A DNA stretch of 64,000 nucleotides from a virus. Numbering within the stretch: the stretch's first letter is position 1; the number at the start of each line of letters is the position of its first letter. Below, piece after piece: positions 1 to 64,000 of this stretch. The stretch lies in IMG/VR virus record IMGVR_UViG_3300046092_000062, positions 125,866 through 189,865 of that record, one strand, 5' to 3'. The notes beneath the pieces were generated by a model. The model ran no database searches and had not been told where the DNA came from. It worked only from the letters and a program-made list of their open reading frames with translations. Both the position numbers and the translations under genes were made by a program.

Positions 1-2
1 TC

Positions 3-434
3 AAACTACAAGCTAGCGAGAGATTAACTCGCTGGCGTGAATTTCGAAAATCTCTGGATCACCTACCACTAGACAAAGCATTAGCCGAGGTTAATGACTT
101 CTGGTCAGCATGTCCTTTCTCTCCTTACTACCTAGATCCAGCCAAGCCTGACGAATGGCCAGATCCGTGGACCATGATCACCGAAAACTACTACTGCGAT
201 ATTGCAAAAGCATTGGGTATGTTGTATACTATTAAGTACACCGCGCACAACCCCGACGTTGAGCTACGCATGTATGTCGATCCAGAAACAAAGTACGGTT
301 ATAATTTAGTCTGGATTGAGCAGGGGAAATATGTTATTAATTTGGTCACTGATGAGATCGTAAATAAAGAACAGGTTGAAAATACATTAAAGTTGAAAGC
401 TACGTTTAGCGATCAACTGCATTTGAATAGATAA
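3..434 (+). CDS. Conserved hypothetical protein, 5' end outside window
   Basis: The reading frame is open from the first bases of the window, so the gene begins upstream and only its last ~143 codons are seen; the first internal ATG (174) is not the true start. The visible part is rich in Trp, Pro and Tyr around residues 35-60 and has no motif I can name. It ends 12 bases before nrdA and a GAGG ribosome-binding site sits in that gap, so it is probably cotranscribed with the ribonucleotide reductase genes. Function unknown. Confidence 0.75.
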   Translation, partial: KLQASERLTRWREFRKSLDHLPLDKALAEVNDFWSACPFSPYYLDPAKPDEWPDPWTMITENYYCDIAKALGMLYTIKYTAHNPDVELRMYVDPETKYGYNLVWIEQGKYVINLVTDEIVNKEQVENTLKLKATFSDQLHLNR

Positions 435-446
435 TAAGAGGAATCA

Positions 447-2747
447 ATGAGTCAAATAAACGTCACGAAGAGAGACGGCCGTAAAGAGCCACTAAATTTA
501 GAGAAGCTACACAAAGTTGTTTTTTGGGCAACCGAAGGAATTACAGGAGTTAGTGCAAGCGAAGTAGAAATCAATAGTCATGTACAATTCTACAACGGCA
601 TCAAGAGTACAGACATTCAAGAAACGCTTATCAAAAGCGCAGCAGACTTAATTAGCGAAGAATCACCAAATTACCAATATGTAGCAGGACGCTTGCTTAC
701 ATATCATATCCATAAGTTAGTTTATGGAGACTTTAAGCCATGGCCATTGCTACAGTTAGTTAAACGTAACACTGACATCGGCTACTACACAAAAGAATTG
801 TTAGAAAACTATAGCGAAGACGAGATCAATCAAATGGACTCGTATATCAAACACGAACGTGATGAAACATTCACCTACGTGGCTATGGAACAATGGCGCG
901 GTAAGTACCTAGTACAAAACCGTGTCACTGGCGAAATCTTTGAAACACCACAAATTGCATACATGTTGATTGCTGCCACATTGTTTATGGCCTATCCAAA
1001 AGAAACACGTATGCAATGGATTAAGGACTACTATGATGCTATCTCTAATTTTGATATCAGTTTGCCTACCCCTATTATGGCCGGTTTACGCACTCCACAG
1101 AAGCAGTTCAGCTCGTGCGTTCTTATCGAGTCTGGCGATAGTCTCGATAGTATCAACGCTACTTCTAGCAGCATTGTTAAGTATGTCTCACAAAAGGCAG
1201 GTATTGGAATTGGTGCTGGACGTATCCGTGCGCTTGGAAGCCCTATTCGCAATGGTGACGCATATCATACAGGCATCACACCTTTCTTAAAGCACTTTCA
1301 AACAGCCACTCGCTCATGCAGTCAAGGTGGCGTGCGTAACGGCGCAGCAACTATCTATTACCCATTGTGGCACCTAGAAGTTGAAGATATGCTTGTTTTG
1401 AAGAACAACAAAGGCACAGAGGATAACAGAGTACGCCAGATGGATTACGGCGTCCAATTCAACAAATTAATGTACGAAAGACTTATTCAAGGTGGCAATA
1501 TCACCTTGTTTAGCCCCCACGACTTGCCGGAAATGTACGATGCTTTCTTTAACAACCAAGAGTTGTTTAAAGAGCTGTATGAGAAGGCAGAACGCAATAC
1601 CAAGATCCGCAAGAAGACTATTCCTGCTGCGGAGTTGTTTGGTAAGTTCATGCAAGAGCGCAAGGACACTGGTCGTATCTATTTGATGAACGTGGACCAT
1701 GCTAACACGCATAGCCCATTCAAAGAAGAGTTGCACCCTGTTAAGATGAGTAACTTGTGTACTGAGATTAACTTGCCAACTGTGCCATTGATGGACATTA
1801 ACGACGAAGCAGGTCGTATTGCATTGTGTACTCTTTCTGCACAGAACTGGGGTAACGTTAGAAAGCCACAAGACTTTGAACGCATGTGTACTCTAAGCGT
1901 TCGTGGCCTAGACGCATTGTTAAGCTACCAGAACTATCCAGTTAAGGCTGCTGAGATTGCAACTAAAGAATTCCGCCCATTGGGTAACGGTATTATTAAC
2001 TTTGCCTACTTCTTGGCCAAGCATGATGTATCCTATAGCGATCCACGTGCATTGGCACTAGTTGACGAGTACGCAGAAGCATGGTCATACTACTTGATTA
2101 AAGCAAGTGCAGACTTGGCTCGAGAACAAGGTGCATGTGAGAAGTGGGACGAGTTGAAGTATGCCGACGGTATCCTCCCAATGGACACACGCAAGAAAGA
2201 AGTTGACGAACTAGTTGAACATCAAGAGCGTATGCCTTGGCGTGCTCTACGTGAACAGATTCTAACTACAGGTATCCGCAACGCTACACTAATGGCCTTG
2301 ATGCCAGCGGAAACTAGCGCACAGATCTCTAATGCCACTAACGGCATTGAACCACCAAGAAACTATGTTTCTATTAAGCAAAGCAAACACGGAGTACTAA
2401 AGCAGGTTGTACCTGAATTCCGCAAACTAAAGAACAAATACGAATTGTTATGGGACCAACGTAGCCCAGAAGGCTACCTAAAACTATGTGCAGTATTACA
2501 AAAATGGATTGACCAGGGTATTAGCATCAACACTTCGTACAACCCTAAGTTCTACGAAGATGAAAAGATCCCTATGAGTGAGATGCTCAAGCACTTGCTA
2601 ATGTGCTACAAATACGGAACTAAACAACTTTACTACTTCAACACAAACGATGGACAAGGCGAGATTGATGTCGACAAGCTGGGCGCTACAACGCAATTAC
2701 CAGAAGGTGACATGGGTCAAGAAGACTGCGATAGCTGTGTAATTTAA
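447..2747 (+). CDS. nrdA: Ribonucleoside-diphosphate reductase alpha subunit (class Ia)
   Basis: Large catalytic subunit of aerobic ribonucleotide reductase, which makes dNDPs for phage DNA synthesis. At 766 residues it has the usual class Ia length. An ATP-cone fills roughly residues 1-95, so allosteric activity control may be kept. The active-site cysteines are visible: C224 (in FSSCVLIESGD), C438 in NLCTEINLP with N436 and E440, and C461 in LCTLSAQNWG. The C-terminal tail ends DCDSCVI, giving the redox-relay Cys pair that glutaredoxin or thioredoxin re-reduces. It sits 9 bases before nrdB, with a glutaredoxin gene next, so the three form one operon. Nothing looks degraded. Confidence 0.98.
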   Translation: MSQINVTKRDGRKEPLNLEKLHKVVFWATEGITGVSASEVEINSHVQFYNGIKSTDIQETLIKSAADLISEESPNYQYVAGRLLTYHIHKLVYGDFKPWPLLQLVKRNTDIGYYTKELLENYSEDEINQMDSYIKHERDETFTYVAMEQWRGKYLVQNRVTGEIFETPQIAYMLIAATLFMAYPKETRMQWIKDYYDAISNFDISLPTPIMAGLRTPQKQFSSCVLIESGDSLDSINATSSSIVKYVSQKAGIGIGAGRIRALGSPIRNGDAYHTGITPFLKHFQTATRSCSQGGVRNGAATIYYPLWHLEVEDMLVLKNNKGTEDNRVRQMDYGVQFNKLMYERLIQGGNITLFSPHDLPEMYDAFFNNQELFKELYEKAERNTKIRKKTIPAAELFGKFMQERKDTGRIYLMNVDHANTHSPFKEELHPVKMSNLCTEINLPTVPLMDINDEAGRIALCTLSAQNWGNVRKPQDFERMCTLSVRGLDALLSYQNYPVKAAEIATKEFRPLGNGIINFAYFLAKHDVSYSDPRALALVDEYAEAWSYYLIKASADLAREQGACEKWDELKYADGILPMDTRKKEVDELVEHQERMPWRALREQILTTGIRNATLMALMPAETSAQISNATNGIEPPRNYVSIKQSKHGVLKQVVPEFRKLKNKYELLWDQRSPEGYLKLCAVLQKWIDQGISINTSYNPKFYEDEKIPMSEMLKHLLMCYKYGTKQLYYFNTNDGQGEIDVDKLGATTQLPEGDMGQEDCDSCVI

Positions 2748-2756
2748 GGAAACAAC

Positions 2757-3887
2757 ATGAGCGTTTTTAACATCAACAACAAAAAGAAGCATACCGAAGC
2801 ACTCATGTTCCTGGACCCAAGTGGTCCAGTGACAGTGCAACGTTACGAAACACTAAAGTATAGACAATTTGACAAACTAACTGATAAGCAGTTGGGATTC
2901 TTTTGGCGACCTGAAGAAATTGACATCGTTCGCGATAGCAAAGACTTCAAGGAACTAACAGAGTTTGAACAGCATATCTTTACTAGTAACCTAAAGCGAC
3001 AAATCTTATTAGACAGTGTGCAAGGACGTAGCCCAACGCTGGCGTTCTTGCCATTGGTATCTATTCCCGAATTGGAAACTTGGATTACCACATGGGCGTT
3101 TAACGAGACTGTTCACAGTCGTAGTTACACTCACATTATTCGCAATATCTATAGCAACCCTAGCGAGATCTTTGATGGCCTAATGGACATTGAACCTATC
3201 GTTAATTGTGCTAAGGATATCTCTAAGTACTATGATGACCTCATTGAGTACGGTGGCTTCTACAATTTGCTAGGTGCTGGTGTACACACCATTAACGGCA
3301 ACGAATTTGAAGTTAACCTGTACGAACTAAAGAAGAAGCTGTGGCTTGCTATCAACAGTGTTAACGCACTAGAAGGCATTCGCTTCTACGTTAGCTTTGC
3401 TTGCTCGTGGGCGTTTGCAGAACTAAAGAAGATGGAAGGCAATGCCAAGAACATCAAACTTATCTGCCGCGACGAGAACGTACACCTTGGCTCAACACAG
3501 ACCTTGTTGAAGTTGCTACCACAAGATGATCCTGACTTTATTAAGATCAAAGAAGAGACACGCGAAGAATGTACTCGCATGTTCTTGAGCGCAGCACAAC
3601 AAGAAAAGACTTGGGCTGAGTATTTGTTTAAAGACGGATCCATGATTGGTCTAAACACTCAATTGCTTTGCCAATACGTGGACTGGTTGACTTGCAAGCG
3701 CATGACTGCCATCGGTCTAGACTGCGGCATCGCAAAGCCTAGTTCTAACCCATTGCCTTGGACTGCTAAGTGGATTGCTGGTGCCGACGTACAAGTTGCG
3801 CCACAAGAAACTGAGATTTCATCTTACGTGGTTGGTGGTACAAAACAAGACGTTGACTCAAATACTTTTAGCGGCTTCAGTCTCTAA
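2757..3887 (+). CDS. nrdB: Ribonucleoside-diphosphate reductase beta subunit (class Ia)
   Basis: Small, radical-bearing subunit that partners NrdA; 376 residues, normal for the family. The diiron and tyrosyl-radical signature is intact: ETVHSRSY supplies Glu, His (+3) and the radical Tyr (+7), ALEGIRF supplies a second-helix Glu and DENVHLGSTQ supplies the last Glu/His pair. The radical Tyr marks it as class Ia rather than the Tyr-less class Ic. It starts 9 bases after nrdA and is followed after 25 bases by a glutaredoxin gene. The C-terminal tail (SNTFSGFSL) resembles the peptide that docks on NrdA. Confidence 0.98.
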   Translation: MSVFNINNKKKHTEALMFLDPSGPVTVQRYETLKYRQFDKLTDKQLGFFWRPEEIDIVRDSKDFKELTEFEQHIFTSNLKRQILLDSVQGRSPTLAFLPLVSIPELETWITTWAFNETVHSRSYTHIIRNIYSNPSEIFDGLMDIEPIVNCAKDISKYYDDLIEYGGFYNLLGAGVHTINGNEFEVNLYELKKKLWLAINSVNALEGIRFYVSFACSWAFAELKKMEGNAKNIKLICRDENVHLGSTQTLLKLLPQDDPDFIKIKEETREECTRMFLSAAQQEKTWAEYLFKDGSMIGLNTQLLCQYVDWLTCKRMTAIGLDCGIAKPSSNPLPWTAKWIAGADVQVAPQETEISSYVVGGTKQDVDSNTFSGFSL

Positions 3888-3912
3888 GATAATTATAATA
3901 AAAGAGGAAACT

Positions 3913-4155
3913 ATGTTAACAATTTATTCAAAAAGCAACTGCCCTTTCTGTGATCGTGCTAAGGCACTAATCGAAAGTAAGGGCATTGAGTACAAAACCA
4001 TCAGCATCGAAGAAGATCAGGACGCACGCCAACACCTACTAGACATGGGACTACGCAGCGTACCACAAATTTTTTCAGGCACAACTATTATTCCTGGCGG
4101 CTATCAAGGCATCGCAGGTAAAGACGAAGAGTTCTGGACAACATTAAAAGGATAA
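3913..4155 (+). CDS. Glutaredoxin
   Basis: An 80-residue thioredoxin-fold protein with the dithiol active site CPFC at residues 9-12, the cis-Pro motif SVPQIF and a GG motif (PGGYQG) near the C terminus, all typical of glutaredoxin. It most likely re-reduces the C-terminal cysteines of the NrdA encoded just upstream. The start at 3913 is chosen because AAAGAGG lies 7-13 bases upstream; a longer frame from 3775 would run through nrdB in another frame and is not credible. Last clear member of the nrd operon. Confidence 0.95.
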   Translation: MLTIYSKSNCPFCDRAKALIESKGIEYKTISIEEDQDARQHLLDMGLRSVPQIFSGTTIIPGGYQGIAGKDEEFWTTLKG

Positions 4156-4156
4156 C

Positions 4157-4468
4157 ATGCTAGTAAGTCAACAATACGCATCAGGTGATGTAGTGAGTTT
4201 CAAAATGGTCAACGGCGATGAAGTTGTTGCCAAGGTGTTAGAAGTAACAGACGAGGGCTGGAAAGTAGCTAGTCCTTGCACAGTTATGCCAAGCCAACAA
4301 GGCCTTGGTCTAATGCAGAGTTTGTTCAGTGCTAAAGAAGACTGCAAAGTTTTCATCAGTAAGCAACACGTTATGTTCCATGCTGAGTCATTGGAACAAA
4401 TGCGAGTGCATTATGTTAAGACCACAACTGGTGTTGACGTAATTGCCAAACCTGGAATCATTATCTAA
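4157..4468 (+). CDS. Small beta-rich protein, Sm-like fold possible
   Basis: 103 residues of unknown function. The opening segment (GDVVSFKMVNGDEVVAKVLEV) resembles the first strands of Sm/LSm-type barrels found in phage genomes, but this is a weak resemblance and not a family assignment. It starts one base after the glutaredoxin stop and its own stop overlaps the ATG of the PAAR gene, so it is translationally coupled on both sides, linking the nrd genes with the virion genes that follow. Confidence 0.75.
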   Translation: MLVSQQYASGDVVSFKMVNGDEVVAKVLEVTDEGWKVASPCTVMPSQQGLGLMQSLFSAKEDCKVFISKQHVMFHAESLEQMRVHYVKTTTGVDVIAKPGIII

Positions 4469-4755
4469 TGCCAGCAGCAGCACGCCTAAATGATGCAGAC
4501 ACTAGCGACGGACAAATTTGTGGCGACGTTAGTACTGATGTTATTATCAACGGGCAAGGTGCTGCACTAGAGGGGAGCCTAGACAGCAGTCATGCTCCTT
4601 ACGGCGCCCCTCATCCCCCACATGAAGCCGCGACGGTTACTACCGCTAGCAGCACAGTAATTGCCAATGGCAAAGGTATAGCCTTTGTTGGCAGTGATCT
4701 CAGCTGTGGCCATGCTATTGCAGCAGGTAGTCCTGACGTGGAAATTGGGTCATAA
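4468..4755 (+). CDS. PAAR-domain spike-tip protein
   Basis: 95 residues covering a whole PAAR domain. It has the PAAR-like opening (PAAARLNDAD), glycine-punctuated repeats (INGQGAA, ANGKGIAFVGS) and His/Cys residues (H in SSHAPYG, PHPPHEA, and CGHAIAAG) that can form the zinc site at the tip. Proteins of this type cap the central spike of contractile tails, like T4 gp5.4. It overlaps the upstream gene by one base (TAATG) and precedes a large structural-looking gene, consistent with a baseplate block. Confidence 0.9.
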   Translation: MPAAARLNDADTSDGQICGDVSTDVIINGQGAALEGSLDSSHAPYGAPHPPHEAATVTTASSTVIANGKGIAFVGSDLSCGHAIAAGSPDVEIGS

Positions 4756-4776
4756 GTATTATAATAGGATACTTTT

Positions 4777-6357
4777 ATGAGTGGAATTAGTCCAACAATG
4801 ATGATCGCCGCTACTGGTTTTACTAACAACCAGGGGCTAGGCGTAAGTAGTGCAATGCTAACAGCATTAACCAATTTTGATAACAGCCCAGTGGTCACAC
4901 TGTACACTGGTGTTATTTCTGCATTGGATGGTGCAAACGTTGCATTACCAACTATGCCAAATTACTTCACAGGTTTGTCTGGTGGTGAAACTGGCACGAG
5001 CATTACTAACAGCATTAGAACTGCGGCAACAGCAATTGCTCCAAATACACAAAAGTTTATCAGCAACTTCAACAGTGCTAGCACCTTTGCACAAACCAGC
5101 TTTACTTGGTCTGGTGCATTAACTGGCGCAGCATCTGCGAGCTTTGACAGTTTTGGTCTTGGCATTTCTAATTTTAGTCAGATGGTGTCCGGCGGTGTTG
5201 GTACCATTATGGCAGGCGCCAATGGCGCGACAGCAGACTTCACAGCACTGTCGAGTACTATAACTAAATTTGGATCTGCATTTGATTCTAGTGATCCGCA
5301 AAAGATGTTTGACCCAGCTGGCTTTGTGAGGAACCTGCAAAAGCAAGGTCTCGGTGACGTAGGCGGACTAGAGGACAAGCTGTCTGAGGCTGGACTTGAC
5401 CCAACTAATTTGGATTCTGCAAATCCCGAAGTCATTAAACAGGTGCTAGAAACAATCACAGGATTAGACGTAGCAAAGATCATTAGTCAAACAAAAATGA
5501 TCTTGCCGGCTAACACTATGATATCTTCAGCAGCTGATCTTCTCAATGCTAAAAAGATTGTGAGTCCCAGTGAGTTGTCTGCTCTACCAGGCGGTAGTTT
5601 GGATGGGCTCGGTAACGCACTATCTAACATGGGCGGCAAGTTTAAAACAGCAGCAGCAATGGCAGCAAGTTTAGCAGCAACTAAAATTCCATCCCTTAAA
5701 CACCTAGACGCATTGAGTTCTCCTATGCCGGCTAGCATTTCATCTGCACTATCTAGCAAGCTAGGCGCAGGTGGAGGACCATTTGGTAACCCCACTATTA
5801 ATGATATTATTGGCACTGCCGCAGGATACAAACATACCGAAGGCTTTACCACTATAGTGGCCGCACATACTGCGATTCTACAAACCAGTGAAGGACAGTC
5901 ACTGGAGTCTGCGGCAAATGACTTAATTGCAGATCCGTCAAACCCATCTACATTAAGTGCATTCGTTTCCGCGCAGGCAGCAGTAACTGGTGCAACTAAC
6001 CCAACGCTAGCTAAATTGATCAGTGACAGCAGTGCTGCCATTACTGCAAGTCAGACTCAATTAACCACCGAAGCTACAAATCAAACCAAAGCAGGCTTTG
6101 TTCCAAGTGCAGCCACTGTTCCGGCAGCGCCAGCACTGCTAGGACTTGCAAACAAGTTGCATGACTTGGGTCTCGATAAACAACAAGTAGGATACAACTT
6201 CCTATTCAGCAGCATGGCCACTGACGACCAGTACGGCGATGCAATCAAGGCAGCACTGTCAGAAGGGCAAAACATTGCCAAATCTGCAGCCGCTGGCATT
6301 GCTAACACAACCAAAATTGACCCAATGGATGTGCTGGCAAAGATCCAAAAGGGGTAA
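4777..6357 (+). CDS. Large Ala/Ser/Thr-rich protein, probably virion-associated
   Basis: 526 residues with a strongly biased composition (Ala, Ser, Thr, Asn, Gly) and few charged or aromatic residues. It is predicted by eye to be mostly helical and repetitive, with no catalytic motif. It follows the PAAR gene by 21 bases and precedes the lysis genes. That position and composition suggest a tail or baseplate component, possibly one associated with the spike, but I do not recognise the family and the role is inferred from context only. Confidence 0.7.
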   Translation: MSGISPTMMIAATGFTNNQGLGVSSAMLTALTNFDNSPVVTLYTGVISALDGANVALPTMPNYFTGLSGGETGTSITNSIRTAATAIAPNTQKFISNFNSASTFAQTSFTWSGALTGAASASFDSFGLGISNFSQMVSGGVGTIMAGANGATADFTALSSTITKFGSAFDSSDPQKMFDPAGFVRNLQKQGLGDVGGLEDKLSEAGLDPTNLDSANPEVIKQVLETITGLDVAKIISQTKMILPANTMISSAADLLNAKKIVSPSELSALPGGSLDGLGNALSNMGGKFKTAAAMAASLAATKIPSLKHLDALSSPMPASISSALSSKLGAGGGPFGNPTINDIIGTAAGYKHTEGFTTIVAAHTAILQTSEGQSLESAANDLIADPSNPSTLSAFVSAQAAVTGATNPTLAKLISDSSAAITASQTQLTTEATNQTKAGFVPSAATVPAAPALLGLANKLHDLGLDKQQVGYNFLFSSMATDDQYGDAIKAALSEGQNIAKSAAAGIANTTKIDPMDVLAKIQKG

Positions 6358-6487
6358 GTTAACTTACCATATTACTCGCTTTTCAGCGAACTAATTGCTA
6401 TAATAGTATCAGTTATTGAGTTATAGCAGTTGTTTACTTTGATCCTATAGGGTTATATAAACAACAGACAGAAACAAAGGAGAAAGT

Positions 6488-7063
6488 ATGACACTTAAAA
6501 CGTCAAACAGCAAACAAGATTCTTGGATTGCTCTTTCTAGAAATGTTGTCCAATTTCTAGCACTAGTTGCAGTTGTATTCCTGGTATGGAATGTAACCAC
6601 AGCAAAATTTAACACCCTACGCGAAGGTAGCGAAGCATACAGACAGGGTTTTGTGAGCGCAGCAGATCGTTCCCAACAATTAGAATGCCTAACACGCAAT
6701 ATCTATCATGAGGCTGCAACTGAGCCATTTGAGGGCAAAGTAGCAGTAGCACAAGTAACCATGAACCGTGTAGACAATGGCCGTTTTGGTCACGGCGTAT
6801 GCGGAGTAGTTTATCAAAAGAATGTAATTTACGAAAAGGTCATTTGTCAATTTAGCTGGGCTTGTATTCCGGGCGTAGGTAAGAAAGTAATCTATCCAGC
6901 GTTGTATAAAGAAAGCGAAGAAGTAGCCAAAAAGGTTCTATTGGAAAACTTCCGTTTGCCGGGCATGAAAGACGCAATGTACTACCATGCAGATTATGTC
7001 AACCCAAAGTGGGGTAAACCGAAAATCACACAAATCGGCCACCACATTTTCTACAAGGACTAA
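6488..7063 (+). CDS. SleB/CwlJ-type cell-wall hydrolase, membrane-anchored endolysin candidate
   Basis: 191 residues. A hydrophobic segment at about residues 16-36 looks like a signal anchor. The rest is a Hydrolase_2 (SleB/CwlJ) domain with the characteristic ECLTRNIYHEA motif carrying the catalytic Glu, then VAVAQVTMNRV and a CQFSW block. Such enzymes cleave peptidoglycan; with an N-terminal anchor it could act as a signal-arrest-release endolysin. It lies 130 bases downstream of the structural gene, behind AAAGGAGAAAG, and is followed at once by a small multi-pass membrane protein, which together suggest a lysis cassette. Confidence 0.9.
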   Translation: MTLKTSNSKQDSWIALSRNVVQFLALVAVVFLVWNVTTAKFNTLREGSEAYRQGFVSAADRSQQLECLTRNIYHEAATEPFEGKVAVAQVTMNRVDNGRFGHGVCGVVYQKNVIYEKVICQFSWACIPGVGKKVIYPALYKESEEVAKKVLLENFRLPGMKDAMYYHADYVNPKWGKPKITQIGHHIFYKD

Positions 7064-7064
7064 A

Positions 7065-7382
7065 ATGAAAAAATTCGACATCAATGCAATTAAAGCATCC
7101 GTTGTGAGTTACTTTGAAAATCACTTTCATAAGATTTCAGCAGACAGCTTAGAGTGGTTGGCAATCATCATTATCCATTGTGCCACTATCCCTACCTTGC
7201 TAGCAATGGTAACAGCATTAAGTGATCGGGCTCCTAGCCTTGATGTGGTATTGTTTGCATGGGGCGGTCTAGTGTTATTGTTCTTCCGTGCCATCTTACT
7301 GAAGAACAGTTTAAACATCATCACAAACGGCATGGGCTTTATCACCCAGGCAGTAATTATGGCATTTATTCTTTTTAAATAA
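7065..7382 (+). CDS. Small membrane protein, holin candidate
   Basis: 105 residues with about three hydrophobic segments (roughly residues 32-50, 62-78 and 88-104) and a charged N terminus. The start at 7065 is one base past the SleB-like hydrolase stop; a longer frame from 6987 would overlap the hydrolase and add an unconvincing N terminus. Size, topology and position directly after the wall hydrolase fit a holin, but holins have no diagnostic motif, so this rests on context. Confidence 0.7.
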   Translation: MKKFDINAIKASVVSYFENHFHKISADSLEWLAIIIIHCATIPTLLAMVTALSDRAPSLDVVLFAWGGLVLLFFRAILLKNSLNIITNGMGFITQAVIMAFILFK

Positions 7383-7383
7383 T

Positions 7384-7596
7384 ATGAGCGATATCGAAGA
7401 CGACGAAATTGATGTAGTTGATGCAGACATAGCAGATGATGATTATGTTTTTATTATCGGCCCAGACGGGAATCTAAAGCAGATACTTTTGCCAGACGAA
7501 GTTCCGTTTGAGCTGCCGGAAAACATTAACAAAGTGCTAGCAGTATTCAATGTCAATGACGTTGAGAGTTTAGTAGTTAGTCCAACAATCCATTGA
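7384..7596 (+). CDS. Small acidic protein of unknown function
   Basis: 70 residues. The first 20 are almost all Asp/Glu with Ile/Val, followed by a segment VFIIGPDGNLKQILLP. No family recognised. It starts one base after the membrane protein. Its TGA stop (7594-7596) lies inside the -35 hexamer of the promoter for the next gene, so the transcription unit boundary is packed into the end of this gene. Confidence 0.65.
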   Translation: MSDIEDDEIDVVDADIADDDYVFIIGPDGNLKQILLPDEVPFELPENINKVLAVFNVNDVESLVVSPTIH

Positions 7597-7621
7597 CCCA
7601 TAATGGGATTGGTGTTACAAT
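7593..7621 (+). promoter_or_regulatory. Sigma70-like promoter for the 7639 gene
   Basis: TTGACC (7593-7598), 17-base spacer, TACAAT (7616-7621) with an upstream TG (extended -10). The spacer contains the TAATGG core seen in the other promoters of this region. The TGA stop of the preceding gene is part of the -35 box. A leader with AAGGAAG precedes the next ATG. Confidence 0.75.
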
Positions 7622-7638
7622 AGTTCAAAGGAAGCAAA

Positions 7639-7827
7639 ATGAACGCTCGAGATTACACACAAAAACAACGTGATCAAATTCATTATCTGCAAAATGCAGT
7701 TTGGGACTTGGAAAAAGCCCGGGAAAACTTGGTTAAGGCAAATGGTAGTACTTCGGTATTACAAGCAGTTGATGTTGCTTTGGAAAAGGCCAACTCTGAG
7801 CTAAATGACGCTTCTACGCTGATGTAA
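7639..7827 (+). CDS. Small hypothetical protein
   Basis: 62 residues, predicted mostly alpha-helical and possibly coiled coil (QKQRDQIHYLQNAVWDLEKA). AAGGAAG lies 6-12 bases upstream of the ATG. It is alone between two sigma70-like promoters, so it is probably a single-gene early transcript. The imperfect palindrome TAGTACTCAAGTACTA follows the stop, but it has no T-run and I do not call it a terminator. Function unknown. Confidence 0.65.
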   Translation: MNARDYTQKQRDQIHYLQNAVWDLEKARENLVKANGSTSVLQAVDVALEKANSELNDASTLM

Positions 7828-7856
7828 AAGTAGTACTCAAGTACTAGAAATTTCGG

Positions 7857-7885
7857 TTGACCTGAAATGGTTTTCTTGCTATAAT
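7857..7885 (+). promoter_or_regulatory. Early promoter, leaderless type
   Basis: TTGACC (7857-7862), 17-base spacer, TATAAT (7880-7885) preceded by TGC (extended -10). The -35 box sits inside the inverted repeat TTTCGG/CTGAAA. The ATG of the downstream gene (7892) begins seven bases after the -10 box, which is where transcription should start, so the mRNA would be leaderless. Confidence 0.9.
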
Positions 7886-7891
7886 ACATAC

Positions 7892-8218
7892 ATGCAGAAA
7901 ACAACAGTTACCCGTAAACGCAGACAAGATACTAAACATGCTGTCTATATGTTAGTAAACACTAACACAAATGAAAGCTACATTGGTATTACTGTTTGCG
8001 GTAACCAAGTTCGCAAAGCCCTTAAAGTTCGTTTCCAAAAGCATGTGCGCCGCGCACTGACTGAAGACAAATCTTGGGCATTGTGCGAAAGCATTCGTGA
8101 ACACGGTGCAGAAGCGTTTGCAGTGTTGTTGGTTGATGTTGTGCGTGGTCGCAAGCCAGCACACAGCGTTGAGCGTGAATTGATTAACGGTAACAAGCCC
8201 GCACTGAACACTCACTAA
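7892..8218 (+). CDS. GIY-YIG nuclease-domain protein
   Basis: 108 residues. After a basic N-terminal stretch comes VYMLVN...SYIGIT, a good match to the GIY-YIG core, then RFQKHVRRAL with the conserved Arg, and ERELI with the metal-binding Glu and a late LN. These are the expected catalytic elements in the right order. It is a stand-alone domain without a recognisable DNA-binding module, so it could be a small homing-type or host-DNA nuclease. The start coincides with the predicted transcription start. Confidence 0.8.
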   Translation: MQKTTVTRKRRQDTKHAVYMLVNTNTNESYIGITVCGNQVRKALKVRFQKHVRRALTEDKSWALCESIREHGAEAFAVLLVDVVRGRKPAHSVERELINGNKPALNTH

Positions 8219-8227
8219 GGAGTTAAC

Positions 8228-8425
8228 ATGATGGTTATGGTAGCAAAAATGAAGGACAAGATTGTTCAAATTGTGCGCTATGCTGACACAGTTGGCTTCA
8301 GCGACGAGCGCGGCTGGTTCTGTATCTGCTTTGACTTTGACAAGCAAAACAGACGCCGTGAACAAATCAAGTGGATCCCAGCAGACACTCGCTTTGAGTG
8401 GGTGCGTGAGTACATCGGGGAATAA
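8228..8425 (+). CDS. Small hypothetical protein
   Basis: 65 residues (the true start could be Met 2 or Met 4 of the frame). A central VGFSDERGWFCICFDFDKQNRR segment followed by REQIKWIPAD suggests a small beta-sheet protein. AAGGAG lies just upstream and the gene follows the GIY-YIG gene by 9 bases, so the two probably share a transcript. Function unknown. Confidence 0.65.
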   Translation: MMVMVAKMKDKIVQIVRYADTVGFSDERGWFCICFDFDKQNRRREQIKWIPADTRFEWVREYIGE

Positions 8426-8426
8426 C

Positions 8427-8642
8427 ATGGCCTATGCAACTTGTACCAATTGTGGTTACACAGAAAAATCTCTAGACTCTAAACGGAGCTTCTGGAGTCT
8501 ACGTGGCTACTACAATATCAGCGGTTACTTCTGCGGACCATGCTATGACAAAGTGTCACACAACAGTTATGGCAATCCTGAGCAGCCCGGCGAGTACATT
8601 GCTATCCTGCTTAAACAAACTGCACAGTTGACAACTAACTAA
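8427..8642 (+). CDS. Small zinc-ribbon-like protein
   Basis: 71 residues with two cysteine pairs, CTNC near the N terminus and CGPC around residue 36, spaced as in zinc ribbons. The start at 8427 follows the previous stop by one base; an earlier in-frame ATG at 8262 would overlap the neighbouring gene almost completely. The promoter of the next gene lies inside the end of this one. Function unknown. Confidence 0.7.
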   Translation: MAYATCTNCGYTEKSLDSKRSFWSLRGYYNISGYFCGPCYDKVSHNSYGNPEQPGEYIAILLKQTAQLTTN

Positions 8643-8656
8643 AAATCAAATAAAAT
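8628..8656 (+). promoter_or_regulatory. Promoter for metallophosphoesterase, leaderless type
   Basis: TTGACA (8628-8633), 17-base spacer, TAAAAT (8651-8656), then six bases to the ATG at 8663. The -35 lies within the 3' end of the zinc-ribbon gene. The spacer does not share the CGAAATGG core of the other promoters, but the start-codon geometry is the same. Confidence 0.8.
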
Positions 8657-8662
8657 ACAAAT

Positions 8663-9211
8663 ATGACAAAAACTTGGGTAACAAGCGACTTACATTTTGG
8701 CCACAGAAACATCACAAAGTTCTGCCCTGTAACTCGCGCACGATTTGGCGAAGACGTTGCTTACATGACTGAAGCAATGATTAAAGAATGGAACGAGTTG
8801 ATCGGTCCAGATGACATCACCTACATTTTGGGTGACGTGGCATTCATGGGTGGCTATGACGCAAGCAAGATCATGAACCGGTTGAACGGTAAAAAGATCT
8901 TGGTCGAAGGCAACCATGACCGTAAAACATTGATGGACAAGCACTTCTTTGAATCTTTTGAAGAAGTACACAAATACTTGGCCATCCAATACAACGGCAC
9001 AATGGTTGTGATGTTTCACTACCCTATCGCAGAGTGGGACCAAATGCACCGTGGCTCAGTTCACTTGCATGGTCACTTGCATGGCGGTGTTAGCGGTATG
9101 GAAAAGTATCGCTGCCGTGACATGGGCATGGACGCTACTGGCGTTATTGCTATCAGCATGGAAGACGCTATTGCATCTGCTATGAAGGGCGAAGTAAAGG
9201 CGCATCACTAA
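8663..9211 (+). CDS. Calcineurin-like metallophosphoesterase
   Basis: 182 residues with every metal-binding motif of the family in order: SDLHFGH, LGDVAFMGG, EGNHDRK, MFHYP and LHGHLHG. The enzyme hydrolyses a phosphomonoester or phosphodiester; relatives in phages and bacteria act on nucleotides or nucleic-acid ends, and the substrate cannot be told from sequence. Two genes downstream lie Pnk and RNA ligase, so a part in nucleic-acid repair is conceivable. The stop overlaps the next ATG (TAATG). Confidence 0.93.
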   Translation: MTKTWVTSDLHFGHRNITKFCPVTRARFGEDVAYMTEAMIKEWNELIGPDDITYILGDVAFMGGYDASKIMNRLNGKKILVEGNHDRKTLMDKHFFESFEEVHKYLAIQYNGTMVVMFHYPIAEWDQMHRGSVHLHGHLHGGVSGMEKYRCRDMGMDATGVIAISMEDAIASAMKGEVKAHH

Positions 9212-9384
9212 TGGATGAACAAGACTTAGTTTACCGTTTGCGCAAACGTGCAGAGATCCGGAGACAAATTCCAGGACGTAAAAGCGTTGAGGAAGGAACT
9301 CCGGATCGCATTGCTGACATTCTCGAAGAAGCAGCAAATGAGATTGAACGCTTACGCATTGACATCAGCAATTACGACGAGTAA
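9211..9384 (+). CDS. Small helical protein, common phage type
   Basis: 57 residues beginning MDEQDLVYRLRKRAEIRR and ending in a helical DRIADILEEAANEIERLR segment. This arrangement recurs in many unrelated phages as a small protein of unknown role. The ATG overlaps the metallophosphoesterase stop (TAATG), so the two are translationally coupled. Confidence 0.75.
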   Translation: MDEQDLVYRLRKRAEIRRQIPGRKSVEEGTPDRIADILEEAANEIERLRIDISNYDE

Positions 9385-9390
9385 TTTTGG

Positions 9391-9419
9391 TTGACCCGAA
9401 ATGGGTTTCTTGCTATAAT
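9391..9419 (+). promoter_or_regulatory. Early promoter for pnk-rnl, leaderless type
   Basis: TTGACC (9391-9396), 17-base spacer with the CGAAATGG core, TGC-TATAAT (9414-9419), then six bases (ACACAC) to the ATG at 9426, which falls on the predicted +1. Confidence 0.92.
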
Positions 9420-9425
9420 ACACAC

Positions 9426-9887
9426 ATGAACAAATTGTATATGTTAATTGGGGTGCCTGCTAGCGGCAAGAGCACTTGGATCAAGTCGCAAGACTGGACT
9501 AAGGACATGCCTGTAGTTAGCAGCGATCGCTTCATTGACGAGTATGCTGAAAAAGAAGGCAAGACTTACAACGAAGTGTTCAAAGAATATGCGCCTATTG
9601 CTATGAAGTTGATGAACAACCAAGTGTTGATTTGTCAAGCAAACAGTGTGGACTTGATTTGGGATCAAACTAACACTTCGGCAAAAAGTCGTGCATCAAA
9701 GTTGGCCATGTTGCCCAAGTACGAAAAGATTGCAGTGGTGTTTAGGACTCCTGAACCCGAAGAACATGCTCGTCGTTTAGCAAGCCGCCCAGGTAAGAAT
9801 ATTCCTGAGCATGTTATGCGCAGCATGATTGATAATTTGGAAATGCCCTCTGAAGAAGAAGGCTTTAAGGAAATTTGGTATGTTTAA
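9426..9887 (+). CDS. P-loop kinase, polynucleotide 5'-kinase type
   Basis: 153 residues. Walker A is at the N terminus (GVPASGKSTW), with a DQTN motif near residue 80 and an arginine-rich lid region (EEHARRLASRPGK) late in the protein, matching the kinase half of T4 Pnk and related AAA_33 kinases. No C-terminal phosphatase domain is present. It overlaps the RNA ligase gene by eight bases, so together they could heal and seal cleaved RNAs such as tRNAs cut by host anticodon nucleases. The start is the ATG at the promoter +1; the upstream frame is just translated promoter. Confidence 0.9.
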   Translation: MNKLYMLIGVPASGKSTWIKSQDWTKDMPVVSSDRFIDEYAEKEGKTYNEVFKEYAPIAMKLMNNQVLICQANSVDLIWDQTNTSAKSRASKLAMLPKYEKIAVVFRTPEPEEHARRLASRPGKNIPEHVMRSMIDNLEMPSEEEGFKEIWYV

Positions 9888-10785
9888 GGACAAGCTAAAA
9901 GAGTACGTAAACTCGTCGGGCCTAGTTAACATGAAAGAGTGTGGCCCAGACATTTATGTGCTCAAGTACAAGAAGAAAGTGTTCTACGACAACTTGTGGA
10001 ACGAGTACATTGCTGAATGCCGTGGAAGCATTGTGGACCGGGACTTTAACTTAGTTACATATCCATTCACAAAGATCTACAACTATGGTATCGAAAAGGA
10101 AGCACCAGTGCTGTCTGGCGATACTAAAGTTACTGCATTCCGTAAGGTTAACGGCTTCATGGTTGCATGTACTTGGTACAATGGCGACGTGTTAGTGTCA
10201 ACTACTGGTTCGACTGCCAACGACTATGTTGAGTACGCTAAGGAAATGATGCAGAAGCACATGCCTTGGACAGACTGGCAAATGGCAATGGGCACCGCTG
10301 ACTCACGTGGCATGACTTACATGTTCGAATGTGTGCATCCAAATGACCCACATATCATTCCTGAAAAGGCTGGTATGTACATTCTGGGTTACCGTGAGAA
10401 CGAATGGGGTAGCCGTGTGGGACATGACCCAGCTATGCTTAAAGAATTGGCAGAAATGTTCAAGTGCTATTGTCCAGAAAGTGTAACAACTAACATGGAA
10501 CGCCTGGTGCAAATGTCAAAGGAATGTAAGCACGAAGGTTATGTGTTCTACACTGATGAAGGCATAAGTGCTAAAATCAAAAGCCCTTACTACTTGACTA
10601 GCAAGTGGGTTTCTCGGAATCCACGTACAGACAAGTTGGTTAACATGCAAGCTGATATTAAGAAGCAGTTAGACGAAGAGTACTACCCACTGGTAGACGC
10701 TATCCGTGCTAACATTGAAGCTTATACAGCAATGGACGAGCAAGCTCGTTTAGCATGGGTACGCAACTATTTGGAGGTGGCCTAA
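9880..10785 (+). CDS. RNA ligase, T4 Rnl1-like
   Basis: 301 residues with the nucleotidyltransferase signature: motif I KVNGF (adenylated Lys), motif III-like FECVHP, motif IV EGYVF and motif V AKIKS. The N-terminal ECRGSIVDR segment is also typical of the Rnl1 group. It joins RNA 5'-phosphate and 3'-OH ends, sealing the products of the kinase encoded just upstream. The ATG at 9880 overlaps the kinase stop; an upstream in-frame ATG (9829) would add an unnatural basic tail. Confidence 0.92.
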   Translation: MFKDKLKEYVNSSGLVNMKECGPDIYVLKYKKKVFYDNLWNEYIAECRGSIVDRDFNLVTYPFTKIYNYGIEKEAPVLSGDTKVTAFRKVNGFMVACTWYNGDVLVSTTGSTANDYVEYAKEMMQKHMPWTDWQMAMGTADSRGMTYMFECVHPNDPHIIPEKAGMYILGYRENEWGSRVGHDPAMLKELAEMFKCYCPESVTTNMERLVQMSKECKHEGYVFYTDEGISAKIKSPYYLTSKWVSRNPRTDKLVNMQADIKKQLDEEYYPLVDAIRANIEAYTAMDEQARLAWVRNYLEVA

Positions 10786-11002
10786 GGATGAATGGTTCGG
10801 TGGATTCAGTAGTGGCGGGTACGTTGCTAGAAAAATCGAAACAGGTCCTTGGCAAGAATGGTTTGCGTGGCGTCCGGTAAAGATACACGGCGAACGGGTA
10901 TGGCTTAAAACTGTACTCCGCCGATGTGTCAATACTTACGTTGACATGGATGATTGGAAGCGTTATGAATATGGCAACATCTTTGACGTGTTAAAAGAGT
11001 AG
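10784..11002 (+). CDS. Small aromatic-rich protein with no normal start codon
   Basis: The frame from 10784 to the TAG at 11002 encodes about 72 residues with clear protein character (DEWFGGFSSGGY, then WFAWRPVKIHG). It has no ATG, GTG or TTG in its open 5' part; the only candidates are rare ones such as ATT at 10769. A GGAGG ribosome-binding site at 10773-10777 instead points to ATG 10788, which lies in a different frame and gives only 30 residues. Either a single-base deletion near the start or a frameshift in translation explains this. Function unknown. Confidence 0.5.
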   Translation, partial: KDEWFGGFSSGGYVARKIETGPWQEWFAWRPVKIHGERVWLKTVLRRCVNTYVDMDDWKRYEYGNIFDVLKE

Positions 11003-11025
11003 TACTTAGTACTACTTTTTTTTTT
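10998..11025 (+). terminator. Intrinsic terminator
   Basis: Eight-base-pair stem AGTAGTAC/GTACTACT with a TTA loop, followed by nine T residues. It overlaps the end of the preceding gene and stops two bases before the next promoter's -35 box, cleanly insulating the two units. Confidence 0.8.
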
Positions 11026-11027
11026 GG

Positions 11028-11056
11028 TTGACGCACAATGGTTTCTCGGCTATAAT
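11028..11056 (+). promoter_or_regulatory. Early promoter, leaderless type
   Basis: TTGACG (11028-11033), 17-base spacer, TATAAT (11051-11056), then ACACAC and the ATG at 11063 on the predicted +1. Confidence 0.88.
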
Positions 11057-11062
11057 ACACAC

Positions 11063-11215
11063 ATGAAGAAACTAATCGCTTACTTAAATTCAAAAGAATT
11101 TCAAGACTGTATTCGTCCATTGGACAACTACAAATATGGTCAGGGCGAGGACATTGCTGACACCATTGGCCTGTTTGTTATAATGGGCTTGGTTATGTTG
11201 GTAATTTTTATCTAA
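11063..11215 (+). CDS. Small protein with one C-terminal membrane segment
   Basis: 50 residues: a soluble N-terminal half (KKLIAYLNSKEFQDC) and one hydrophobic helix at the C terminus (IGLFVIMGLVMLVIFI). It starts at the predicted transcription start. Followed after 9 bases by another membrane protein. Function unknown; a C-tail-anchored inner-membrane protein is likely. Confidence 0.65.
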   Translation: MKKLIAYLNSKEFQDCIRPLDNYKYGQGEDIADTIGLFVIMGLVMLVIFI

Positions 11216-11224
11216 GGAACAACA

Positions 11225-11491
11225 GTGTCTAAAACAATTAAAATGACCCGTGATGGTGGCCGCTTTTGGCGTGCGCAGTCTCTAAGCATCTTGCTTACCT
11301 GGCCCATGCTGCCCATAGTTGTAGCAGTTATGATCATTGGGTTTTTGAACCCCTTGTGGTTCCGCGAGTGGTTCCTGGACAAGTTGATCAGCTATACAGA
11401 ACGGTACAGCCGCTGGCGTAACTATAAAGTATACAGTGTGTATTTAGGCATGGATCCCAAAGTTTGGCACACACTCAAAGGTGATGTCTAA
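11225..11491 (+). CDS. Small membrane protein, GTG start
   Basis: 88 residues starting at GTG with AAGGA seven bases upstream. One hydrophobic segment at about residues 18-42, flanked by basic residues, then an amphipathic, aromatic-rich tail (REWFLDKLISYTERY). Probably inner-membrane. Likely cotranscribed with the preceding 50-residue membrane protein. Function unknown. Confidence 0.65.
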   Translation: MSKTIKMTRDGGRFWRAQSLSILLTWPMLPIVVAVMIIGFLNPLWFREWFLDKLISYTERYSRWRNYKVYSVYLGMDPKVWHTLKGDV

Positions 11492-11492
11492 T

Positions 11493-11521
11493 TTGTCCGA
11501 AAATGGATCTTCTGCTATAAT
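11493..11521 (+). promoter_or_regulatory. Early promoter with leader
   Basis: TTGTCC (11493-11498), 17-base spacer containing GAAAATGG, TGC-TATAAT (11516-11521). The transcript has a short leader with AAAAAGGAG before the ATG at 11551. Confidence 0.85.
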
Positions 11522-11550
11522 AAACACATAGCAGCAAAAAGGAGTCAGTC

Positions 11551-11751
11551 ATGCCAAAAGATTACTACCCAAAGTTTTACGAAGTGTACGTTGAGCGATT
11601 TTTTGCTCCTCCTGCAGGCGGACGTGGCTACAGTTCAGAGCGTGTGATCAAAACTGGTTTGACTGAAGACGAAGCTAAGGGCATGGTCACAGAACTCCGT
11701 CCAATTTACACAGGTGACAAGTATGTTGGTTCTCGTGTAATGAAAGACTAA
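11551..11751 (+). CDS. Small hypothetical protein
   Basis: 66 residues, tyrosine-rich (YYPKFYEVYVERFF), with a flexible glycine segment and a helical middle. No known family. Strong AAGGAG ribosome-binding site in the promoter leader. Followed seven bases later by the next gene, so a two-gene unit. Confidence 0.65.
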   Translation: MPKDYYPKFYEVYVERFFAPPAGGRGYSSERVIKTGLTEDEAKGMVTELRPIYTGDKYVGSRVMKD

Positions 11752-11758
11752 GGTGCGT

Positions 11759-11962
11759 ATGATTACTGAAAGTTCTAAAGATTATTGCACCGGCAACATC
11801 CTAATGCTGTGGGATGGCGAAGTTCCCACGTATGAAGAAGTGAATCAATATTGCTTTGACAACTATGGATTCCGTCCCAATTTCAACTACGAGGTCGACA
11901 CCCCTAGCGATTTTAGGGGTTACAATAACCCCGGGACTATTACTGTCATGAAAAACGGTTGA
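11759..11962 (+). CDS. Small hypothetical protein
   Basis: 67 residues. ATG 11759 is preferred to the in-frame GTG 11753 because AAGG lies seven bases before it but abuts the GTG. The protein is acidic in the middle (DGEVPTYEEVNQYCFDNYG) and ends NPGTITVMKNG. Its TGA stop is inside the -35 box of the next promoter. Function unknown. Confidence 0.6.
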   Translation: MITESSKDYCTGNILMLWDGEVPTYEEVNQYCFDNYGFRPNFNYEVDTPSDFRGYNNPGTITVMKNG

Positions 11963-11987
11963 CCCGAAATGGTTTTGGTTGTATAAT
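11959..11987 (+). promoter_or_regulatory. Early promoter with leader
   Basis: TTGACC (11959-11964), 17-base spacer with CGAAATGG, TATAAT (11982-11987). Leader of about 25 bases with AGCAGGAG before the ATG at 12020. Likely drives the run of overlapping genes to 13619. Confidence 0.9.
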
Positions 11988-12019
11988 ATATACATACAGA
12001 AACAAAGCAGGAGCAGTAA

Positions 12020-12223
12020 ATGAAAGTCGAATCCATGTTTTACATTGCACTAGGCACAGTGGTTGATTTGATTGAAAAGGCTGATTCCTGGGCCAGCTTC
12101 GTAGAGTTCGCAGAGTCCACAGAAGAACGCAACCGCTATGCTCGTAGGGCACTCAAGTACAAGACTAAGGCTATTGTTGGTTTTGATCGCGAGATGGATC
12201 GCTTGGTAAAGGAATACAAATGA
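12020..12223 (+). CDS. Small helical protein
   Basis: 67 residues, mostly helical and charged (WASFVEFAESTEERNRYARR). First gene of a seven-gene string of small proteins linked mainly by 4-base ATGA overlaps. Function unknown. Confidence 0.65.
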   Translation: MKVESMFYIALGTVVDLIEKADSWASFVEFAESTEERNRYARRALKYKTKAIVGFDREMDRLVKEYK

Positions 12224-12444
12224 ACAAACTGATTAAACAACTTGCTGACCAGTGTATGGTTGAAGTTAAAAATGTTCCTTGCAAAGGCATTGACGGATGG
12301 ACTACTCTTGAAACCGTACAACAGATTGATCCAGAAAAGTTCGCCGAGTTGATTGTGAAAGAAGTAACCAATATTGTGTTACACTATACCGATGTTGACG
12401 AAGGTGTAGCAGTAGCCAAGAAACATTTCGGAGTTGAAGAATGA
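12220..12444 (+). CDS. Small hypothetical protein of common phage type
   Basis: 74 residues starting MNKLIKQLADQC and ending in a segment with DVDEGVAVAKKHFGV. Proteins with this outline recur in early regions of phages with no known role. Overlaps both neighbours by four bases (ATGA), so translation is coupled. Confidence 0.7.
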   Translation: MNKLIKQLADQCMVEVKNVPCKGIDGWTTLETVQQIDPEKFAELIVKEVTNIVLHYTDVDEGVAVAKKHFGVEE

Positions 12445-12641
12445 AAGATGTAACTGGTAAAGAACTATCAGTAGGCAATCAAATAGTATTGATCCCTCAG
12501 AATGGATATACAATGTCCCTATCAATGGGAATCATTACCGGCTTTACTGCAAAGAAGGTAAAGATACAACTTACTAATAAATCTTGGTCTTATTCGGCGG
12601 ATGAATGTTTGAAATTTCCAGAACAGGTAGCAAAAGTATGA
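12441..12641 (+). CDS. Small beta-rich protein
   Basis: 66 residues, with alternating hydrophobic residues (VGNQIVLIPQNG, SMGIITGFTAKKVKIQL) that suggest a small SH3-like or KOW-like barrel. No assignment is possible. ATGA overlaps on both sides. Confidence 0.65.
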   Translation: MKDVTGKELSVGNQIVLIPQNGYTMSLSMGIITGFTAKKVKIQLTNKSWSYSADECLKFPEQVAKV

Positions 12642-12889
12642 ACATCCAAACCGTAGCAGAAAATCTGCGTAACACAATCGCCGGCAAGGAACAGTTGCTG
12701 GAAAGTTATAAGTCTTCGCCGCAACCAACTCTGGCAACGAGCACTCTGTGCCAAATGCTAAAGGTCAACGTTGACGAACTCAAGCGTATCCTTGCTGACG
12801 TAGAAGTGTGCGTTGACCAATTTGAAAAACTGAAAAAAGAAAATTCAGACATGGGTTGGCAAATCAACCCTGACAGGATGGGACAATGA
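12638..12889 (+). CDS. Small coiled-coil protein
   Basis: 83 residues, nearly all helical, with a heptad-like C-terminal half (VDELKRILADVEVCVDQFEK). Start at 12638 is chosen for the ATGA overlap with the previous stop. Function unknown. Confidence 0.65.
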   Translation: MNIQTVAENLRNTIAGKEQLLESYKSSPQPTLATSTLCQMLKVNVDELKRILADVEVCVDQFEKLKKENSDMGWQINPDRMGQ

Positions 12890-13071
12890 AACAAGTGGTG
12901 TATAAAGGCAGCATCCTAGCTAAAGGCTCACAAGCCCTAGAGATGTGGGAAGATTGGCAAAAGGCAAAAAGTGATCGTAACAAGTTTCAGGACAAGCTGG
13001 ACAAGCACATGAAACAGTTGGATGCAAACGCAAAAGATTTGGTGACAAGATATGAGAGTGTTCAAAAGTGA
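12886..13071 (+). CDS. Small helical protein
   Basis: 61 residues, Lys/Asp/Gln-rich and predicted to be one long helix (SDRNKFQDKLDKHMKQLDAN). Overlaps the previous gene by four bases and the next by twenty. Function unknown. Confidence 0.6.
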   Translation: MKQVVYKGSILAKGSQALEMWEDWQKAKSDRNKFQDKLDKHMKQLDANAKDLVTRYESVQK

Positions 13072-13339
13072 TGGTAGGTACAAGTTCCACAATCAAGGGT
13101 TAGTGTACATCTGCGAGTTATTGTGGCACGGCGAGCGGGAGTTATTCAAAAAATTGATCCCAGCATTTGCAGAAATGTATGGGCTATCACACGAATCAGT
13201 GCCCACTGCAAATGGATTTAATATCCGCAAGTACAATGAGCACTACCGGTTCGAGATGAATACCAAAGCCAAGCGCAGACGCATTTACATGCGGGAAGAA
13301 CATTACATCACTATGGTGATGTTGACATTGGGGCATTAG
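13052..13339 (+). CDS. Hypothetical protein
   Basis: 95 residues, basic and aromatic, with a late NTKAKRRRIYMREEHY segment. No family recognised. It ends with TAG, a rare stop among the genes here; readthrough by the possible suppressor tRNA at 61650 would run into the next gene's region in another frame, so the TAG is most simply a normal stop. Confidence 0.65.
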   Translation: MRVFKSDGRYKFHNQGLVYICELLWHGERELFKKLIPAFAEMYGLSHESVPTANGFNIRKYNEHYRFEMNTKAKRRRIYMREEHYITMVMLTLGH

Positions 13340-13340
13340 C

Positions 13341-13619
13341 ATGAGATTGGTAAAATTAAACAAAACCCACAAGGCATACAAGGAACACCATCACCAATGG
13401 GCGTTTCGTTTCGACAGCTACGATAGCAAACAATGTCCAAAGATTGAACGCATTCTGCATGACACTCTTGGCAGTCAATATTCCTATTATGGTCATAGTC
13501 CAATTTGGAAATCCAACTTTGGTTCTCCTGTGCGCGGCTACAACGGCTACCGCCCTTATTGGATCAGCTTTACTAACGAATCTGACGCCACTTTAGTGCT
13601 ATTGCAGTTATCCAACTAA
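13341..13619 (+). CDS. Hypothetical protein
   Basis: 92 residues, rich in His, Tyr and Trp (EHHHQWAFRFDSYD and YNGYRPYWISF). No motif recognised. Last gene of the string that begins at 12020; the next promoter starts about 30 bases downstream. Confidence 0.65.
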   Translation: MRLVKLNKTHKAYKEHHHQWAFRFDSYDSKQCPKIERILHDTLGSQYSYYGHSPIWKSNFGSPVRGYNGYRPYWISFTNESDATLVLLQLSN

Positions 13620-13647
13620 AGTAGTACTTTTTAGTGCTGAATTTTGG

Positions 13648-13676
13648 TTGACCCGAAATGGATTTCTTGCTATAAT
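13648..13676 (+). promoter_or_regulatory. Early promoter with leader
   Basis: TTGACC (13648-13653), 17-base spacer with CGAAATGG, TGC-TATAAT (13671-13676). The leader begins with the CATAGCAA motif shared by several promoters here and carries ACAGGAG before the ATG at 13709. Confidence 0.92.
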
Positions 13677-13708
13677 AACTACATAGCAAAGCAAAACAGG
13701 AGTAGAAG

Positions 13709-14113
13709 ATGGCATACGTTAGTCAAGAACTTAAAGCAAAATTGGCCCCACAACTTCGTGCAATTTGCAAAGAGTACAAAGTTAAGGCCAGCATTGCAGT
13801 ACGTCATCACTCTACTCTTGTGCTTAACATTAGCCAAGGTGAAATTGACTTCATTGGTAACGCAAACAAAGTTAGCGAAGCCAAGTCACATGGCAGCGAG
13901 TGGCGCAAGGCCAAAGACAGCTTGGATGTGAATCCTTACTGGTTCCAGGAACACTTTGACGGTGTTGCACTGGTGTTCTTGCGCAAAATCTTTGCAGTCA
14001 TGAATGACGGCAATTGGAACAAAAGCGACATCCAAACTGACTACTTCAACGTTGGTTGGTACGTGGATGTAAACGTAGGTCGTTGGAACAAGCCCTACGC
14101 ATTGGTTAAGTAA
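13709..14113 (+). CDS. Conserved phage/plasmid hypothetical protein
   Basis: 134 residues. The C-terminal half (NKSDIQTDYFNVGWYVDVNVG, split here at the Gly) resembles a hypothetical protein widely found on phages and plasmids; no activity is known to me. First gene of a four-gene early unit that ends at the terminator at 14873. Confidence 0.75.
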   Translation: MAYVSQELKAKLAPQLRAICKEYKVKASIAVRHHSTLVLNISQGEIDFIGNANKVSEAKSHGSEWRKAKDSLDVNPYWFQEHFDGVALVFLRKIFAVMNDGNWNKSDIQTDYFNVGWYVDVNVGRWNKPYALVK

Positions 14114-14114
14114 T

Positions 14115-14492
14115 ATGAGCAAGACAAATACTTTCATCCTCAGCTGGGACTGCGAAGGCCTTGAAGCCTGCGTGGACATTACAGATGATCTCGTGCGCTG
14201 CGATGACTTTGAGCGCGAAAGTATTTTTGAGCGCATTAAGAATCCCAATGTAGAGCCGCACAACGAAGCATTAAATAAAATCACAAAAATGATTCACATG
14301 ATGCAGTTGCGGGCTCGCTACAATCCACAGCGTAATTACGAAATCTACAAAATCAATACCACACCCAGCATTGATAAAGACAGCATGATTCGCATGTTTG
14401 AGGAAGACCCTCAAGCAGCAGCAGACTTAATCAGAGATCGCGGAGACCAACTCTATAGCGATCGTCGTTCTTCACCAAGGAAAATATCATGA
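14115..14492 (+). CDS. Hypothetical protein
   Basis: 125 residues, acidic N-terminal half with two Cys-containing turns (SWDCEGLEAC, VRCDD) and a helical C-terminal half. It begins one base after the previous gene and overlaps the next by four bases. Function unknown. Confidence 0.7.
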   Translation: MSKTNTFILSWDCEGLEACVDITDDLVRCDDFERESIFERIKNPNVEPHNEALNKITKMIHMMQLRARYNPQRNYEIYKINTTPSIDKDSMIRMFEEDPQAAADLIRDRGDQLYSDRRSSPRKIS

Positions 14493-14671
14493 ACAACAAG
14501 CCACTTTCTATCAACGGTTACACATTTAGCATTGAGCTGACCAAGCGTGATCTGGAAAACTTCCAGCGCCAATTTGGCGAGTTTCAAGGGCAAGCTCAGG
14601 ACAACTTCATGGAAATGATGGACTATGCAGACGCCAAAGAAGTCATTGCAAATATCAAGGCTAAACTGTGA
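14489..14671 (+). CDS. Small helical protein
   Basis: 60 residues: an N-terminal beta hairpin-like start and a helix (RDLENFQRQFGEFQG). ATGA overlap with the previous gene and four-base overlap with the next. Function unknown. Confidence 0.65.
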   Translation: MNNKPLSINGYTFSIELTKRDLENFQRQFGEFQGQAQDNFMEMMDYADAKEVIANIKAKL

Positions 14672-14850
14672 GCACATTTGATAGCTGGCTAGAGGAAGAA
14701 GATATACAGCGTCTTTGGGATGTATGCCACGGAGTGCTACCAGAATCTGCCGCTACATTTGATGAAATAAAGGAGTTTGAACGCCTAGTGCTACACTCTG
14801 CTATGCTTAAAGTAGCCGGCGAAGATTACGAGTCAGCTGCAATACACTAA
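14668..14850 (+). CDS. Small hypothetical protein, GTG start
   Basis: 60 residues, acidic and helical (STFDSWLEEEDIQRLWDVC). Starts at GTG overlapping the preceding TGA (GTGA). Last gene before an intrinsic terminator. Function unknown. Confidence 0.65.
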   Translation: MSTFDSWLEEEDIQRLWDVCHGVLPESAATFDEIKEFERLVLHSAMLKVAGEDYESAAIH

Positions 14851-14872
14851 TCAATCTCTATGTATATTATGG

Positions 14873-14898
14873 ACCCGCCTTTGTGCGGGTTTCCTTTT
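14873..14898 (+). terminator. Intrinsic terminator
   Basis: Stem ACCCGC/GCGGGT (14873-14878 and 14885-14890) followed by TTTCCTTTT. It separates the early unit from the structural genes that follow. Confidence 0.85.
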
Positions 14899-14903
14899 GG
14901 CCT

Positions 14904-14911
14904 CATAAATA
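14904..14911 (+). promoter_or_regulatory. Late-type promoter box
   Basis: CATAAATA, one mismatch to the T4 late consensus TATAAATA, 17 bases before the ATG of the first structural-looking gene and just after a terminator. Confidence 0.65.
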
Positions 14912-14928
14912 ACTAAAAGAACATAACT

Positions 14929-15171
14929 ATGAGCTATTCCTACCAACAATCCTTTAACGCCACACTTAACGCTCTTTCTAAAGAAGACCGCAGGGATTAT
15001 AAACTTGCAAATATTGCAGCAGTTGATAGACAACAAGTGGGAACAGATAGTTATCGTCCATATAACCAATACACTAGCCCCGGCGAAGTTGCACCAACAG
15101 AAGGGCGTCCAATGACTTTGGATCCCAATTATGTTAGTGGCATTGGCGCAACAGCAGTGGTTAACCCTTAA
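14929..15171 (+). CDS. Small protein preceding tail fibre, probably structural
   Basis: 80 residues, Tyr/Asn/Ser-rich at the start (SYSYQQSFNATLNALSKED) and Pro/Gly-rich at the end. It follows a late-type promoter and heads a unit containing the 937-residue fibre, so a virion or assembly role is plausible. No family recognised. Confidence 0.65.
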   Translation: MSYSYQQSFNATLNALSKEDRRDYKLANIAAVDRQQVGTDSYRPYNQYTSPGEVAPTEGRPMTLDPNYVSGIGATAVVNP

Positions 15172-15180
15172 GGATATAAA

Positions 15181-15480
15181 ATGAAAGCAGCAGAAATACT
15201 ACGTGGATTAGCAGACGCCATTGAACGTGCAGAAGGTGGAGCAGCAACTGTACCACAGCAGGACCAAAGTCCTAAGTTCCATAAAGTGGAAGTACCAAAC
15301 GACGAGCAAGGTAACCCAACATCAATGCAAGCCCCGTTACAACAAAAATTAGAATTGTTGAAAAAGGCAGTGGGCGTTGAAAGCACATTTGATGATGAGT
15401 GTGCTGACCCGTTAGATCAAATGAAGAAAATGGCAGGAATTCAAATAGTAGCCCAAGCCGGCGAAGACGCAGGAGAGTAA
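15181..15480 (+). CDS. Hypothetical protein upstream of tail fibre
   Basis: 99 residues with a helical start (AAEILRGLADAIERAEGG), a disordered Gln/Pro middle and a late helix. It lies between two structural-looking genes, nine bases after the first and four bases before the fibre. Possibly a fibre-assembly factor; no direct evidence. Confidence 0.65.
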   Translation: MKAAEILRGLADAIERAEGGAATVPQQDQSPKFHKVEVPNDEQGNPTSMQAPLQQKLELLKKAVGVESTFDDECADPLDQMKKMAGIQIVAQAGEDAGE

Positions 15481-15484
15481 TACT

Positions 15485-18298
15485 GTGGCGTTAACAAGAA
15501 AAGTTAAGTCTGGACTAACACAGGCACCGTTTGACACCTACATCGGCGAGGCCGGACAGATTTTCTTTAGTAACGACACAGGTGAAATTCGTATCAGTGA
15601 CGGTGTTACCCCAAACGGTAAGCCAGTATATGTTGCGGTTACTAGTGCTAACATTGGTAACTTGGTCATTACTGGTGCTAGTATCACTACTCTGGGGCTC
15701 AACGAAGATTTGGATTTAGTTGCTAGCGGAACAGGAAACGTAAGCGTATACGGTAGCTTTCATGTTCACACAGATGGATTGGGTAGTACCATTGCCTTTG
15801 ATGTAGACCCTCAGGGCTTTACAACCATTAACGTACCAACATTAACTCTAGGCGACAACGGTTTATTAATTAATGGCGGTAGCATGGTATCAACTGTTCC
15901 GCAAGTGGCAGGAACAACCCTACGACTAGTTGGTAACGATGGCGTAACCAACACCTTTGCAATCGACTCCTTTGGAACTGGTACGTTCCCGGGAACTATT
16001 AACCGTGCAGGTCGTGGCACAAGTGCTACACCTACAGCAACAAAAACAGGCGACACCATTGGACGTTGGGGTGCAGTTGGCTACGGCGACACAAACTTTG
16101 TAATTGACCAAGGAATCGGCCGAGCAGCAAGTGATATCCGCTTTGTTGCCACAGAAGATTTCACCGACACCAATGGCGGAACACAGATTCAGTTTTACAC
16201 AAGTCCAAACGGTGGCACACAACGAACATTAAGTGTGACCATGGACTACACTGGTATTACTACTGGTAATATCCACAGTACTAACGTATTTGTAAGTGGC
16301 AACACAATTAGCCAAGGTACCACACAAGCAATTGGTAACTTTACCTCAAATGGGTCAACTACCTTAATCGGCGATGTGACTATTAATGGCAACGTTAACA
16401 CCACTGGTGCCACTGCTAACTTTGGCCAAAGCAATTTCACAGGTAATGTTAGCGTATTTGGTCCAATGTCTATTGACAACCAAGTTAGTATCACTGCCGC
16501 AGGTAATCTTAAATTCAGCGATAGCACTGTGCAGTCAACCGCAGCTATCCAGGCAATCAACAACAGCAACCACGTTACTGGTTCGTTTAATGCCATTGGT
16601 GCCACTAGATATTTGGTATTGCAAACAGATGGTACACCAAATAACACACCAAGCACTCTAGTAGCCCGAGATACTGCTGGGAATATCGCGGTTGGCAACG
16701 TTACTGCATCTACATTAAACACCACTAGCGTAACTGCTAACAGTAGCATTGCTGGTAGCTTGACTGTATACGGTAACTTGAACGTTGTTGGTACAACAGT
16801 AACAACCAACGCAGTAGTAACCACAGTTGATACAAAAACATTTACTATTGCTGCCAATGCAGTTAGTGCCATTGCAGCAGATGGCGCAGCATTTTTAGTG
16901 GCCAATATTGCTGGTGCTAGCGTTGCAGACTGGACATACGACAATGCTCAAGTGGCCTGGCGCAGTAATGTAAGCGTTATACCAGCAACTTCATTAAACG
17001 GACAAAACCTTGGTAGTACAACACGCGAATGGAATCACTTATATGCTGGTGAAGCATACCTTAGTCAGAAACTAAATGTTGGTGTTGTTCCATTAGTTGA
17101 GTACCTTAACGTTGCACAGTTTACAGCAAACGTTCCACAATACAGCCAAGTCTACAATCAAAATTTAAGCAGCAATGCAGGCGCAACCACTGACTTTGTT
17201 GCAGCCAACGACATCGGTGGCGAGACCAATAATTACATTGACATTGGTATCAATTCCAGTAACTATAGCGAGCCAGCGTACAGCATTCAGTATGCCAATG
17301 ACGGGTATGTGTTTATAAACGGCGGTAACTTAACTGTTGGTACTCAATCAACTGGTACCGACATTGTGTTCCACACTGATGGTACCACCGCAGACAAAGA
17401 AGCGGGTCGCGTACACTTAGGTCGTTGGATTATGACTGGTGCCGTTGACGATGGCGTAACTAAATTCCAAATTGGTGATAACCTGCGAGTAGTTGGCAAC
17501 GTTACTGCTGGCAACGTGAGTGCAACTAACTTAACTAACCAATTTGCTACATTAACTGCAAACGCAGCCGCACAAGCAAATCAAATTACTGGGGCAAACG
17601 CAGCTATTGTAACTGCCAACACTGCAATGAAATCGTATGTTGATGCCGTAACAACTGCATGGACAGCTAACGCAGCTACGCAACAAGTATCTATTAACAG
17701 TTTAGTAACTAATGCCAATGCAAATACCGCCGCATATCTATCAAACGGTATTAGTTCTAACATTGTCACCACAGCTAACGTAAGTGCAGGTAACCTTCGA
17801 GTTGGAACTACAACCTATGGTAACAATACCATTTATAGTTCGGCAACAGCAACCGACATTACAATCGGTCAACTTGGGGCCACTGCCAATTTGGTGCTCA
17901 ACCGAACTACTACAATCAACAAAGATGCGTACATCGCTGGAAACGTTTCAACAGTTGGATATGTGTCTGCACAAACCTATCGTGGAAATACTCGCAACGT
18001 TGGCACATTGGGCGCGGGTGGTACATTGACTATCGACTATGCGACAGATCAATATGTATTTGTTAACATTACTGGTGCTATAACTATTGCTCATACCAAT
18101 ATTATTGCAGGTCGTAATGTTAAAGTTGTGGTGGTTAACGCAACTGGCACAAACTATGCTGTAAATACCGGGGTAGCAGATATTAATACCACTGGCAACA
18201 ACGCTGGCGCTAACTTAAACTCAACCCGAATGGGTGTTTATGAGTTTATTAGTTTTGGTACAACTACAACTACCTTGTACGCTAGTGTCAACAAATAA
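15485..18298 (+). CDS. Tail-fibre/adhesin-like protein with Mtd-type N terminus
   Basis: 937 residues from a GTG start. Residues ~15-50 (IGEAGQIFFSNDTGEIRISD and following GVTPNG) match the N-terminal attachment domain of major-tropism-determinant-type fibres. The rest is a repetitive Thr/Asn/Gly/Val beta structure with recurring short blocks such as GNVSV, GNVTA and TANA, typical of trimeric fibres, and a beta-rich C terminus. It is the largest protein in the window and probably sits on the tail or baseplate and contacts the host surface. No catalytic motif seen. Followed by a late-type promoter. Confidence 0.85.
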   Translation: MALTRKVKSGLTQAPFDTYIGEAGQIFFSNDTGEIRISDGVTPNGKPVYVAVTSANIGNLVITGASITTLGLNEDLDLVASGTGNVSVYGSFHVHTDGLGSTIAFDVDPQGFTTINVPTLTLGDNGLLINGGSMVSTVPQVAGTTLRLVGNDGVTNTFAIDSFGTGTFPGTINRAGRGTSATPTATKTGDTIGRWGAVGYGDTNFVIDQGIGRAASDIRFVATEDFTDTNGGTQIQFYTSPNGGTQRTLSVTMDYTGITTGNIHSTNVFVSGNTISQGTTQAIGNFTSNGSTTLIGDVTINGNVNTTGATANFGQSNFTGNVSVFGPMSIDNQVSITAAGNLKFSDSTVQSTAAIQAINNSNHVTGSFNAIGATRYLVLQTDGTPNNTPSTLVARDTAGNIAVGNVTASTLNTTSVTANSSIAGSLTVYGNLNVVGTTVTTNAVVTTVDTKTFTIAANAVSAIAADGAAFLVANIAGASVADWTYDNAQVAWRSNVSVIPATSLNGQNLGSTTREWNHLYAGEAYLSQKLNVGVVPLVEYLNVAQFTANVPQYSQVYNQNLSSNAGATTDFVAANDIGGETNNYIDIGINSSNYSEPAYSIQYANDGYVFINGGNLTVGTQSTGTDIVFHTDGTTADKEAGRVHLGRWIMTGAVDDGVTKFQIGDNLRVVGNVTAGNVSATNLTNQFATLTANAAAQANQITGANAAIVTANTAMKSYVDAVTTAWTANAATQQVSINSLVTNANANTAAYLSNGISSNIVTTANVSAGNLRVGTTTYGNNTIYSSATATDITIGQLGATANLVLNRTTTINKDAYIAGNVSTVGYVSAQTYRGNTRNVGTLGAGGTLTIDYATDQYVFVNITGAITIAHTNIIAGRNVKVVVVNATGTNYAVNTGVADINTTGNNAGANLNSTRMGVYEFISFGTTTTTLYASVNK

Positions 18299-18310
18299 TC
18301 ACCAAAGTCT

Positions 18311-18339
18311 TTGACTTCATCAACATCATAACGTATAGT
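18311..18339 (+). promoter_or_regulatory. Sigma70-like promoter upstream of membrane protein
   Basis: TTGACT (18311-18316), 17-base spacer, TATAGT (18334-18339). It lies 15 bases before a late TATAAATA box, so the same gene may be driven by both host and phage sigma factors. Confidence 0.6.
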
Positions 18340-18353
18340 GTAGGACTAAACCC

Positions 18354-18361
18354 TATAAATA
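18354..18361 (+). promoter_or_regulatory. Late promoter, start codon at +1
   Basis: Exact TATAAATA, six bases before the ATG at 18368. In T4 late promoters transcription starts about 5-7 bases past this box, so the message would be leaderless or nearly so. Confidence 0.75.
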
Positions 18362-18367
18362 TACGTT

Positions 18368-19993
18368 ATGATATTCGGATACTTCACACTCTTAGTTGCA
18401 CTAGTTATTAGTGCCGTTGCAGAATACTACTCAATCGTAGGTCTTACTGCCATCTTCTCCGCAGCCTTTTGGCCCATTGTTATCATGGGCGCAGTACTTG
18501 GCGTGGGCAAAATCACTGCCGCAGTTTGGCTCAAACTCAATTGGGAACGTGCTAGTTGGACCTACAAGTTATACCTTGTGCCAGCTGTGGCGTTCCTAAT
18601 GGTACTAACTAGTATGGGCATCTTTGGATTCCTATCAAAAGCACACAGTGACCAAAGTCTAGTAAGCGGGGACAGCCAAGCAAAAGTTGCTATTTACGAC
18701 GAGAAGATTAAAACAGCCAAGGACAATATTGATGCTAACCGCAAAGTACTTAAACAAATGGATGAGGCTGTGGACCAGAGTATGGCACGCTCAACTGATG
18801 AAAAGGGTGCCGACAAAGCCGTTGCAATACGCAGGGGCCAGCTCAAAGAGCGCCAACGCTTACAGTCCGAAATCGCAGCCGAACAGAAAACAATTAATCA
18901 ACTTTCTGAAGAACGGGCACCGCTAGCAGCAGAGTTCCGTAAAGTAGAAAGCGAAGTTGGCCCAATCAAATACATTGCAGCACTAATCTACGGAGACAAT
19001 CCAGACGCCAACATCTTAGAAAAGGCCGTGCGCCTAGTTATTATGATGATCGTTGCGGTGTTTGATCCATTAGCCCTTGTGTTAATTTTAGCGGCGCAGC
19101 AAAGCCTTAAGTGGGCACGTGGGGAGGAACACACACCTGTCGAGGTGAACAAACATACGCAGACTGTTGTTGAGGATAACGCAGTCGGGGAACCACACGA
19201 ACCCACACCCACTGTAGAAGAACAGTCCGTAGTAGACGATTGCGCGGTAGTCGATGCTGAGCACACAGCTCAGAGTGTCTCTACTGAGTCTACCCCTACA
19301 GTGGAAGTGGATTTGTTTGCGTATCTAAAGAAACCCTTTGTGCATTTTTCAAACTTGCCACCAATGGTGTATAAACGAGAAGTTGTTGTAGATGAAGAAG
19401 ACAACATCCGTCCATTAACCGAGGAGGAAGTAATGGCGCCGGCTTACGAAGAAGATGATGGCCCGTTAAGTGAAGAACAGGTGGCACAACTTATCAAGTC
19501 CGTGGAGGCTTTTAAGCCGGTAACTGAGCCCGCTGAACCAAAGATCCTGGCAATGGGCATTGACGAAGTTGAACGTCCAGGTGACTACATTACTCCCCCT
19601 GAGTACACTGGTCCAATGAAAGAAGTAGTCGAAGAACACATTGACCCAAATACTCGTATCAAGACTCTTAGTCATTCATGGGTGCCAGACCTAGATGCAC
19701 ACGCAGACAATATTGATCGCGCTAAAGCAGCCAACGCAGACTTTGGAACTAAGTTTCCAGAATCTGCAACCAAAGGTGACATGTATCTGCGTGTAGACTT
19801 CTTGCCAGCTAGACTGTTTAAGTTCAATGGCGTTAAATGGATTGAAGTTGACAAAGCAGCAACTGATAGCTACACTTACAATGAAGAATACATCAAGTAC
19901 CTAATTGACAAAATCAACAGTGGCGAATACGATGTTGAAACACTAAGCGAGAGCGAACAAGAGCAGATTCGCGAATATCTAAAGAACAAATGA
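18368..19993 (+). CDS. Large membrane protein with coiled coil, virion-associated candidate
   Basis: 541 residues. Hydrophobic segments lie at about residues 3-20, 24-45 and 68-90, then a charged coiled coil (residues ~105-190, rich in Lys/Gln/Asp/Glu), then another hydrophobic segment near 220-245. A long acidic region follows, and a compact C-terminal module (GTKFPESATKGDMYLRVDF) reads like a repeat found in phage fibre proteins. No catalytic motif. The late promoter implies late expression. Role unknown; a membrane-interacting tail or ejection component is possible. Confidence 0.7.
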   Translation: MIFGYFTLLVALVISAVAEYYSIVGLTAIFSAAFWPIVIMGAVLGVGKITAAVWLKLNWERASWTYKLYLVPAVAFLMVLTSMGIFGFLSKAHSDQSLVSGDSQAKVAIYDEKIKTAKDNIDANRKVLKQMDEAVDQSMARSTDEKGADKAVAIRRGQLKERQRLQSEIAAEQKTINQLSEERAPLAAEFRKVESEVGPIKYIAALIYGDNPDANILEKAVRLVIMMIVAVFDPLALVLILAAQQSLKWARGEEHTPVEVNKHTQTVVEDNAVGEPHEPTPTVEEQSVVDDCAVVDAEHTAQSVSTESTPTVEVDLFAYLKKPFVHFSNLPPMVYKREVVVDEEDNIRPLTEEEVMAPAYEEDDGPLSEEQVAQLIKSVEAFKPVTEPAEPKILAMGIDEVERPGDYITPPEYTGPMKEVVEEHIDPNTRIKTLSHSWVPDLDAHADNIDRAKAANADFGTKFPESATKGDMYLRVDFLPARLFKFNGVKWIEVDKAATDSYTYNEEYIKYLIDKINSGEYDVETLSESEQEQIREYLKNK

Positions 19994-20370
19994 CAACTAA
20001 CTTTATTACCCCGCCGGATTTTGTAGAAGATCCAAATCATTCAGTATTGTTAATTGACGTTGATCCAGTTGACGTTGAAACATTGGCATTTTTATGTGCA
20101 GGGCATAACGAAGCATTTAACGTGTACCTTTACAGTGCAGAATTAGATGACGTTAATTGGCTTACTAAGGCAGCAGGGCAAGTAGATGCAATCGTAGTAA
20201 ACACCGCAGCCACTGATCTAAGTCCAATCAAAGACCTATTTGTTGGGTCAGAAAAAACATATCATTACGGGCCAAAGAACTTTATCAATAATGATCGTAA
20301 ATACACTAACGTATTAGAATATTTTATCAAAAGAGCCCATGAGCGAAACCATTCAACCGATCCACTGTAA
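19990..20370 (+). CDS. Hypothetical protein overlapping clpX
   Basis: 126 residues with a Rossmann-like rhythm (HSVLLIDVDPVDVETLAFLC, then VDAIVVNTAA), but no nucleotide-binding motif. ATGA overlap with the upstream membrane protein and a 32-base overlap with clpX. Function unknown; probably cotranscribed with clpX. Confidence 0.7.
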   Translation: MTTNFITPPDFVEDPNHSVLLIDVDPVDVETLAFLCAGHNEAFNVYLYSAELDDVNWLTKAAGQVDAIVVNTAATDLSPIKDLFVGSEKTYHYGPKNFINNDRKYTNVLEYFIKRAHERNHSTDPL

Positions 20371-21541
20371 CTTCTGTGGTAAAAGCCGCAACGAAGTTGA
20401 AAAGTTAATTGTAGCCAATGACGCGGGCATTTGTAATGAATGTATCACGCTTTGTAGCAACATCATTAACAAAGAAGCCAACGATCATATTCGCAAGGAT
20501 AAGAAAATTGGCAAGGCACTTGATCCAATTAAAATCAAACAGCACTTAGACGAATACATTATCGGCCAAGACGCTGCAAAGATTGCAATTAGTGTGGGAG
20601 TGGTTAATCACTACAAACGCATCTTCTTTGAAAGCTCAGTGGAACTAGAAAAGTCGAACATTCTAATTCACGGCCCAACCGGCTCAGGTAAAACACTGCT
20701 GGCCAAAACAATCGCACGTTATCTAAACGTGCCCTTTGTTGTAGCAGATGCCACTACACTAACCGAAGCAGGATACGTAGGGGATGATGTTGAAAGTATT
20801 ATCTCAGGCTTGCTAGCAGCAGCAGAATACGATGTTGCTCGTTGTGAGCAAGGTATTATCTTCCTAGATGAAGTGGACAAGATTGCACGTAAAAGTGAAT
20901 CAGCTAGTCTAACCCGCGACGTAAGCGGTGAAGGTGTACAGCAAGCTCTACTCAAGCTAGTAGAAGGTACCAAGTGCAAGGTCAGCGTAAATGGTGGTAA
21001 GAAGCATCCAGCAATGGATCAAGTGGAAATTGATACTAGCAAGATCTTGTTTATTGCTGGAGGCGCATTTGCTGGACTACCTAAGATTGTTGACCGTAGA
21101 CAGCGTGGAACCAGTATTGGATTCAACTCGGCTAACGAAGATCAAATCGACGTTACAGAAGTGACCCCAGACGATTTCCAAAAGTTCGGAATGATCCCTG
21201 AGTTCACAGGACGTTTCCCAATCTCTGTACAAATTGACGAACTAAGCAAGGATGACTTTGTTAAGATTCTAACTGAACCCAAGAACAACTTGCTTGCACA
21301 GATGAAGTTTTACTTCTCCTCAGACGAAGTGGAATTAATGTTTACACTGGAAGCCATTGAAGCAGTGGCTGACTTGGCAGTGCAGCAAAAGGTTGGAGCT
21401 CGTGGACTAAAGAGTATTTTAGAGCGTACTCTTACACCATATATGTACACCCTAACTGAAATTAAAAAGCAGGGTTTTAAAAAGATAGAGATTACTGACA
21501 AAGTGGTTAAATATAACGACCCACCTAATTTTATAGAATAG
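20339..21541 (+). CDS. clpX: ClpX, ATPase unfoldase of ClpXP
   Basis: 400 residues, close to bacterial ClpX length. N-terminal zinc domain has its four cysteines (CNFC and CNEC..C, residues ~10-35), which in ClpX bind adaptors. Walker A is GPTGSGKT at 112-119, the pore-1 loop is GYVG, Walker B is IIFLDEVDK, and sensor and arginine-finger blocks ([17 protein letters not shown]) are in place. The loop TSIGFNS contains the IGF tripeptide ClpX uses to dock on ClpP. A ClpP gene lies at 46932 and ClpS at 22652. Ends with TAG. Whether it pairs with the phage or host ClpP cannot be told. Confidence 0.97.
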
Positions 21542-21548
21542 GATAAAA

Positions 21549-21782
21549 ATGAACGAAAGAATGAAACTTTATGGCAGCAGCGTAGTTGTGCAGAACGACA
21601 ACGTTGAAAAAGCCTTACGCAAATTTAAAAAGAAAATCATGGAGAGCGGCAAGTTGCAAGAACTTCGCGAACGTGAGTTTTACGAAAAGCCAACTACCAA
21701 GCGTAAGAAAGCAGCGGCACAAGCCAAGCGCCGCTGGCAAAAGAAACTGCAAGCAGAGAGCTTGCCAAAGAAACTGTACTGA
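21549..21782 (+). CDS. rpsU: Ribosomal protein bS21 homologue
   Basis: 77 residues, very basic, with the bS21 outline: VVVQNDNVEKALRKFKKKI, then the REREFYEKPTTKRKK block and an Arg/Lys-rich helix. bS21 sits at the 30S platform near the anti-Shine-Dalgarno sequence and affects which mRNAs are initiated. Phage copies are known and are thought to swap into host ribosomes. It follows clpX by seven bases and overlaps the next gene by one base. In this phage, many predicted transcripts are leaderless, so altered initiation could matter. Confidence 0.93.
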   Translation: MNERMKLYGSSVVVQNDNVEKALRKFKKKIMESGKLQELREREFYEKPTTKRKKAAAQAKRRWQKKLQAESLPKKLY

Positions 21783-22078
21783 TGCAAGTTAGGTTTCGAT
21801 TACCCGCCGACGAAACCATTTTTCCAGGAAACCCTGTGGGTATTAACCAAACTGCAATATCCTTTATTCGAACGGATATGCAGCGTTGGGGCGATCGTTA
21901 TCAGCAGCAATACACTCTCAAAAACGACGGACGATACTTGTACCTCACACTAGAGGATCCAACAAGTATCAGCTTTTTCCTACTAACCTACAAACCACAA
22001 TACCACAGCAGCAGCAGAAAACGTATTGAAGTTGTAGATGCCCAAAATAATTTGATCACAGACTTTTTGTCTGTATAA
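21782..22078 (+). CDS. Hypothetical protein after rpsU
   Basis: 98 residues, beta-rich, beginning MQVRFRLPADETIFPGNP. No known family. It overlaps the S21 stop by one base (TGATG), so translation is coupled. The hsp20 promoter lies inside its 3' end, with the TAA stop next to the -10 box. Confidence 0.7.
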   Translation: MQVRFRLPADETIFPGNPVGINQTAISFIRTDMQRWGDRYQQQYTLKNDGRYLYLTLEDPTSISFFLLTYKPQYHSSSRKRIEVVDAQNNLITDFLSV

Positions 22079-22079
22079 T
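22052..22079 (+). promoter_or_regulatory. hsp20 promoter with palindromic spacer
   Basis: TTGATC (22052-22057), 16-base spacer, TATAAT (22074-22079). The spacer is almost entirely the inverted repeat CAGAC-TTTTT-GTCTG, a possible operator. Predicted +1 is near 22086. Confidence 0.75.
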
Positions 22080-22088
22080 AAATAAACA

Positions 22089-22112
22089 TGTAGTGCCGAT
22101 AATCGGGCTACA
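22089..22112 (+). promoter_or_regulatory. 5'-terminal hairpin of hsp20 leader
   Basis: TGTAGT/GCTACA stem with an inner CCGA/TCGG helix and a TAA loop, starting within a few bases of the predicted transcription start. It could stabilise the mRNA or act as a thermosensing or attenuating element. A smaller hairpin with the same outer stem is at 54154. Confidence 0.6.
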
Positions 22113-22148
22113 TTTTAAACGTCATAACTTGCTTAATAGGAGAATAAC

Positions 22149-22598
22149 ATGACACAATTCAACATCCGTACTCTAGACCTACCTTCCCTACATCGTTCAG
22201 CCATTGGCTTTGACCGCATGTTTGAGGAATTGAATCGCACATTTGCAAACAGCAAAAGCGGCAACTACCCTCCACACAATATCGTTCAAGTTAACGACAC
22301 CAATTTTGTGGTTGAAGTTGCAGTTGCTGGCTTTGCAGAAAGCGAAATTGGGGTAGAACTAGCAGACAATGTTCTTACTGTAACTGGCGAAAAGGTTAAG
22401 GATCTTACTACACCAAGTGATCCGAAATATCTACACCAAGGTATCAGTAACCGCAATTTCGTTCGTGACTTTACGTTAGCAGACAACGTAGAGGTTCGTG
22501 GCGCTACTGTGGAAAACGGTATCCTTTCTGTTCAACTGGAACTGGTTGTTCCGGAAGAAAAGAAACCAAAATCCATTGCTATTACTTTCAAAAAGTAA
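22149..22598 (+). CDS. hsp20: Small heat-shock protein, Hsp20/IbpA type
   Basis: 149 residues with an alpha-crystallin domain at about 40-135. It has the start YPPHNIVQVNDTNFVVEVAVAG, the DNVLTVTGEK strand pair, FVRDFTLADNVEV and the conserved NGILSVQLEL motif. The I-x-I-like tail (KSIAITF) is present. It is an ATP-independent holdase that keeps unfolded proteins soluble, fitting a phage that also carries ClpX, ClpP, ClpS and GroES. AATAGGAG precedes the ATG. Its own promoter carries a palindromic spacer and a 5' hairpin. Confidence 0.95.
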   Translation: MTQFNIRTLDLPSLHRSAIGFDRMFEELNRTFANSKSGNYPPHNIVQVNDTNFVVEVAVAGFAESEIGVELADNVLTVTGEKVKDLTTPSDPKYLHQGISNRNFVRDFTLADNVEVRGATVENGILSVQLELVVPEEKKPKSIAITFKK

Positions 22599-22604
22599 TA
22601 TAAT
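22576..22604 (+). promoter_or_regulatory. clpS promoter with palindromic spacer
   Basis: TTGCTA (22576-22581), 17-base spacer, TATAAT (22599-22604), lying within the end of hsp20 with its TAA stop in the spacer. The spacer is the near-perfect palindrome TTACTTT-CA-AAAAGTAA, as in the hsp20 promoter architecture. Confidence 0.7.
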
Positions 22605-22611
22605 GTGATAT

Positions 22612-22635
22612 ACGTAGGGCAATGACGCCCTACGT
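22612..22635 (+). promoter_or_regulatory. Strong hairpin at 5' end of clpS leader or terminator of hsp20
   Basis: Nine-base-pair perfect stem ACGTAGGGC/GCCCTACGT with loop AATGAC, beginning at the predicted +1 of the clpS promoter. Only a short T run (TTTAACTT) follows, so it may serve both as an hsp20 transcript end and as a 5'-terminal stem-loop. Confidence 0.7.
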
Positions 22636-22651
22636 TTAACTTAATTCAATT

Positions 22652-22963
22652 ATGGCAAATACCAAAACTCGTCAACAAATTAAAATCCAACCACGTTTCG
22701 ATGTTAAGCCACCAAGTTTGTACAAGGTGATTTACGTTAACGACAATACCACTACTATGGAATTTGTTGTTGAGACGCTGAAGGCTGTTTTCAATCACGA
22801 CAATGACAGTTCTGAGCAATTGACTATGCGAATCCACGAAGAAGGTTCGGCAGTGGTTGCAACTCTCCCTTACGAAATTGCAGAGCAAAAAGGTGTTGAA
22901 GTCACACTGCTTGCACGTAACAACGGATTCCCACTTCAAGTCAAACTCGAAGCTGATCAATGA
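22652..22963 (+). CDS. clpS: ClpS, N-end-rule adaptor of Clp proteases
   Basis: 103 residues matching ClpS throughout: PPSLYKVIYVNDNTTTMEFV, then the helix pair and the MRIHEEGSAVV block, ending in LARNNGFPLQV. The residues that hold the substrate amino group are kept (Asn-Asp in VNDN and His in RIHEEG). In bacteria ClpS delivers N-degron proteins to ClpA; no ClpA is seen in this window, so it may act on the host ClpAP, either delivering substrates or blocking others. ATGA overlap with the next gene. Confidence 0.95.
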   Translation: MANTKTRQQIKIQPRFDVKPPSLYKVIYVNDNTTTMEFVVETLKAVFNHDNDSSEQLTMRIHEEGSAVVATLPYEIAEQKGVEVTLLARNNGFPLQVKLEADQ

Positions 22964-23220
22964 TCAAACCCAAAGAGTTCAAGACTAGAGAGGAAGCTCG
23001 TGCGTTTCTAAAACGTTGCGGCTTGCTTAAAACTACTCGAATTCTAGAAGGCGAAGAGCGTGAGCAAGTATTCACTATGCTTGCGTTACTTCCGCCACCT
23101 GAGTCCAGTAACAGCCAACGCTTCTGGACTGACGAGTGGATAGTAGGCGACAAAACATACCAACACACCACTGGTGAAGGTATAGATGAATTATCAGAAA
23201 CCACTGACGAAGATGAATGA
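22960..23220 (+). CDS. Hypothetical protein after clpS
   Basis: 86 residues, charged, with an acidic C terminus (IDELSETTDEDE). ATGA overlap with clpS suggests coupled translation. No family recognised. Confidence 0.65.
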   Translation: MIKPKEFKTREEARAFLKRCGLLKTTRILEGEEREQVFTMLALLPPPESSNSQRFWTDEWIVGDKTYQHTTGEGIDELSETTDEDE

Positions 23221-23419
23221 ACAAGAAAACACATTCCGAGTACTAAAGGGCGACGATCCATTGGTAACCAGTCGTTGGTGCAGCTTTGGGTTCCATAAAT
23301 GGACTAAATGGGATAATACCAATGAGGTGCGCACGTATAGAGGCAACTACATTGTGCAGGTTAAGAAGTGTGCTCATTGCGGGGACTTCAAACAGAGAAA
23401 GAAAAATTTAATAGCATGA
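23213..23419 (+). CDS. Small zinc-binding-type protein
   Basis: 68 residues. A CSFGFHKWTKW segment and a late KKCAHCGDF pair resemble the short Cys/His phage proteins grouped as DUF1660-like, but I assign no function. The start at 23213 gives an eight-base overlap with the upstream gene; earlier starts lie deep inside that gene. Confidence 0.65.
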   Translation: MNEQENTFRVLKGDDPLVTSRWCSFGFHKWTKWDNTNEVRTYRGNYIVQVKKCAHCGDFKQRKKNLIA

Positions 23420-23883
23420 TTTTCAATAAGATCAAACAGCTTAAAGATGAAGGTAAAGTCATTGGCATTACCTTCAGTCAATTTGACTTGCTACATGCAG
23501 GACACATTGCCATGCTAGCAGAAGCTAAGAACCACTGTGATTACTTGATTGCGGGCCTGCAAACTGATGCCACAATCGATCGCCCTGATACCAAAAACAA
23601 GCCTATCCAAAGTGTAGTGGAACGACAAATCCAACTGAGTGCATGTCGCTTTGTTGATGAAATTGTCGTGTACCAAACTGAACAAGACCTACGTGACTTG
23701 ATTCTTATCTTGCCCATTGATGTGCGCATCTTGGGCGTAGAATACGAAAGCCAAGACTTTACAGGTCGTGCAGAAGGTTCGCACATTGGTATCCAGCATA
23801 TCTTCAACAGCAGAGATCACAGTTTCTCTAGCAGCAGTTTGCGCAAACGTGTAGCAGACGCCGAAACTAAAAAGACAAAATAA
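23416..23883 (+). CDS. Cytidylyltransferase-like nucleotidyltransferase (TagD/RfaE type)
   Basis: 155 residues. The HxGH signature (LLHAGH) lies near residue 30, with the preceding TFSQFD strand, and the second motif SSSSLRKR near the C terminus. This is the layout of small HIGH-superfamily nucleotidyltransferases such as glycerol-3-phosphate cytidylyltransferase and the RfaE adenylyltransferase domain. The substrate is unknown; a sugar phosphate or alcohol phosphate is likely. ATGA overlap with the previous gene, and the next gene begins immediately after its stop. Confidence 0.88.
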   Translation: MIFNKIKQLKDEGKVIGITFSQFDLLHAGHIAMLAEAKNHCDYLIAGLQTDATIDRPDTKNKPIQSVVERQIQLSACRFVDEIVVYQTEQDLRDLILILPIDVRILGVEYESQDFTGRAEGSHIGIQHIFNSRDHSFSSSSLRKRVADAETKKTK

Positions 23884-24774
23884 ATGAAATTAATTCTAGC
23901 CTCAATGGTGTTGTTTGCAAGTTCTGTGTTTGCACAACCAGTTAAAATAGTCGTACAGTACCAAGCCGGTGGGGTCACTGACCGTGTGGCTAGAACTGTC
24001 CAAACAGCCTTAGAAGATAACGGCATCGCCACAGTTGTGGAATACAGGTTAGGTGGCGGTGGATTCATTGCCTATAACTATCTTGCAAAATATCAAGGCA
24101 ACGAAACAGTTATTATGGCCGCAAGTAACGGGCTAACAGATGGCATTGGTACTGCAACACAAATTGATTATGAGCTTAACGACTTTGTTGTAGTAAAGCA
24201 TCTAGGTACTGTGCCTTCAATGTTGGTAGTTAATACTTCGCACCCTGCTAAAACGTTTAAGCAACTGGTTGATATTGCGCAAACTCGACAGGTTACTTAT
24301 GGTCATAGCGGAGTAGGGTCTGGCACCCACGTTGCAGGCGCTATTGTTGGTAATCGCCGGGGTAATTTTGTTGGAATTCCCTACAAGGGCCAATCCCAGG
24401 CAATTGTGGATGTGCTAGGTGGCCAAATTGATTACATCATGGAAGCCGACACTGTACTTGACCAGCACATTAAAGCAGGCAAAGTACGACCGCTTGTGGT
24501 TATGTCAGCCGAACGACTGCCTTCGTATCCTGATGTGCCAACACTTCGTGAATTGAGAGTTAGTGATCTTGGGTACACTCGATGGTCTATATTGGTTGCA
24601 AATAAAAACGCCAACCCAGAACTGTTGCAGAAGATCAGAAAGATCATTGACCAACCAGAAACAATGGCCAAATTAGCAGAGCTAGGGCAACGGCCAGCAA
24701 AAACAGTACCGCACCAGTTAGAAGTTCTAGCAACTCAGTTCCAGAAAATTCGCCAACAAGTTAATCTCGATTGA
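23884..24774 (+). CDS. Bug/TctC-type periplasmic binding protein
   Basis: 296 residues with a signal peptide (residues 1-18, cleavage after VFA). The mature protein has the Bug/TctC family features: a PVKIVVQYQAGGVTDRVAR opening, GGGGFIAYNYLA, and a GHSGVGSGTH loop that contacts the ligand carboxylate. In bacteria these bind di/tricarboxylates or small organics, with or without the TctAB membrane subunits, which are absent here. Such genes are very numerous in Burkholderiales. In a phage it may boost uptake of a nutrient or modify surface behaviour. Its TGA stop lies inside the next promoter's -35. Confidence 0.93.
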   Translation: MKLILASMVLFASSVFAQPVKIVVQYQAGGVTDRVARTVQTALEDNGIATVVEYRLGGGGFIAYNYLAKYQGNETVIMAASNGLTDGIGTATQIDYELNDFVVVKHLGTVPSMLVVNTSHPAKTFKQLVDIAQTRQVTYGHSGVGSGTHVAGAIVGNRRGNFVGIPYKGQSQAIVDVLGGQIDYIMEADTVLDQHIKAGKVRPLVVMSAERLPSYPDVPTLRELRVSDLGYTRWSILVANKNANPELLQKIRKIIDQPETMAKLAELGQRPAKTVPHQLEVLATQFQKIRQQVNLD

Positions 24775-24799
24775 CATTCTCAACTTAACCGCATATAAT
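24771..24799 (+). promoter_or_regulatory. Promoter for exonuclease, leaderless type
   Basis: TTGACA (24771-24776), 17-base spacer, TATAAT (24794-24799), then five bases to the ATG at 24805. The upstream gene's TGA is embedded in the -35 box. Confidence 0.85.
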
Positions 24800-24804
24800 A
24801 ACTC

Positions 24805-25338
24805 ATGGATGTAATGCTCGATTTAGAAACGCTAGGAACTCGCCCAGGGTGTGTAATTCTCACCCTAGGTGCAGTTAAGTTCAACCCATACACAATGGAA
24901 GACCCGGGACCTGGTTTGTATATACGACCGGATGCCGACGAGCAAATAGCGAGAGGACGCACTGTCCAAGAAGACACCCTGCAATGGTGGATGCGGCAAG
25001 CCGAGGATGTGCGTGAAGAAGCATTGGGCACAGAAGGTCGTATCCCAGTAGAGGATATGTATCGGCAGCTCAACAAGTTCTTAGTGGGAGTAGAGAACAT
25101 TTGGTGCCAGGGCCCTGTGTTTGATATTGCTATTCTTGAAAACTTGTATGAGCAATATGGCTGGCCTACCCCATGGCAATTCTGGCAAATCGCAGACTCG
25201 CGCACACTGTTCAAAGTACACGGCGACCCACGAGTTAAAGGCAAAGTCGGCCTACACAATGCGCTAGAAGATTGTGTGAGTCAAGCAAACGCAGTGCAGC
25301 AAGTGTTCTGCAAGCTGGGTTTAGAAAAACGAAGATGA
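24805..25338 (+). CDS. DnaQ-like 3'-5' exonuclease (DEDDh)
   Basis: 177 residues with the DEDDh motifs: motif I LDLETLGTRPG, motif II GPVFDIAIL and motif III HNALEDC, with the catalytic His preceding the Asp by five. Resembles the T4 DexA and phage RNase-T-like 3'-5' exonucleases. Probably trims DNA or RNA 3' ends, perhaps during host DNA breakdown. Its start coincides with the predicted +1. ATGA overlap with the next gene. Confidence 0.9.
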   Translation: MDVMLDLETLGTRPGCVILTLGAVKFNPYTMEDPGPGLYIRPDADEQIARGRTVQEDTLQWWMRQAEDVREEALGTEGRIPVEDMYRQLNKFLVGVENIWCQGPVFDIAILENLYEQYGWPTPWQFWQIADSRTLFKVHGDPRVKGKVGLHNALEDCVSQANAVQQVFCKLGLEKRR

Positions 25339-26459
25339 CCAAGTTAGGCCATTATAGGGTTGGCAACCTTATAACACATAGCAAAATAGAAGCAATTGAG
25401 CTGCACACTAAGACTGGTATTCACCCCCATTGGGATTTCAATGAAGCTGCACTTTCGTGTTATAACTGGAAAGTGGAGCCCCAGCAGCATATACTAGAGC
25501 TCTACAGAGCCCGTGCCCAACAGCTTCGAGACAAGTACGATTATATTGTGCTGATGTATAGTGGCGGCGCAGACAGCGAAACTGTGCTGCAAAGTTTTAT
25601 CGACAACGATATCAAACTAGACGAAATTGCTTCCTTCAGCAATTATGCTGCCACAGGCGACAAGGACAACAACTTAAACTGCGAACTGTTTAAGGTTAGC
25701 GGCCCGCGAGCCAAGCAACTAAAACAAGATTGCCCATGGATGCAACATCGAGTTATTGATCTGAGTCAGATGACTGTGGACTACTTTAACCAAGCTGGAT
25801 TAGACTGGATACAGGACCTTAACATGTTCTTTACTCCTAACAGTGCAGTCCGAGAAAGCCTAGGACTAAAGATCAAAGAATGGGCTGACATTATTCACAG
25901 CGGCAAGAGTTTCTGTTTGCTATGGGGACACGATAAGCCTAGACTGCTACACATCAACGGCAAGTACTCTATTAGATTTATGGATCTTCTAGATAACGGA
26001 CCAACAGTTAAGAGCTTTGCAGGGCAATTGCCCTACACTGACGAATTGTTTTATTGGACTCCGGACATGCCCGAGATTGTAATCAAGCAAGGGCACCTGC
26101 TTAAAAACTATCTAAACAACAATCTAACAACAAGCCCCTTTATTAGCAATCACAAAAGTGATTTGGCATATAAAGAAGTCAATGGCGTCAAGTACTGGTT
26201 AAATAATCACGGGGTACATAGTGTCATATATCCTAACTGGAACATAGACACATTTAGTCCCGGTAAGCCGGCTAGCATTATTTTTAGTCCAAGAGATGAG
26301 TGGTTCTTTAATTTGAATCAAGAAGATAGTGCAAAACGTATATGGAAAACTGGCCTAGACAAAGTGTGGAGTATTATCCCCGATTACTGGAAGAATGATG
26401 TTAACAACATCGCAACAGGATTTAAAGCCTGTTGGAGCAAAGATTACTATTTGGAATAA
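25335..26459 (+). CDS. PP-loop ATP pyrophosphatase-like protein
   Basis: 374 residues. The SGGADS loop at about residues 76-81 (in VLMYSGGADSETVL) is the adenylating PP-loop of the N-type ATP pyrophosphatases (asparagine synthase, tRNA thiolation, GMP synthetase families). The remainder is long, aromatic and not one I can match to a named enzyme. It could activate a carboxylate or RNA base. ATGA overlap with the exonuclease; the next gene begins two bases after the stop. Confidence 0.75.
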   Translation: MTKLGHYRVGNLITHSKIEAIELHTKTGIHPHWDFNEAALSCYNWKVEPQQHILELYRARAQQLRDKYDYIVLMYSGGADSETVLQSFIDNDIKLDEIASFSNYAATGDKDNNLNCELFKVSGPRAKQLKQDCPWMQHRVIDLSQMTVDYFNQAGLDWIQDLNMFFTPNSAVRESLGLKIKEWADIIHSGKSFCLLWGHDKPRLLHINGKYSIRFMDLLDNGPTVKSFAGQLPYTDELFYWTPDMPEIVIKQGHLLKNYLNNNLTTSPFISNHKSDLAYKEVNGVKYWLNNHGVHSVIYPNWNIDTFSPGKPASIIFSPRDEWFFNLNQEDSAKRIWKTGLDKVWSIIPDYWKNDVNNIATGFKACWSKDYYLE

Positions 26460-26460
26460 C

Positions 26461-26769
26461 ATGCAACTTATTTTTGGAAAAGACGTAGCAGAAAAGCTAC
26501 AAGAGCGTTATACAGTTCTAGAGCTTGAGACCCTGGAGGTAGAAGGCAAAATACTCGATGTGTTTTGCGTAGTTCCTGCAGAGAAAATCGCCCTAACTGA
26601 AATTACCACAATCGAGCACTCAACTAAGCTACACAATGATTTCGTTGCTGCTCTTAAACGTAAAGATTACAAGATTTGTCAAGACCTAAGCGTACACCTT
26701 ATTGGGCGGTTTGGTGGCGAAGTTGACAGTTTTTACGAAGAAATCCTAAAACGTATTAGCAGCATTTAA
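26461..26769 (+). CDS. Hypothetical protein
   Basis: 102 residues, a mixed alpha/beta protein with a charged helix at the C terminus. It follows the PP-loop gene by one base and may be a partner of it. No family recognised. The start at 26461 is supported by this spacing; an upstream frame overlaps the neighbour. Confidence 0.65.
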   Translation: MQLIFGKDVAEKLQERYTVLELETLEVEGKILDVFCVVPAEKIALTEITTIEHSTKLHNDFVAALKRKDYKICQDLSVHLIGRFGGEVDSFYEEILKRISSI

Positions 26770-26837
26770 TCTAGAGCAAACCTCCTGTAAATAAGTTAGG
26801 GTAGCCCTCTAACAATAATAATAACAGGAGATGCGCT

Positions 26838-27620
26838 TTGGATCCATTAACCCTCTTTGCACTTGCTAACGGAGCTGTCTCCGCAGTTAAGGCTGGCTGC
26901 AAATTATACAGGGATATTAAGGGTGCCGCAGGTGAAGTTAAAGACGTACTTAAAGATCTCGACGATCAATTTAAGAAACTTCACCCACCGGAAAAGCCAG
27001 CCACAGTTGAGCAGCGTAACCAGTTCATACAAGAAAAGAACAAAGTAGTTGAGCTAAACAAGAAGGCTAACGAAGGGCAGCATACCGGCATCTATCAAGA
27101 AATCGGGGAAAAGCTAGGCGAGTATTATGACAACTTCTATAAGTGCTTGGCCATTATGGAAGAAGAAGAACGCCGTGCGGAAAACGAAGTATACACAGGC
27201 GATGCCAGTCTAGGTAAACGTGCCCTACAACGTGTTCTAATGCGTAAGCAGCTAGAGCAAATGAGTGTAGACCTACGTGAGCTTATGGTATATCAAAGCC
27301 CACCTGAGCTAGGTGCGTTATACACCGAAGTAGAAGCTATGATGAAGCACATGGGTCAAACCCAACGTGTGCTTATTGCTCGTAAGATGCGCAACGAAGA
27401 GCTTGCAGCAAAACGTAAAAAACAACTAATGGACAAATACTTCATTGAAGGAGTTGGCGCCATTGGTATGATTCTCGGCATAGGATTTAGCATTGTGCTA
27501 ATGATGTATGTCGTAGAAGACCGAATTCAAAAATATCCACAGTACGGCACCGAATGGGTACCAAAAACGGAAGAACAACGTCGATTAGAAATGTCACCTA
27601 AAAAGTACATTGGACGATAA
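26838..27620 (+). CDS. Helical protein with C-terminal membrane anchor, TTG start
   Basis: 260 residues starting at TTG, with AACAGGAG seven bases upstream. Residues ~1-30 are helical and mildly hydrophobic (LTLFALANGAVSAVKAG), then a long charged helical middle with likely coiled coils, then one strong membrane segment at ~212-235 (IGMILGIGFSIVLMMYVV). Short tail ends YIGR. Similar proteins occur in marine T4-like phages with no assigned function. A leader hairpin GTTAGGG/CCCTCTAAC lies between the previous gene and this one. Confidence 0.7.
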   Translation: MDPLTLFALANGAVSAVKAGCKLYRDIKGAAGEVKDVLKDLDDQFKKLHPPEKPATVEQRNQFIQEKNKVVELNKKANEGQHTGIYQEIGEKLGEYYDNFYKCLAIMEEEERRAENEVYTGDASLGKRALQRVLMRKQLEQMSVDLRELMVYQSPPELGALYTEVEAMMKHMGQTQRVLIARKMRNEELAAKRKKQLMDKYFIEGVGAIGMILGIGFSIVLMMYVVEDRIQKYPQYGTEWVPKTEEQRRLEMSPKKYIGR

Positions 27621-27622
27621 TT

Positions 27623-27775
27623 GTGAAAAAGAAAAAACAAAGTATTCTAGCATGGTTGCTGGAACAAGGGGTAGGGTCAGCGTATACTGTTCTACTTGCG
27701 CTATCAGTTGGCTTAACTAAATGGGCCATAATTGGGATTCTATTTTTCATTGCGTGGTGGGAGCGAGTACGATAA
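27623..27775 (+). CDS. Small membrane protein, GTG start
   Basis: 50 residues: basic start (KKKKQSILAW), two hydrophobic stretches (VGSAYTVLLALSVGL and WAIIGILFFIAW) and a basic end. It begins two bases after the preceding membrane-anchored protein and so is likely its partner or a holin-like peptide. Confidence 0.65.
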   Translation: MKKKKQSILAWLLEQGVGSAYTVLLALSVGLTKWAIIGILFFIAWWERVR

Positions 27776-27783
27776 GTATTTGC

Positions 27784-28098
27784 ATGTCTAAATACCTTAT
27801 TGCTCTCTGTCTTGCTCTAGCATGTGCTGCATCGTATGCACAAAAACCAGTGGAAACAAACAAGAAGATTGTGTGCTTTCCTGTTAAAGTCCTAATGAAG
27901 GATCTTAAAGACAAGTACGGCGAAGAACCAATGGTAATGGGCACAACTTCAAATATGAGCGACGTTGCAATGGCGTTGTACCTTAATAAAGAAACCGGCT
28001 CATTCACTATTATTGAGTTTGACAGCGAAGCAGCTTGCGTTATTAGCATCGGTAAAGATGTGCGTTACCGTTTTCCCAAGACCGGAACGATGCTATAA
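27784..28098 (+). CDS. Secreted/periplasmic protein of unknown function
   Basis: 104 residues with a clear signal peptide (KYLIALCLALACAASYA, cleavage near residue 20). The mature part is small with two Cys (IVCFP, AACVISIG) that could form a disulfide. The ATG at 27784 is chosen because it begins the signal peptide; the longer frame does not make sense. Its TAA stop overlaps a late TATAAATA box. Confidence 0.75.
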   Translation: MSKYLIALCLALACAASYAQKPVETNKKIVCFPVKVLMKDLKDKYGEEPMVMGTTSNMSDVAMALYLNKETGSFTIIEFDSEAACVISIGKDVRYRFPKTGTML

Positions 28099-28101
28099 AT
28101 A
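28094..28101 (+). promoter_or_regulatory. Late promoter, start codon at +1
   Basis: Exact TATAAATA followed by CTAG and the ATG at 28106. The upstream gene's TAA stop is part of the box. Transcription should start at or next to the ATG. Confidence 0.8.
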
Positions 28102-28105
28102 CTAG

Positions 28106-28645
28106 ATGCGTATTACAGAAGTTAGCCTGCCTAAAAATCTATGGGAATTAGTTGTATCCAATGCCGATAAGCAAGAGCTTGGGGACAATTTAATTGATCT
28201 AGTTAACAACGCCTACGGTTCTACTGCACACGGCAGTTTCGTTACTAGCATTAGAGATGTTATTCCAAGCGACTGGAACGTCATTGACTGGGATGAAGAT
28301 CCTGAAGTTGATGCGTGTGTATTTTATCGTGGACCTAGGGCAAACGAGCAATGGGTTGGGTATAAGATCCAAGGCATCGGGCACGATGGGCAAAAACAAA
28401 GCAAAGACCGTGTGATAAACAAAGTGACTCAGTTGCTTAACAAGCCAGGTTTCTGGATTGAAAGTAGTGATGCTATGCGAGCAACCCTAAAGCGTTTACC
28501 AGTACCAATGGTAGACAGCGAACACTTGCTGAAGTTCTTATTCAATGATCCGCATCTAAAGATGGTTGACCATGGAACCTACCAACGCAAGCTACAAAGC
28601 GGCATGGCAATTGAAACAGTATTCGGAAATCCACGAATAACCTAA
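28106..28645 (+). CDS. Hypothetical late protein with possible capsid-targeting N terminus
   Basis: 179 residues starting MRITEVSLPK, which resembles the MKI-x-E starts of the head-targeted candidates at 32-34 kb (possible cut after ITE). Middle segment is acidic (DWDEDPEVDACVFYRGP) and the C-terminal half basic. No enzyme motif recognised. Driven by a late promoter with no leader. Function unknown; packaged internal protein is a weak possibility. Confidence 0.7.
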   Translation: MRITEVSLPKNLWELVVSNADKQELGDNLIDLVNNAYGSTAHGSFVTSIRDVIPSDWNVIDWDEDPEVDACVFYRGPRANEQWVGYKIQGIGHDGQKQSKDRVINKVTQLLNKPGFWIESSDAMRATLKRLPVPMVDSEHLLKFLFNDPHLKMVDHGTYQRKLQSGMAIETVFGNPRIT

Positions 28646-28688
28646 ACACTTTAATATCGTTGGCATCTATGCTAAACTACTTTGACAA

Positions 28689-29444
28689 ATGCGTAGCACT
28701 ATACTTATTTTGGCATTACTTGCCAGCAGCATTAGTTGGGCGAAACCTGCCACAACTATCGACGACACTAGCGACCTTACTGCAAAGTCCTGGCTCATTG
28801 CAGACGAACAAAACCAAATCCTAGCCAGTAAAGACACTGGTACCATACGCCCAATGGCCAGCATTACCAAGGTAATGACTGTGCTAACAGTGATGGAAGC
28901 AAAACAGGATCTAAATCAATCTATAGCCTACAATCGAACTCTACGCCTAACTAGGCAAGAGCTTATCAATCTTGCAATAGTCAAAAGCGACAACCATGCA
29001 GCAGACCTGCTATGCAGACATTACGTGGGCGGGTACGGCAATTGCATCAGCGATATGAATGCTAACGCTATGAAGTACGGTATGCGACATACTAACTATG
29101 TTGATGCTACTGGATTGCTAGCAGACAATACCAGCACCGCAGAAGATTTGTTACTGTTATTGAACGTAGCAGAGAAGAATTATCTTATTGTGGACTCGGC
29201 CACCAAGACCAAAGTGGAAATTAAGAACAAGAAGAAATGGTTGATCTTTAAACAAACCAATCCCTTAATAGGTCACAAGCACAAGTTCATTGTTAGTAAG
29301 ACTGGTACCACTAACGCAGCAGGTGGTTGTATCATTTTAACAGTTGAAACAGAACGCGGCCTGCGCCGCGTTGTTGTGTTGGGTAGTAAGAACGGTAGAA
29401 CCCGTATACCTGAAGCTGAGTTTATCTACAAGCAAGTAGACTAG
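28689..29444 (+). CDS. D-alanyl-D-alanine peptidase (PBP7/S11 type)
   Basis: 251 residues with a signal peptide (residues 1-18). The penicillin-binding active-site triad is intact: SITK (Ser nucleophile and Lys), SDN and KTGTTN. Spacing and length fit low-molecular-weight S11 peptidases such as PBP7 (D,D-endopeptidase) and PBP5-like carboxypeptidases. In the periplasm it would trim or cut peptidoglycan cross-links. In phages this enzyme class is unusual; it might ease DNA entry, lysis or superinfection control. Ends with TAG three bases into the convergent fibre gene. Confidence 0.92.
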   Translation: MRSTILILALLASSISWAKPATTIDDTSDLTAKSWLIADEQNQILASKDTGTIRPMASITKVMTVLTVMEAKQDLNQSIAYNRTLRLTRQELINLAIVKSDNHAADLLCRHYVGGYGNCISDMNANAMKYGMRHTNYVDATGLLADNTSTAEDLLLLLNVAEKNYLIVDSATKTKVEIKNKKKWLIFKQTNPLIGHKHKFIVSKTGTTNAAGGCIILTVETERGLRRVVVLGSKNGRTRIPEAEFIYKQVD

Positions 29445-30271
29445 AACCCAAAGTCTGCCACGTTAACTCCGTTCTTTACCACAATCATATTCTTAATGAT
29501 GTGGTTATTGTTTAAACCGCCAGTTCTTGCACCGAATCCAAATAGTGTTCCAGATAGATCTCGTATTACTGTATCCTTATAGTCAATTAATGTAGTACCA
29601 TCTCGTTTAAGAACAATGCGATTCTGTGATATGTAAACATCAACTACATGATTTACGTTGTCCGCAATGCCAGTAACGGCCGCAGATGCTAACTGCCCGG
29701 TCATATTAGTCCCGGTCCAAGATGCTGATCCTCCGCCATTATTGCCCCACGATAGTACCGCAGACCCATGGTATTCGCTTAATCCAATAATATAGCCTTT
29801 TGTATTTGGACCACCACCTTCTGTTGTTGGCACCTGATCGCAAAAACAATAAAACCATGTTGCATCAGCACCATTGCCGCCGCCAGCAAGATATGTAAAC
29901 CTGGCGTGCATAAAGGGCATCTGAGTAAAGTTCCAGCCCACTGCCCCAGATATACCGTTTATTGCAGTAGTTAACACCATGCCTGTTCCGGCGGTAAACG
30001 CAGCAGATCCTGTTTTTGTACCTACAGGATATACCCCAGGGTTAGTGGATAGTGTTGGATCTGCAACCCCGTCCCAATATGCTAAACACGACCCAAGCAA
30101 TGCACTATTAAAAGAATTCGGCAACGAATCTAGTTTAGTCTTGTCAATAGTAGACATTAACCCACTTGAGGTAGTTGTAACGTTTCCCACTTTGATTAGT
30201 GTCCCGGCTGCATCTACCCCAAGTGCAGTTAATGCACCTGTTCCCGTTGTAATTGGTCCCAAGTATTGCAT
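29441..30271 (-). CDS. Tail-fibre protein with lectin-like C-terminal domain
   Basis: 276 residues, read on the minus strand. The N-terminal ~70 residues (MQYLGPITTGTGALTALGVD) have fibre-like Thr/Gly/Val repeats. The remainder forms a beta-sandwich rhythm with Trp/Gly-rich strands (ASWTGTNMTGQLA, NHVVDVYISQNRIVLKRDG) typical of concanavalin/LamG-like binding domains. It follows the 262-residue fibre gene by nine bases. Likely a receptor-binding distal fibre. Confidence 0.8.
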   Translation of the reverse strand: MQYLGPITTGTGALTALGVDAAGTLIKVGNVTTTSSGLMSTIDKTKLDSLPNSFNSALLGSCLAYWDGVADPTLSTNPGVYPVGTKTGSAAFTAGTGMVLTTAINGISGAVGWNFTQMPFMHARFTYLAGGGNGADATWFYCFCDQVPTTEGGGPNTKGYIIGLSEYHGSAVLSWGNNGGGSASWTGTNMTGQLASAAVTGIADNVNHVVDVYISQNRIVLKRDGTTLIDYKDTVIRDLSGTLFGFGARTGGLNNNHIIKNMIVVKNGVNVADFGF

Positions 30272-30280
30272 TGACTATCC

Positions 30281-31069
30281 TTACGCAATAACTACAACCG
30301 TAAATGCGCCAGCAGCTGGCGCGGCAGCAAAGGCAATATCCACAGTGTTAACGGTTGTTAATTTAGTATCAACCATCACCTGGTCGTACGGAGAAGCAGT
30401 ACGATATACCGCAACGTCAACTAAACGAGTATTAAAGTTGTGAGTCACAGTGTATGTCACTGCCGCACCATCGCCGATTACTGCTGACGTCTTGCGGGCA
30501 CGATTTGCATAGGCTGCTAATGTCGCAGGAGTTACTGGTTTATTAGCTACAGTACCAGCATCAACTTCGGCTTGTGTAGCAAGGGCAGTAATACCAGCTG
30601 TGGAAGTAGTTGCAGGGGGAGCAACGGTGCCAAATGTAACAAACGCAATAGCGTCAGTTCCGATCACAGGTAATACAGTAGATTGGCGGAACGTTGTGCT
30701 GCCATTTGTGCCTGATGTTACAGTAACAACAGCTTCTGACAATTCGCTGCTGGCATTAGCATCTGCTGCACGAGTCATTGCAACAGCAGCGCCATTCCAT
30801 ACATAGATACCGTTCTCTAATGCACTAGTTTGATCTTTTAACAACACACGATCGTTAACAACCATGGTTACGCCGTCAATTGTTGCTCCTGGACTAGCCA
30901 CTGAGACGTTAGTACCGGAGCTTGCCACGCGGACGTTTTCCTTGTGCTTCATTCCCTCAACTGCTGAAGTCAACTGTGCCAACGTAACCGGCGATTGCGC
31001 CGCTGTTGCGTTTGGTAAGTTTGTGATTGAGCCTGTGTTGCTAAAATCTAAATTCGTTAATACTTGCAT
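30281..31069 (-). CDS. Tail-fibre protein
   Basis: 262 residues beginning MQVLTNLDFSNTGSITNLPN, the pattern found at the start of many phage fibre proteins. It continues with the insert RVLLKDQTSALENGIYVWNG, a repeat common in short and long tail fibres, and a trimeric-looking C-terminal beta domain (HNFNTRLVDVAVYRTASPY). Sits between two other fibre genes. Confidence 0.85.
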   Translation of the reverse strand: MQVLTNLDFSNTGSITNLPNATAAQSPVTLAQLTSAVEGMKHKENVRVASSGTNVSVASPGATIDGVTMVVNDRVLLKDQTSALENGIYVWNGAAVAMTRAADANASSELSEAVVTVTSGTNGSTTFRQSTVLPVIGTDAIAFVTFGTVAPPATTSTAGITALATQAEVDAGTVANKPVTPATLAAYANRARKTSAVIGDGAAVTYTVTHNFNTRLVDVAVYRTASPYDQVMVDTKLTTVNTVDIAFAAAPAAGAFTVVVIA

Positions 31070-31084
31070 TACATTTTCCTTTTA

Positions 31085-31429
31085 TTATAGTAATCTGGCG
31101 GTGCCAGTGGTAGGGAATGAAAATTGAATTGTTAAATTATTTGGATCTACGTTTCTAACAGAGCCGGTCATTTCTGTACCAGTGCTATCGTAAATCCCGA
31201 CTATTGGAAAGTATCCTAGACTATGATGTATCTCCCAGACTGCACTAGGCGTAGTTTGTGTAAACACAAATGCCTGAGATTGATTACTTAATAGACGAGC
31301 TATCCCTACTAGGTCGTTGTGTAATTGTGCAAACTGATCGCTGCTGATTGCTGCAACCGTTCGCATGACTACATTGCCGTTTGTATCAAACTGCAACGAG
31401 TTACACATATTTTTTAATTCATTTGACAT
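31085..31429 (-). CDS. Small fibre-associated protein
   Basis: 114 residues: a helical N-terminal half (DQFAQLHNDLVGIARLLSN) and a C-terminal beta module (WEIHHSLGYFPIVGIYDSTG) that matches the C-terminal modules of tail-fibre proteins. It starts the minus-strand fibre operon, followed by the 262- and 276-residue genes. Possibly a proximal fibre segment or a chaperone. AGGGA lies upstream of the ATG. Confidence 0.75.
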   Translation of the reverse strand: MSNELKNMCNSLQFDTNGNVVMRTVAAISSDQFAQLHNDLVGIARLLSNQSQAFVFTQTTPSAVWEIHHSLGYFPIVGIYDSTGTEMTGSVRNVDPNNLTIQFSFPTTGTARLL

Positions 31430-31671
31430 GTTATCCCTGATGCGTAAAGATAGGTATGCAATAAATTTTATATTGTATACCTACCTAAACTCGGGATAAA
31501 GCTCGATCTACCAACGTGGTGTTGAATGAAGTTTAGTTTTTACGCCGTATTGATCTGATTTAGGCGGTTGCTGTTGCAACACAATTATTTATCTTTAAGA
31601 AAAATTGTTTTGCAAATTTCGTTGGTACAGCAAATTGTTAAAACTGCTAAAACCTCTATAGCTAACACATT

Positions 31672-31687
31672 TAGCAATTTTTTGCTA
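31672..31687. repeat. Hairpin repeat, copy 1
   Basis: Perfect 16-base inverted repeat TAGCAATTTTTTGCTA (six-base arms, T4 loop). The identical sequence recurs at 31726, 54 bases away. Confidence 0.8.
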
Positions 31688-31725
31688 TGATTTTTCAGGA
31701 GATGCCAGCAGTTACTACTGGTAAC

Positions 31726-31741
31726 TAGCAATTTTTTGCTA
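31726..31741. repeat. Hairpin repeat, copy 2
   Basis: Second perfect copy of TAGCAATTTTTTGCTA, immediately before the -35 of the promoter at 31742 and sharing its first base with a separate GTAACT hairpin arm. The pair could be operator sites. Confidence 0.8.
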
Positions 31742-31770
31742 TCGACTACACCGGTTGTCTGTTATATTAT
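31742..31770 (+). promoter_or_regulatory. Sigma70-like promoter for small-protein/csp unit
   Basis: TCGACT (31742-31747), 17-base spacer, TATTAT (31765-31770). It abuts the second hairpin repeat and is followed by GTTAAC palindromes at 31777, 31804 and 31833, spaced 27 and 29 bases, that could be repressor sites. Confidence 0.55.
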
Positions 31771-31865
31771 ACGTAAGTTAACAAAAAGTGATCAACACTT
31801 ACAGTTAACTATCAAAATCTACATACAATGTAGTTAACACCAACTAATTACCAACGAAAGAATTT

Positions 31866-32033
31866 ATGAAAGCCTTGGGTATCATATTAACACTACTGTT
31901 ACTTGATGTCTTTATTCAAGATGTGCTAGAGTACCCCCGTGACATTCAAGCAGTGATCGAACAAACAGCACTTCAATGTTTAGGGATTGCAGTGTACCAT
32001 GCTTTTTTTCGTGGAGAGCAAGATGCTGGGTAA
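31866..32033 (+). CDS. Small protein with hydrophobic N terminus
   Basis: 55 residues: a hydrophobic start (ALGIILTLLLLDVFIQDVL) that could be a membrane segment, and a soluble tail. The 3' end overlaps the cold-shock gene. Function unknown. Confidence 0.6.
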   Translation: MKALGIILTLLLLDVFIQDVLEYPRDIQAVIEQTALQCLGIAVYHAFFRGEQDAG

Positions 32034-32220
32034 AGTCAAGTGGTTTAGTGCCCAACGAGGGTACGGATTTATCATTGCATACCCATCGTTAGATGAAGTG
32101 TTTGTTCATTACACTAACATCATTAGCGATGGATTTCAAGTACTAACAAAAGACCAGCTAGTGGAATTCACCATTAGTAATGGCAGGGCTGCAAACGTTA
32201 CTAAGATCAGTTCAGAGTAA
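32023..32220 (+). CDS. Cold-shock domain protein
   Basis: 65 residues with the nucleic-acid-binding motifs of CspA: RNP1-like RGYGFI within GKVKWFSAQRGYGF and RNP2-like VFVHYTNI. A single-stranded RNA/DNA-binding beta barrel, probably acting as an RNA chaperone during infection. The start is the ATG at 32023; it overlaps the upstream small gene by 11 bases. It converges with a minus-strand operon, overlapping it by 14 bases. Confidence 0.9.
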   Translation: MLGKVKWFSAQRGYGFIIAYPSLDEVFVHYTNIISDGFQVLTKDQLVEFTISNGRAANVTKISSE

Positions 32221-32611
32221 CTTTTGGTTCTGGGCCAAGCCAGCGTGTGTCACGCATAACTGTGCGTAACTGAAACTTGTTCTTGCCCATCTTAATAAAC
32301 GGGATATTCAAATTAGTGTGCGGATCATAGAATACTAAGTTAGTACCGTCAGGCTTTGCTCTGAACAAATGCAAGCCTCTATTAATGATTCGACCAAATG
32401 TGTCAATTAACATACCAGGCTCGATCCTACTCATACCACGTTTAGCCAGTAACTGATCAAAGAAATGGTCTTTAATATCTAATCGTATGCCAATATGATT
32501 TGCATAGTCTTGCACAGCCTTAATCGATAGGTACAACGAGCGAGTGCGCTCTTCTGTGTAATAGGGATCTTGCGGCCAATCGCTATGCTCAAGTAATTCT
32601 TTTATTTTCAT
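32207..32611 (-). CDS. Head-targeted candidate protein (third gene of operon)
   Basis: 134 residues on the minus strand. The N terminus MKIKELLEHS matches the pattern of T4 capsid-targeting sequences, with a possible protease cut after LLE. The rest is basic and mixed alpha/beta (LDIKDHFFDQLLAKRGMSR). ATG 32611 overlaps the previous gene's stop (ATGA); a longer frame from 32638 adds an unconvincing basic start. Function unknown. It may be injected with the phage DNA. Confidence 0.75.
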   Translation of the reverse strand: MKIKELLEHSDWPQDPYYTEERTRSLYLSIKAVQDYANHIGIRLDIKDHFFDQLLAKRGMSRIEPGMLIDTFGRIINRGLHLFRAKPDGTNLVFYDPHTNLNIPFIKMGKNKFQLRTVMRDTRWLGPEPKVTLN

Positions 32612-33306
32612 ATGGTTCCTAGTACGTCGTGATACCAAGGGTCAATGATAACTGGCGTACCATCTGCACGTTGCATAACGTTTTCTGTATGCAAGTCCCA
32701 TCCCCAACCTTTATGTGCGCCTAGTCTAGCTAGAATGACCATAGTAATGTACAGGGCTTCGTAGTAGCTTTGCTTACGATGGTCCATGAACTCGTTATGC
32801 ACTAGTTCCGGAACATCAGGATCGCCGCCCCAGTAACGCCAGAGATCACTTTCAGTCATGAAGTCATCTAATACCTCTTGCCATCTGAGTTGACGGGCAG
32901 CACACTCACTCATAATCCAAACAATACCTTGTAGCGCAGTACCAGCTGGAATAGGTTGCAAGCGTTCCATGGCAATTTGTCTAAACTGTTCGCCGTCGAT
33001 CTCGAAACGTGTATGGTGTTGCCCTTGAATCTTAACAAATCTTGGCAAGAATGGATTTGGCTTGCTAGTGGTTACGTATTGATAAAAGTCCAGGAATGTC
33101 TTTTCACCTGTACTTAACTGTCCACTCTCTGGCATAAGGATTTTAATCACAGTGTGAGCGTCTTTTGCATAGACTGAAGCGTCTGCGCCTGCGCCCAACT
33201 CAGTATATCCCGCAGCCTTCATTACTTGCTCAATCTTGTCACGGTGATCACTAGTGATTAATTCATCAAGTACTTGGGCTTCTGTTAAAATTTCGTTTAT
33301 TTTCAT
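32608..33306 (-). CDS. Kinase-fold protein with capsid-targeting-like N terminus
   Basis: 232 residues. N terminus MKINEILTEA resembles the T4 capsid-targeting sequence with a cut after LTE. The rest shows a protein-kinase/aminoglycoside-phosphotransferase outline: a glycine-rich loop (GAGADASVYA), a Lys in VIKI, a catalytic loop WDLHTENVM (Asp and Asn placed as expected) and a metal-binding IIDPW in place of DFG. Such a kinase, if packaged, could enter the host with the DNA and modify host proteins, as T4 Alt does by another chemistry. It shares four-base overlaps with both neighbours. Confidence 0.8.
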   Translation of the reverse strand: MKINEILTEAQVLDELITSDHRDKIEQVMKAAGYTELGAGADASVYAKDAHTVIKILMPESGQLSTGEKTFLDFYQYVTTSKPNPFLPRFVKIQGQHHTRFEIDGEQFRQIAMERLQPIPAGTALQGIVWIMSECAARQLRWQEVLDDFMTESDLWRYWGGDPDVPELVHNEFMDHRKQSYYEALYITMVILARLGAHKGWGWDLHTENVMQRADGTPVIIDPWYHDVLGTI

Positions 33307-34460
33307 CGCATGTTCATCGCTACAGTGTACTCTTTGAAGTTGTGCAAGCGATCTTGCAGTCCTCTGAGCGCAGGGTTAATATATTTAGTGACCGTGGCAG
33401 TGTCATTGAAGTTGTGTACGTTAGGTCTAACGCGAGTTTGCCAATACCACACTGCAATCTTGGCAGCAATTTCTGGGTTAGCAGCAAGCTCTGGCTTTTG
33501 CTCTAACGGCAACCCTAACGCTTTTCCTGCCATGCGATAGTTGTCGCGTCCGGTGATTTGAATAAAGCCACGACCGTGATACCTAACTCCGTCCCCTGCA
33601 TGTGTATTGCCCAAGGTCTTAGCCATACCCGGTGCAGCCTTGGGGTCGTAACGCTTGTGGAAGTACTTGGCGCCGCCGATCTCCTTCATTCGTGTAAAAT
33701 CTGCACTTTCGTGACGTGTTTGTGCCATGAATTGTGCTAGTTCTGCCCCTTTAATGCCTGCTCTGATAGCAGTACGTTGTAGAGTATGCTCGGGCCCCAT
33801 ATTCATACTCACCCCAAATGTGTCTGGTTGTGCTACTTTTGGAGTTGCTACTTTAGGTTGTGCAGCTTTGGCTACATGGTGTGCTGTTGCCTTAGGTTGT
33901 GCATGTGGCGCAGATTTAGCATCAGCTGCGCCACCACCTAACGCCATGCCCGCAGCAAGTGCGCCAGTAGCAGCCCAGTCTTTCCATCCCTCTTCAAGAT
34001 CTTGTGCAGAATAAATGGCATCTAGTGCATCGTCTAGCTGTCGCAACGGAATTCCTGCGTTGTTGTATCCGCGTTCCAATCGAGCAATATACGCATCGTT
34101 TGGTTCTGTGCCTTGCATGTACTCACGAGTCTCCGGAGTCATTGTATAGATCTCTGCTTCGTGGCGCTTTCCATTGGCAAATACTGGAACTGTTTTGCGA
34201 TCGTATAAACTTGGGTAGCCCTCTGTTTGGTCCAGTTGAGCAAGTAGCTGTCTATCGATTGCCCACAAGCTACCAATTACTCTAGCTCCGGGATATGGAA
34301 ATACGTTGGCATAAGTGAACATTTCAAACACAAAGTTCTTTAGCTCTGCACGACTAACAAATTCTGCACCGGGCATCAGTTCTGGGTCTGTTAACATGCC
34401 GTAGGCAAAATAGTATATAGGGGCCGCGCCAGCTTCGTCTAGTACATCTGTGATTTTCAT
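33303..34460 (-). CDS. Fusion: gamma-glutamylcyclotransferase-like domain + GH19 lysozyme/chitinase domain
   Basis: 385 residues. MKITDVLDEA at the N terminus looks like a capsid-targeting sequence (cut after LDE). Residues ~15-115 form a GGCT/AIG2-like domain (YYFAYGMLTDPE, GSLWAID, EGYPSLYDRK). After a low-complexity Ala/Lys/Pro linker comes a GH19 domain (~215-385) with the catalytic-Glu segment QTRHESADF and GRGFIQITGRDNY. The pairing of a metabolic-type domain with a wall-degrading domain is unusual. It might be packaged and cut peptidoglycan on entry. First gene of the three-gene minus-strand operon. Confidence 0.85.
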   Translation of the reverse strand: MKITDVLDEAGAAPIYYFAYGMLTDPELMPGAEFVSRAELKNFVFEMFTYANVFPYPGARVIGSLWAIDRQLLAQLDQTEGYPSLYDRKTVPVFANGKRHEAEIYTMTPETREYMQGTEPNDAYIARLERGYNNAGIPLRQLDDALDAIYSAQDLEEGWKDWAATGALAAGMALGGGAADAKSAPHAQPKATAHHVAKAAQPKVATPKVAQPDTFGVSMNMGPEHTLQRTAIRAGIKGAELAQFMAQTRHESADFTRMKEIGGAKYFHKRYDPKAAPGMAKTLGNTHAGDGVRYHGRGFIQITGRDNYRMAGKALGLPLEQKPELAANPEIAAKIAVWYWQTRVRPNVHNFNDTATVTKYINPALRGLQDRLHNFKEYTVAMNMR

Positions 34461-34467
34461 ACTGTAT

Positions 34468-35589
34468 TTAGTAAGCCAATATACGGTTTAAGTTCTGCAA
34501 GTCTGCAGGGTTGTAGGGAATGTTGCACTCAGTTAATGCGCTACCTAGTTTGTCTGTTAACTCGTTTACTACCAGTGGACGCATGGTAGTATAAAAGTGG
34601 TTAAAGTTGTATTCTAATATTTCAGCCATTGCTAATTTCATTTGCACCAGTTCTTCGTGCGTTTTATTACATAGATCTTCAAGTATAGCTAGCACCGCAT
34701 CAAAGCGATCGGCACTGTTAGTAATAGTGTCGTATCCCTCGTCCCAGAATTCCCCAAAGGTACGAAAGCCATACTTGCGCAAGTACGCCAAATTGCCAGC
34801 GCCAGCTAACAACAAAAAGGGCATCTTAGCCACAATCGGCTTAAAGATCTTTTCAGTTAGATGTTGTTTATTTTCGTAGAAGATGGTTTCAGTAACTAGA
34901 TTTACAAATGCCTTTTGCATATCCGCAACATTGACCGCTGCACTAAGCTCTCCGCGTGGGTCGCTGGTGTCTATTATCATCTGCTTTTCAAGCAGGTGCA
35001 TATGAGATCGAATGTTTGTTTTGTGAGGTTCTGGTAGCCATTGGTACGAGTTAGTAGAAGCCTCAATACTTTTAACATCAGCTGTATTGTAACTCACATA
35101 TCCTTTCCCTACTAGATCTCTTTTCTGCAATTCGATTACCAAGTTGGCGCGGTACAAACGTTTGTCTAATGTTAGATTGTTATAAGTAATATATGTGCGT
35201 TCAAAATCGGTATTGACATTTATGTTGTCGTACCAATGCAATCTATACCATTCGTGACACAACAGTGCGTGATAAAAATACTGGACATCTTTCAAATTGT
35301 AATCATTACACAGTTTGTCGCTTTCTGTGCTATACTCACTGGTTACTAGTACCCGACAAGCTGAAAAAGATTGAGAATACGATCTATAGAGTTCAATGTA
35401 AAATTTAGTAACGTCTATAGGTTCTTGGTCATAAAAAATAACAGTAGGTTTAAGTACAATCGGATAAGACGTCGATTTTGAAACAAAGTATATACGATTT
35501 TGATTAAACACAGGACACAATAACGCAATGCCCGATTTATCAAAAAAGTGATCTCTCATTACATTATAGAAAAAATCAAAAGGAATCAT
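34468..35589 (-). CDS. Glycosyltransferase-like protein (fucosyltransferase-type C-terminal region)
   Basis: 373 residues. The C-terminal half contains ENKQHLTEKIFKPIVAKMPF and the following GAGN and FRTFGEF, a block seen in GT10-like glycosyltransferases and frequently in T4-like cyanophages. A paralogue with the same block is encoded at 41209. The acceptor is unknown. The start codon lies back-to-back with that of the divergent dehydrogenase gene (CATATG), leaving no intergenic space. Confidence 0.7.
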   Translation of the reverse strand: MIPFDFFYNVMRDHFFDKSGIALLCPVFNQNRIYFVSKSTSYPIVLKPTVIFYDQEPIDVTKFYIELYRSYSQSFSACRVLVTSEYSTESDKLCNDYNLKDVQYFYHALLCHEWYRLHWYDNINVNTDFERTYITYNNLTLDKRLYRANLVIELQKRDLVGKGYVSYNTADVKSIEASTNSYQWLPEPHKTNIRSHMHLLEKQMIIDTSDPRGELSAAVNVADMQKAFVNLVTETIFYENKQHLTEKIFKPIVAKMPFLLLAGAGNLAYLRKYGFRTFGEFWDEGYDTITNSADRFDAVLAILEDLCNKTHEELVQMKLAMAEILEYNFNHFYTTMRPLVVNELTDKLGSALTECNIPYNPADLQNLNRILAY

Positions 35590-36828
35590 ATGTTAAGCAA
35601 GAAAATTGGATTTATTGGAATTGGCAAGTTAGGGATGGCGTGCGCCGAAGTGATGGCCGAAAAGCATTCTGTTACCGGCTATGATATTTACCCCAAAACC
35701 AGCAACAAGATCAAAATTGTCAACCAACTTAAAGATGCTGTACTCGGTCAAGACATTATTTTTGTTGCAGTACAAACACCACATGATGCTAAGTATGGCG
35801 GCGCCAGCCCAATTGCACATTTGCCTAACGTAGACTTTAACTACGATGTAGTTGAGCATGTGCTTAAACAGATTAACTGTTGGGCAAGACCAAATCAAAT
35901 GGTTGTGTTAATTAGCACAGTACTACCAGGAACAGTGCGTGGACGATTGCGCCAACACATTACTAATCCACGTTTCATTTACAACCCTTACTTAATTGCA
36001 ATGGGCAGTGTGGAGTGGGATATGGTTAATCCTGAGATGGTTATCATTGGAACAGAGGACGGCGATGTTACAACTGATGCAGCAGAGCTAATTGAGTTTT
36101 ATAAAGGACTGATGCAAAACAATCCACGTTACGAAGTTGGTACATGGGACGAAGCGGAATGTATTAAGGTGTTTTACAACACATTCATTAGTGCCAAGAT
36201 CGGATTAGCTAACATGATCCAGGACGTTGCTATCAAGCAAGGCAATATTAATGTGGATGTCGTGACTGATGCACTAGCAAGATCTAGTATGCGAATCATG
36301 GGGCCAAAATACATGACAGCAGGAATGGGTGATGCCGGACCTTGCCACCCACGTGACAACATTGCATTACGTTACATGGCAGAGAAGTTGGATCTAGGGT
36401 ACGACCTGTTTGATGCTATTATGAATGCACGAGAAATTCAAGCACGTAACCTAGCTAAGTTTATCGCTGACGAAGCCAACAATGCGTTGCTGCCAGTTTA
36501 TATTCACGGCAAAGCATACAAGCCGGACGTGGACTACTTAGAAGGCAGCTATAGTTTGCTAGTTGGACATTTTCTAAAACAGGATTTTGGCATCACACCG
36601 CACTATGTTGATCCACTAACAGAAGAACTTAATCCCAAATCTGTTAAGGGCGTTGTGCTACTTGCACACAATAGAAAAATCACATACGGGTATGCGGGCG
36701 AAGAGAACGAGCAGGAACTCTACTGCAAACTTAACGAAGGTAGTATTGTAGTTGACCCATGGCGTCAATACGCTACTGCTCGCACCGACATCAAGGTCAT
36801 CCACTATGGCAATACACGCAAAGTATAA
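35590..36828 (+). CDS. UDP-glucose/GDP-mannose dehydrogenase-family enzyme
   Basis: 412 residues. N-terminal Rossmann domain starts IGFIGIGKLGMACAEV (GxGxxG), with the VAVQTPHDAKYG motif typical of the family. The catalytic Cys lies in GDAGPCHPRDN. Twofold oxidation of a nucleotide sugar to its uronic acid is the family reaction; overall divergence leaves the exact sugar open. It is followed by oxygenase and amidinotransferase genes with small overlaps. The start at 35590 is used because the divergent gene begins at 35589. Confidence 0.88.
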   Translation: MLSKKIGFIGIGKLGMACAEVMAEKHSVTGYDIYPKTSNKIKIVNQLKDAVLGQDIIFVAVQTPHDAKYGGASPIAHLPNVDFNYDVVEHVLKQINCWARPNQMVVLISTVLPGTVRGRLRQHITNPRFIYNPYLIAMGSVEWDMVNPEMVIIGTEDGDVTTDAAELIEFYKGLMQNNPRYEVGTWDEAECIKVFYNTFISAKIGLANMIQDVAIKQGNINVDVVTDALARSSMRIMGPKYMTAGMGDAGPCHPRDNIALRYMAEKLDLGYDLFDAIMNAREIQARNLAKFIADEANNALLPVYIHGKAYKPDVDYLEGSYSLLVGHFLKQDFGITPHYVDPLTEELNPKSVKGVVLLAHNRKITYGYAGEENEQELYCKLNEGSIVVDPWRQYATARTDIKVIHYGNTRKV

Positions 36829-37318
36829 GATCCCTAAGTTTTGGGGCATTGAATACAAGCTCTTAGATTATGTAACTGAAGAGTTCAATGACCCTGAGAG
36901 CTTGCGTATCTGGCGCCACCAAGGATACCCGGGACCATTCACTGGCGCCATGTGTGACATGCGCAGTCCTCAGCCTAGCTGGAATGATAAGTTCATTGAG
37001 ATATATCAAGAGATGGGATGGAAGGACATTGGCACCAGTTACTACCGCATGGATACTGGAACAGTCTTACCAACTCACTCTGATTTGTATGCGAAGTATG
37101 TTAAACTACACAACTTGCAAGGTCAGGAGCAACGTATCCGTAGAGCAGTAGTGTTCTTAGAAGATTGGAAGCCCGGGCACTACAGTGAAATCAATGGCAT
37201 GGGCCTTGTTCACTGGGATGCAGGAACAGTGCTAGAGTGGGATTATGATACCCCGCACGCCGCGGCCAATATTGGAATTGAGTCGCGTTACACACTTCAA
37301 ATAACAGGTTGGGTATGA
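36806..37318 (+). CDS. 2-oxoglutarate/Fe(II)-dependent oxygenase-like protein
   Basis: 170 residues with the double-stranded beta-helix metal triad: His and Asp in PTHSDLY and the distal His in TPHAAANIG, followed by the Arg in SRYTLQITG that would bind 2-oxoglutarate. The VVFLEDWKPGHYSEI strand and HWDAGTVLEWD block fit too. The substrate is unknown; it could hydroxylate a sugar, protein or nucleotide. Overlaps the dehydrogenase by 23 bases; ATG 36806 avoids an implausible longer start. Confidence 0.8.
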   Translation: MAIHAKYKIPKFWGIEYKLLDYVTEEFNDPESLRIWRHQGYPGPFTGAMCDMRSPQPSWNDKFIEIYQEMGWKDIGTSYYRMDTGTVLPTHSDLYAKYVKLHNLQGQEQRIRRAVVFLEDWKPGHYSEINGMGLVHWDAGTVLEWDYDTPHAAANIGIESRYTLQITGWV

Positions 37319-38232
37319 TATCAAGTTGGAATGAATACGATCCGTTAAAGCGTATTATTGTTGGTGATGCAACACATGCGAATTGGCCAGTATATGATAA
37401 GGTCTTTCGCGCAGAAGAACAAAATACCTTGTGGAAAGAAACTCCACTCCCATCTGGTCCAGTACCACAGTGGATCATTGATGAAACTAATCGTGACCTG
37501 CAACGTCTTTGCACCATTCTTACTGTACACGGCGTAGAAGTGGAGCGCCCAACTACAATGAATTTCCAAGTGCATGATGGCCTGTACAATTACTGTCCCC
37601 GAGATCGTTTCATTGTGCATGGCGGTATTATTATCAACCCTGCAATGATGTATCCTTGCAGAGATATGGAATATCAATGCTACATGGATTTTCTTGACGA
37701 AGCAGAACACATTATTCACATGCCACGTGATAAGGGCATGGTGCTGGATGCAGCAAACATTCTACGTATTGCTAAAGACAAGTGGTTGTTCTTAGAATCG
37801 GCCAGCGGCAATCGCGCTGCATACGATTGGCTATGCAAACAAGTGCCAGACGTTGAAATTGAACTGTGTAACTTCTACGCTGGTGTGCATATTGATTCAA
37901 CCATTGTTGCATTAAATGAAAATACCTTTATTGTTAACGGCAGCAGAGTAACCAATGACACGCTGCCTAAGATGTTGCGAGACAAAGAACTGATCTTCGT
38001 TAACGATGTTGTGGCGCAAGAGTTCCACGAGTATCCGTATGCTAGCAAGTGGATTGCGCTTAACATGCTGAGTATCAATCCCACTACTGTCATCGTTGAC
38101 GCTGCACAAGACCTACTAATTAAAACCTTAGAGGCATTAAAGTTCACAGTTATTCCGTTGACCCTACGCCATAGCCGCACTCTCGGCGGAGGCTTCCACT
38201 GTGTAACGCTCGATTTAGTTCGTTCGATATAA
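37315..38232 (+). CDS. Amidinotransferase-family protein (glycine/arginine amidinotransferase type)
   Basis: 305 residues. Signature segments of the amidinotransferase/deiminase fold: RDRFIVHGG near residue 98 and the catalytic-Cys loop GGGFHCVTLD at the end, with His and Asp expected between. Enzymes of the family transfer an amidino group from Arg to an amine, or hydrolyse it. Similar genes are known in T4-like cyanophages. ATGA overlap with the oxygenase. The TAA stop is inside a late promoter box. Confidence 0.85.
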   Translation: MISSWNEYDPLKRIIVGDATHANWPVYDKVFRAEEQNTLWKETPLPSGPVPQWIIDETNRDLQRLCTILTVHGVEVERPTTMNFQVHDGLYNYCPRDRFIVHGGIIINPAMMYPCRDMEYQCYMDFLDEAEHIIHMPRDKGMVLDAANILRIAKDKWLFLESASGNRAAYDWLCKQVPDVEIELCNFYAGVHIDSTIVALNENTFIVNGSRVTNDTLPKMLRDKELIFVNDVVAQEFHEYPYASKWIALNMLSINPTTVIVDAAQDLLIKTLEALKFTVIPLTLRHSRTLGGGFHCVTLDLVRSI

Positions 38233-38235
38233 ATA
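38228..38235 (+). promoter_or_regulatory. Late promoter
   Basis: Exact TATAAATA with the upstream gene's TAA stop inside. The leader to the ATG at 38255 is about 20 bases and has no clear Shine-Dalgarno site. Confidence 0.78.
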
Positions 38236-38254
38236 CTTGATAATAAGAACAACT

Positions 38255-39016
38255 ATGACCGATTTTTCTAGATATTCAGATGCACTGCTTTCAGCACTTA
38301 AACACTCAAGCAAAGAGCAAGAGATTGTAACAAAGAAGCAAGAAATTTTAGATGGCATCTATGGATTTCACAACTTTGTGCCAAATACAACTTTATTCGT
38401 TGGGTTCAATCCCGCATTGCTTTCTGCCAAGAACGGCGACGTTTCTGTCACCTGTATTAGCCAAGCCGCAAGGGATTACTTAGACAGCAAGAACGTCAAG
38501 TACACATACGTATCAGAATCTGAAACTGTTGGTAAGAAGTTTGACGTTGTGGTTGCAATGGAAGAATTCTTTACGTTTGCTGATAACGAGTTAGATCAGC
38601 AAAATGTTGTTAAACAGATTTGTAACCTAGCCAGTGAATTTGTGGTAAGTACTTTACGTGATTATAAGAATCAAGACTTTAAAGATCGTGAGTTCAGTAT
38701 CCCAGCTGTGATTCGAAATGGCAAGACCAACTGCGTTTACAATGAGTTCCATGACTGGGACTTTGCAAACCGTAGCGCATGGACCACTACTGTATACGAA
38801 ATTTCAAATCCAGCACACGAACTAACCACTTACGGACCGTTTAATAGACGTACTATGTACTTCAAACAGTTGGCTAAGTTTAGTATGGATGCAGGTGCAG
38901 GTGATTTCATTGTGCATAAAAACCTCATGTATAAGTCATTGATTAAGAAAAATTATGAACACGTTATCAGCATAAGATTTGAAGATCAATGGAACTATCA
39001 AAATTCGACTCGTTAG
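38255..39016 (+). CDS. Late protein with methyltransferase-like fold segments
   Basis: 253 residues. Segments TTLFVGFNPALLSA and KFDVVVAMEEFFTFA recall SAM-binding Rossmann strands, but no motif confirms methyltransferase activity, and such proteins occur beside fibre genes in marine T4-like phages. It precedes the 405-residue fibre-like gene, overlapping it by 28 bases, and follows a late promoter. A structural or modifying role at the tail is possible. Confidence 0.7.
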   Translation: MTDFSRYSDALLSALKHSSKEQEIVTKKQEILDGIYGFHNFVPNTTLFVGFNPALLSAKNGDVSVTCISQAARDYLDSKNVKYTYVSESETVGKKFDVVVAMEEFFTFADNELDQQNVVKQICNLASEFVVSTLRDYKNQDFKDREFSIPAVIRNGKTNCVYNEFHDWDFANRSAWTTTVYEISNPAHELTTYGPFNRRTMYFKQLAKFSMDAGAGDFIVHKNLMYKSLIKKNYEHVISIRFEDQWNYQNSTR

Positions 39017-40206
39017 TAGCTAACATATTAGAAGACGTACAAACAAAGGTTGGTAATCAAATTACTGACCTTGTTAAAGATGAGCTTAGAGCTCGACTAG
39101 ACACGTATAATTACGATCTAGCTGTACACAAATTAAACCAAGTACTTGACCCCACTGACACCGAAGCGTTGCAGAAACGTATTAACTCGGCTGTTAACGC
39201 GGTCGTAAATAACATCCAGGCGCAGCTAGAAGCAGAGATTGCAGACCTTGTTTATAAGAAACTCAAGGACCTTGACGTTAATCGACAATTTAACCAAACA
39301 CTAGCGACCGCAGTTAAGGACAAGATCTTTAATCTTGACTTTCCCGAAGGCAGTGTTAGTGCAGCAAGTATCAAGCAGTCAGACTTGGCTATTTCGGGTG
39401 ATCAAGTTGCAGGCGGTATTATTAGAAACTTTGCATCCACTGGCATTGACGACCAATCAACTAATTGTGTTGTCACTATTCTCGATGCTGCGGTAGTTGT
39501 TGAAAACAATCTGGTAACAATGGATTTAACTGTTGAGGGCGATCTCAACGTAAAAGGCAAAGTAGACGAGGACAGTGCGTTCTACAAACAGTTAGCTAAC
39601 TCAGTTACTAATGCAGTCCAGCAAGGCCTAGATAGTGAATTATTTGCAGGGTTCAGCGACACTATTTTTAGCAAAATCAAAACAGATGGTCTAGACTTAT
39701 CCAAGATTACAGTCAATGAAAATGTAGTAATCGAAGGCAATCGCATTGGATACACTATTACCGAAAGTAACTTGCAGAAGCTGGGTATGCTAAAGGAATT
39801 GCAAGTAGCAGGCGAAACTCAACTTTCAGACACGTTATACGTGGGTAACAAACGTACTGGCATTAACACTCTAGAACCTAGTGCAGCATTGGCGGTATGG
39901 GACGAAGATATTGAAATTACTGTTAGCAAAGAACGTAACGGTCAGGGCCGAATTGGCACACCCAGAAACCAATCACTTGTTTTAGGCAGCAACCAGCACA
40001 GCAACATTGTGCTTAACACAGATGGGTCGGCTCAAATCAATGATCTGCGTATGGGTAATGTAAAGATGTCTGCTAGCGACACACCGCCTAATTTCTCTAG
40101 CACCAAAGGACATATTGTGTTTAATGCCAACCCTAGCGCAGGCGGCCCATTGGGTTGGGTTTGCTTAGGTGCTGCAAATTGGGCAAATTTTGGCATAGTT
40201 GACTGA
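38989..40206 (+). CDS. Fibre-like structural protein
   Basis: 405 residues. The first ~130 are long amphipathic helices with Val/Ala heptads (NAVVNNIQAQLEAEIADLVY), suggesting a trimeric coiled coil. Later blocks (NLVTMDLTVEGDLNVKGKV) and a C-terminal GPLGWVCLGAANWANFG tip look like fibre beta modules. Probably a tail-fibre or whisker component. The UV-endonuclease promoter overlaps its stop. Confidence 0.8.
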   Translation: MELSKFDSLVANILEDVQTKVGNQITDLVKDELRARLDTYNYDLAVHKLNQVLDPTDTEALQKRINSAVNAVVNNIQAQLEAEIADLVYKKLKDLDVNRQFNQTLATAVKDKIFNLDFPEGSVSAASIKQSDLAISGDQVAGGIIRNFASTGIDDQSTNCVVTILDAAVVVENNLVTMDLTVEGDLNVKGKVDEDSAFYKQLANSVTNAVQQGLDSELFAGFSDTIFSKIKTDGLDLSKITVNENVVIEGNRIGYTITESNLQKLGMLKELQVAGETQLSDTLYVGNKRTGINTLEPSAALAVWDEDIEITVSKERNGQGRIGTPRNQSLVLGSNQHSNIVLNTDGSAQINDLRMGNVKMSASDTPPNFSSTKGHIVFNANPSAGGPLGWVCLGAANWANFGIVD

Positions 40207-40227
40207 TAATGGGTCACATGCTATAAT
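40199..40227 (+). promoter_or_regulatory. uvsE promoter, leaderless type
   Basis: TTGACT (40199-40204), 17-base spacer with TAATGGG, TGC-TATAAT (40222-40227), then five bases to the ATG at 40233. The preceding gene's TGA stop (40204-40206) starts at the last base of the -35 box. Confidence 0.88.
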
Positions 40228-40232
40228 ACAGC

Positions 40233-41240
40233 ATGACTACACCACGAATTGGGTTTGCCTGTAAGTTTAGTGAACTTACCCCTAAAGGCATTGAAAGTGT
40301 TCCGGAATTAAATACACGCGGCACTACTGTGGCGTGGCTAAATAGACAGAGCAAGCATATTGCAGAGGAACGTCTCTGGGATATCATGAAGCACAACATC
40401 GAATCGGCAAAACTGCTGGTAGAAAAAGTAGGAACCCTTGAACAACATCTCAGAATGGTGCGCCTTAGCAGCGACCTTCTTCCTGTATATACCGAGCCTT
40501 CTTGGAGTTATTTTTGGCGTCAGCCTGACGTTAGGGCTTATTGCGAAAAACACTTTGCGCAGGTTGGCGCTGTTGCTCGTTGCAGCAATGTGCGTCTTAG
40601 TTTTCACCCAGGTCAATTCTGCGTTCTCGCAAGCGATTCTGGAGATGTTGTTGAACGCTCAATCCTTGAGTTCGAATACCATGCTGATATGACCCGTTGG
40701 ATGGGCTATGGACAAAAATTTCAAGACTTCAAAATCAACGTACACATATCGGGACGCAAGGGTCCGCAGGGCATTAGAGATGTATATGGCCGTCTATCGC
40801 CTGAAGCACGTAACTGTCTAACACTAGAGAACGAGGAATACACACATGGTTTGGACGATTGTTTGTCTTTACACGATCTTGTACCTACTGTGCTCGATAT
40901 TCATCATCACTGGATCCGAGAAGGTGAGTACATTGATGCGGGCAGCGATCGTGTTAAGGCAGTTGTTGATAGCTGGCGCGGCGTGCGCCCTACTTTACAC
41001 TACAGTGTTTCACGAGAAGATGTCCTTGTCGGGCACTGTGCGAACACCTTGCCCGATCACCCAGCGTTGCTTGTAAGCGGTTACAAAAAGCAAAAACTTC
41101 GTGCTCACAGTGACTACTACTGGAACAATGCAGTTAACGAGTGGGCTGCTACGTTTACTAAAGACTTTGATGTCATGTGCGAGAGCAAGGCCAAGAACCT
41201 TGCTAGCATTAAGTTCGCGACAGTAGCTCTTCAATCTTAG
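40233..41240 (+). CDS. uvsE: UV-damage endonuclease UvsE/UVDE
   Basis: 335 residues, a TIM-barrel AP-endonuclease-like repair enzyme. Diagnostic segments are GFACKFSELTPKG at the start, RLSSDLLP, RLSFHPGQFCVL with a metal-binding His, LTLENEEY and VLDIHHHW with further metal ligands. It nicks DNA 5' of UV photoproducts and abasic sites, fitting a phage of sunlit freshwater. It has its own promoter with no leader and overlaps the convergent glycosyltransferase-like gene by 32 bases. Confidence 0.95.
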   Translation: MTTPRIGFACKFSELTPKGIESVPELNTRGTTVAWLNRQSKHIAEERLWDIMKHNIESAKLLVEKVGTLEQHLRMVRLSSDLLPVYTEPSWSYFWRQPDVRAYCEKHFAQVGAVARCSNVRLSFHPGQFCVLASDSGDVVERSILEFEYHADMTRWMGYGQKFQDFKINVHISGRKGPQGIRDVYGRLSPEARNCLTLENEEYTHGLDDCLSLHDLVPTVLDIHHHWIREGEYIDAGSDRVKAVVDSWRGVRPTLHYSVSREDVLVGHCANTLPDHPALLVSGYKKQKLRAHSDYYWNNAVNEWAATFTKDFDVMCESKAKNLASIKFATVALQS

Positions 41241-42300
41241 ATTCTAAACCGCGCACAAGAGACAAGTGCCAATCGGTTGACATCATAATGTTAAAGTTAT
41301 GTTCAACGATTGGCCTTGCCTTTTGTAGTATTAGATTCTGGTCTTGCTTGCTTAACCAACTCATCTGTTCACATGCTGCGGCCCAACGTTGTTGATCATC
41401 AGCAATAGAGTCGTAGCTTTCATCTATAACGGAACCAAACGTTCGAAATCCCAACTTGCGTAAATTGCGTAGGTAGTGCTGGCCAGCAAACATAATAAAC
41501 AAGCGTCTAGCAATAATGGGCTTGGCAGTCTTCTCAGTGTAGAAACTGTATCTATTATCGTAGTTGGTTTCTGCCACTACAGTGTAAGCAGTGCGGTTGT
41601 AAATATCAATGGGTATAACTTGACTGATACTCATTGCGTGGCCGTAGTACTTAACAAAGTCTACAGTCCATTTAGGATCGTTGATAAACTGCATACCACG
41701 ATCCTCCCATATCCATTGTTCGCTACCCGTAGCAAAATCTACCTGGTGCTCGTTAAAGTAAGTGAGCACACGATTTTCTTGCCTTAGGTTTGCTTTTACA
41801 AATTGGTAAACAGCATCTCGGTGAGGCTTCTTTCGGCCTAGTAGGATATCAAAGTGCGATTCCTTACTGTGAACGTAATTGATTCTTCCTAGCAGCTCAG
41901 GCAAGTAATCACGATAAAAATAACGACTGGTTTCAAACCAATCGAAGTATTGATGAACAGTTGCATGTTCCAACGGTTGCTCAACGAACCCGCAAAGGTA
42001 GTAGGCAATGTTGGGACGATCGTTCTTTAGTATAAACTCTAAGGTACTAGCATGTAGCTCAGAGCCTATAACAAAAACAAAATCGCTGATTTCGTACACT
42101 GAATCTAACTTGGCTTGAGTGTCAGATTTGAATGGATAGGGTAGGTGAATAAACGCGATGTTCAGTGGATGCCCACTGTTTAAATAGTGACCTAGATCAT
42201 CGTAAACTGCCCATTCGTTTGGAGTGAGCTTTTCAAAATGATCTAGGTGGTACCTAACCGTGTCGGAATTATCGCGAAAAACTCCGACGTTGAGAAACAT
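41209..42300 (-). CDS. Glycosyltransferase-like protein, paralogue of the 34468 gene
   Basis: 363 residues. The C-terminal block SFYTEKTAKPIIARRLFIMF, then GFRTFGSVIDESYD, matches the same region of the 373-residue protein at 34468-35589, marking a paralogous pair. N-terminal half (NIAFIHLPYPFKSD) differs. The acceptor is unknown. Its ATG overlaps the stop of the H1-like gene upstream (TAATG), so it lies second in a two-gene operon. Confidence 0.7.
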   Translation of the reverse strand: MFLNVGVFRDNSDTVRYHLDHFEKLTPNEWAVYDDLGHYLNSGHPLNIAFIHLPYPFKSDTQAKLDSVYEISDFVFVIGSELHASTLEFILKNDRPNIAYYLCGFVEQPLEHATVHQYFDWFETSRYFYRDYLPELLGRINYVHSKESHFDILLGRKKPHRDAVYQFVKANLRQENRVLTYFNEHQVDFATGSEQWIWEDRGMQFINDPKWTVDFVKYYGHAMSISQVIPIDIYNRTAYTVVAETNYDNRYSFYTEKTAKPIIARRLFIMFAGQHYLRNLRKLGFRTFGSVIDESYDSIADDQQRWAAACEQMSWLSKQDQNLILQKARPIVEHNFNIMMSTDWHLSLVRGLESKIEELLSRT

Positions 42301-42602
42301 TACTTGCTAGCAGGTTTCTTGGCAGGTTTCTTAGCTGGCTTTGGATCGCCGGCTTTGGCCAATGCTTTCTTAGCAGGTGCCTTAGGTGCAGCTGGCTTCT
42401 TTGCAGGAGCAGCTTTTGCCTTTGGTGCAGCTGGCTTCTTTGCAGGAGCAGCTTTTGGTGCAGCAACAGGCTTTTTTACTGGTGCGGCAACTGGTGCTTC
42501 GATTTTGTATGGTGCTGCATTAACAACTTCTACTTTTGTTTCTTCAATTCTTGGTGCCGGAGTTGGCTTGCCAAAAAAGAATTCTTTGATTGCTTTAAAC
42601 AT
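42300..42602 (-). CDS. Histone H1-like Lys/Ala/Pro-rich protein
   Basis: 100 residues. After a short head (MFKAIKEFFFGKPTPAPRI), the last ~60 residues are almost only Ala, Lys and Pro in AAPKKP/PAKK repeats, like bacterial H1/Hc1-type and AlgP-like tails. Such tails bind DNA or RNA by charge and compact it. A second protein with a similar AKP stretch is at 52513. AAGGAG precedes the start. It may compact phage DNA or act as a nucleoid-associated protein. Confidence 0.8.
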   Translation of the reverse strand: MFKAIKEFFFGKPTPAPRIEETKVEVVNAAPYKIEAPVAAPVKKPVAAPKAAPAKKPAAPKAKAAPAKKPAAPKAPAKKALAKAGDPKPAKKPAKKPASK

Positions 42603-42668
42603 TGGATCTCCTTAAACATGTTTCAATGTATATGTATTTAATTAGTGACAGCTCACTAGGAAAATTTG

Positions 42669-42698
42669 TTGACTTTTGCTGCGGCGCAGCATTATAAT
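42669..42698 (+). promoter_or_regulatory. Promoter with palindromic spacer
   Basis: TTGACT (42669-42674), 18-base spacer, TATAAT (42693-42698). The spacer contains TGCTGC-GGC-GCAGCA (or overlapping palindrome), a possible operator, as in the hsp20 and clpS promoters. Confidence 0.78.
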
Positions 42699-42703
42699 AA
42701 CTA

Positions 42704-42749
42704 AATACTTTGTACGGTGCTGCATAGGGCGGGCCGTAAAAGAAGTATT
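42704..42749 (+). promoter_or_regulatory. Structured 5' leader
   Basis: Starting at the predicted +1, an outer stem AATACTT/AAGTATT (42704-42710, 42743-42749) encloses an inner stem TACGG/CCGTA (42713-42717, 42734-42738). The ribosome-binding site (TTAGGAG) lies free downstream, so the structure more likely affects stability than initiation. Confidence 0.6.
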
Positions 42750-42770
42750 CGTCTATTTAGGAGAAACAAC

Positions 42771-43040
42771 ATGTTTATTACAGACACATTCATCGACACC
42801 GTATCTAACGGTAAAAAACAATTCGTTAACACAGTATTCGCAAACAACCAAGCAGTCGCCAAGGCACTGAACGGGTTCGTTGACGCACAAGCTGAGTACA
42901 CAAAGAAGGCAGCTAAGGCCGGTTCCGACACAGTTGCTCAATTGACTAGCGAAGCAGTCAAGGCAGCTACCGAAGCCAGCAAGTTTGACTTCGCCAAAGC
43001 CACAAAAGACTTCAGCGAGAAGTTCAGCTTTAAAAAGTAA
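42771..43040 (+). CDS. Small helical protein, phasin-like
   Basis: 89 residues, all amphipathic helix, with Ala/Thr/Lys/Phe composition (NNQAVAKALNGFVDAQAEYT and DFAKATKDFSEKFSF). It recalls phasins, the surface proteins of polyhydroxyalkanoate granules, common in Burkholderiales; this is a resemblance only. TTAGGAG precedes the ATG; it has its own promoter with structured leader and an intrinsic terminator downstream, so it is a single-gene unit. Confidence 0.7.
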   Translation: MFITDTFIDTVSNGKKQFVNTVFANNQAVAKALNGFVDAQAEYTKKAAKAGSDTVAQLTSEAVKAATEASKFDFAKATKDFSEKFSFKK

Positions 43041-43061
43041 TCGTTGCAGCAACGCAACACT

Positions 43062-43087
43062 AGCCCCTTAATTGGGGCTTTCTTTTG
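43062..43087 (+). terminator. Intrinsic terminator
   Basis: Stem AGCCCC/GGGGCT (43062-43067 and 43074-43079) with TTCTTTT after it, just past the phasin-like gene. Confidence 0.88.
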
Positions 43088-43135
43088 GCCAATTGATGTT
43101 ATACTTTCCGCATTGCAATTAACAAAGGAAATACT

Positions 43136-43657
43136 GTGGCAAACAAAATGGAAAACTTAGAACTCGATGTTGCACACTTTGTAGCGTTTGCGTCACACCT
43201 TCCTGGGTTTAAAAATCAAGACCGTGGTACCATTAAATGGATGTTAATGGAAATGGGCATAGTTGAAGTAAGTACTGCATTTGAGCGGGTCCTAGCTGAG
43301 CTGGGCGGACATACATTAGTGAGCAAAGATAATGGTGACTTGTATAAGAACGGCAAGTACAGCGATGCTAAACTTAGCACGGTGAGAACTTCCAGTAGGG
43401 GGATGGCATATTCTGCACCAGTTACAAATATTTTCAACAAGACCGGTGCATTACGAGTGCAAGTGTTTGAGCGCAAGCAATATAAGTTTTATTATTTTGC
43501 TATCCCCCGTCACGCATACATGCACATACCCAAGACAAGTAACATCGAAATTCCGTTTGAACTCGATGGCACACCGCGGACTAACAATAATTGCACAGTC
43601 AACTGGTGGAAATACAAGGTAGATACCCTTCAAGAGGCAGCTACAAAATATAGCTAA
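43136..43657 (+). CDS. Hypothetical protein, GTG start
   Basis: 173 residues from a GTG with AAAGGAAA nine bases upstream. Middle part GDLYKNGKYSDAKLSTVRTS and following RVQVFERKQYKFYYFA might form the core of a PD-(D/E)xK-like or HNH-like nuclease, but no motif is convincing. A TGT-TATACT extended -10 lies at about 43101-43109. Function unknown. Confidence 0.65.
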   Translation: MANKMENLELDVAHFVAFASHLPGFKNQDRGTIKWMLMEMGIVEVSTAFERVLAELGGHTLVSKDNGDLYKNGKYSDAKLSTVRTSSRGMAYSAPVTNIFNKTGALRVQVFERKQYKFYYFAIPRHAYMHIPKTSNIEIPFELDGTPRTNNNCTVNWWKYKVDTLQEAATKYS

Positions 43658-43664
43658 ATTTCGG

Positions 43665-43693
43665 TTGACCAGAAATGATTTTGGTTATATAAT
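43665..43693 (+). promoter_or_regulatory. Early promoter, leaderless type
   Basis: TTGACC (43665-43670), 17-base spacer, TATAAT (43688-43693), then ACACAC and the ATG at 43700. The -35 is inside a TTTCGG/CAGAAA inverted repeat. Confidence 0.9.
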
Positions 43694-43699
43694 ACACAC

Positions 43700-44023
43700 A
43701 TGAAACAAATTATTGCACTCTGTATCGTTCTTGCAATCGCTGGCACTGCCCAAGCTAAAGGTGGTGGTGGTGGAGGTGGACATGGTGGTCACGCCAGTTC
43801 TGGTGGACATGCAAGCTCAAGTCACGCAGCAGCACCAGCAAAAGCACCTGCTCCTGTTGCACCTGCTCCAGCAAAAAGTACTACTTCGCCAAGCAAAAGT
43901 ACTACAGAAAGTCCTAGCACTGTGACTAGTCCTTCGTACTTCTATATGCCATGGAACATCTGGCATCAGAAAAGCAATGGCAGCAAAGATTGCGATAAAA
44001 ACAAAGACAAAAACTGCAAATAA
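43700..44023 (+). CDS. Secreted Gly/His/Ser-rich protein
   Basis: 107 residues with a signal peptide (residues 1-19, cut after AQA). Mature part begins with a run of glycines and GGHGGHASSGGH repeats, then Ala/Pro/Lys and Ser/Thr repeats and ends in a charged, Cys-containing tail (KDCDKNKDKNCK). The His clusters could bind metal. Function unknown. The start coincides with the predicted +1. Confidence 0.75.
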   Translation: MKQIIALCIVLAIAGTAQAKGGGGGGGHGGHASSGGHASSSHAAAPAKAPAPVAPAPAKSTTSPSKSTTESPSTVTSPSYFYMPWNIWHQKSNGSKDCDKNKDKNCK

Positions 44024-44026
44024 TGG

Positions 44027-44055
44027 TTGTCCATTAATGATTTTGGTTGTATAAT
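44027..44055 (+). promoter_or_regulatory. Early promoter with leader
   Basis: TTGTCC (44027-44032), 17-base spacer, TATAAT (44050-44055), followed by the CATAGCAAGCAAAA leader motif and ACAGGAG before the ATG at 44087. Confidence 0.88.
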
Positions 44056-44086
44056 AGATACATAGCAAGCAAAAACAGGAGTTGAG

Positions 44087-44509
44087 ATGAGCACAAACGC
44101 AACAATCGGAATTATGCACGGTGACAAATGCAAACACATTTACCTGCATAGCGATGGTTATCTGGACTACGCTGGCAAGGTGTTACTGGCAAACTATGAC
44201 AGCACCAAAGCTCAGTTCCTAGTTGCCCAAGGTTCCTGCTCTATGCTTGGCAAAGAGATTGGCGAGAAGATTGATTTTAGCGATCGTCTAGAGTACGACG
44301 AATATCATGTTGCCAAGCAATGTCGCTTTTACAAGCGTGATCGCGATGAGTCCGGCGTTGACTTTCAAGTTGCATTTAGCATGGAAGAGTTGTTGGCTAG
44401 CACACAAGCTCACTACACTTACATCATGAAAGACGGTGTGTGGTACGTTAGCTTGGGTGGTGGTCCTTTGCAAGTGTTGGCAGACGCTATTGAAGCAGAA
44501 CTGGAATAA
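44087..44509 (+). CDS. Conserved hypothetical protein of early phage genes
   Basis: 140 residues starting MSTNATIGIMHGDKCKHIYL. The start (ATIGI, the KHIYLHSDGYLDYAG strand) matches a small protein found in many phages and mobile elements; function unknown. First gene of a unit that runs into the overlapping genes at 44511-45022. Confidence 0.75.
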   Translation: MSTNATIGIMHGDKCKHIYLHSDGYLDYAGKVLLANYDSTKAQFLVAQGSCSMLGKEIGEKIDFSDRLEYDEYHVAKQCRFYKRDRDESGVDFQVAFSMEELLASTQAHYTYIMKDGVWYVSLGGGPLQVLADAIEAELE

Positions 44510-44510
44510 T

Positions 44511-44837
44511 ATGAGCCTACTGTATCTCCGCGCAAGACCTATTGTGGCTTTTGATGCAACCAATGCAGAGCATCGACGCTATTACAGAAAGTTCATCGAA
44601 ACGCAATCGTGGGGCCATTGCCCTGTGCGTTTTATGGTAGAAAGTTTGAACACGGATTTATTGGCTTATATCAATGCTACAATGTTAGCTTGGTACATTG
44701 AGCAAGAGTTTAAAAATGACAAAGCAGCGACAAAGAAAAACACGAAACCCAGATCCAAGAGCACATCTGGTACTGTTTCATCAAGACAGTCCATTTCGAC
44801 AAAAAGTAGTCGAGTCAAAGAAAAAGTTTCAGCGTAA
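44511..44837 (+). CDS. Hypothetical protein with out-of-frame overlap
   Basis: 108 residues. The first ~65 residues look like an ordinary folded protein (EHRRYYRKFIETQSWGHCPV), while the last ~40 are low complexity Lys/Ser/Thr. That tail coincides with the overlapping gene at 44716 read in another frame, so the functional end may be earlier or the tail may be a by-product of the overlap. One base separates it from the upstream stop. Function unknown. Confidence 0.6.
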   Translation: MSLLYLRARPIVAFDATNAEHRRYYRKFIETQSWGHCPVRFMVESLNTDLLAYINATMLAWYIEQEFKNDKAATKKNTKPRSKSTSGTVSSRQSISTKSSRVKEKVSA

Positions 44838-44874
44838 ACCCAAACATCGTAACCAAGGAGAAAATGATGTCTAA
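44716..44874 (+). CDS. Small basic protein overlapping another gene
   Basis: 52 residues, strongly basic (QRQRKTRNP, FRQKVVESKKKFQRKPKHR). It resembles short basic proteins found next to hypothetical genes in many phages. Its codons are in a different frame from the 44511 gene for 122 bases. This frame looks the more protein-like of the two. Its stop overlaps the next ATG. Confidence 0.6.
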   Translation: MTKQRQRKTRNPDPRAHLVLFHQDSPFRQKVVESKKKFQRKPKHRNQGENDV

Positions 44875-45022
44875 CCAAGCCGAGCGTTTTGCCAATGAGG
44901 CAGTGTTTCAACTTCAATTCAACAGCCGTGATGCTGTGCGCTATATCCAGCGCAACGCACAGGTTGATGAGAAAACAGCGCAAACCGCGTTGAAGGCAGC
45001 AGTAACTTTCCACAAGCATTGA
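44867..45022 (+). CDS. Small helical protein
   Basis: 51 residues (or 52 from ATG 44864) with AAGGAG upstream. Mostly one helix (AERFANEAVFQLQFNSRDAV). It overlaps the upstream basic protein and ends inside the TTG start of the lipoprotein gene. Function unknown. Confidence 0.6.
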   Translation: MSNQAERFANEAVFQLQFNSRDAVRYIQRNAQVDEKTAQTALKAAVTFHKH

Positions 45023-45255
45023 AACTCTTTGCTTTGATCTTAGTCGCTGCATTGGCAGGTTGTGCTAGCCAGCACCGCCCTCCATATAGTGCAGTGACTA
45101 ACTTTAACCCAGACTGTGCAAACAGGGATGCCAGGATCAGGATGCTGACTAAATGGAAACGTTTTCCGCTTGGTCCAGACAGCACTGTTTCACAGTCTGA
45201 GTATGATCAAACCATTGATGTTCAGATTGAACGCTTAAAACACTACTGCCAATGA
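45019..45255 (+). CDS. Small lipoprotein, TTG start
   Basis: 78 residues with a lipoprotein signal (LFALILVAALAGC; lipid-anchored Cys 15). Mature part is short and hydrophilic with two further Cys. Starts at TTG overlapping the previous stop by four bases. Probably anchored at a membrane facing the periplasm. First of three successive lipoprotein genes; function unknown. Confidence 0.7.
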   Translation: MKLFALILVAALAGCASQHRPPYSAVTNFNPDCANRDARIRMLTKWKRFPLGPDSTVSQSEYDQTIDVQIERLKHYCQ

Positions 45256-45701
45256 GACTCGTACTTGCAATCAGTTTACTTGCCCTAGCCGGGTGTAGCA
45301 CAACTACTACCAGCAAGATGGATGTGGTTGATTTGAATCGCTTTCAAATTGATTGCAAGTACCGAGACGAACAAATTGCATTTCTGCAAGGTCAGATACC
45401 CACTGTAAATGACCGTTGGAGAAACGCATTAAGAATAACCAGCCCTGTGGCGTCTGCGGTGTCAATAGCAGATGGTACGTACTACGAAGAACGTGCCATG
45501 TTTGATCGCAGACAAGAACACATTGCTAAGAATTTGATCAGGACAATCCATGATTGGTGTCCTGCTCCAGTAGCCCGTCCACAAGGGTGCGTGACAGTAA
45601 CTGAGCAGTTGCCTTCGGGTAACGGCCAAGGTACAAAATGCTATCGTGGAAATAACCCCAAGCCAGTTGTCAACCGTTGGGAAGCCATTGTTGACCGGTA
45701 A
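45252..45701 (+). CDS. Lipoprotein
   Basis: 149 residues with a lipobox (LLALAGC, Cys 15). Its start shares the VVDLNRFQIDCKYRDEQIAF pattern with the preceding lipoprotein (Asn-Pro-Asp-Cys there), suggesting the two are diverged duplicates. ATGA overlap with its upstream neighbour. The promoter for the third lipoprotein lies within its last codons. Confidence 0.75.
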   Translation: MRLVLAISLLALAGCSTTTTSKMDVVDLNRFQIDCKYRDEQIAFLQGQIPTVNDRWRNALRITSPVASAVSIADGTYYEERAMFDRRQEHIAKNLIRTIHDWCPAPVARPQGCVTVTEQLPSGNGQGTKCYRGNNPKPVVNRWEAIVDR

Positions 45702-45719
45702 TGGGATCTATGTTAAACT
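45691..45719 (+). promoter_or_regulatory. Promoter for LPP20-like lipoprotein
   Basis: TTGACC (45691-45696), 17-base spacer with TAATGGG, TGT-TAAACT (45714-45719). Leader contains AAGAGGTG before the ATG at 45749. Confidence 0.75.
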
Positions 45720-45748
45720 GTGTTATCGAAACAAACAAGAGGTGTGAA

Positions 45749-46330
45749 ATGAAACGTATTTTATCAATTGCCGCAATCGCCCTGATCATGACAGGCTGTA
45801 GCTCAACCCGTGACCCGTACGAGCGCCGTGCAGAAGAAGTGCGTGAACGTCAAGAACGTGTGGTTAAGCAAACCATTAACGAAGCTCCTGAGTGGATGAC
45901 TAAGTTGCCTAAGAGCACCGATGCAGTATATGCGTCTGGTACTGCAATTTCGGGGGACTTTAACATGGCCAAGGACATTGCGGAAACCAACGCATTCCGA
46001 CAAATTTGTATGGCAGCAGGTGGTACAGTGCGCAGCCAGACTAAGGTGTTCCGAGTGGACACCGAAAGCACTAGCAACGCAATTAACACCACAGCCATTA
46101 AAAGCATGTGCCCGGACGTTGATGTAACTGGTACTGAAATCCGAGAGATTAAGGTGATTGAAAGCCAGGGCCGTTTCCGAGCTTATGTGTTGGTTGCACT
46201 CCCAATGGGCGAAGCTAACGTAATTGCCCGTACTAAGGAACGAGATCGTGCAGCACGTGGTGCAATGGCCCGAGCAGAGCGAGAGTTCAAAGAGCTTGAT
46301 GCAACAGTATCTACAGTAAAGAAAGAATAA
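45749..46330 (+). CDS. LPP20-like lipoprotein
   Basis: 193 residues. Lipobox LIMTGC at residues 13-18, then a charged helix and an LPP20-type domain (DAVYASGTAISGDFNMAKDI, GTVRSQTKVFRVD). Family members are outer-membrane lipoproteins in bacteria, of uncertain role. The start at 45749 is the first Met that gives the signal peptide. Followed by a strong terminator. In a phage, surface lipoproteins may block superinfection (T5 Llp is a known example), but this is inference. Confidence 0.8.
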   Translation: MKRILSIAAIALIMTGCSSTRDPYERRAEEVRERQERVVKQTINEAPEWMTKLPKSTDAVYASGTAISGDFNMAKDIAETNAFRQICMAAGGTVRSQTKVFRVDTESTSNAINTTAIKSMCPDVDVTGTEIREIKVIESQGRFRAYVLVALPMGEANVIARTKERDRAARGAMARAEREFKELDATVSTVKKE

Positions 46331-46345
46331 ACGCTGTAGATTACG

Positions 46346-46387
46346 AGCCCCTGGGCGGTAGTTAAATACCGTAACCAGGGGCTTTTC
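46346..46387 (+). terminator. Intrinsic terminator
   Basis: Nine-base-pair stem AGCCCCTGG/CCAGGGGCT (46346-46354, 46375-46383) with an inner GGTA/TACC hairpin, then TTTTC. Confidence 0.88.
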
Positions 46388-46388
46388 T

Positions 46389-46883
46389 ATGGCAAGACCG
46401 AACCCGATACGCAGCATTATGGCAGTACCACTGCCCAGCATAACGTACCAACGTAGAAAGCAGTTTCGTCCAAATGAAATGGACGTTCTATACGCATATA
46501 ACATTATCAATCGTTATGTGTTTGATGGAGTACTAACCCGCCCTCAAATCACACTTGGCGGAATACGCAAATGCTGGGGCCTGTGTAGTTGGTTAACTAA
46601 AGAGCAGCACAACGGCAGCTGGTGCGATATTAGACTAGTCCCGAACTGGTTTTGTCAACAATGGTTCATGAACACTATTGCACACGAAATGGTACATCAG
46701 TATCAATGGGATGTGTACCGTTGGGAACTAGCAGAAGACGGTCGCCAAATTTACATGAACAGTGGCGCACATGGTCCTAGCTTCTATATGTTCCGTGATC
46801 GCTTTGAGCATTACGGCTTAAACTTAAAAATCTCTTTTGGACAAAAGCGTTGGTTTAAACACCAAAATTTTAGCAAATGTTAA
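46389..46883 (+). CDS. SprT-like zinc metalloprotease
   Basis: 164 residues with the zinc-protease signature HEMVH at the middle (NTIAHEMVHQYQWD) and a third ligand in HGPSFY, as in SprT/SPRTN-like peptidases, which cut DNA-bound and DNA-crosslinked proteins in eukaryotes. Its substrate here is unknown. It begins two bases after the terminator's T-run, so it probably has some other promoter or depends on readthrough. It is next to clpP, extending the protease theme. Confidence 0.85.
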   Translation: MARPNPIRSIMAVPLPSITYQRRKQFRPNEMDVLYAYNIINRYVFDGVLTRPQITLGGIRKCWGLCSWLTKEQHNGSWCDIRLVPNWFCQQWFMNTIAHEMVHQYQWDVYRWELAEDGRQIYMNSGAHGPSFYMFRDRFEHYGLNLKISFGQKRWFKHQNFSKC

Positions 46884-46895
46884 GGTAATCCTGTT

Positions 46896-46901
46896 ATAAT
46901 A
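46896..46901 (+). promoter_or_regulatory. Extended -10 promoter of clpP
   Basis: TGT-TATAAT with no good -35 at 17 bases; a weak TTAGCA lies 19 bases upstream. The leader has a TTGCTCAACAACTAACTAACAG stretch ending in ACAGGAA before the ATG at 46932. Confidence 0.65.
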
Positions 46902-46931
46902 GTTGCTCAACAACTAACTAACAGGAATCTA

Positions 46932-47555
46932 ATGCCTAACTTTGTACCTACCGTACTCGAAAAAACTGCCAACGGCGAACGTGCTTACGACATCTATAGT
47001 CGTTTGCTTAAAGATCGTATTGTCATGTTGGACACGGATGTTAGCGAGCATTCCGCTAGTCTCGTTATTGCACAAATGCTCTTTTTAGAAAGTGAAGATC
47101 CCAATGCAGACATCCTCTTTTACATCAACTCACCCGGCGGTCTCGTCACTGCTGGCCTGGCAATCTATGATACTATGCAGTTCATTAAGCCTGATGTTTC
47201 TACCATTGTACTTGGCCAAGCCTGCTCTATGGGAAGTTTCCTTGCCAACGCAGGAGCCCCGGGCAAACGACTAGTATTGCCAGAATCACGTACAATGATT
47301 CACCGTGTTAGCTCGGGCACTCCTAGCACACGTGGTAGCGTACACGTTCAAGAACTGCAATTTGAAGATGCTAAACGCAGCTTTGAAGAAAGCCAACGCT
47401 TGAATCAACGCCTTACTGAGCTGTACATCCGTCACAACACTGCGGGCAAAACATACGACGAAATGTTTGCTACTATGAAGTTTGACACATTCCTGTCTGC
47501 ACAAGAAGCAGTGGAAATGGGTCTTGCTGATGAAGTGATCTCTAAACGTCCATAA
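46932..47555 (+). CDS. clpP: ClpP serine protease
   Basis: 207 residues, full ClpP length. Catalytic residues are all present: Ser99 (QACSMGSF), His124 (TMIHRVSSG) and Asp185 (KFDTFLSA), along with the substrate-strand segment FYINSPGGLVTAGLAI. Compared with E. coli, the stretch between His and Asp is about 12 residues longer, mostly in the handle helix (EDAKRSFEESQRLNQRLTEL) that joins the two heptamer rings, so mixed rings with host ClpP may be disfavoured. It fits with the phage ClpX. Its stop overlaps the next ATG. Confidence 0.97.
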   Translation: MPNFVPTVLEKTANGERAYDIYSRLLKDRIVMLDTDVSEHSASLVIAQMLFLESEDPNADILFYINSPGGLVTAGLAIYDTMQFIKPDVSTIVLGQACSMGSFLANAGAPGKRLVLPESRTMIHRVSSGTPSTRGSVHVQELQFEDAKRSFEESQRLNQRLTELYIRHNTAGKTYDEMFATMKFDTFLSAQEAVEMGLADEVISKRP

Positions 47556-47866
47556 TGGCCGTATTCAACGTTACTCCCAACATACTCGGGTGGGCTCGCG
47601 AGTATGATCCTTTTTTCCGCGGCTCTATCAGCAGTGCATTGGCTCAAATCGAAGACTGGCTAGAGGAGAATGTTGGGGAGTACTGTGGCCCCGGTAATGA
47701 CGGCTTTAACGACAATGTTATTTCCATTGGCTATGGGTGGGAAGTATTCTCCCTGTACAACGGAAAGCCCGAACGTCCCGATCATATGGACGCAGAAGTA
47801 ACATGGCACGTTGACATTAGCGATGAACACAAAGCCGTATTATTCGCATTGAAATGGACAAAGTGA
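47555..47866 (+). CDS. Hypothetical protein coupled to clpP
   Basis: 103 residues, acidic and aromatic (ILGWAREYDPFFRG, GYGWEVFSLYNG). No family recognised. Its ATG overlaps the clpP stop (TAATG), so it is coupled with ClpP and may be a modifier or unrelated passenger. Confidence 0.65.
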   Translation: MAVFNVTPNILGWAREYDPFFRGSISSALAQIEDWLEENVGEYCGPGNDGFNDNVISIGYGWEVFSLYNGKPERPDHMDAEVTWHVDISDEHKAVLFALKWTK

Positions 47867-47901
47867 CTCAGTAGAAACCATGAGATAATGTTGCATTTCA
47901 G

Positions 47902-47909
47902 TATAAATA
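47902..47909 (+). promoter_or_regulatory. Late promoter
   Basis: Exact TATAAATA followed by CTAG; leader of about 24 bases with AGAAGGAAA before the ATG at 47938. Confidence 0.78.
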
Positions 47910-47937
47910 CTAGTACACTCACTAGAAGGAAACTGAA

Positions 47938-48090
47938 ATGCAATTATTACAATGGATCAAAAGTCTATTTGCTGCACCATCTTACCAAGATGAACTAGAC
48001 AGCTATGTCACAAGCAAGCACCCAACTACCACTACAGAAGTCGAGCACTGGATTCGCCAGTACGACTCACGCAAGGGGTGGTCACTATGA
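47938..48090 (+). CDS. Small protein of common phage/proteobacterial type
   Basis: 50 residues: short hydrophobic helix (LLQWIKSLFAAP), then acidic helix and an aromatic end (VEHWIRQYDSRKGW). Small proteins with this layout occur widely and have no known role. Four-base overlap with the next gene. Confidence 0.65.
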   Translation: MQLLQWIKSLFAAPSYQDELDSYVTSKHPTTTTEVEHWIRQYDSRKGWSL

Positions 48091-48176
48091 AACTGTTAAA
48101 TACAATATGGGAGTTCTTAGAGCAGTGGGGCGAGTATCGCTACCAGCTATCAAAGAAACACGGCTTCCGCTATTAA
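48087..48176 (+). CDS. Very small protein
   Basis: 29 residues, one helix with aromatic residues (NTIWEFLEQWGEYRY). It overlaps the preceding stop by four bases (ATGA) and ends one base before the acetyltransferase start. Similar tiny proteins occur next to the same 50-residue type elsewhere. Function unknown. Confidence 0.6.
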   Translation: MKLLNTIWEFLEQWGEYRYQLSKKHGFRY

Positions 48177-48177
48177 C

Positions 48178-48741
48178 ATGATCACTTACCGAATTCTATC
48201 TGCGCCTGAGTTACCAAAATACGCTATGTTTCTAAAACAGCGTAATTCCGATTCCCTTAACCTTTATTTCGGACACGCTATGCGCCACGAAATGATTGAT
48301 CATTTAATGGACGGAATGATTGCAGATGCACACTTGCACAATATTGTGGTAGCAGAAGATATTGATCAAGAAATTGTGGGCACTGTGCATATTGCACGTA
48401 TGAGCGACCACGAAGTAGAGTTTGGTGTAATGGTAGCAGAAGCATATCGCAGCAAGGGCATTGCTAGTGGTATGATGGATTATGCTATGACATGGGCACA
48501 AAATAGAGGTTTTAGAGACCTTTACATGCACTGTTTGAGCTATAATGCACCCATCAAGCACCTTGTTACCAAGCACGGACTCGCTATCAGCAGAGACGGA
48601 ATCGAAAGCGATGCCCGTGTTACTATGCCTCCTACTAACATCTTTAGTATTGGGCACGAAATTGCCCTGCGCCAACAGAACGCAGTTAACACAACTCTTA
48701 ACCACACAATTCAAAGTTTTCGTCGAGCGCTAGCGTTATAA
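48178..48741 (+). CDS. GNAT-family acetyltransferase
   Basis: 187 residues with a GNAT fold: the strand EVEFGVMVAEAYRSKGIASG contains the R-x-x-G-I-A acetyl-CoA loop, followed by a helix (MMDYAMTWAQNRGF). The target (protein, antibiotic or small amine) is unknown. The TAA stop is inside the next late promoter. Confidence 0.85.
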   Translation: MITYRILSAPELPKYAMFLKQRNSDSLNLYFGHAMRHEMIDHLMDGMIADAHLHNIVVAEDIDQEIVGTVHIARMSDHEVEFGVMVAEAYRSKGIASGMMDYAMTWAQNRGFRDLYMHCLSYNAPIKHLVTKHGLAISRDGIESDARVTMPPTNIFSIGHEIALRQQNAVNTTLNHTIQSFRRALAL

Positions 48742-48744
48742 ATA
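48737..48744 (+). promoter_or_regulatory. Late promoter with start codon near +1
   Basis: Exact TATAAATA seven bases before the GTG at 48752, with no room for a Shine-Dalgarno site. The upstream TAA stop is inside the box. Confidence 0.75.
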
Positions 48745-48751
48745 CGTTACC

Positions 48752-49669
48752 GTGAAAACATTTGAATTAAACAACTCTTACTCAGATCGCCCTGTTGTCT
48801 ATGTAGATATGGACGGTGTCCTTGCGGACATGTTCGGCGAAGCTGCCCGTCGTGAAGGTGCAACGCATTGGCGTAGAGCACGTAAAGAAAAAGACTGCAT
48901 TGATCAAGTCGCACAAGAACCTGGATTCTTCGCTGAATTGCCAGCATTACCACAAGCAGGTAAACTGCTACATGGTGTGCTGAAATTAGCCGGTGAGTAC
49001 AGTATCTTATCTGCTCCGCTAATGAGCGATGTGGAACAAAGCAGTAGAGAAAAAGCTGACTGGATTGATCGCAAGCTATCTAGAATCCCTCCCGAAAGCA
49101 TTATCTTTGATCACCAAAAGGAAAAGTTTGCTAGACAAGCAGATGGTACTCCTAACATCTTAATTGATGATTGGGATAGCAATATCAAGCTATGGGAAGC
49201 CAATGGCGGCATTGGTATCTTGTACAAAGATGGCGAGTGTGAGCGGGCTTTAAAGAAACTGCACTATGCACTAGAGGGCTTGATCCCTGCTAGTGAAGTA
49301 GAAGACGAAGATGTTGACCTAAGCGTAGAAAACAAACTCTACACCAATCAGCAGGTGCTCAAGTATGTTAAAGGCATACATAATGAATATCATTTAGAAA
49401 AGCCAATTCTGCGACACAAGGTGTGGGTGCTTAAAGAAGTCCCACTAAGTGAGTTGCAGACTCCAGAGTTCTACGATCAAGACGATCCTTACCGCAGAGT
49501 AATCGACTTGGACTGGGACCACATCAACAATGTTACAACCCGTGATATTTTAAAGAAGCCCGTAGTTGCAGACAGCAACGGGTGGTTACTAGATGGCAAC
49601 CATAGGGTTACAGCCGCTAGAGCCAAGGGCTTGCAAAGCATCCGAGCATTAGTTCCGTACCAAGATTAA
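48752..49669 (+). CDS. Fusion: HAD-family 5'-nucleotidase-like domain + ParB-like domain
   Basis: 305 residues from a GTG. The first ~175 residues form a HAD phosphatase with the aspartate nucleophile motif VYVDMDGVLADMFG, a SAPL motif II and IDDWDSN motif IV, as in deoxyribonucleotidases. The C-terminal ~110 residues resemble ParB-like modules, ending LLDGNHRVTAARAKG. The ParB fold is now linked to CTP binding and to nuclease activities, so this could be a nucleotide-responsive phosphatase. The linkage of the two is unusual. Preceded by a late promoter with no leader. Confidence 0.82.
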   Translation: MKTFELNNSYSDRPVVYVDMDGVLADMFGEAARREGATHWRRARKEKDCIDQVAQEPGFFAELPALPQAGKLLHGVLKLAGEYSILSAPLMSDVEQSSREKADWIDRKLSRIPPESIIFDHQKEKFARQADGTPNILIDDWDSNIKLWEANGGIGILYKDGECERALKKLHYALEGLIPASEVEDEDVDLSVENKLYTNQQVLKYVKGIHNEYHLEKPILRHKVWVLKEVPLSELQTPEFYDQDDPYRRVIDLDWDHINNVTTRDILKKPVVADSNGWLLDGNHRVTAARAKGLQSIRALVPYQD

Positions 49670-49676
49670 TAGTGCG

Positions 49677-49701
49677 TATAAATACCTAATACAGGTATTT
49701 T
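49677..49701 (+). promoter_or_regulatory. Late promoter plus leader hairpin
   Basis: TATAAATA (49677-49684) followed by the seven-base-pair hairpin AATACCT/AGGTATT and T residues up to the ATG at 49703. The hairpin contains the only AGG-like Shine-Dalgarno bases and so may hide the site or terminate transcription. Confidence 0.65.
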
Positions 49702-49702
49702 T

Positions 49703-52162
49703 ATGCGCTATAAACAAATCAAAACATTAACAGAACAAACATTATTTGAAGTCAATATGAGCCCAGGCAGCTTGCGTAAACTCGCAAGTCAGATCAATGC
49801 CAAGGCTGGTATGGAATTTGAAATGATTGTTCCTAACGTCAAAATTGATGGTGAAGAAGATTTTGAATCGGAACCCGACTACGAACATGACCCACGCACA
49901 CGCAGCATCAGCGACATTCGTGATTTCTTCCACGATGGTGATCATAACGGACGCCGTGCAGTTGATGAGCTAGTAGAAGAATTAGAACAAGAATTCTACG
50001 AGTGGCGCCAAACGAAAATTGACGAAGAATGGGCCAGTGACGGTTACGAGTTCTTTTCCCAATGGGTTAGAGAAAACGTCAGCGACGATGAATGGCTAAC
50101 CGGCGATGATGAAGACGACGAAAATGAAGCGTTTTCCAAATATATAGATCGCGAATGGGAATCACAAGACCGTGCTTACACAGAAGCATACAATGAATTT
50201 GTTTCTGACCACGAAGACGATTGGGATAGCGGCGATTGGTTGAATGCAGTTGATTATGACTACATGACCGACATTGCCAACAACTTTGATATCAGCTGGC
50301 CTTATTGGACAGAATATCAAGGGGACGATGATAACATGGATGTAGAGAAGGTTGCTGATGATTTTAGCAACGCAATCGGTCGTCCAGTTAATCACAGTAC
50401 CAGCTACCATGGCGCACGCCGAGAAGAAGGCACATACGTAGTCGAACCCGATGGCAGCTTAGAAGGTGACGATAGCGATGATGGTGGTTTAGAATTTGTT
50501 AGCCCACCATTGCCTATTGCAGAATTGCTAAGTGACTTGCAGAAAGTTAAACGTTGGGCCAAGCGTAGAGGTTGCTATACAGGTAGCGATTACGGCACAG
50601 GCCTGCACATTAACGTATCAGTTGATGGTTGGAAAGGGCTTGAGAGTTTAGACTACGTTAAGCTAGCAATCTTACTTGGCGACGAGTACGTGCTAAAGCA
50701 ATTTGAACGACAAAGCAATACCTATTGCAAGAGTGCGTTGGGACTAGTTAAAAACGCAATCAAGCAGAATCCTCTAAGTGCCAAAGAGCTGCTAGAGAAG
50801 ATGAAGAACCACATGAACACTGCGGCCAGCAAGTTGATCCACAGTGGTATCACCAACAAGTTTACTAGTATCAACACCAAAGACGGTTACGTAGAGTTCC
50901 GCAGTCCGGGCGGTGATTGGTTAGATGAATTTGAAGACAAAATTGAACCTACGCTACTACGCTTTGTGGTTGCATTGGATGCAGCAGTACACGAAGACAA
51001 GTACAAACAAGAATACCAAAAGAAGTTGTATAAACTACTAGAGCCAAGCATGGACGAATATGGTGCAATGGTTAAAGACTTCAGTGACTACGTAAGTGGT
51101 GTCGGTGGTGCTCCTGAACAAGTTGTTAAAGACTTTAGACGTGCAGCATTGTCTAAACTGCAACAAAGTAACGTAGGCAAGAAGTCACAGCGCAATGAAG
51201 GCAACTGGGGCTTGTGGGCAAAAGTTCCTAACAGATTCGCCGCATTGAGTACAGACAAGGACAGTGCGTTACGTAGATTTAAATCTAAAGAGGACGGTGA
51301 GGCATGGATGGCTAGTCATGGGCTAAAGCCAGAACGTTTTGACGTTTTAGAAATCCCAGCTGATTATGTACCCTCTGAGCGAAATGTCAATACGTTCCAA
51401 GAGCCAACTGCTAACCGCGGCGACTTAGTTCCACGTGGTCCGGGTCCATGGGAAATTTACAGAATAAGCGATGGTAGCAGTGTAAGAGCATTAGATCAAA
51501 CTAACCGCAACGGAGCTGAAACCGAAGCGAGAACTGCATTAGGGTTGCGTGCCGAAGCTCCTGAGTTATACGGAGTACGTACTCGCCAATCAGCACAACA
51601 GCCAAATTGGGAAATTCGAAACGCAAGTACCAATGGTTTAGTGGATCAGTTTTATGCACCCGACCAGAATACGGCCATTGGCATACAGTTTGATTACTTA
51701 CAAGATCAAGGACTAGATTCAAATGATTACGTGCTTCAAGCTATCGAGCAACCTAGTGCAGCACAAGTAGCACAACAGTCGCACAATGCTCATCAAGCAG
51801 CAAACATGCAAGAGTGGACTATCTTAAATGGCCAGGGCGCAGTGATGGGCAGAGTGCAAGCTGCCACACAAGGTGAGGCTAATCAACGTGCAGCCGGATT
51901 CCTTGGCAGACACCATCCCAACATGATGGGGCAAGAAGTTGAGGTAGTACCGACCGCGGCGCACAATGCTAGACAACAAAGTCAAGCACAGCCTCAGCGA
52001 TTTGAAATCTACAAACGAAGCACAGGTCAACCTGCTGTTGAATTAACTAGCACTAATCAACAAGATGCATGGCTCGAAGCACAAGAGATGTTTAGAACTC
52101 GTTATGCCGCTTACGACCCAGCTGAATATAGCGTTAGAGCTGTAACTCCATCTATCCCGTAA
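49703..52162 (+). CDS. Large amidoligase-like protein with capsid-targeting-like N terminus
   Basis: 819 residues. N terminus MRYKQIKTLTEQTLFE offers LTE and LFE, the kind of cut site used by T4 prohead protease. Residues ~35-440 contain amidoligase_2-like signatures: AKAGMEFEMI at the start, EFVSPPLP, TGLHINVSV, and YVEFRSPGGDW. Such ligases join carboxylates and amines using ATP. A very acidic insert (residues ~50-180) interrupts the domain. The C-terminal third has several Trp-Glu-Ile/Tyr repeats of about 65 residues (PWEIYR, NWEIRN, EWTILN, RFEIYK). Late promoter upstream, terminator downstream. If packaged, it would be the largest internal protein. Confidence 0.8.
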   Translation: MRYKQIKTLTEQTLFEVNMSPGSLRKLASQINAKAGMEFEMIVPNVKIDGEEDFESEPDYEHDPRTRSISDIRDFFHDGDHNGRRAVDELVEELEQEFYEWRQTKIDEEWASDGYEFFSQWVRENVSDDEWLTGDDEDDENEAFSKYIDREWESQDRAYTEAYNEFVSDHEDDWDSGDWLNAVDYDYMTDIANNFDISWPYWTEYQGDDDNMDVEKVADDFSNAIGRPVNHSTSYHGARREEGTYVVEPDGSLEGDDSDDGGLEFVSPPLPIAELLSDLQKVKRWAKRRGCYTGSDYGTGLHINVSVDGWKGLESLDYVKLAILLGDEYVLKQFERQSNTYCKSALGLVKNAIKQNPLSAKELLEKMKNHMNTAASKLIHSGITNKFTSINTKDGYVEFRSPGGDWLDEFEDKIEPTLLRFVVALDAAVHEDKYKQEYQKKLYKLLEPSMDEYGAMVKDFSDYVSGVGGAPEQVVKDFRRAALSKLQQSNVGKKSQRNEGNWGLWAKVPNRFAALSTDKDSALRRFKSKEDGEAWMASHGLKPERFDVLEIPADYVPSERNVNTFQEPTANRGDLVPRGPGPWEIYRISDGSSVRALDQTNRNGAETEARTALGLRAEAPELYGVRTRQSAQQPNWEIRNASTNGLVDQFYAPDQNTAIGIQFDYLQDQGLDSNDYVLQAIEQPSAAQVAQQSHNAHQAANMQEWTILNGQGAVMGRVQAATQGEANQRAAGFLGRHHPNMMGQEVEVVPTAAHNARQQSQAQPQRFEIYKRSTGQPAVELTSTNQQDAWLEAQEMFRTRYAAYDPAEYSVRAVTPSIP

Positions 52163-52169
52163 GACTACA

Positions 52170-52190
52170 AACCCGCTTCGGCGGGTTTCT
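52170..52190 (+). terminator. Intrinsic terminator
   Basis: Seven-base-pair stem AACCCGC/GCGGGTT with TTCG tetraloop, followed by a short T/C run. The next promoter's -35 begins two bases later. Confidence 0.85.
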
Positions 52191-52191
52191 C

Positions 52192-52220
52192 TTGACCAAA
52201 AACTATTTTGGGCGTATAAT
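52192..52220 (+). promoter_or_regulatory. Early promoter, leaderless type
   Basis: TTGACC (52192-52197), 17-base spacer, TATAAT (52215-52220), then six bases to the ATG at 52227. Spacer here lacks the CGAAATGG core. Confidence 0.86.
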
Positions 52221-52226
52221 ATCTAT

Positions 52227-52457
52227 ATGAAAAAATTAAACGTCAACGATATCATGCAGTGGACTGGTACACTCTGCTTCATGGCCATGTACACTTTGAT
52301 GTCAATGAACATCTACCCATGGAACATTGTAGCAGGACTTAGCGGTAGTACTTGCTACTTAATATGGTGTCTGCGTGTTGTAAATAAGCCACAGATGGTT
52401 GTTAACGCAGTGGGCATCATTGTGTGCCTAGTTGGTCTAGTTAAGGCTTTTGGTTGA
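52227..52457 (+). CDS. Small multi-pass membrane protein
   Basis: 76 residues with three hydrophobic stretches (TGTLCFMAMYTLMSM, NIVAGLSGSTCYLIW and VVNAVGIIVCLVGLV). SWEET/semiSWEET-like length and the order of segments suggest a small transporter-like membrane protein, a resemblance only. The TGA stop lies inside the next -35. Confidence 0.65.
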   Translation: MKKLNVNDIMQWTGTLCFMAMYTLMSMNIYPWNIVAGLSGSTCYLIWCLRVVNKPQMVVNAVGIIVCLVGLVKAFG

Positions 52458-52482
52458 CCCGAAATGGATTTCTTGCTATAAT
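52454..52482 (+). promoter_or_regulatory. Early promoter with leader
   Basis: TTGACC (52454-52459), 17-base spacer with CGAAATGG, TGC-TATAAT (52477-52482). Leader with AAAAAGGAG before ATG 52513. The upstream gene's TGA is in the -35 box. Confidence 0.92.
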
Positions 52483-52512
52483 AATGGCATAGTAAGTAAA
52501 AAGGAGTTAGCA

Positions 52513-52938
52513 ATGAAAAACTGGACCGATTCGTGCATTAACTGGCATCAACTCTCTGGTACCGAAGTCAAGCGTTTGCTTGATACTTGGGGCATGACTG
52601 AGCGTCAAATTGCTAACTACGATGTCAAGCATGGGTATGCAACTGCACCCAAAGCAGAACCAGCTACTAAGAAAGTAGTAGAAAAGGCTCCTGCTAAAAA
52701 GACAGCAGAGGCCAAGCCCGCAGCAAAGGCGCCGGCTAAAACTCCTGCTAAGAAAACTGCTACAAAAGTAGTACAAAAAGCTGCCACCCGTCAAAAGCAC
52801 ACCGGTGCAGATGGCGAAATCAAGTTCCTGGATCACCGTGATCTCTATGTGGGATTTTGGGGCGGGCGTGTTGTAGTTACCAAGCGTACCGAAGCTCAGT
52901 GCCGTGCGTACTTGACTGCGAACCACGGCACAGAATAA
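52513..52938 (+). CDS. Protein with H1-like Ala/Lys/Pro linker
   Basis: 141 residues: a folded N-terminal part (residues 1-40), a long Ala/Lys/Pro/Thr linker (AKKTAEAKPAAKAPAKTPAK) like the tail of the H1-like protein at 42300, and a compact C-terminal domain (FLDHRDLYVGFWGGRVVVT). The basic linker may bind nucleic acid. Function unknown. The ATG at 52513 is used; an earlier in-frame start is only translated promoter. Confidence 0.75.
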   Translation: MKNWTDSCINWHQLSGTEVKRLLDTWGMTERQIANYDVKHGYATAPKAEPATKKVVEKAPAKKTAEAKPAAKAPAKTPAKKTATKVVQKAATRQKHTGADGEIKFLDHRDLYVGFWGGRVVVTKRTEAQCRAYLTANHGTE

Positions 52939-52942
52939 ATGG

Positions 52943-52971
52943 TTGACCCGAAATGAATTTTCGGGTATAAT
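52943..52971 (+). promoter_or_regulatory. Early promoter with leader
   Basis: TTGACC (52943-52948), 17-base spacer containing CGAAATG, TATAAT (52966-52971). Leader with CATAGCAAACAAAA motif and CAGGAG before ATG 53002. Confidence 0.9.
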
Positions 52972-53001
52972 AGCTACATAGCAAACAAAACAGGAGTTAG
53001 C

Positions 53002-53328
53002 ATGTTAACGATGTCACTTGAAACTAAAGAATCGAATAACAAGTTTTTCGCATTGCAAGATCGTCGTATGCGCAATCATGCAAACAAAACCCTGTATACG
53101 ACAGCCCAGCAAATTCGCTTGGACCGCATTAAGCTCGCACTCGAGATGGTGCTCCACGGTACTGTTTACGAGCCATCGTATGGTAAGAAAAGTGCCAGTG
53201 TTAAAGTGCAAGACGGTGCCCTAATTGCAGATCGCAAAACACTGCGATTGCTTGAAGAAGACTGGTCAAAGGAAGGCATCTTTAAGAAAGTGTCTGCCCA
53301 AGGCTTTCAATACCACGTGCCACGCTAA
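53002..53328 (+). CDS. Hypothetical protein
   Basis: 108 residues, basic and helical in the first half (RRMRNHANKTLYTTAQQIRL), then a beta-rich end (SAQGFQYHVPR). An alternative start is Met 4. Single-gene unit between two early promoters. Function unknown. Confidence 0.65.
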   Translation: MLTMSLETKESNNKFFALQDRRMRNHANKTLYTTAQQIRLDRIKLALEMVLHGTVYEPSYGKKSASVKVQDGALIADRKTLRLLEEDWSKEGIFKKVSAQGFQYHVPR

Positions 53329-53334
53329 TTTCGG

Positions 53335-53363
53335 TTGACCCGAAATGGTTTTGGTTGTATAAT
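53335..53363 (+). promoter_or_regulatory. Early promoter with leader
   Basis: TTGACC (53335-53340), 17-base spacer with CGAAATGG, TATAAT (53358-53363). The -35 is inside the perfect inverted repeat TTTCGG/CCGAAA. Leader with AAAGGAA before ATG 53394. Confidence 0.92.
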
Positions 53364-53393
53364 ATACACATAGTAAGAAACAAAGGAACTGAA

Positions 53394-53669
53394 ATGCAAG
53401 CTGTTGAAATCGCCCGTGCAATTATTGCTAGCAACTACACTAACGACGAACTGAATAACATCAGTGATGCAATCCGTTTTGTACGTGCGCAAATGATTCA
53501 CAAGAATACAGGCAGCTTGGTTATCGGTACCAAGGTTAAGTTTACACATCCTAAAACCCGTGCAGTGCATTACGGTGTGGTTAAGAAAGTTAAGATCAAG
53601 AACGTGACTGTTCTGGAAAACGGTACACTGAACTGGAACGTTCCGGCTAACATGCTGGAGGCAGCATAA
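53394..53669 (+). CDS. Small hypothetical protein
   Basis: 91 residues: helical N-terminal half (VEIARAIIASNYTNDELNNI) and a beta barrel-like C-terminal half (GTKVKFTHPKTRAVHYGVV) resembling small SH3-like domains. The start at 53394 follows the promoter leader; the longer frame is promoter sequence. Overlaps the next small gene (TAATG). Confidence 0.68.
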   Translation: MQAVEIARAIIASNYTNDELNNISDAIRFVRAQMIHKNTGSLVIGTKVKFTHPKTRAVHYGVVKKVKIKNVTVLENGTLNWNVPANMLEAA

Positions 53670-53746
53670 TGCTTGAAAAGGTAAGTGCGTTCTTGCTTGG
53701 TGTGTTTATTGGTATGAACATTATTGTTTGGGGGTTTATGGTATGA
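53669..53746 (+). CDS. Very small membrane peptide
   Basis: 25 residues, one hydrophobic segment (SAFLLGVFIGMNIIVWGFMV). Starts by overlap with the previous stop (TAATG) and overlaps the next frame by ATGA. Function unknown. Confidence 0.55.
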   Translation: MLEKVSAFLLGVFIGMNIIVWGFMV

Positions 53747-53958
53747 TGGAAATGCGTTGACTTAAACGCCCAATTGGAAACAAACTTAGCGGAACAAAAA
53801 TTGTCACCGTTTACGAACGTGTGCTGCAATACCGCCAAATGGAAGACAAGACAGTTTATGCGCAGGCAAATGCCTTGTCGCAAGACTTTATCGCCCGAGG
53901 TCATCGCAACATGCAATGGTCTGAGTGGACTGACATTCGTGAAGTTGTAGAGGAGTAA
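53743..53958 (+). pseudogene. Small gene interrupted by in-frame TGA at codon 6
   Basis: The frame ATG ATG GAA ATG CGT TGA continues after the TGA (53758-53760) for about 65 clearly protein-like residues (SGTKIVTVYERVLQYRQMED and later DFIARGHRNMQWSEWTDIR) to TAA 53956. The ATGA overlap with the previous gene supports ATG 53743 as the original start. TGA is one base away from TGG (Trp). It is either a recent nonsense change, a sequencing error or a readthrough site. No opal suppressor tRNA is seen in the window. Confidence 0.6.
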
Positions 53959-53960
53959 TC

Positions 53961-54089
53961 ATGCGTAATTTAGCAATTGGCTTTGTTCTTGGTTTGGTTG
54001 TGGCCACTGTTGGCTTTAGCGGTGTTGCAAGGATTCTGGATAAGAGCATCGACTCCGTCAAGACTCACAGCAAGGAATTGGCTCAGTAA
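53961..54089 (+). CDS. Small membrane protein
   Basis: 42 residues with one hydrophobic segment near the start (IGFVLGLVVATVGFSGVA) and a charged tail. GAGGAG lies five bases upstream. Probably a single-pass membrane protein, last of three small genes behind the 53335 promoter. Confidence 0.65.
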   Translation: MRNLAIGFVLGLVVATVGFSGVARILDKSIDSVKTHSKELAQ

Positions 54090-54116
54090 AATGGGCAAAA
54101 AGAATTTAAATTGTGG

Positions 54117-54145
54117 TTGACTCATTATTCGAAATCAACTATAAT
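54117..54145 (+). promoter_or_regulatory. Early promoter with structured leader
   Basis: TTGACT (54117-54122), 17-base spacer with TTCGAA, TATAAT (54140-54145). A hairpin TGTAGC/GCTACA (54154-54159, 54166-54171) begins within a couple of bases of the predicted +1, and the outer arms are the same as in the hsp20 leader. ATG is at 54213, after AATGGAG. Confidence 0.85.
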
Positions 54146-54212
54146 TTAAATACTGTAGCAATGAGGCTACATTGAGAGTGTGTTTTTCAATTAACGTAAA
54201 TGGAGTTTACAA

Positions 54213-54551
54213 ATGACTAAATTGTTCAAAGTCGGTGGTGTTTCTAAGTGCAAATCTGGTTACAAGGTGCGTTTCGCAACTGACATGACCCGCGTCAAGA
54301 TTCTGGCAAAGACTGATACGGATATCCAGCTAATGGATTTGCCCAATGAGATGACCAAGCCTGACTTGGTTACTTATCTTAAGACCACAGACTTGTATGC
54401 CAATGCTGCATACAAAGAGGCGATTGACAATGCTGATGCAAAGTACAACGCCGTGGCAACGGTTAAGGTCACAAAGACCAAAGCAGAAAAGCCAAGCATG
54501 GAAAAGCTCAAGGCTAAGGCCGCAGCTAAAACAGAAGCAGACGCAGCTTAA
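54213..54551 (+). CDS. Conserved hypothetical protein
   Basis: 112 residues: a small N-terminal folded part (KSGYKVRFATDMTRVKILAK), a helical middle and a Lys/Ala/Glu-rich tail (TKAEKPSMEKLKAKAAAKTE). Seen in other phages with no role assigned to my knowledge. Single-gene unit ending in a terminator. Confidence 0.7.
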   Translation: MTKLFKVGGVSKCKSGYKVRFATDMTRVKILAKTDTDIQLMDLPNEMTKPDLVTYLKTTDLYANAAYKEAIDNADAKYNAVATVKVTKTKAEKPSMEKLKAKAAAKTEADAA

Positions 54552-54571
54552 TCAGCAAGTGTGCAAAAACA

Positions 54572-54599
54572 GGGCGAACTTGGCTTCGCCCTTTCTCTT
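54572..54599 (+). terminator. Intrinsic terminator
   Basis: Seven-base-pair stem GGGCGAA/TTCGCCC (54572-54578, 54585-54591) followed by TTTCTCTT. Confidence 0.86.
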
Positions 54600-54627
54600 G
54601 GCTAAATATAGCATATAGGAGAACTTG

Positions 54628-55011
54628 ATGATCAAGTACATTAAAGAAACCACCACGCCAGCGGATGTAATTAGACCTGTGTTCCGCCCAGAACTCAAGC
54701 ATGTGTTTGATGCAAGGGATGCAATTATTACAAAATATAATGTTGCAGGTACCGAAACAACCCACGAAAAAACAGATTTACCAGACGGGTCAAAAATCAC
54801 TGTAATGGTCAAGTTCTTTGAGTCTGTAGAGAAGTTTGATCAATGCTTTGCAGAGTTGCGAGATGCAAATCAAACTATCACTGCAACAGTCAACAATGAA
54901 AATGTCACAGTTGACTCAATCAACCACAATTTTGGAATCACAATTCGATATCAATTGCGTGATGCAGAGACTGACGAAATTGTACGAGATTGGACAGTTG
55001 CAGGTCGTTAA
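54628..55011 (+). CDS. Hypothetical protein upstream of tmRNA
   Basis: 127 residues, beta-rich and acidic (GSKITVMVKFFESVEKFDQC and DSINHNFGITIRYQLRDA). ATG 54628 is preferred over a TTG one codon earlier because TAGGAG lies nine bases before it. No family recognised. The tmRNA promoter begins a few bases after its stop. Confidence 0.65.
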   Translation: MIKYIKETTTPADVIRPVFRPELKHVFDARDAIITKYNVAGTETTHEKTDLPDGSKITVMVKFFESVEKFDQCFAELRDANQTITATVNNENVTVDSINHNFGITIRYQLRDAETDEIVRDWTVAGR

Positions 55012-55026
55012 ATTATAGCCTTGTGC

Positions 55027-55032
55027 TATAAT
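55027..55032 (+). promoter_or_regulatory. tmRNA promoter, extended -10
   Basis: TGC-TATAAT with no good -35 hexamer. Predicted start is around 55039, giving a precursor of about 340 bases up to the terminator at 55357-55380. Confidence 0.7.
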
Positions 55033-55038
55033 GTAAGT

Positions 55039-55380
55039 TATTGCTGTATGAAGCAAAGAGAAAAGTGTTCTGGACGCGGGTTCGACTCCCGCCAGGTCCA
55101 CCATTAAGCATACTACCCGACTGTAAAATTCAGTAAGCATTTAGGGAAGATCCACAGTAGTATGTTTAATAATGGGCCTGCCATGGTTTCGACAGGGCAA
55201 CAAGTAAACAAGTGGACAGCTCGGCAATGTGAAAGCCGTTAGGGTTGGGGATTCCCGGCCGTAGAAGCAAAAAACGTAAATGCAAACGACGAACAGTTTC
55301 TAATGGTAGCCTGATAAAGGCTTCCGGGGCAGCTATGCCTTGCAACAGGAAATAGTAATAGGGGCTTCGGCCCCTATTTT
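55039..55380 (+). ncRNA. ssrA: Circularly permuted (two-piece) tmRNA
   Basis: The tRNA-like acceptor half comes first: T-arm GCGGG-TTCGACT-CCCGC (55076-55092), then CAGGTCC-A-CCA (55093-55103). After an intervening segment the other half begins with GGGCCTG (55174-55180). GGGCCTG pairs with CAGGTCC in all seven positions, with a G-T wobble at pair 3, the alanine identity signal G3-U70. The intervening segment has near-complementary ends (AAGCATACTAC/GTAGTATGTTT) that would hold the precursor together for trimming. The tag frame starts at GCA 55282 and encodes ANDEQFLMVA before TGA TAA (55312-55317). A nine-base-pair TTCG-loop terminator ends the gene. tmRNA rescues stalled ribosomes and tags the peptide for ClpXP. 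Confidence 0.95.
55357..55380 (+). terminator. Intrinsic terminator of tmRNA
   Basis: Nine-base-pair stem AATAGGGGC/GCCCCTATT with a TTCG tetraloop, then T residues. Confidence 0.9.
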
Positions 55381-55400
55381 CTAATTACATACTCTATTCA

Positions 55401-56369
55401 ATGAAAAAATTCTTTTGTCCTGCACCGTGGCGATCTTTGTTCTACCATGTTGATCAATCGGCTGTGTGCTGCATTAGTTCTAAGAAGTTTAGCATGAGTC
55501 CAATAGAGTTTAGAAATAGCGACTACCTTAAAGATTTAAAAACTAAATTTTTAAATAACGAGTTCGACGAAACTTGCAGTGGATGCAAGTCTCTAGAAGA
55601 CGCAGGGCTGCAAAGTATAAGACAGCACCTACTCGCACTATACAGTGAGACCACAGTTGACCAACTCGATTATATGGAGCTGCGAGCAAGCAATCTTTGT
55701 AATTTTCAGTGCAAGATGTGCAATAGTGAAAACAGCTCTCTTATCAGTGGCTCAGTTAATACCGTCTTAGATTCTGACTGGGACGAAATACTTACTATGT
55801 CAGAGAATCTAAAGTTCCTTACATTAACTGGCGGCGAGCCAATGATAATTAAGCACTACTACCAGTTACTGGATCACTTGATAGCTAAAGACAAAACAGA
55901 CATTAACTTGCGAGTCTACACCAATGCAAGTGTGTATAATCACATATTCGTTGAGAAGCTGCTGAAATTTAATACAACATTAAACCTCAGTGTTGACGGA
56001 GTAGGAAGAACAGCAGAACTACAACGCACAGGCACAGTCTGGTCTACAGTACAAGATAACATTACCAAGTTTGTGGCTTTACCGATTCAGATAAAATTTC
56101 ATACCACTCTCACAAACATCTCGATCGTTGACATACACTCGTTGGCCAAGTACTTTGTCGAGATAGTTGAAAATAATCCCCACTGCACCTTTGTTGCACA
56201 TACTGCCAACAGTCCCAAATACCTATCCATTTACAATCTAGCGCCTGCATTGTTTAACACCGCATTACGTAGCATCGAATCTGCACTAGGCATTCTAGTG
56301 CATCCACAATTTGCACAACTCAGAGAGCAGTTGGTTGCACATCAATCACTAATCAAAAGCAAACAATAA
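55401..56369 (+). CDS. Radical SAM protein, twitch type
   Basis: 322 residues. The radical-SAM cluster motif CxxxCxxC is in NLCNFQCKMCNSEN near residue 100, and TLTGGEPMI carries the GGE motif that holds SAM. N-terminal cysteines (FCPAPW, AVCCIS, CSGCKSL) may hold extra Fe-S clusters. Such twitch-domain proteins occur in T4-like cyanophages; the reaction is unknown. It lies between the tmRNA terminator and ahpC. Confidence 0.88.
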   Translation: MKKFFCPAPWRSLFYHVDQSAVCCISSKKFSMSPIEFRNSDYLKDLKTKFLNNEFDETCSGCKSLEDAGLQSIRQHLLALYSETTVDQLDYMELRASNLCNFQCKMCNSENSSLISGSVNTVLDSDWDEILTMSENLKFLTLTGGEPMIIKHYYQLLDHLIAKDKTDINLRVYTNASVYNHIFVEKLLKFNTTLNLSVDGVGRTAELQRTGTVWSTVQDNITKFVALPIQIKFHTTLTNISIVDIHSLAKYFVEIVENNPHCTFVAHTANSPKYLSIYNLAPALFNTALRSIESALGILVHPQFAQLREQLVAHQSLIKSKQ

Positions 56370-56505
56370 CTTGAATATGCCGTCGGCCTTAGGCCTATTG
56401 TCGACATAGGAAAAGTTAATGGAAAATCGTAGATTTATAGAGTAAATAAATGTACAATAGATACACGAACATACAGTTCTTAACATTTTAACAAAGGAAA
56501 TCAAA

Positions 56506-57045
56506 ATGAAAACAATCGGTGATAAACTAACCCCATTCGCAGTAACAGGTGTTAAGCCAGGGCAACCAGCTGACCCATACTTCACAATTACAGACCAAAG
56601 CTTCGAAGGCAAGTGGAAAGTAATCGTGTTCTATCCAAAAGACTTTACATTCGTATGTCCAACAGAAATCGTAGCATACGATAAGTTGACAGGTGACTTT
56701 GCTGACCGTGATGCAATCTTGCTAACAGGTTCGACAGACAACGAGTTCTGTAAGACAGCATGGCAAATGGCACACGCTGACTTGAAGAAAATCACTCACA
56801 CTCAGTTTGCTGATACACAACGTGGTGAGTTGAGCTTGGTTGAGCAGTTGGGTGTATTCTACGCTCCAGCAGGTGCTGCACTTCGTGCAACATTCATCGT
56901 TGACCCAGAAAACGTTATCCAACACGTTACCGTCAACAACTTGGACGTGGGCCGTAGCCCAGAAGAAACCCTGCGTATTCTTGACGCATTGCAAACTGGC
57001 GAACTTTGCGCTTGCAACCGTACCATCGGTGGCGAAACACTTTAA
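56506..57045 (+). CDS. ahpC: Peroxiredoxin AhpC (2-Cys)
   Basis: 179 residues. Peroxidatic Cys is in FTFVCPTEI (~ residue 45) and the resolving Cys in GELCACNRTIGG near the C terminus, so it is a typical 2-Cys enzyme. It reduces peroxides, and is re-reduced in this phage presumably by AhpD encoded 14 bases downstream. AAAGGAAA precedes the ATG. Region upstream (56370-56505) has no gene; it contains a GGCC-TTA-GGCC palindrome but no convincing promoter. Confidence 0.95.
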   Translation: MKTIGDKLTPFAVTGVKPGQPADPYFTITDQSFEGKWKVIVFYPKDFTFVCPTEIVAYDKLTGDFADRDAILLTGSTDNEFCKTAWQMAHADLKKITHTQFADTQRGELSLVEQLGVFYAPAGAALRATFIVDPENVIQHVTVNNLDVGRSPEETLRILDALQTGELCACNRTIGGETL

Positions 57046-57059
57046 TTAAGGAGACTGGC

Positions 57060-57566
57060 ATGGCTTTTATCGATACAGTAAAAGGTGCGTTACCCGAGTA
57101 CGCAAAAGACACCAAACTTAATTTGGAAGCAGTCCTTGTCCGTAGTACACTAGATGCTGATGTTGCAATGGGCTGTGCAGTAGCCGCACTTGCTGCAACT
57201 GGCAATGGTAAAGTACTGAGCATCTTGTTAGCAGACAGTCCAGTACACGCAGAGTCAGCAATGACGGCTGCATCAATTATGGCACAAAACAACACGTGGT
57301 ATCCATTTGTTGAAATGGCAGACGATCCTAATCTAAAGGGATTGCCAGCTCAGTTGCGTATGAACGCCATTGCAAGTCACGGTGGTACTACCAAAGCTAA
57401 TTTTGAAGCGTTTAGTCTTGCAGCCAGCATTGTTGGTAAATGTCACTTCTGTGTTAAGGCGCATTACGAGACATTGAAGGCAGAAGGCTACACAGTAGAG
57501 AACTTACGAGACATTGGGCGTATTGCAAGTGTCATGAATGCTGTAGCCAAAGTGCTAAACAGTTAA
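57060..57566 (+). CDS. ahpD: Alkylhydroperoxidase AhpD
   Basis: 168 residues. The AhpD active site is visible: GKCHFCVKAHYETL with CxxC and the trailing His, and upstream acidic residues for proton relay. In mycobacteria AhpD passes electrons from lipoamide to AhpC, so this pair would be a self-contained peroxide-detoxifying unit. The start at 57060 has AAGGAG upstream; a longer frame from 57006 overlaps ahpC. Terminator follows. Confidence 0.94.
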   Translation: MAFIDTVKGALPEYAKDTKLNLEAVLVRSTLDADVAMGCAVAALAATGNGKVLSILLADSPVHAESAMTAASIMAQNNTWYPFVEMADDPNLKGLPAQLRMNAIASHGGTTKANFEAFSLAASIVGKCHFCVKAHYETLKAEGYTVENLRDIGRIASVMNAVAKVLNS

Positions 57567-57572
57567 TCGGAT

Positions 57573-57598
57573 ACCCGCTTCGGCGGGTTTTCTTTTGG
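57573..57598 (+). terminator. Intrinsic terminator of ahpCD
   Basis: Stem ACCCGC/GCGGGT with TTCG loop, then TTTCTTTT. Same stem sequence as the terminators at 14873 and 52170. Confidence 0.88.
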
Positions 57599-57627
57599 TT
57601 GCATTTTAATGACTCTGGTGTTATACT
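57599..57627 (+). promoter_or_regulatory. Promoter for 57665 gene
   Basis: TTGCAT (57599-57604), 17-base spacer with TTTAATGAC, TGT-TATACT (57622-57627). Leader with AAAGGAG before ATG 57665. Confidence 0.75.
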
Positions 57628-57664
57628 AAAACTGTAGAAAGTAGTTAACCCAAAGGAGCAGAAA

Positions 57665-57856
57665 ATGGCAGAAGTTAAACTAAATGGTCCCTTGTACAAA
57701 GTCACAATGACTGAATATGAGCGTGGTTATGGCCAGCGCCCAATGGGAGAAAAGTTGTTTGATAACGAGCAAGAAGCCAAGGATTTTGTTGCAGCATACA
57801 ACAAAGATCCCGGCGATCCCGACTGCTACTACCGCGCAGACTACAGAAAGGTTTGA
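57665..57856 (+). CDS. Small hypothetical protein
   Basis: 63 residues, mixed and aromatic (GPLYKVTMTEYERGYGQRP, DCYYRADYRKV). Function unknown. The TGA stop lies inside the next -35 (TTGACA). Confidence 0.65.
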   Translation: MAEVKLNGPLYKVTMTEYERGYGQRPMGEKLFDNEQEAKDFVAAYNKDPGDPDCYYRADYRKV

Positions 57857-57881
57857 CAAATAATGGTTTTGGTTGTATAAT
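57853..57881 (+). promoter_or_regulatory. Early promoter, leaderless type
   Basis: TTGACA (57853-57858), 17-base spacer with TAATGGTTTTGGTTG, TATAAT (57876-57881), then six bases to the ATG at 57888. Confidence 0.88.
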
Positions 57882-57887
57882 ACATAT

Positions 57888-58058
57888 ATGAACAAAACAA
57901 AACGCTTTTATTTCGGTAACGAATGGTTTCTTCCACCCTTCCGCGTACACGGATATTGGGTGGAAGATGCTACCGGAAAGAACGTAGCAGAAGCAGCAAG
58001 CCCTGCACTTGCCAAAGCATTAGCAGAATTGCTAACTAAAATGTCTGTAACTGCTTGA
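57888..58058 (+). CDS. Small hypothetical protein
   Basis: 56 residues: aromatic basic start (KTKRFYFGNEWFLPPFRVHG) and an alanine-rich helix at the end. Starts at the predicted +1. The TGA stop is in the next -35. Function unknown. Confidence 0.65.
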   Translation: MNKTKRFYFGNEWFLPPFRVHGYWVEDATGKNVAEAASPALAKALAELLTKMSVTA

Positions 58059-58083
58059 CAATAAAAGAATCAGGTGTTATAAT
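58055..58083 (+). promoter_or_regulatory. Promoter of the NMNAT-Nudix unit
   Basis: TTGACA (58055-58060), 17-base spacer, TGT-TATAAT (58078-58083). Drives a leader with a hairpin at 58101 and the genes at 58150 and 58619. Confidence 0.88.
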
Positions 58084-58100
58084 AAACACATAAATAAAAA

Positions 58101-58123
58101 TACAGAGAGATAGACTTTCTGTA
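58101..58123 (+). promoter_or_regulatory. Leader hairpin with GAG-ATAGA-CT apex, copy 1
   Basis: Nine-base-pair stem TACAGAGAG/CTTTCTGTA (one G-T pair) capped by the loop ATAGA. The apical part GAG-ATAGA-CT is identical to that of a hairpin in the leader of the NAMPT gene at 60150, although the lower stems differ in sequence but both pair. Candidate shared regulatory RNA element. Confidence 0.7.
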
Positions 58124-58149
58124 CTCAACATTATACAAAGGATTTTTGT

Positions 58150-58617
58150 ATGTCAGTAGATTTCACATCACCCGAGATGATTGCAGCAGTATGCGAGGCA
58201 CTGCCCTTAGCAAACCGCCCAGCAGTTGAAGCAATCGTAAAAGCATTAACTGAAAAGCTCAATGTAGCAACCCCCAAACAACGAACTGTCTACGCAGTGT
58301 GGACCAACACAGACTTGACTGAAGGTCGTGGTCGTGAGTATGTTCAATACCTTTGCGAGAAACGTGCAACAGCACTTCGCAAAGCCAAGAAGAACTATGT
58401 TATGGGCACCGATAGCCGCGTAACAGAAGAAAAACTGTTTAACGCAGGCAGTGGCTGGTATGGTCCAGTTAACGTGCTTGACCCAAGTCAAGAAGACTTA
58501 CGAGTTGAGCAACAACTTGAAGCTGAACAGAAAGCAAAGTCTGCCAAAGAAGCAGCTATTGCTAAAGCAAAAGAATTGGGCTTAACCGAAGCCGACATCA
58601 AAGCATTGCGAGGTTAA
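58150..58617 (+). CDS. Hypothetical protein upstream of NMNAT-Nudix
   Basis: 155 residues, helical, with an alanine/glutamine/glutamate-rich coiled-coil tail (EQQLEAEQKAKSAKEAAIAK). Leader hairpin and an AAAGG site precede it. Located one base upstream of the NAD biosynthesis gene, so the same transcript carries both; function unknown. Confidence 0.7.
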   Translation: MSVDFTSPEMIAAVCEALPLANRPAVEAIVKALTEKLNVATPKQRTVYAVWTNTDLTEGRGREYVQYLCEKRATALRKAKKNYVMGTDSRVTEEKLFNAGSGWYGPVNVLDPSQEDLRVEQQLEAEQKAKSAKEAAIAKAKELGLTEADIKALRG

Positions 58618-58618
58618 T

Positions 58619-59635
58619 ATGAAAAAATACAATACACTGGTCTTGATTGGTCGCTTTCAACCCTTCCACAATGCTCACTTGGAAATTATCAAACGCAGCA
58701 CTGCACTCTGCGACAAGCTGATTGTGATTACAGGTAGCGCAGCTCAACCCCGTACTTACAAGAACCCCTTCACTAGTGCCGAACGAGCACAAATGATTAA
58801 AGCCGCAACTGGCGGACTTGCATTGCAAATTGTCATTGAAGAAAACATTGACACCATGTACAACGACCAAGCCTGGGCAGTTCGTGTTCAAGGTATTGTG
58901 CAACGCAATACAAAAGCTGGTGAGAAAATTGCTATCATTGGACACAAGAAAGACGACAGCAGCTTTTATCTCGATATGTTCCCACAGTGGGGCTACGAGA
59001 ACGTAGAAGAAATTGCACCACTCAGTGCAGTTAACATTCGCGATTTGTACTTCAAGCGTGATTGCAACATGGAATTCATCCGTGGTGTAGTGCCCCGTAC
59101 TACTTTTGATTTCTTGACACAATTCAAAGAAACACCAGAGTACGAACAAATCATTCGTGAACGTGAGTTCTTGATTGAACACGCCAAGCAATATGCTGGT
59201 CTCAAATATCCTCCAATCTTTAGCACAGCTGATGCCGCAGTGATTTGTTCGGGCCATGTGCTTATGATCAAACGCCGTGCTGAACCTGGACGTGGCTTGT
59301 GGGCACTGCCCGGCGGTTACGTTAACGCCAGCACTGACAAGACTGTACTGGATGCAGCTATTCGCGAACTCCGCGAAGAAACTGGTATCAAAGTACCCGA
59401 GCCAGTGTTGCGTGGCAGCATTACAGGCAACCGAGTGTTTGATGCAGTGGATCGCAGTCCACGTGGTCGTATCATCACCCACGCCTTTAAAATTGAATTG
59501 CCTGATGGTGCATTGCCTAAAGTAAAAGGCAGCGACGATGCTGAAAAAGCACGTTGGGTTCCTATTGCAGAAGTGCGCAGCGATGAGTGTTTCGAAGATC
59601 ACTACGATATGGTCCAGTGGGCTGTGGGTGTTTAA
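58619..59635 (+). CDS. nadM: Bifunctional NMN adenylyltransferase/Nudix hydrolase (NadM-Nudix)
   Basis: 338 residues. The N-terminal ~190 residues form the adenylyltransferase with GRFQPFHNAH (HxGH-type) and VNIRDLYF near the C-terminal end of that domain. It would make NAD+ from NMN and ATP. The C-terminal half is a Nudix domain with the box ending RELREETGI. The Nudix box Glu expected seven residues before RE is a Lys in GYVNASTDK, so Nudix activity may be changed. Together with NAMPT at 60194 it completes NAD+ synthesis from nicotinamide. Confidence 0.93.
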   Translation: MKKYNTLVLIGRFQPFHNAHLEIIKRSTALCDKLIVITGSAAQPRTYKNPFTSAERAQMIKAATGGLALQIVIEENIDTMYNDQAWAVRVQGIVQRNTKAGEKIAIIGHKKDDSSFYLDMFPQWGYENVEEIAPLSAVNIRDLYFKRDCNMEFIRGVVPRTTFDFLTQFKETPEYEQIIREREFLIEHAKQYAGLKYPPIFSTADAAVICSGHVLMIKRRAEPGRGLWALPGGYVNASTDKTVLDAAIRELREETGIKVPEPVLRGSITGNRVFDAVDRSPRGRIITHAFKIELPDGALPKVKGSDDAEKARWVPIAEVRSDECFEDHYDMVQWAVGV

Positions 59636-59636
59636 T

Positions 59637-59846
59637 ATGCACAAAAGCAATTACCAACCCAAGCGTAGTCAACAACTTTTCCTAGCTGAACAAGTTAGGA
59701 CTCAAGTGTTTAACGACACAATGGATCAGATTGTTGTGCATCATGTGTTGGAAGATACTCCAACCCGATTGTATCTACAAATTGAACGCCGTGCAACAAG
59801 CCCGATGGGCTTTGATAAGATTTACTTTGAAAGAGTGGAGTTGTAA
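59637..59846 (+). CDS. Small hypothetical protein
   Basis: 69 residues, basic and beta-rich at the end (TPTRLYLQIERRATSPMGF). Starts one base after nadM. ATG 59637 is chosen because the longer frame overlaps nadM. Function unknown, cotranscribed with NAD genes. Confidence 0.65.
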   Translation: MHKSNYQPKRSQQLFLAEQVRTQVFNDTMDQIVVHHVLEDTPTRLYLQIERRATSPMGFDKIYFERVEL

Positions 59847-60107
59847 ATGGTTACACTACCTGTAGATTTTGTGGCAACACGCTTTCCGGGTTACTTCTGG
59901 AACGTGGCAGAAGAGAAACTGTATTCTGTCAAAGTTACAGGCGAACTTCGCCCAATGGCATTCCATAAAGGTGGATTCTTTTACGGAACCAAGGTTGAAC
60001 CCGGATATCAAATCAGCGTTAATGGCAGGAAGCGTACATACCCAATGTCGTACTTGACTTCGCTCAAAGCAACCACAGCTATCCAAGAAATTGGTGTAGC
60101 GAAATAA
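59847..60107 (+). CDS. Small hypothetical protein
   Basis: 86 residues (FPGYFWNVAEEKLYSVKVTG opening) with a short motif that resembles DNA-binding parts of homing-endonuclease accessory domains (NUMOD4-like); weak. It starts directly after the previous stop. Function unknown. Confidence 0.65.
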   Translation: MVTLPVDFVATRFPGYFWNVAEEKLYSVKVTGELRPMAFHKGGFFYGTKVEPGYQISVNGRKRTYPMSYLTSLKATTAIQEIGVAK

Positions 60108-60110
60108 TAG

Positions 60111-60139
60111 TTGACACAGAAATAGGTCTGCGTTATACT
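60111..60139 (+). promoter_or_regulatory. Promoter of NAMPT gene
   Basis: TTGACA (60111-60116), 17-base spacer, TATACT (60134-60139). Predicted start near 60146, just before a leader hairpin. Confidence 0.85.
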
Positions 60140-60149
60140 GTAAGCAAGT

Positions 60150-60168
60150 CCCAGAGATAGACTCAGGG
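60150..60168 (+). promoter_or_regulatory. Leader hairpin with GAG-ATAGA-CT apex, copy 2
   Basis: Stem CCC-A-GAG/CTC-A-GGG (one A-A mismatch) with loop ATAGA. The apex GAG-ATAGA-CT is the same as in the nadM leader; the lower stem differs (CCC/GGG versus TACA/TGTA) but still pairs. Confidence 0.7.
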
Positions 60169-60193
60169 CAACTTTAAATAAAGGAACTTTATT

Positions 60194-61597
60194 ATGAAAC
60201 TCTCTAAAAACATCATTCTCAACACCGACAGCTACAAAGTGTCAATGGGCCGCCAATACCCAGCTGGCACTACCAATGTATTCAGCTACATTGCAGCACG
60301 TGGTGGTAAATTCACATTCACGCAGTTTGTTGGACTGCAAATGTTCATCAAGGAGTATTTGCTTGAACAAATCACCAAAGAAGACATCGACATTGCAGAA
60401 GAAATCCTCACAGCGCACGGCGAGCCATTTGACCGCAGCATGTGGGACTACATTGTCGAAGCACACAACGGCTACTTGCCAGTGGTCATTAAAGCCGTAC
60501 CAGAAGGCACTGTTGTGCCAGTTGGCAACGCATTAGTCACAATCGAAAACACTGACCCCAAGTGCCACGGTTTAACTACTTGGTTGGAAACTCCATTGCT
60601 TCGCGCAGTGTGGTACCCAACTACAGTCTCAACACAAAGCAAGTACATTAAAAACATCTTGCAAGAATACTTGGAGAAATCAGGTGATCCTGCTTCTATC
60701 GGTTTTAAACTGCACGATTTTGGTGCTCGTGGTGTATCTTCAATGGAGAGTGCTGGTATTGGGGGTGCAGCCCACTTGGTCAACTTCATGGGCACGGACA
60801 CTATTACTGGTGTTCTTTACGCTCGTGAATATTACAATGCTGGTATTGCTGGATTTAGCATTCCTGCAGCCGAACACAGTACTATCACTAGTTGGGGTCG
60901 CGCAGGCGAACTGAACGCTTACAGCAACATGGTTACACAGTTTGGCAAGCCAGGCGGCATTGTTGCAGTTGTGTCTGACAGCTATAACATCTACGAAGCA
61001 TGTAAAATGTGGAGCACTGGTGCGCTGAAACAGCAAGTGATTGATTCAGGTGCCACAGTTGTTATCCGTCCTGACTCAGGTGATCCTGTTGACGTGATGC
61101 CAAAGATGATTGCAATTCTTGCAGAAGGTTTTGGTTACACTACAAACGACAAGGGCTACAAAGTTCTCAACAATGTGCGTATGATCTGGGGTGATGGTAT
61201 TAACCCATTGTCAATCCAAAGCATCTTGCGCACAATGGTTGACGTGGGTGGTTGGAGTGCAGACAACTTTGCGTTTGGTATGGGCGGTGCTTTGTTGCAA
61301 GCAATTGATCGTGATACACAAAAATGGGCTATGAAATGCTCAAGTGCATGTATCGATGGTGAATGGGTTGATGTTTACAAAGACCCAATCACTGACAGCG
61401 GCAAAGCTTCACTCAAAGGTCGTGTCAAGTTGTGGACCAACAGTGGTGGCGAGTTTGCGACAAGTGTGCAAGCCCCTACTGGTTGGAGCGACAAGGGCAT
61501 CGGTGGTTGGGTTGATGCAATGAAAACTGTCTACATGGATGGTGCATTGTTTAACGAAATCACCTTTGAAGAAGTTCGTGCTAACAGCATGAAATAA
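60194..61597 (+). CDS. nadV: Nicotinamide phosphoribosyltransferase (NAMPT)
   Basis: 467 residues, normal NAMPT length. Signature parts are DSYKVSMGRQYPAGTTNVFS at the start, KLHDFGARGVSS, the AEHSTITSWG loop, VSDSYNIY and the phosphate-binding IRPDSGDPVDV. It converts nicotinamide and PRPP to NMN, which the NadM-like enzyme encoded upstream turns into NAD+. The pair bypasses host NAD+ depletion defences such as those that use NADases. It is alone on its transcript after the leader hairpin. Confidence 0.96.
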   Translation: MKLSKNIILNTDSYKVSMGRQYPAGTTNVFSYIAARGGKFTFTQFVGLQMFIKEYLLEQITKEDIDIAEEILTAHGEPFDRSMWDYIVEAHNGYLPVVIKAVPEGTVVPVGNALVTIENTDPKCHGLTTWLETPLLRAVWYPTTVSTQSKYIKNILQEYLEKSGDPASIGFKLHDFGARGVSSMESAGIGGAAHLVNFMGTDTITGVLYAREYYNAGIAGFSIPAAEHSTITSWGRAGELNAYSNMVTQFGKPGGIVAVVSDSYNIYEACKMWSTGALKQQVIDSGATVVIRPDSGDPVDVMPKMIAILAEGFGYTTNDKGYKVLNNVRMIWGDGINPLSIQSILRTMVDVGGWSADNFAFGMGGALLQAIDRDTQKWAMKCSSACIDGEWVDVYKDPITDSGKASLKGRVKLWTNSGGEFATSVQAPTGWSDKGIGGWVDAMKTVYMDGALFNEITFEEVRANSMK

Positions 61598-61612
61598 TGA
61601 GTAACAAGGGCA

Positions 61613-61641
61613 TTGACTAACATCGGTGCTCTTGTTATAAT
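61613..61641 (+). promoter_or_regulatory. Promoter for tRNA, structured RNA and groES
   Basis: TTGACT (61613-61618), 17-base spacer, TGT-TATAAT (61636-61641). Predicted start is 61648, two bases before the tRNA 5' end, so almost no 5' trimming would be needed. Confidence 0.88.
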
Positions 61642-61649
61642 TACAAAAT

Positions 61650-61724
61650 GCGCTAGTAGCTAAATGGTATAGCAGGAGTTTCTAAACCTCTGAATCGCGG
61701 GTTCGATTCCCGCCTAGCGCACCA
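61650..61724 (+). tRNA. tRNA with CTA anticodon, putative amber suppressor (Arg-TCT alternative)
   Basis: Perfect acceptor stem GCGCTAG/CTAGCGC, D-stem GCTA/TAGC, T-stem GCGGG/CCCGC with TTCGATT loop, encoded CCA. By standard numbering, base 26 is A and the anticodon stem is GGAGT/CCTCT with four pairs and a T-C mismatch at 31-39, giving the loop TTCTAAA and anticodon CTA (61682-61684), which reads TAG. The alternative reading, Arg-TCT, needs the loop shifted by one base and leaves at most two good pairs. The acceptor starts GCGC like tRNA-Arg genes, so it may be a mutant Arg tRNA. Mature identity needs testing. Confidence 0.85.
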
Positions 61725-61833
61725 TAGTTAAGTACATTAGCGGTTTGCCTGGGAACCAGTAGAGCGATCTATCCAGGACGGAACAAAGTGGGCAAGTTGG
61801 TTCTTGCTACTCCGGCAGTGTACTTAACTATGG
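61722..61833 (+). ncRNA. Unidentified structured RNA between tRNA and groES
   Basis: A perfect 15-base-pair stem (61722-61736 with 61819-61833) encloses 82 bases. Inside: TTTGCCT/GGGCAAG helix (61744-61750, 61790-61796); TAGA-GCGA-TCTA hairpin with a GNRA loop (61760-61771); GCGG/CCG-GC near the base; and a possible pseudoknot GAACCA/TGGTTC (61753-61758, 61798-61803). The stem begins in the tRNA CCA, so folding and tRNA processing compete. I know no family with this layout. Confidence 0.65.
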
Positions 61834-61849
61834 TTAATAAGGAAATAAC

Positions 61850-62134
61850 ATGCAAGTAATGCACGACAGAGTTTTAATTAAGAAACTCGAACCCGAAACA
61901 AAATCCGCAGGTGGCATTATGCTAACGACTTCAGTAACTCCAGTTTACGAAGCTGAAGTTGTAGCAGTAGGCACAGGCAAGCCCGTTAAAGACGGCGCAC
62001 CTATTCCACTTACGGTAAAAGTTGGTGACCGAGTGATGTACAATCCTTCTGCTACTATTACTGTAACAGTCAAGGGCGAAACTTTGCTAGTAATCAAGGA
62101 AGAAGAAATCTTCGCTATTTTGGACAACGAGTAA
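61850..62134 (+). CDS. groES: Co-chaperonin GroES (T4 gp31 role)
   Basis: 94 residues matching GroES: HDRVLIKKLEPETKSAGGIM with the mobile loop (residues ~17-32), VGDRVMYNPSA and the final strand LLVIKEEEIFAIL. It caps the host GroEL ring and helps fold phage proteins; the mobile loop is shorter and less hydrophobic than usual (GGIMLTTSV). AAGGAAA precedes the ATG, and the structured RNA ends 16 bases upstream. Confidence 0.94.
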   Translation: MQVMHDRVLIKKLEPETKSAGGIMLTTSVTPVYEAEVVAVGTGKPVKDGAPIPLTVKVGDRVMYNPSATITVTVKGETLLVIKEEEIFAILDNE

Positions 62135-62148
62135 ATTAAGGAACTCAA

Positions 62149-63078
62149 ATGGGATGCTGGAATCAAACCTGTGGACTGTCGCAGCTACACATTCGCGCCA
62201 ATCAAGACGTGGTTGTGTTTGCGCTAGTTAAGAACAACGGTGTAGACAGTCTTTGTTACACTACCCCATTTTACGCACCAGTAATGATGCCGTTCTATGC
62301 CAAGTACAATGACTACGGCGGTGCAGAAGACTGCACAGGACTTGGGGTCAACTTGGTTATGAATGCAATCAAGGAAGACCTGGTTGAGCTGCCATTGGGT
62401 GCAAATCAATACCACGACATTGCAGTCAAACGCGAAGGTTTTGATACCGATGTGTTCTTTGAAGCGGTACATGAAAGTCGCTTGTTTATCAAAGGCAATT
62501 ACAATCGCCAGCGCCAGCATGTGGGATTTGTAATGATCCACAAGGATGTTTTTGATCACGTGATTGAGAACCGTGTCGTTGAACGCTACGTAGGCGCCAA
62601 CAATGGTACTACCGGTTGGGACAATGCCTACATTCACATCACCTTTGCTGATGTAGCTAACGATATTGAGGCATGTGTAGAGCACCTGTTTACATCGGGC
62701 AAGAAAGATCTATTCCGCTTTGATCCATTGCGTGGCCTACGTACTATTAACGAAGGCAAAGAAAAAGCCCAAGTAAATACTGCGGCACAGTGGCTAGCAC
62801 ATGACGAGTATCGTTACAGCAGTTTGGTTCGTCCTAGTCTTATGGTTTGCGACTATGTTGAAGCCGACGATCGAGAAGGCCTTAAAGGGATGTTAACTGA
62901 GTATCTCAAAGCCATGTGGATCGACGGATTTATGATGGAGACACGTAAGTTCTGGAGCCCGCAATCGGGGGCCGGTAGCCAACAACAAGACCCTGAAGGT
63001 TACTTGCTGCTAATTGATGCAATGAAGAAAGTGCTAGACGCCGAGAAACGTAAACACGAAGAAGACTATTGTGACTGA
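62149..63078 (+). CDS. Conserved large-phage hypothetical protein
   Basis: 309 residues beginning MGCWNQTCGLSQLHIRANQD, a start I have seen on a hypothetical protein found in diverse phages. Two cysteines in CWNQTCG could bind metal. Acidic middle, charged C-terminal helix. Starts 14 bases after groES with AAGGAAC; overlaps the next gene by eight bases. No activity known. Confidence 0.75.
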   Translation: MGCWNQTCGLSQLHIRANQDVVVFALVKNNGVDSLCYTTPFYAPVMMPFYAKYNDYGGAEDCTGLGVNLVMNAIKEDLVELPLGANQYHDIAVKREGFDTDVFFEAVHESRLFIKGNYNRQRQHVGFVMIHKDVFDHVIENRVVERYVGANNGTTGWDNAYIHITFADVANDIEACVEHLFTSGKKDLFRFDPLRGLRTINEGKEKAQVNTAAQWLAHDEYRYSSLVRPSLMVCDYVEADDREGLKGMLTEYLKAMWIDGFMMETRKFWSPQSGAGSQQQDPEGYLLLIDAMKKVLDAEKRKHEEDYCD

Positions 63079-63364
63079 TTACCTATTGCGCAACGCCCTT
63101 AATTCAGATGACGTAGCGTTTCTTAACGAAACTGATATGGACTTTGAACTGGTTAACACACATGGTCTCAAACCCGAGTCCAGTATGTTTGACAGTGGGT
63201 GGCGCGATATGGCAACCGAACAACGTATTGTTCATCATCTCGATCGTGTGGTGTTTAGAAATGTTACCCCAGCGCAGTACACATATCTACAACTTCGCTA
63301 TCGAGATCGCCTAAATGAATTGACAGACGGCCTAAAAGGCATATATAATATTACAACGACATAA
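63071..63364 (+). CDS. Hypothetical protein, GTG start
   Basis: 97 residues, acidic, with a basic end (QYTYLQLRYRDRLNELTD). Starts at GTG overlapping the preceding gene by eight bases. Function unknown. Confidence 0.68.
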   Translation: MTDYLLRNALNSDDVAFLNETDMDFELVNTHGLKPESSMFDSGWRDMATEQRIVHHLDRVVFRNVTPAQYTYLQLRYRDRLNELTDGLKGIYNITTT

Positions 63365-63378
63365 CAAAGGAGAAACTC

Positions 63379-63954
63379 ATGTCACAAGCCTAGATCAACT
63401 ACCAATGTAAGGAATTAGTGTTCCACTTCAATAAGGGACATCTTACAGATCCAACCATCCCCATGTGGGTTATCAAAACACACGGAGTCACCTTTTACGT
63501 GAACCACGTGACAGCAGAAATACCTTGGAGCACCAAGGAAACACCAAACAATCCCAGTACCAAAGGCAGCATCAAGTTTAAACGATGTAAGTTGACCATT
63601 GACTCCGATAACTGTGCAACGTTATCCAAGTTGGGTTTACTAGACCGTAACTTGCCGACGCCACACCTGCCTTATGATCGCATTATTGTGCCTATGTACT
63701 GCGATTTAACTAATGCTATCATCGACCGTGAGTTTAAGCATGGTATGATCAAGCATGTAGATGGAGCATGTGGCAGTGAGTACATCATTACTGAAATTAC
63801 AAATAGAGATGATATGCTAATGTTGGCACTCAAGTATCCTAATCAGTATCGTGTGCTAAATGCAAATGAAGCATACTACAAGGATTATGATAACAAGCAC
63901 ATTCATATTGAGATGCGTGGTAATGAAGGATTTAACGATGAAGAAGACGATTGA
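63379..63954 (+). CDS. Hypothetical protein interrupted by an in-frame TAG at codon 5
   Basis: ATG 63379 follows AAAGGAG by six bases and begins MSQA, then TAG (63391-63393), then continues INYQCKELVFHFNKG in the same frame for 187 more residues to TGA 63954. Without readthrough, translation would have to restart at GTG 63418, which has no clear ribosome-binding site. The strong upstream site argues that the ATG is the real start and that TAG is read through, which the CTA-anticodon tRNA at 61650 could do. Protein has no known family. A long beta-rich middle; role unknown. Confidence 0.72.
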
Positions 63955-64000
63955 CTTAAAAGTTCCATATAAAGATATACACGAGGTTAGGCAGGCCCTT
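63938..64000 (+). CDS. Small protein, 3' end outside window
   Basis: Starts at ATG 63938 and runs open to the window edge (at least 21 codons). Beginning MKKTIDLKVPYKDIHEVR resembles the N terminus of DUF5710-like domains, but the fragment is too short for a firm call. It overlaps the upstream gene by 17 bases. Confidence 0.5.
   Translation, partial: MKKTIDLKVPYKDIHEVRQAL

What the first reader, a model, noticed from the sequence alone, without database searches (positions are those of the whole stretch)
55039..55380. Phage-encoded circularly permuted tmRNA
The acceptor half (T-arm and CCA) lies 5' of the tag-coding half, with complementary ends in the intervening segment, so the mature molecule would be two-piece. 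The acceptor stem pairs perfectly across the two halves with a G3-U wobble for alanine charging. The tag reads ANDEQFLMVA. Single-piece tmRNAs have been found in a few large phages; I am not aware of a permuted one being described in a phage. It suggests capture from a host lineage with two-piece tmRNA.
Basis: partly seen in the sequence, partly recalled or inferred. Interest (0 to 1): 0.93.

Follow-up and report, generated by a model that had tools for sequence, protein, structure and literature searches.

The report
Two-piece tmRNA in jumbo phage
A 321-kb virus record carries a real, apparently working gene for a two-piece ribosome-rescue RNA (tmRNA), plus genes for the protease that destroys proteins such RNAs tag; split tmRNA genes in phages were already known, so this is a new member of a known kind with an interesting context.

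Summary
Window 55011-55405 is a circularly permuted (two-piece) tmRNA gene: ARAGORN and two Rfam models agree (beta_tmRNA 116 bits, tmRNA_permuted 112.6), the acceptor stem pairs across the permuted junction with G3-U, the tag is ANDEQFLMVA, and stems covary strongly in 22 viral relatives. It lies in a 320,767-base virus record and is syntenic in related records.

The novelty claim fails. Two-piece phage tmRNAs were reported in 2022 (PMC9004378). Pattern scans here found about 140 more viral contigs with them, and Stenotrophomonas, Xanthomonas, Caulobacter and Sinorhizobium phages carry them too.

The context is worth keeping. The window also encodes ClpX and ClpP with catalytic and ssrA-binding residues nearly intact; no SmpB was found. 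In a small post hoc comparison, phage ClpX keeps the degron-contacting Thr199 in all 8 tmRNA-bearing lineages and has changed it in all 4 large genomes without tmRNA (Fisher p = 0.002). Most likely the phage supplements host ribosome rescue with its own tmRNA and borrows host SmpB; that its own ClpXP degrades the tagged proteins is inference.

The parts
55024..55032 (+). extended -10 promoter box TGCTATAAT of the tmRNA gene
   Evidence: read from the sequence; same box in G002 and G003 relatives; no good -35 hexamer in the window, and the consensus scan does not list it
55039..55103 (+). acceptor piece of the mature tmRNA, ending in encoded CCA (55101-55103)
   Evidence: 100% identical in G002
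55076..55092 (+). T arm, GCGGG-UUCGACU-CCCGC
   Evidence: five stem pairs, one with two-sided changes, 100% paired in 22 sequences
55104..55173 (+). intervening segment, closed by a 13-bp stem, predicted to be cut out
   Evidence: fold z -3.5; 48% identity to G002 while ends still pair; 9 of 13 pairs with two-sided changes
55174..55353 (+). coding piece of the mature tmRNA; starts with acceptor strand GGGCCUG (55174-55180); 3' end of the mature RNA not determined
   Evidence: 94% identical to G002
55282..55317 (+). tag reading frame ANDEQFLMVA, then TGA TAA
   Evidence: ARAGORN and sequence; G002 has ANDSQFLMVA
55357..55378 (+). intrinsic terminator hairpin followed by T-rich tail
   Evidence: fold z -3.5; 100% identical in G002
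20339..21541 (+). ClpX (400 aa), likely functional partner
   Evidence: Pfam zf-C4_ClpX and AAA_2; pore-1, pore-2, RKH-type (KKH) and IGF loops kept
46932..47555 (+). ClpP (207 aa), likely functional partner
   Evidence: Pfam CLP_protease 206.7 bits; Ser, His and Asp triad positions aligned with E. coli ClpP

Best explanation
A functional phage-borne two-piece tmRNA gene. One precursor is made from its own promoter; the closing stem of the intervening segment holds the two ends together; host tRNA-processing enzymes (RNase P before 55174, 3' trimming to CCA at 55103) remove the segment and leave two pieces joined by acceptor stem, P2 and an outer helix. Charged with alanine and carried by host SmpB and EF-Tu, it rescues ribosomes stalled on broken mRNAs during infection and adds the tag AANDEQFLMVA. 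Tagged proteins are degraded by ClpXP, plausibly including the phage's own. Shown: gene, fold, covariation, intact tag, viral context, ClpX and ClpP genes, no SmpB hit. Inferred: transcription, processing, charging, use of host SmpB, and which ClpXP reads the tag.
For: ARAGORN and Rfam matches; covariation in 22 homologues; spacer diverged but mature pieces conserved against G002; own terminator; collinear block in other virus records; 79 of 82 distinct viral tags end in Ala; ClpX and ClpP motifs intact; SmpB absent from the record; T199 of phage ClpX tracks tmRNA carriage.
Against: No expression, processing or charging data. The -35 element is weak. Phage lacks SmpB, so function depends on the host. 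The tag end MVA differs from the usual LAA. The ClpX pattern is small, post hoc and not corrected for phylogeny.
Confidence: 0.85

Rival explanations
1. The tmRNA is functional, but tagged proteins go only to host ClpXP; phage ClpX and ClpP serve virion assembly, maturation or attack on host proteins, and sharing a genome is coincidence.
For: Jumbo-phage review ascribes phage ClpX to possible virion assembly and ClpP to host conflict (PMC7824862). clpX, clpP and ssrA are not adjacent in the window. PA5oct and Atu_ph07 have ClpX and ClpP without tmRNA.
Against: T199 kept in 8 of 8 tmRNA-bearing lineages, changed in 4 of 4 without; not explained by overall divergence in the contrasting pairs.
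Confidence: 0.45
2. A decoy: the RNA binds SmpB or the ribosome and inhibits host trans-translation, like the tag-less tmRNA-like RNA of mycobacteriophage DS6A.
For: DS6A-type molecule reported to inhibit tmRNA (PMC4131195, PMC11915505).
Against: Complete tag frame with two stop codons, kept in G002 with changes only in the middle of the tag and a silent site; full-length structure.
Confidence: 0.06
3. Host DNA: a bacterial contig, a contaminating piece, or an ssrA integration-site relic rather than a phage gene.
For: Islands and prophages often integrate in tmRNA genes (PMC11915505); no terminase or capsid gene was located in the stretches read.
Against: Record is classed viral; gene is complete and lies in a block collinear with virus record G002 at 85-93% identity; neighbours match phage head or tail, endolysin and RNR families.
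Confidence: 0.03

Closest known systems
Betaproteobacterial two-piece tmRNA (Rfam RF01850; general permuted model RF04321)
   Same: Gene order, acceptor stem with G3-U, T arm, tag-coding piece, covered end to end by the model at 116 bits.
   Different: Lies in a phage; CCA fully encoded while the model consensus reads ACCc; acceptor GGGCCUG/CAGGUCC instead of the consensus GGGggUG/CAccUCC; longer spacer (70 nt); tag ends LMVA.
Two-piece tmRNA of Methylophilales phage Melnitz and SAR11 phages (PMC9004378)
   Same: Phage-borne permuted tmRNA.
   Different: Melnitz copy is reported as alphaproteobacterial type and under a glutamine riboswitch; here the type is beta and no riboswitch was matched at the gene.
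Sinorhizobium jumbo phages Phosso and AP-J-162
   Same: tmRNA plus ClpX and ClpP in one jumbo phage (Phosso; AP-J-162: PMC11242549).
   Different: Phosso tmRNA fits the alpha model best; the AP-J-162 paper does not link tmRNA and ClpXP in the passages read.
Bacillus phage G
   Same: tmRNA, ClpX and ClpP in one jumbo phage.
   Different: One-piece (standard) tmRNA; clpP and clpX adjacent.

Membership tests
permuted (two-piece) tmRNA | acceptor piece lies 5' of the tag-coding piece, with an intervening segment | tested here: met
permuted (two-piece) tmRNA | acceptor stem formed across the two pieces, with G3-U for alanine | tested here: met
   7 of 7 pairs, two pairs with two-sided changes, 100% paired in 22 sequences
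permuted (two-piece) tmRNA | T arm, CCA end and TGGTTTCGAC segment of the tRNA-like domain | tested here: met
permuted (two-piece) tmRNA | short tag frame ending in a ClpX-type degron and stop codon | tested here: met
   ANDEQFLMVA, TGA TAA; ends VA rather than AA, as in 6 of 82 distinct viral tags
permuted (two-piece) tmRNA | precursor cut into two RNA pieces | not testable with these tools
   indirect only: spacer diverged and mature pieces conserved
beta_tmRNA (RF01850) | full-length match above the curated cut-off, best in its clan | tested here: met
   116 bits against 84, positions 1-331 of 331
beta_tmRNA (RF01850) | descent from Betaproteobacteria | tested here: inconclusive
   no bacterial sequences could be fetched for a tree
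trans-translation system | SmpB partner encoded with the tmRNA | tested here: not met
   no SmpB in the record; host SmpB must be used, as is usual for phage tmRNAs tested here
ClpXP protease | ClpX zinc finger, Walker motifs, pore loops, IGF loop; ClpP Ser-His-Asp triad | tested here: met
   (one of six ssrA-contact residues changed, R228 to K)

The most novel reading that the evidence does not exclude
Some large phages carry their own tag-and-degrade pathway: a tmRNA plus a ClpXP whose ssrA-binding pore-2 threonine is kept only where the phage also brings a tmRNA, so that phage ClpX and phage tmRNA evolve as partners, with SmpB borrowed from the host.
Probability: 0.4. Interest if true: 0.65.

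Novelty: new member of a known kind. Interest (0 to 1): 0.4.

Why it matters
It shows that split tmRNA genes are widespread in viruses rather than a single first case. It also raises a testable link that I did not find in the papers searched: phages that bring their own tmRNA appear to keep a ClpX able to read the tag. If true, such phages control both ribosome rescue and the fate of the rescued fragments during infection.

Tried and rejected
First permuted phage tmRNA: rejected (PMC9004378). Phage SmpB: no match in the record, 33 others and four isolates. Phage SspB adaptor: no match. Bacterial donor: two pattern scans of 84,980 bacterial and archaeal species gave 0, but the general pattern demanded a fully encoded CCA and a 52-82 nt spacer, which bacterial genes may not have, so these zeros are not evidence; an E. 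coli centre for a class-wide search was not held. Recoding because of the CTA tRNA: rejected, TAG ends 5 of 68 chosen ORFs. Plasmids: no match. Salicola phage SCTP-2 was first placed in the ClpX-negative control set; a wider search showed a divergent ClpX, so the counts were redone; the p value is superseded.

Full report
WHAT IS THERE. ARAGORN finds one permuted tmRNA in the window, 55011-55405 on the + strand, tag ANDEQFLMVA**. In this region only beta_tmRNA (RF01850, 116 bits, E 1.3e-34) and tmRNA_permuted (RF04321, 112.6 bits) are reported by Rfam. The acceptor piece is 55039-55103, the intervening segment 55104-55173, and the coding piece starts at 55174; the acceptor strands CAGGUCC and GGGCCUG pair 7 of 7 with a G-U at position 3. 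The tag frame is 55282-55317. The unit has an extended -10 box, TGCTATAAT, at 55024-55032 and an intrinsic terminator at 55357-55378.

IS IT MORE THAN CHANCE. I aligned 22 viral genes and counted pairs for a structure read off the window: acceptor stem, T stem, P2, outer helix, closing stem of the spacer, a small hairpin and the terminator. 87.9% of cells are paired, against 76.4% after shuffling and 40-48% when partners are slid; 28 of 50 pairs have changes on both sides and none of 500 shuffles reaches the observed values. The shuffles do not keep relatedness; the slid control does, but it favours a structure read off one member. The stem sequences themselves are plain: viral acceptor stems come as GGGCCUG/CAGGUCC, GGGGAUG/CAUCUCC, GGGGGUG/CACCUCC and GGGGCUG/CAGCUCC, always with the G-U. 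Against the related record G002 the acceptor piece is 100% identical, the coding piece 94% and the spacer 48%, yet the spacer ends still pair. That is what a removed spacer should look like.

WHERE IT LIES. The window is bases 125866-189865 of a 320,767-base IMG/VR virus record. Window genes match phage head or tail, endolysin and ribonucleotide reductase families, and 46000-64000 is collinear with record G002 at 85-93% DNA identity. I did not locate a terminase or major capsid gene in the stretches read. The host is unknown; a betaproteobacterial host is suggested only by the tmRNA type.

IS IT NEW. No. Buchholz et al. (PMC9004378) reported a two-piece tmRNA in phage Melnitz and 53 ARAGORN-called two-piece forms among 133 unique phage tmRNA structures. 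Al-Shayeb et al. (PMC7162821) listed tmRNAs and SmpB in huge phages. The tmRNA database paper (PMC11915505) counts 79 phage sequences. Many contigs are short and some may not be viral. Isolates with the permuted form include Stenotrophomonas phages Marzo and QDWS359, Xanthomonas phages Rb1 and XacN1, Caulobacter phage CcrColossus and Sinorhizobium phage Phosso.

WHAT GOES WITH IT. The window also encodes ClpX (20339-21541) and ClpP (46932-47555). Phage ClpX keeps the zinc-finger cysteines, Walker motifs, GYVG pore-1 loop and IGF loop; phage ClpP keeps the triad positions. Six E. coli ClpX residues are described as critical for ssrA binding: Y153, V154, T199, V202, R228 and H230 (PMC7652416). 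The window ClpX has Y, V, T, V, K, H. No SmpB was found in this record or 33 others, and no SspB in nine. The phage therefore seems to borrow SmpB, unless its own copy is too diverged or lies beyond the ends of the record.

A PATTERN IN CLPX. In phage genomes with both ClpX and a tmRNA (window group, G011, G023, G033/G038, Phosso, phage G, LR756511, G018) T199 is always kept. In four large genomes with ClpX but no tmRNA by either model (G020, Atu_ph07, PA5oct, SCTP-2) it is Y, S, G and G. Eight lineages against four give Fisher p = 0.002. ClpX core identity to E. coli outside the loops is alike in contrasting pairs (Phosso 56.2%, Atu_ph07 55.2%; G033 48.8%, G020 49.1%, PA5oct 48.3%), so general decay does not explain those; SCTP-2 is more diverged (40.5%). 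Cautions: I noticed this after looking; the sample is small, not corrected for phylogeny, and IMG/VR records may be incomplete. Lak-B2 was left out of the eight because its RF00023 score, 47.3, is barely above the cut-off and ARAGORN finds nothing. The 130-kb record G024 keeps T199 with no tmRNA seen, but it looks like a fragment. Separately, tmRNA was found in 7-8 of 12 large phage genomes with ClpX and in 2 of 13 jumbo phages without (Fisher p 0.015-0.04); the groups were not drawn at random.

HOW IT MOST LIKELY WORKS. Shown by sequence: a complete, structured, conserved gene with a tag. Inferred from established knowledge of permuted tmRNAs: one precursor cut by host tRNA-processing enzymes, alanylated, bound by SmpB and EF-Tu. 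Inferred for infection: takeover leaves broken mRNAs and stalled ribosomes, so extra rescue pays; 79 of 82 distinct viral tags end in Ala, so tagged fragments are probably degraded. That the phage's own ClpXP does it is a guess at about even odds with host ClpXP.

VERDICT. A real feature, correctly read by the first stage, but not a first. The interest lies in the possible tmRNA-ClpX partnership, which is open to direct test.

Noticed in passing
L242 (G003:C1:60001-80000), 15972-17138: A SegE-like GIY-YIG endonuclease ORF (16099-16857) sits between an orphan copy of the tmRNA promoter and start (15972-16037, 98.5% identical to window 55012-55077) and a divergent complete tmRNA (16848-17138; T loop without TTCGA, tag reads ANDNVFALAA). 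It looks like a homing-endonuclease event at the tmRNA gene.
   Followed up: partly
window 61650-61838: A tRNA with anticodon CTA (amber-reading) is followed directly by a strong 16-bp closed hairpin (z -4.4); its conserved ends and diverged middle recall the tmRNA spacer. TAG is still an ordinary stop in this window.
   Followed up: partly
window 61850-62134 and 22149-22598: Phage-encoded GroES (Pfam Cpn10) and Hsp20: with ClpX, ClpP and tmRNA they make up a protein quality-control set.
   Followed up: no
window 58619-59635 and 60194-61597: NMNAT-Nudix protein and NAMPT-type phosphoribosyltransferase: a likely NAD salvage pair.
   Followed up: no
window 56506-57566: AhpC-like and AhpD-like (CMD) genes next to the tmRNA neighbourhood; absent from the collinear region of G002.
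   Followed up: no
L008, L052, L104 and other viral contigs: Unusually long viral tags, up to 31 residues (ANADTFDFSAMSFTGNTVRGAANESRFALAA), recur in many contigs.
   Followed up: no
W14 = Xanthomonas phage XacN1 (AP018399.1), 37231-37530 and 356026-356325: The permuted tmRNA occurs twice with the same score, probably in long terminal repeats.
   Followed up: no
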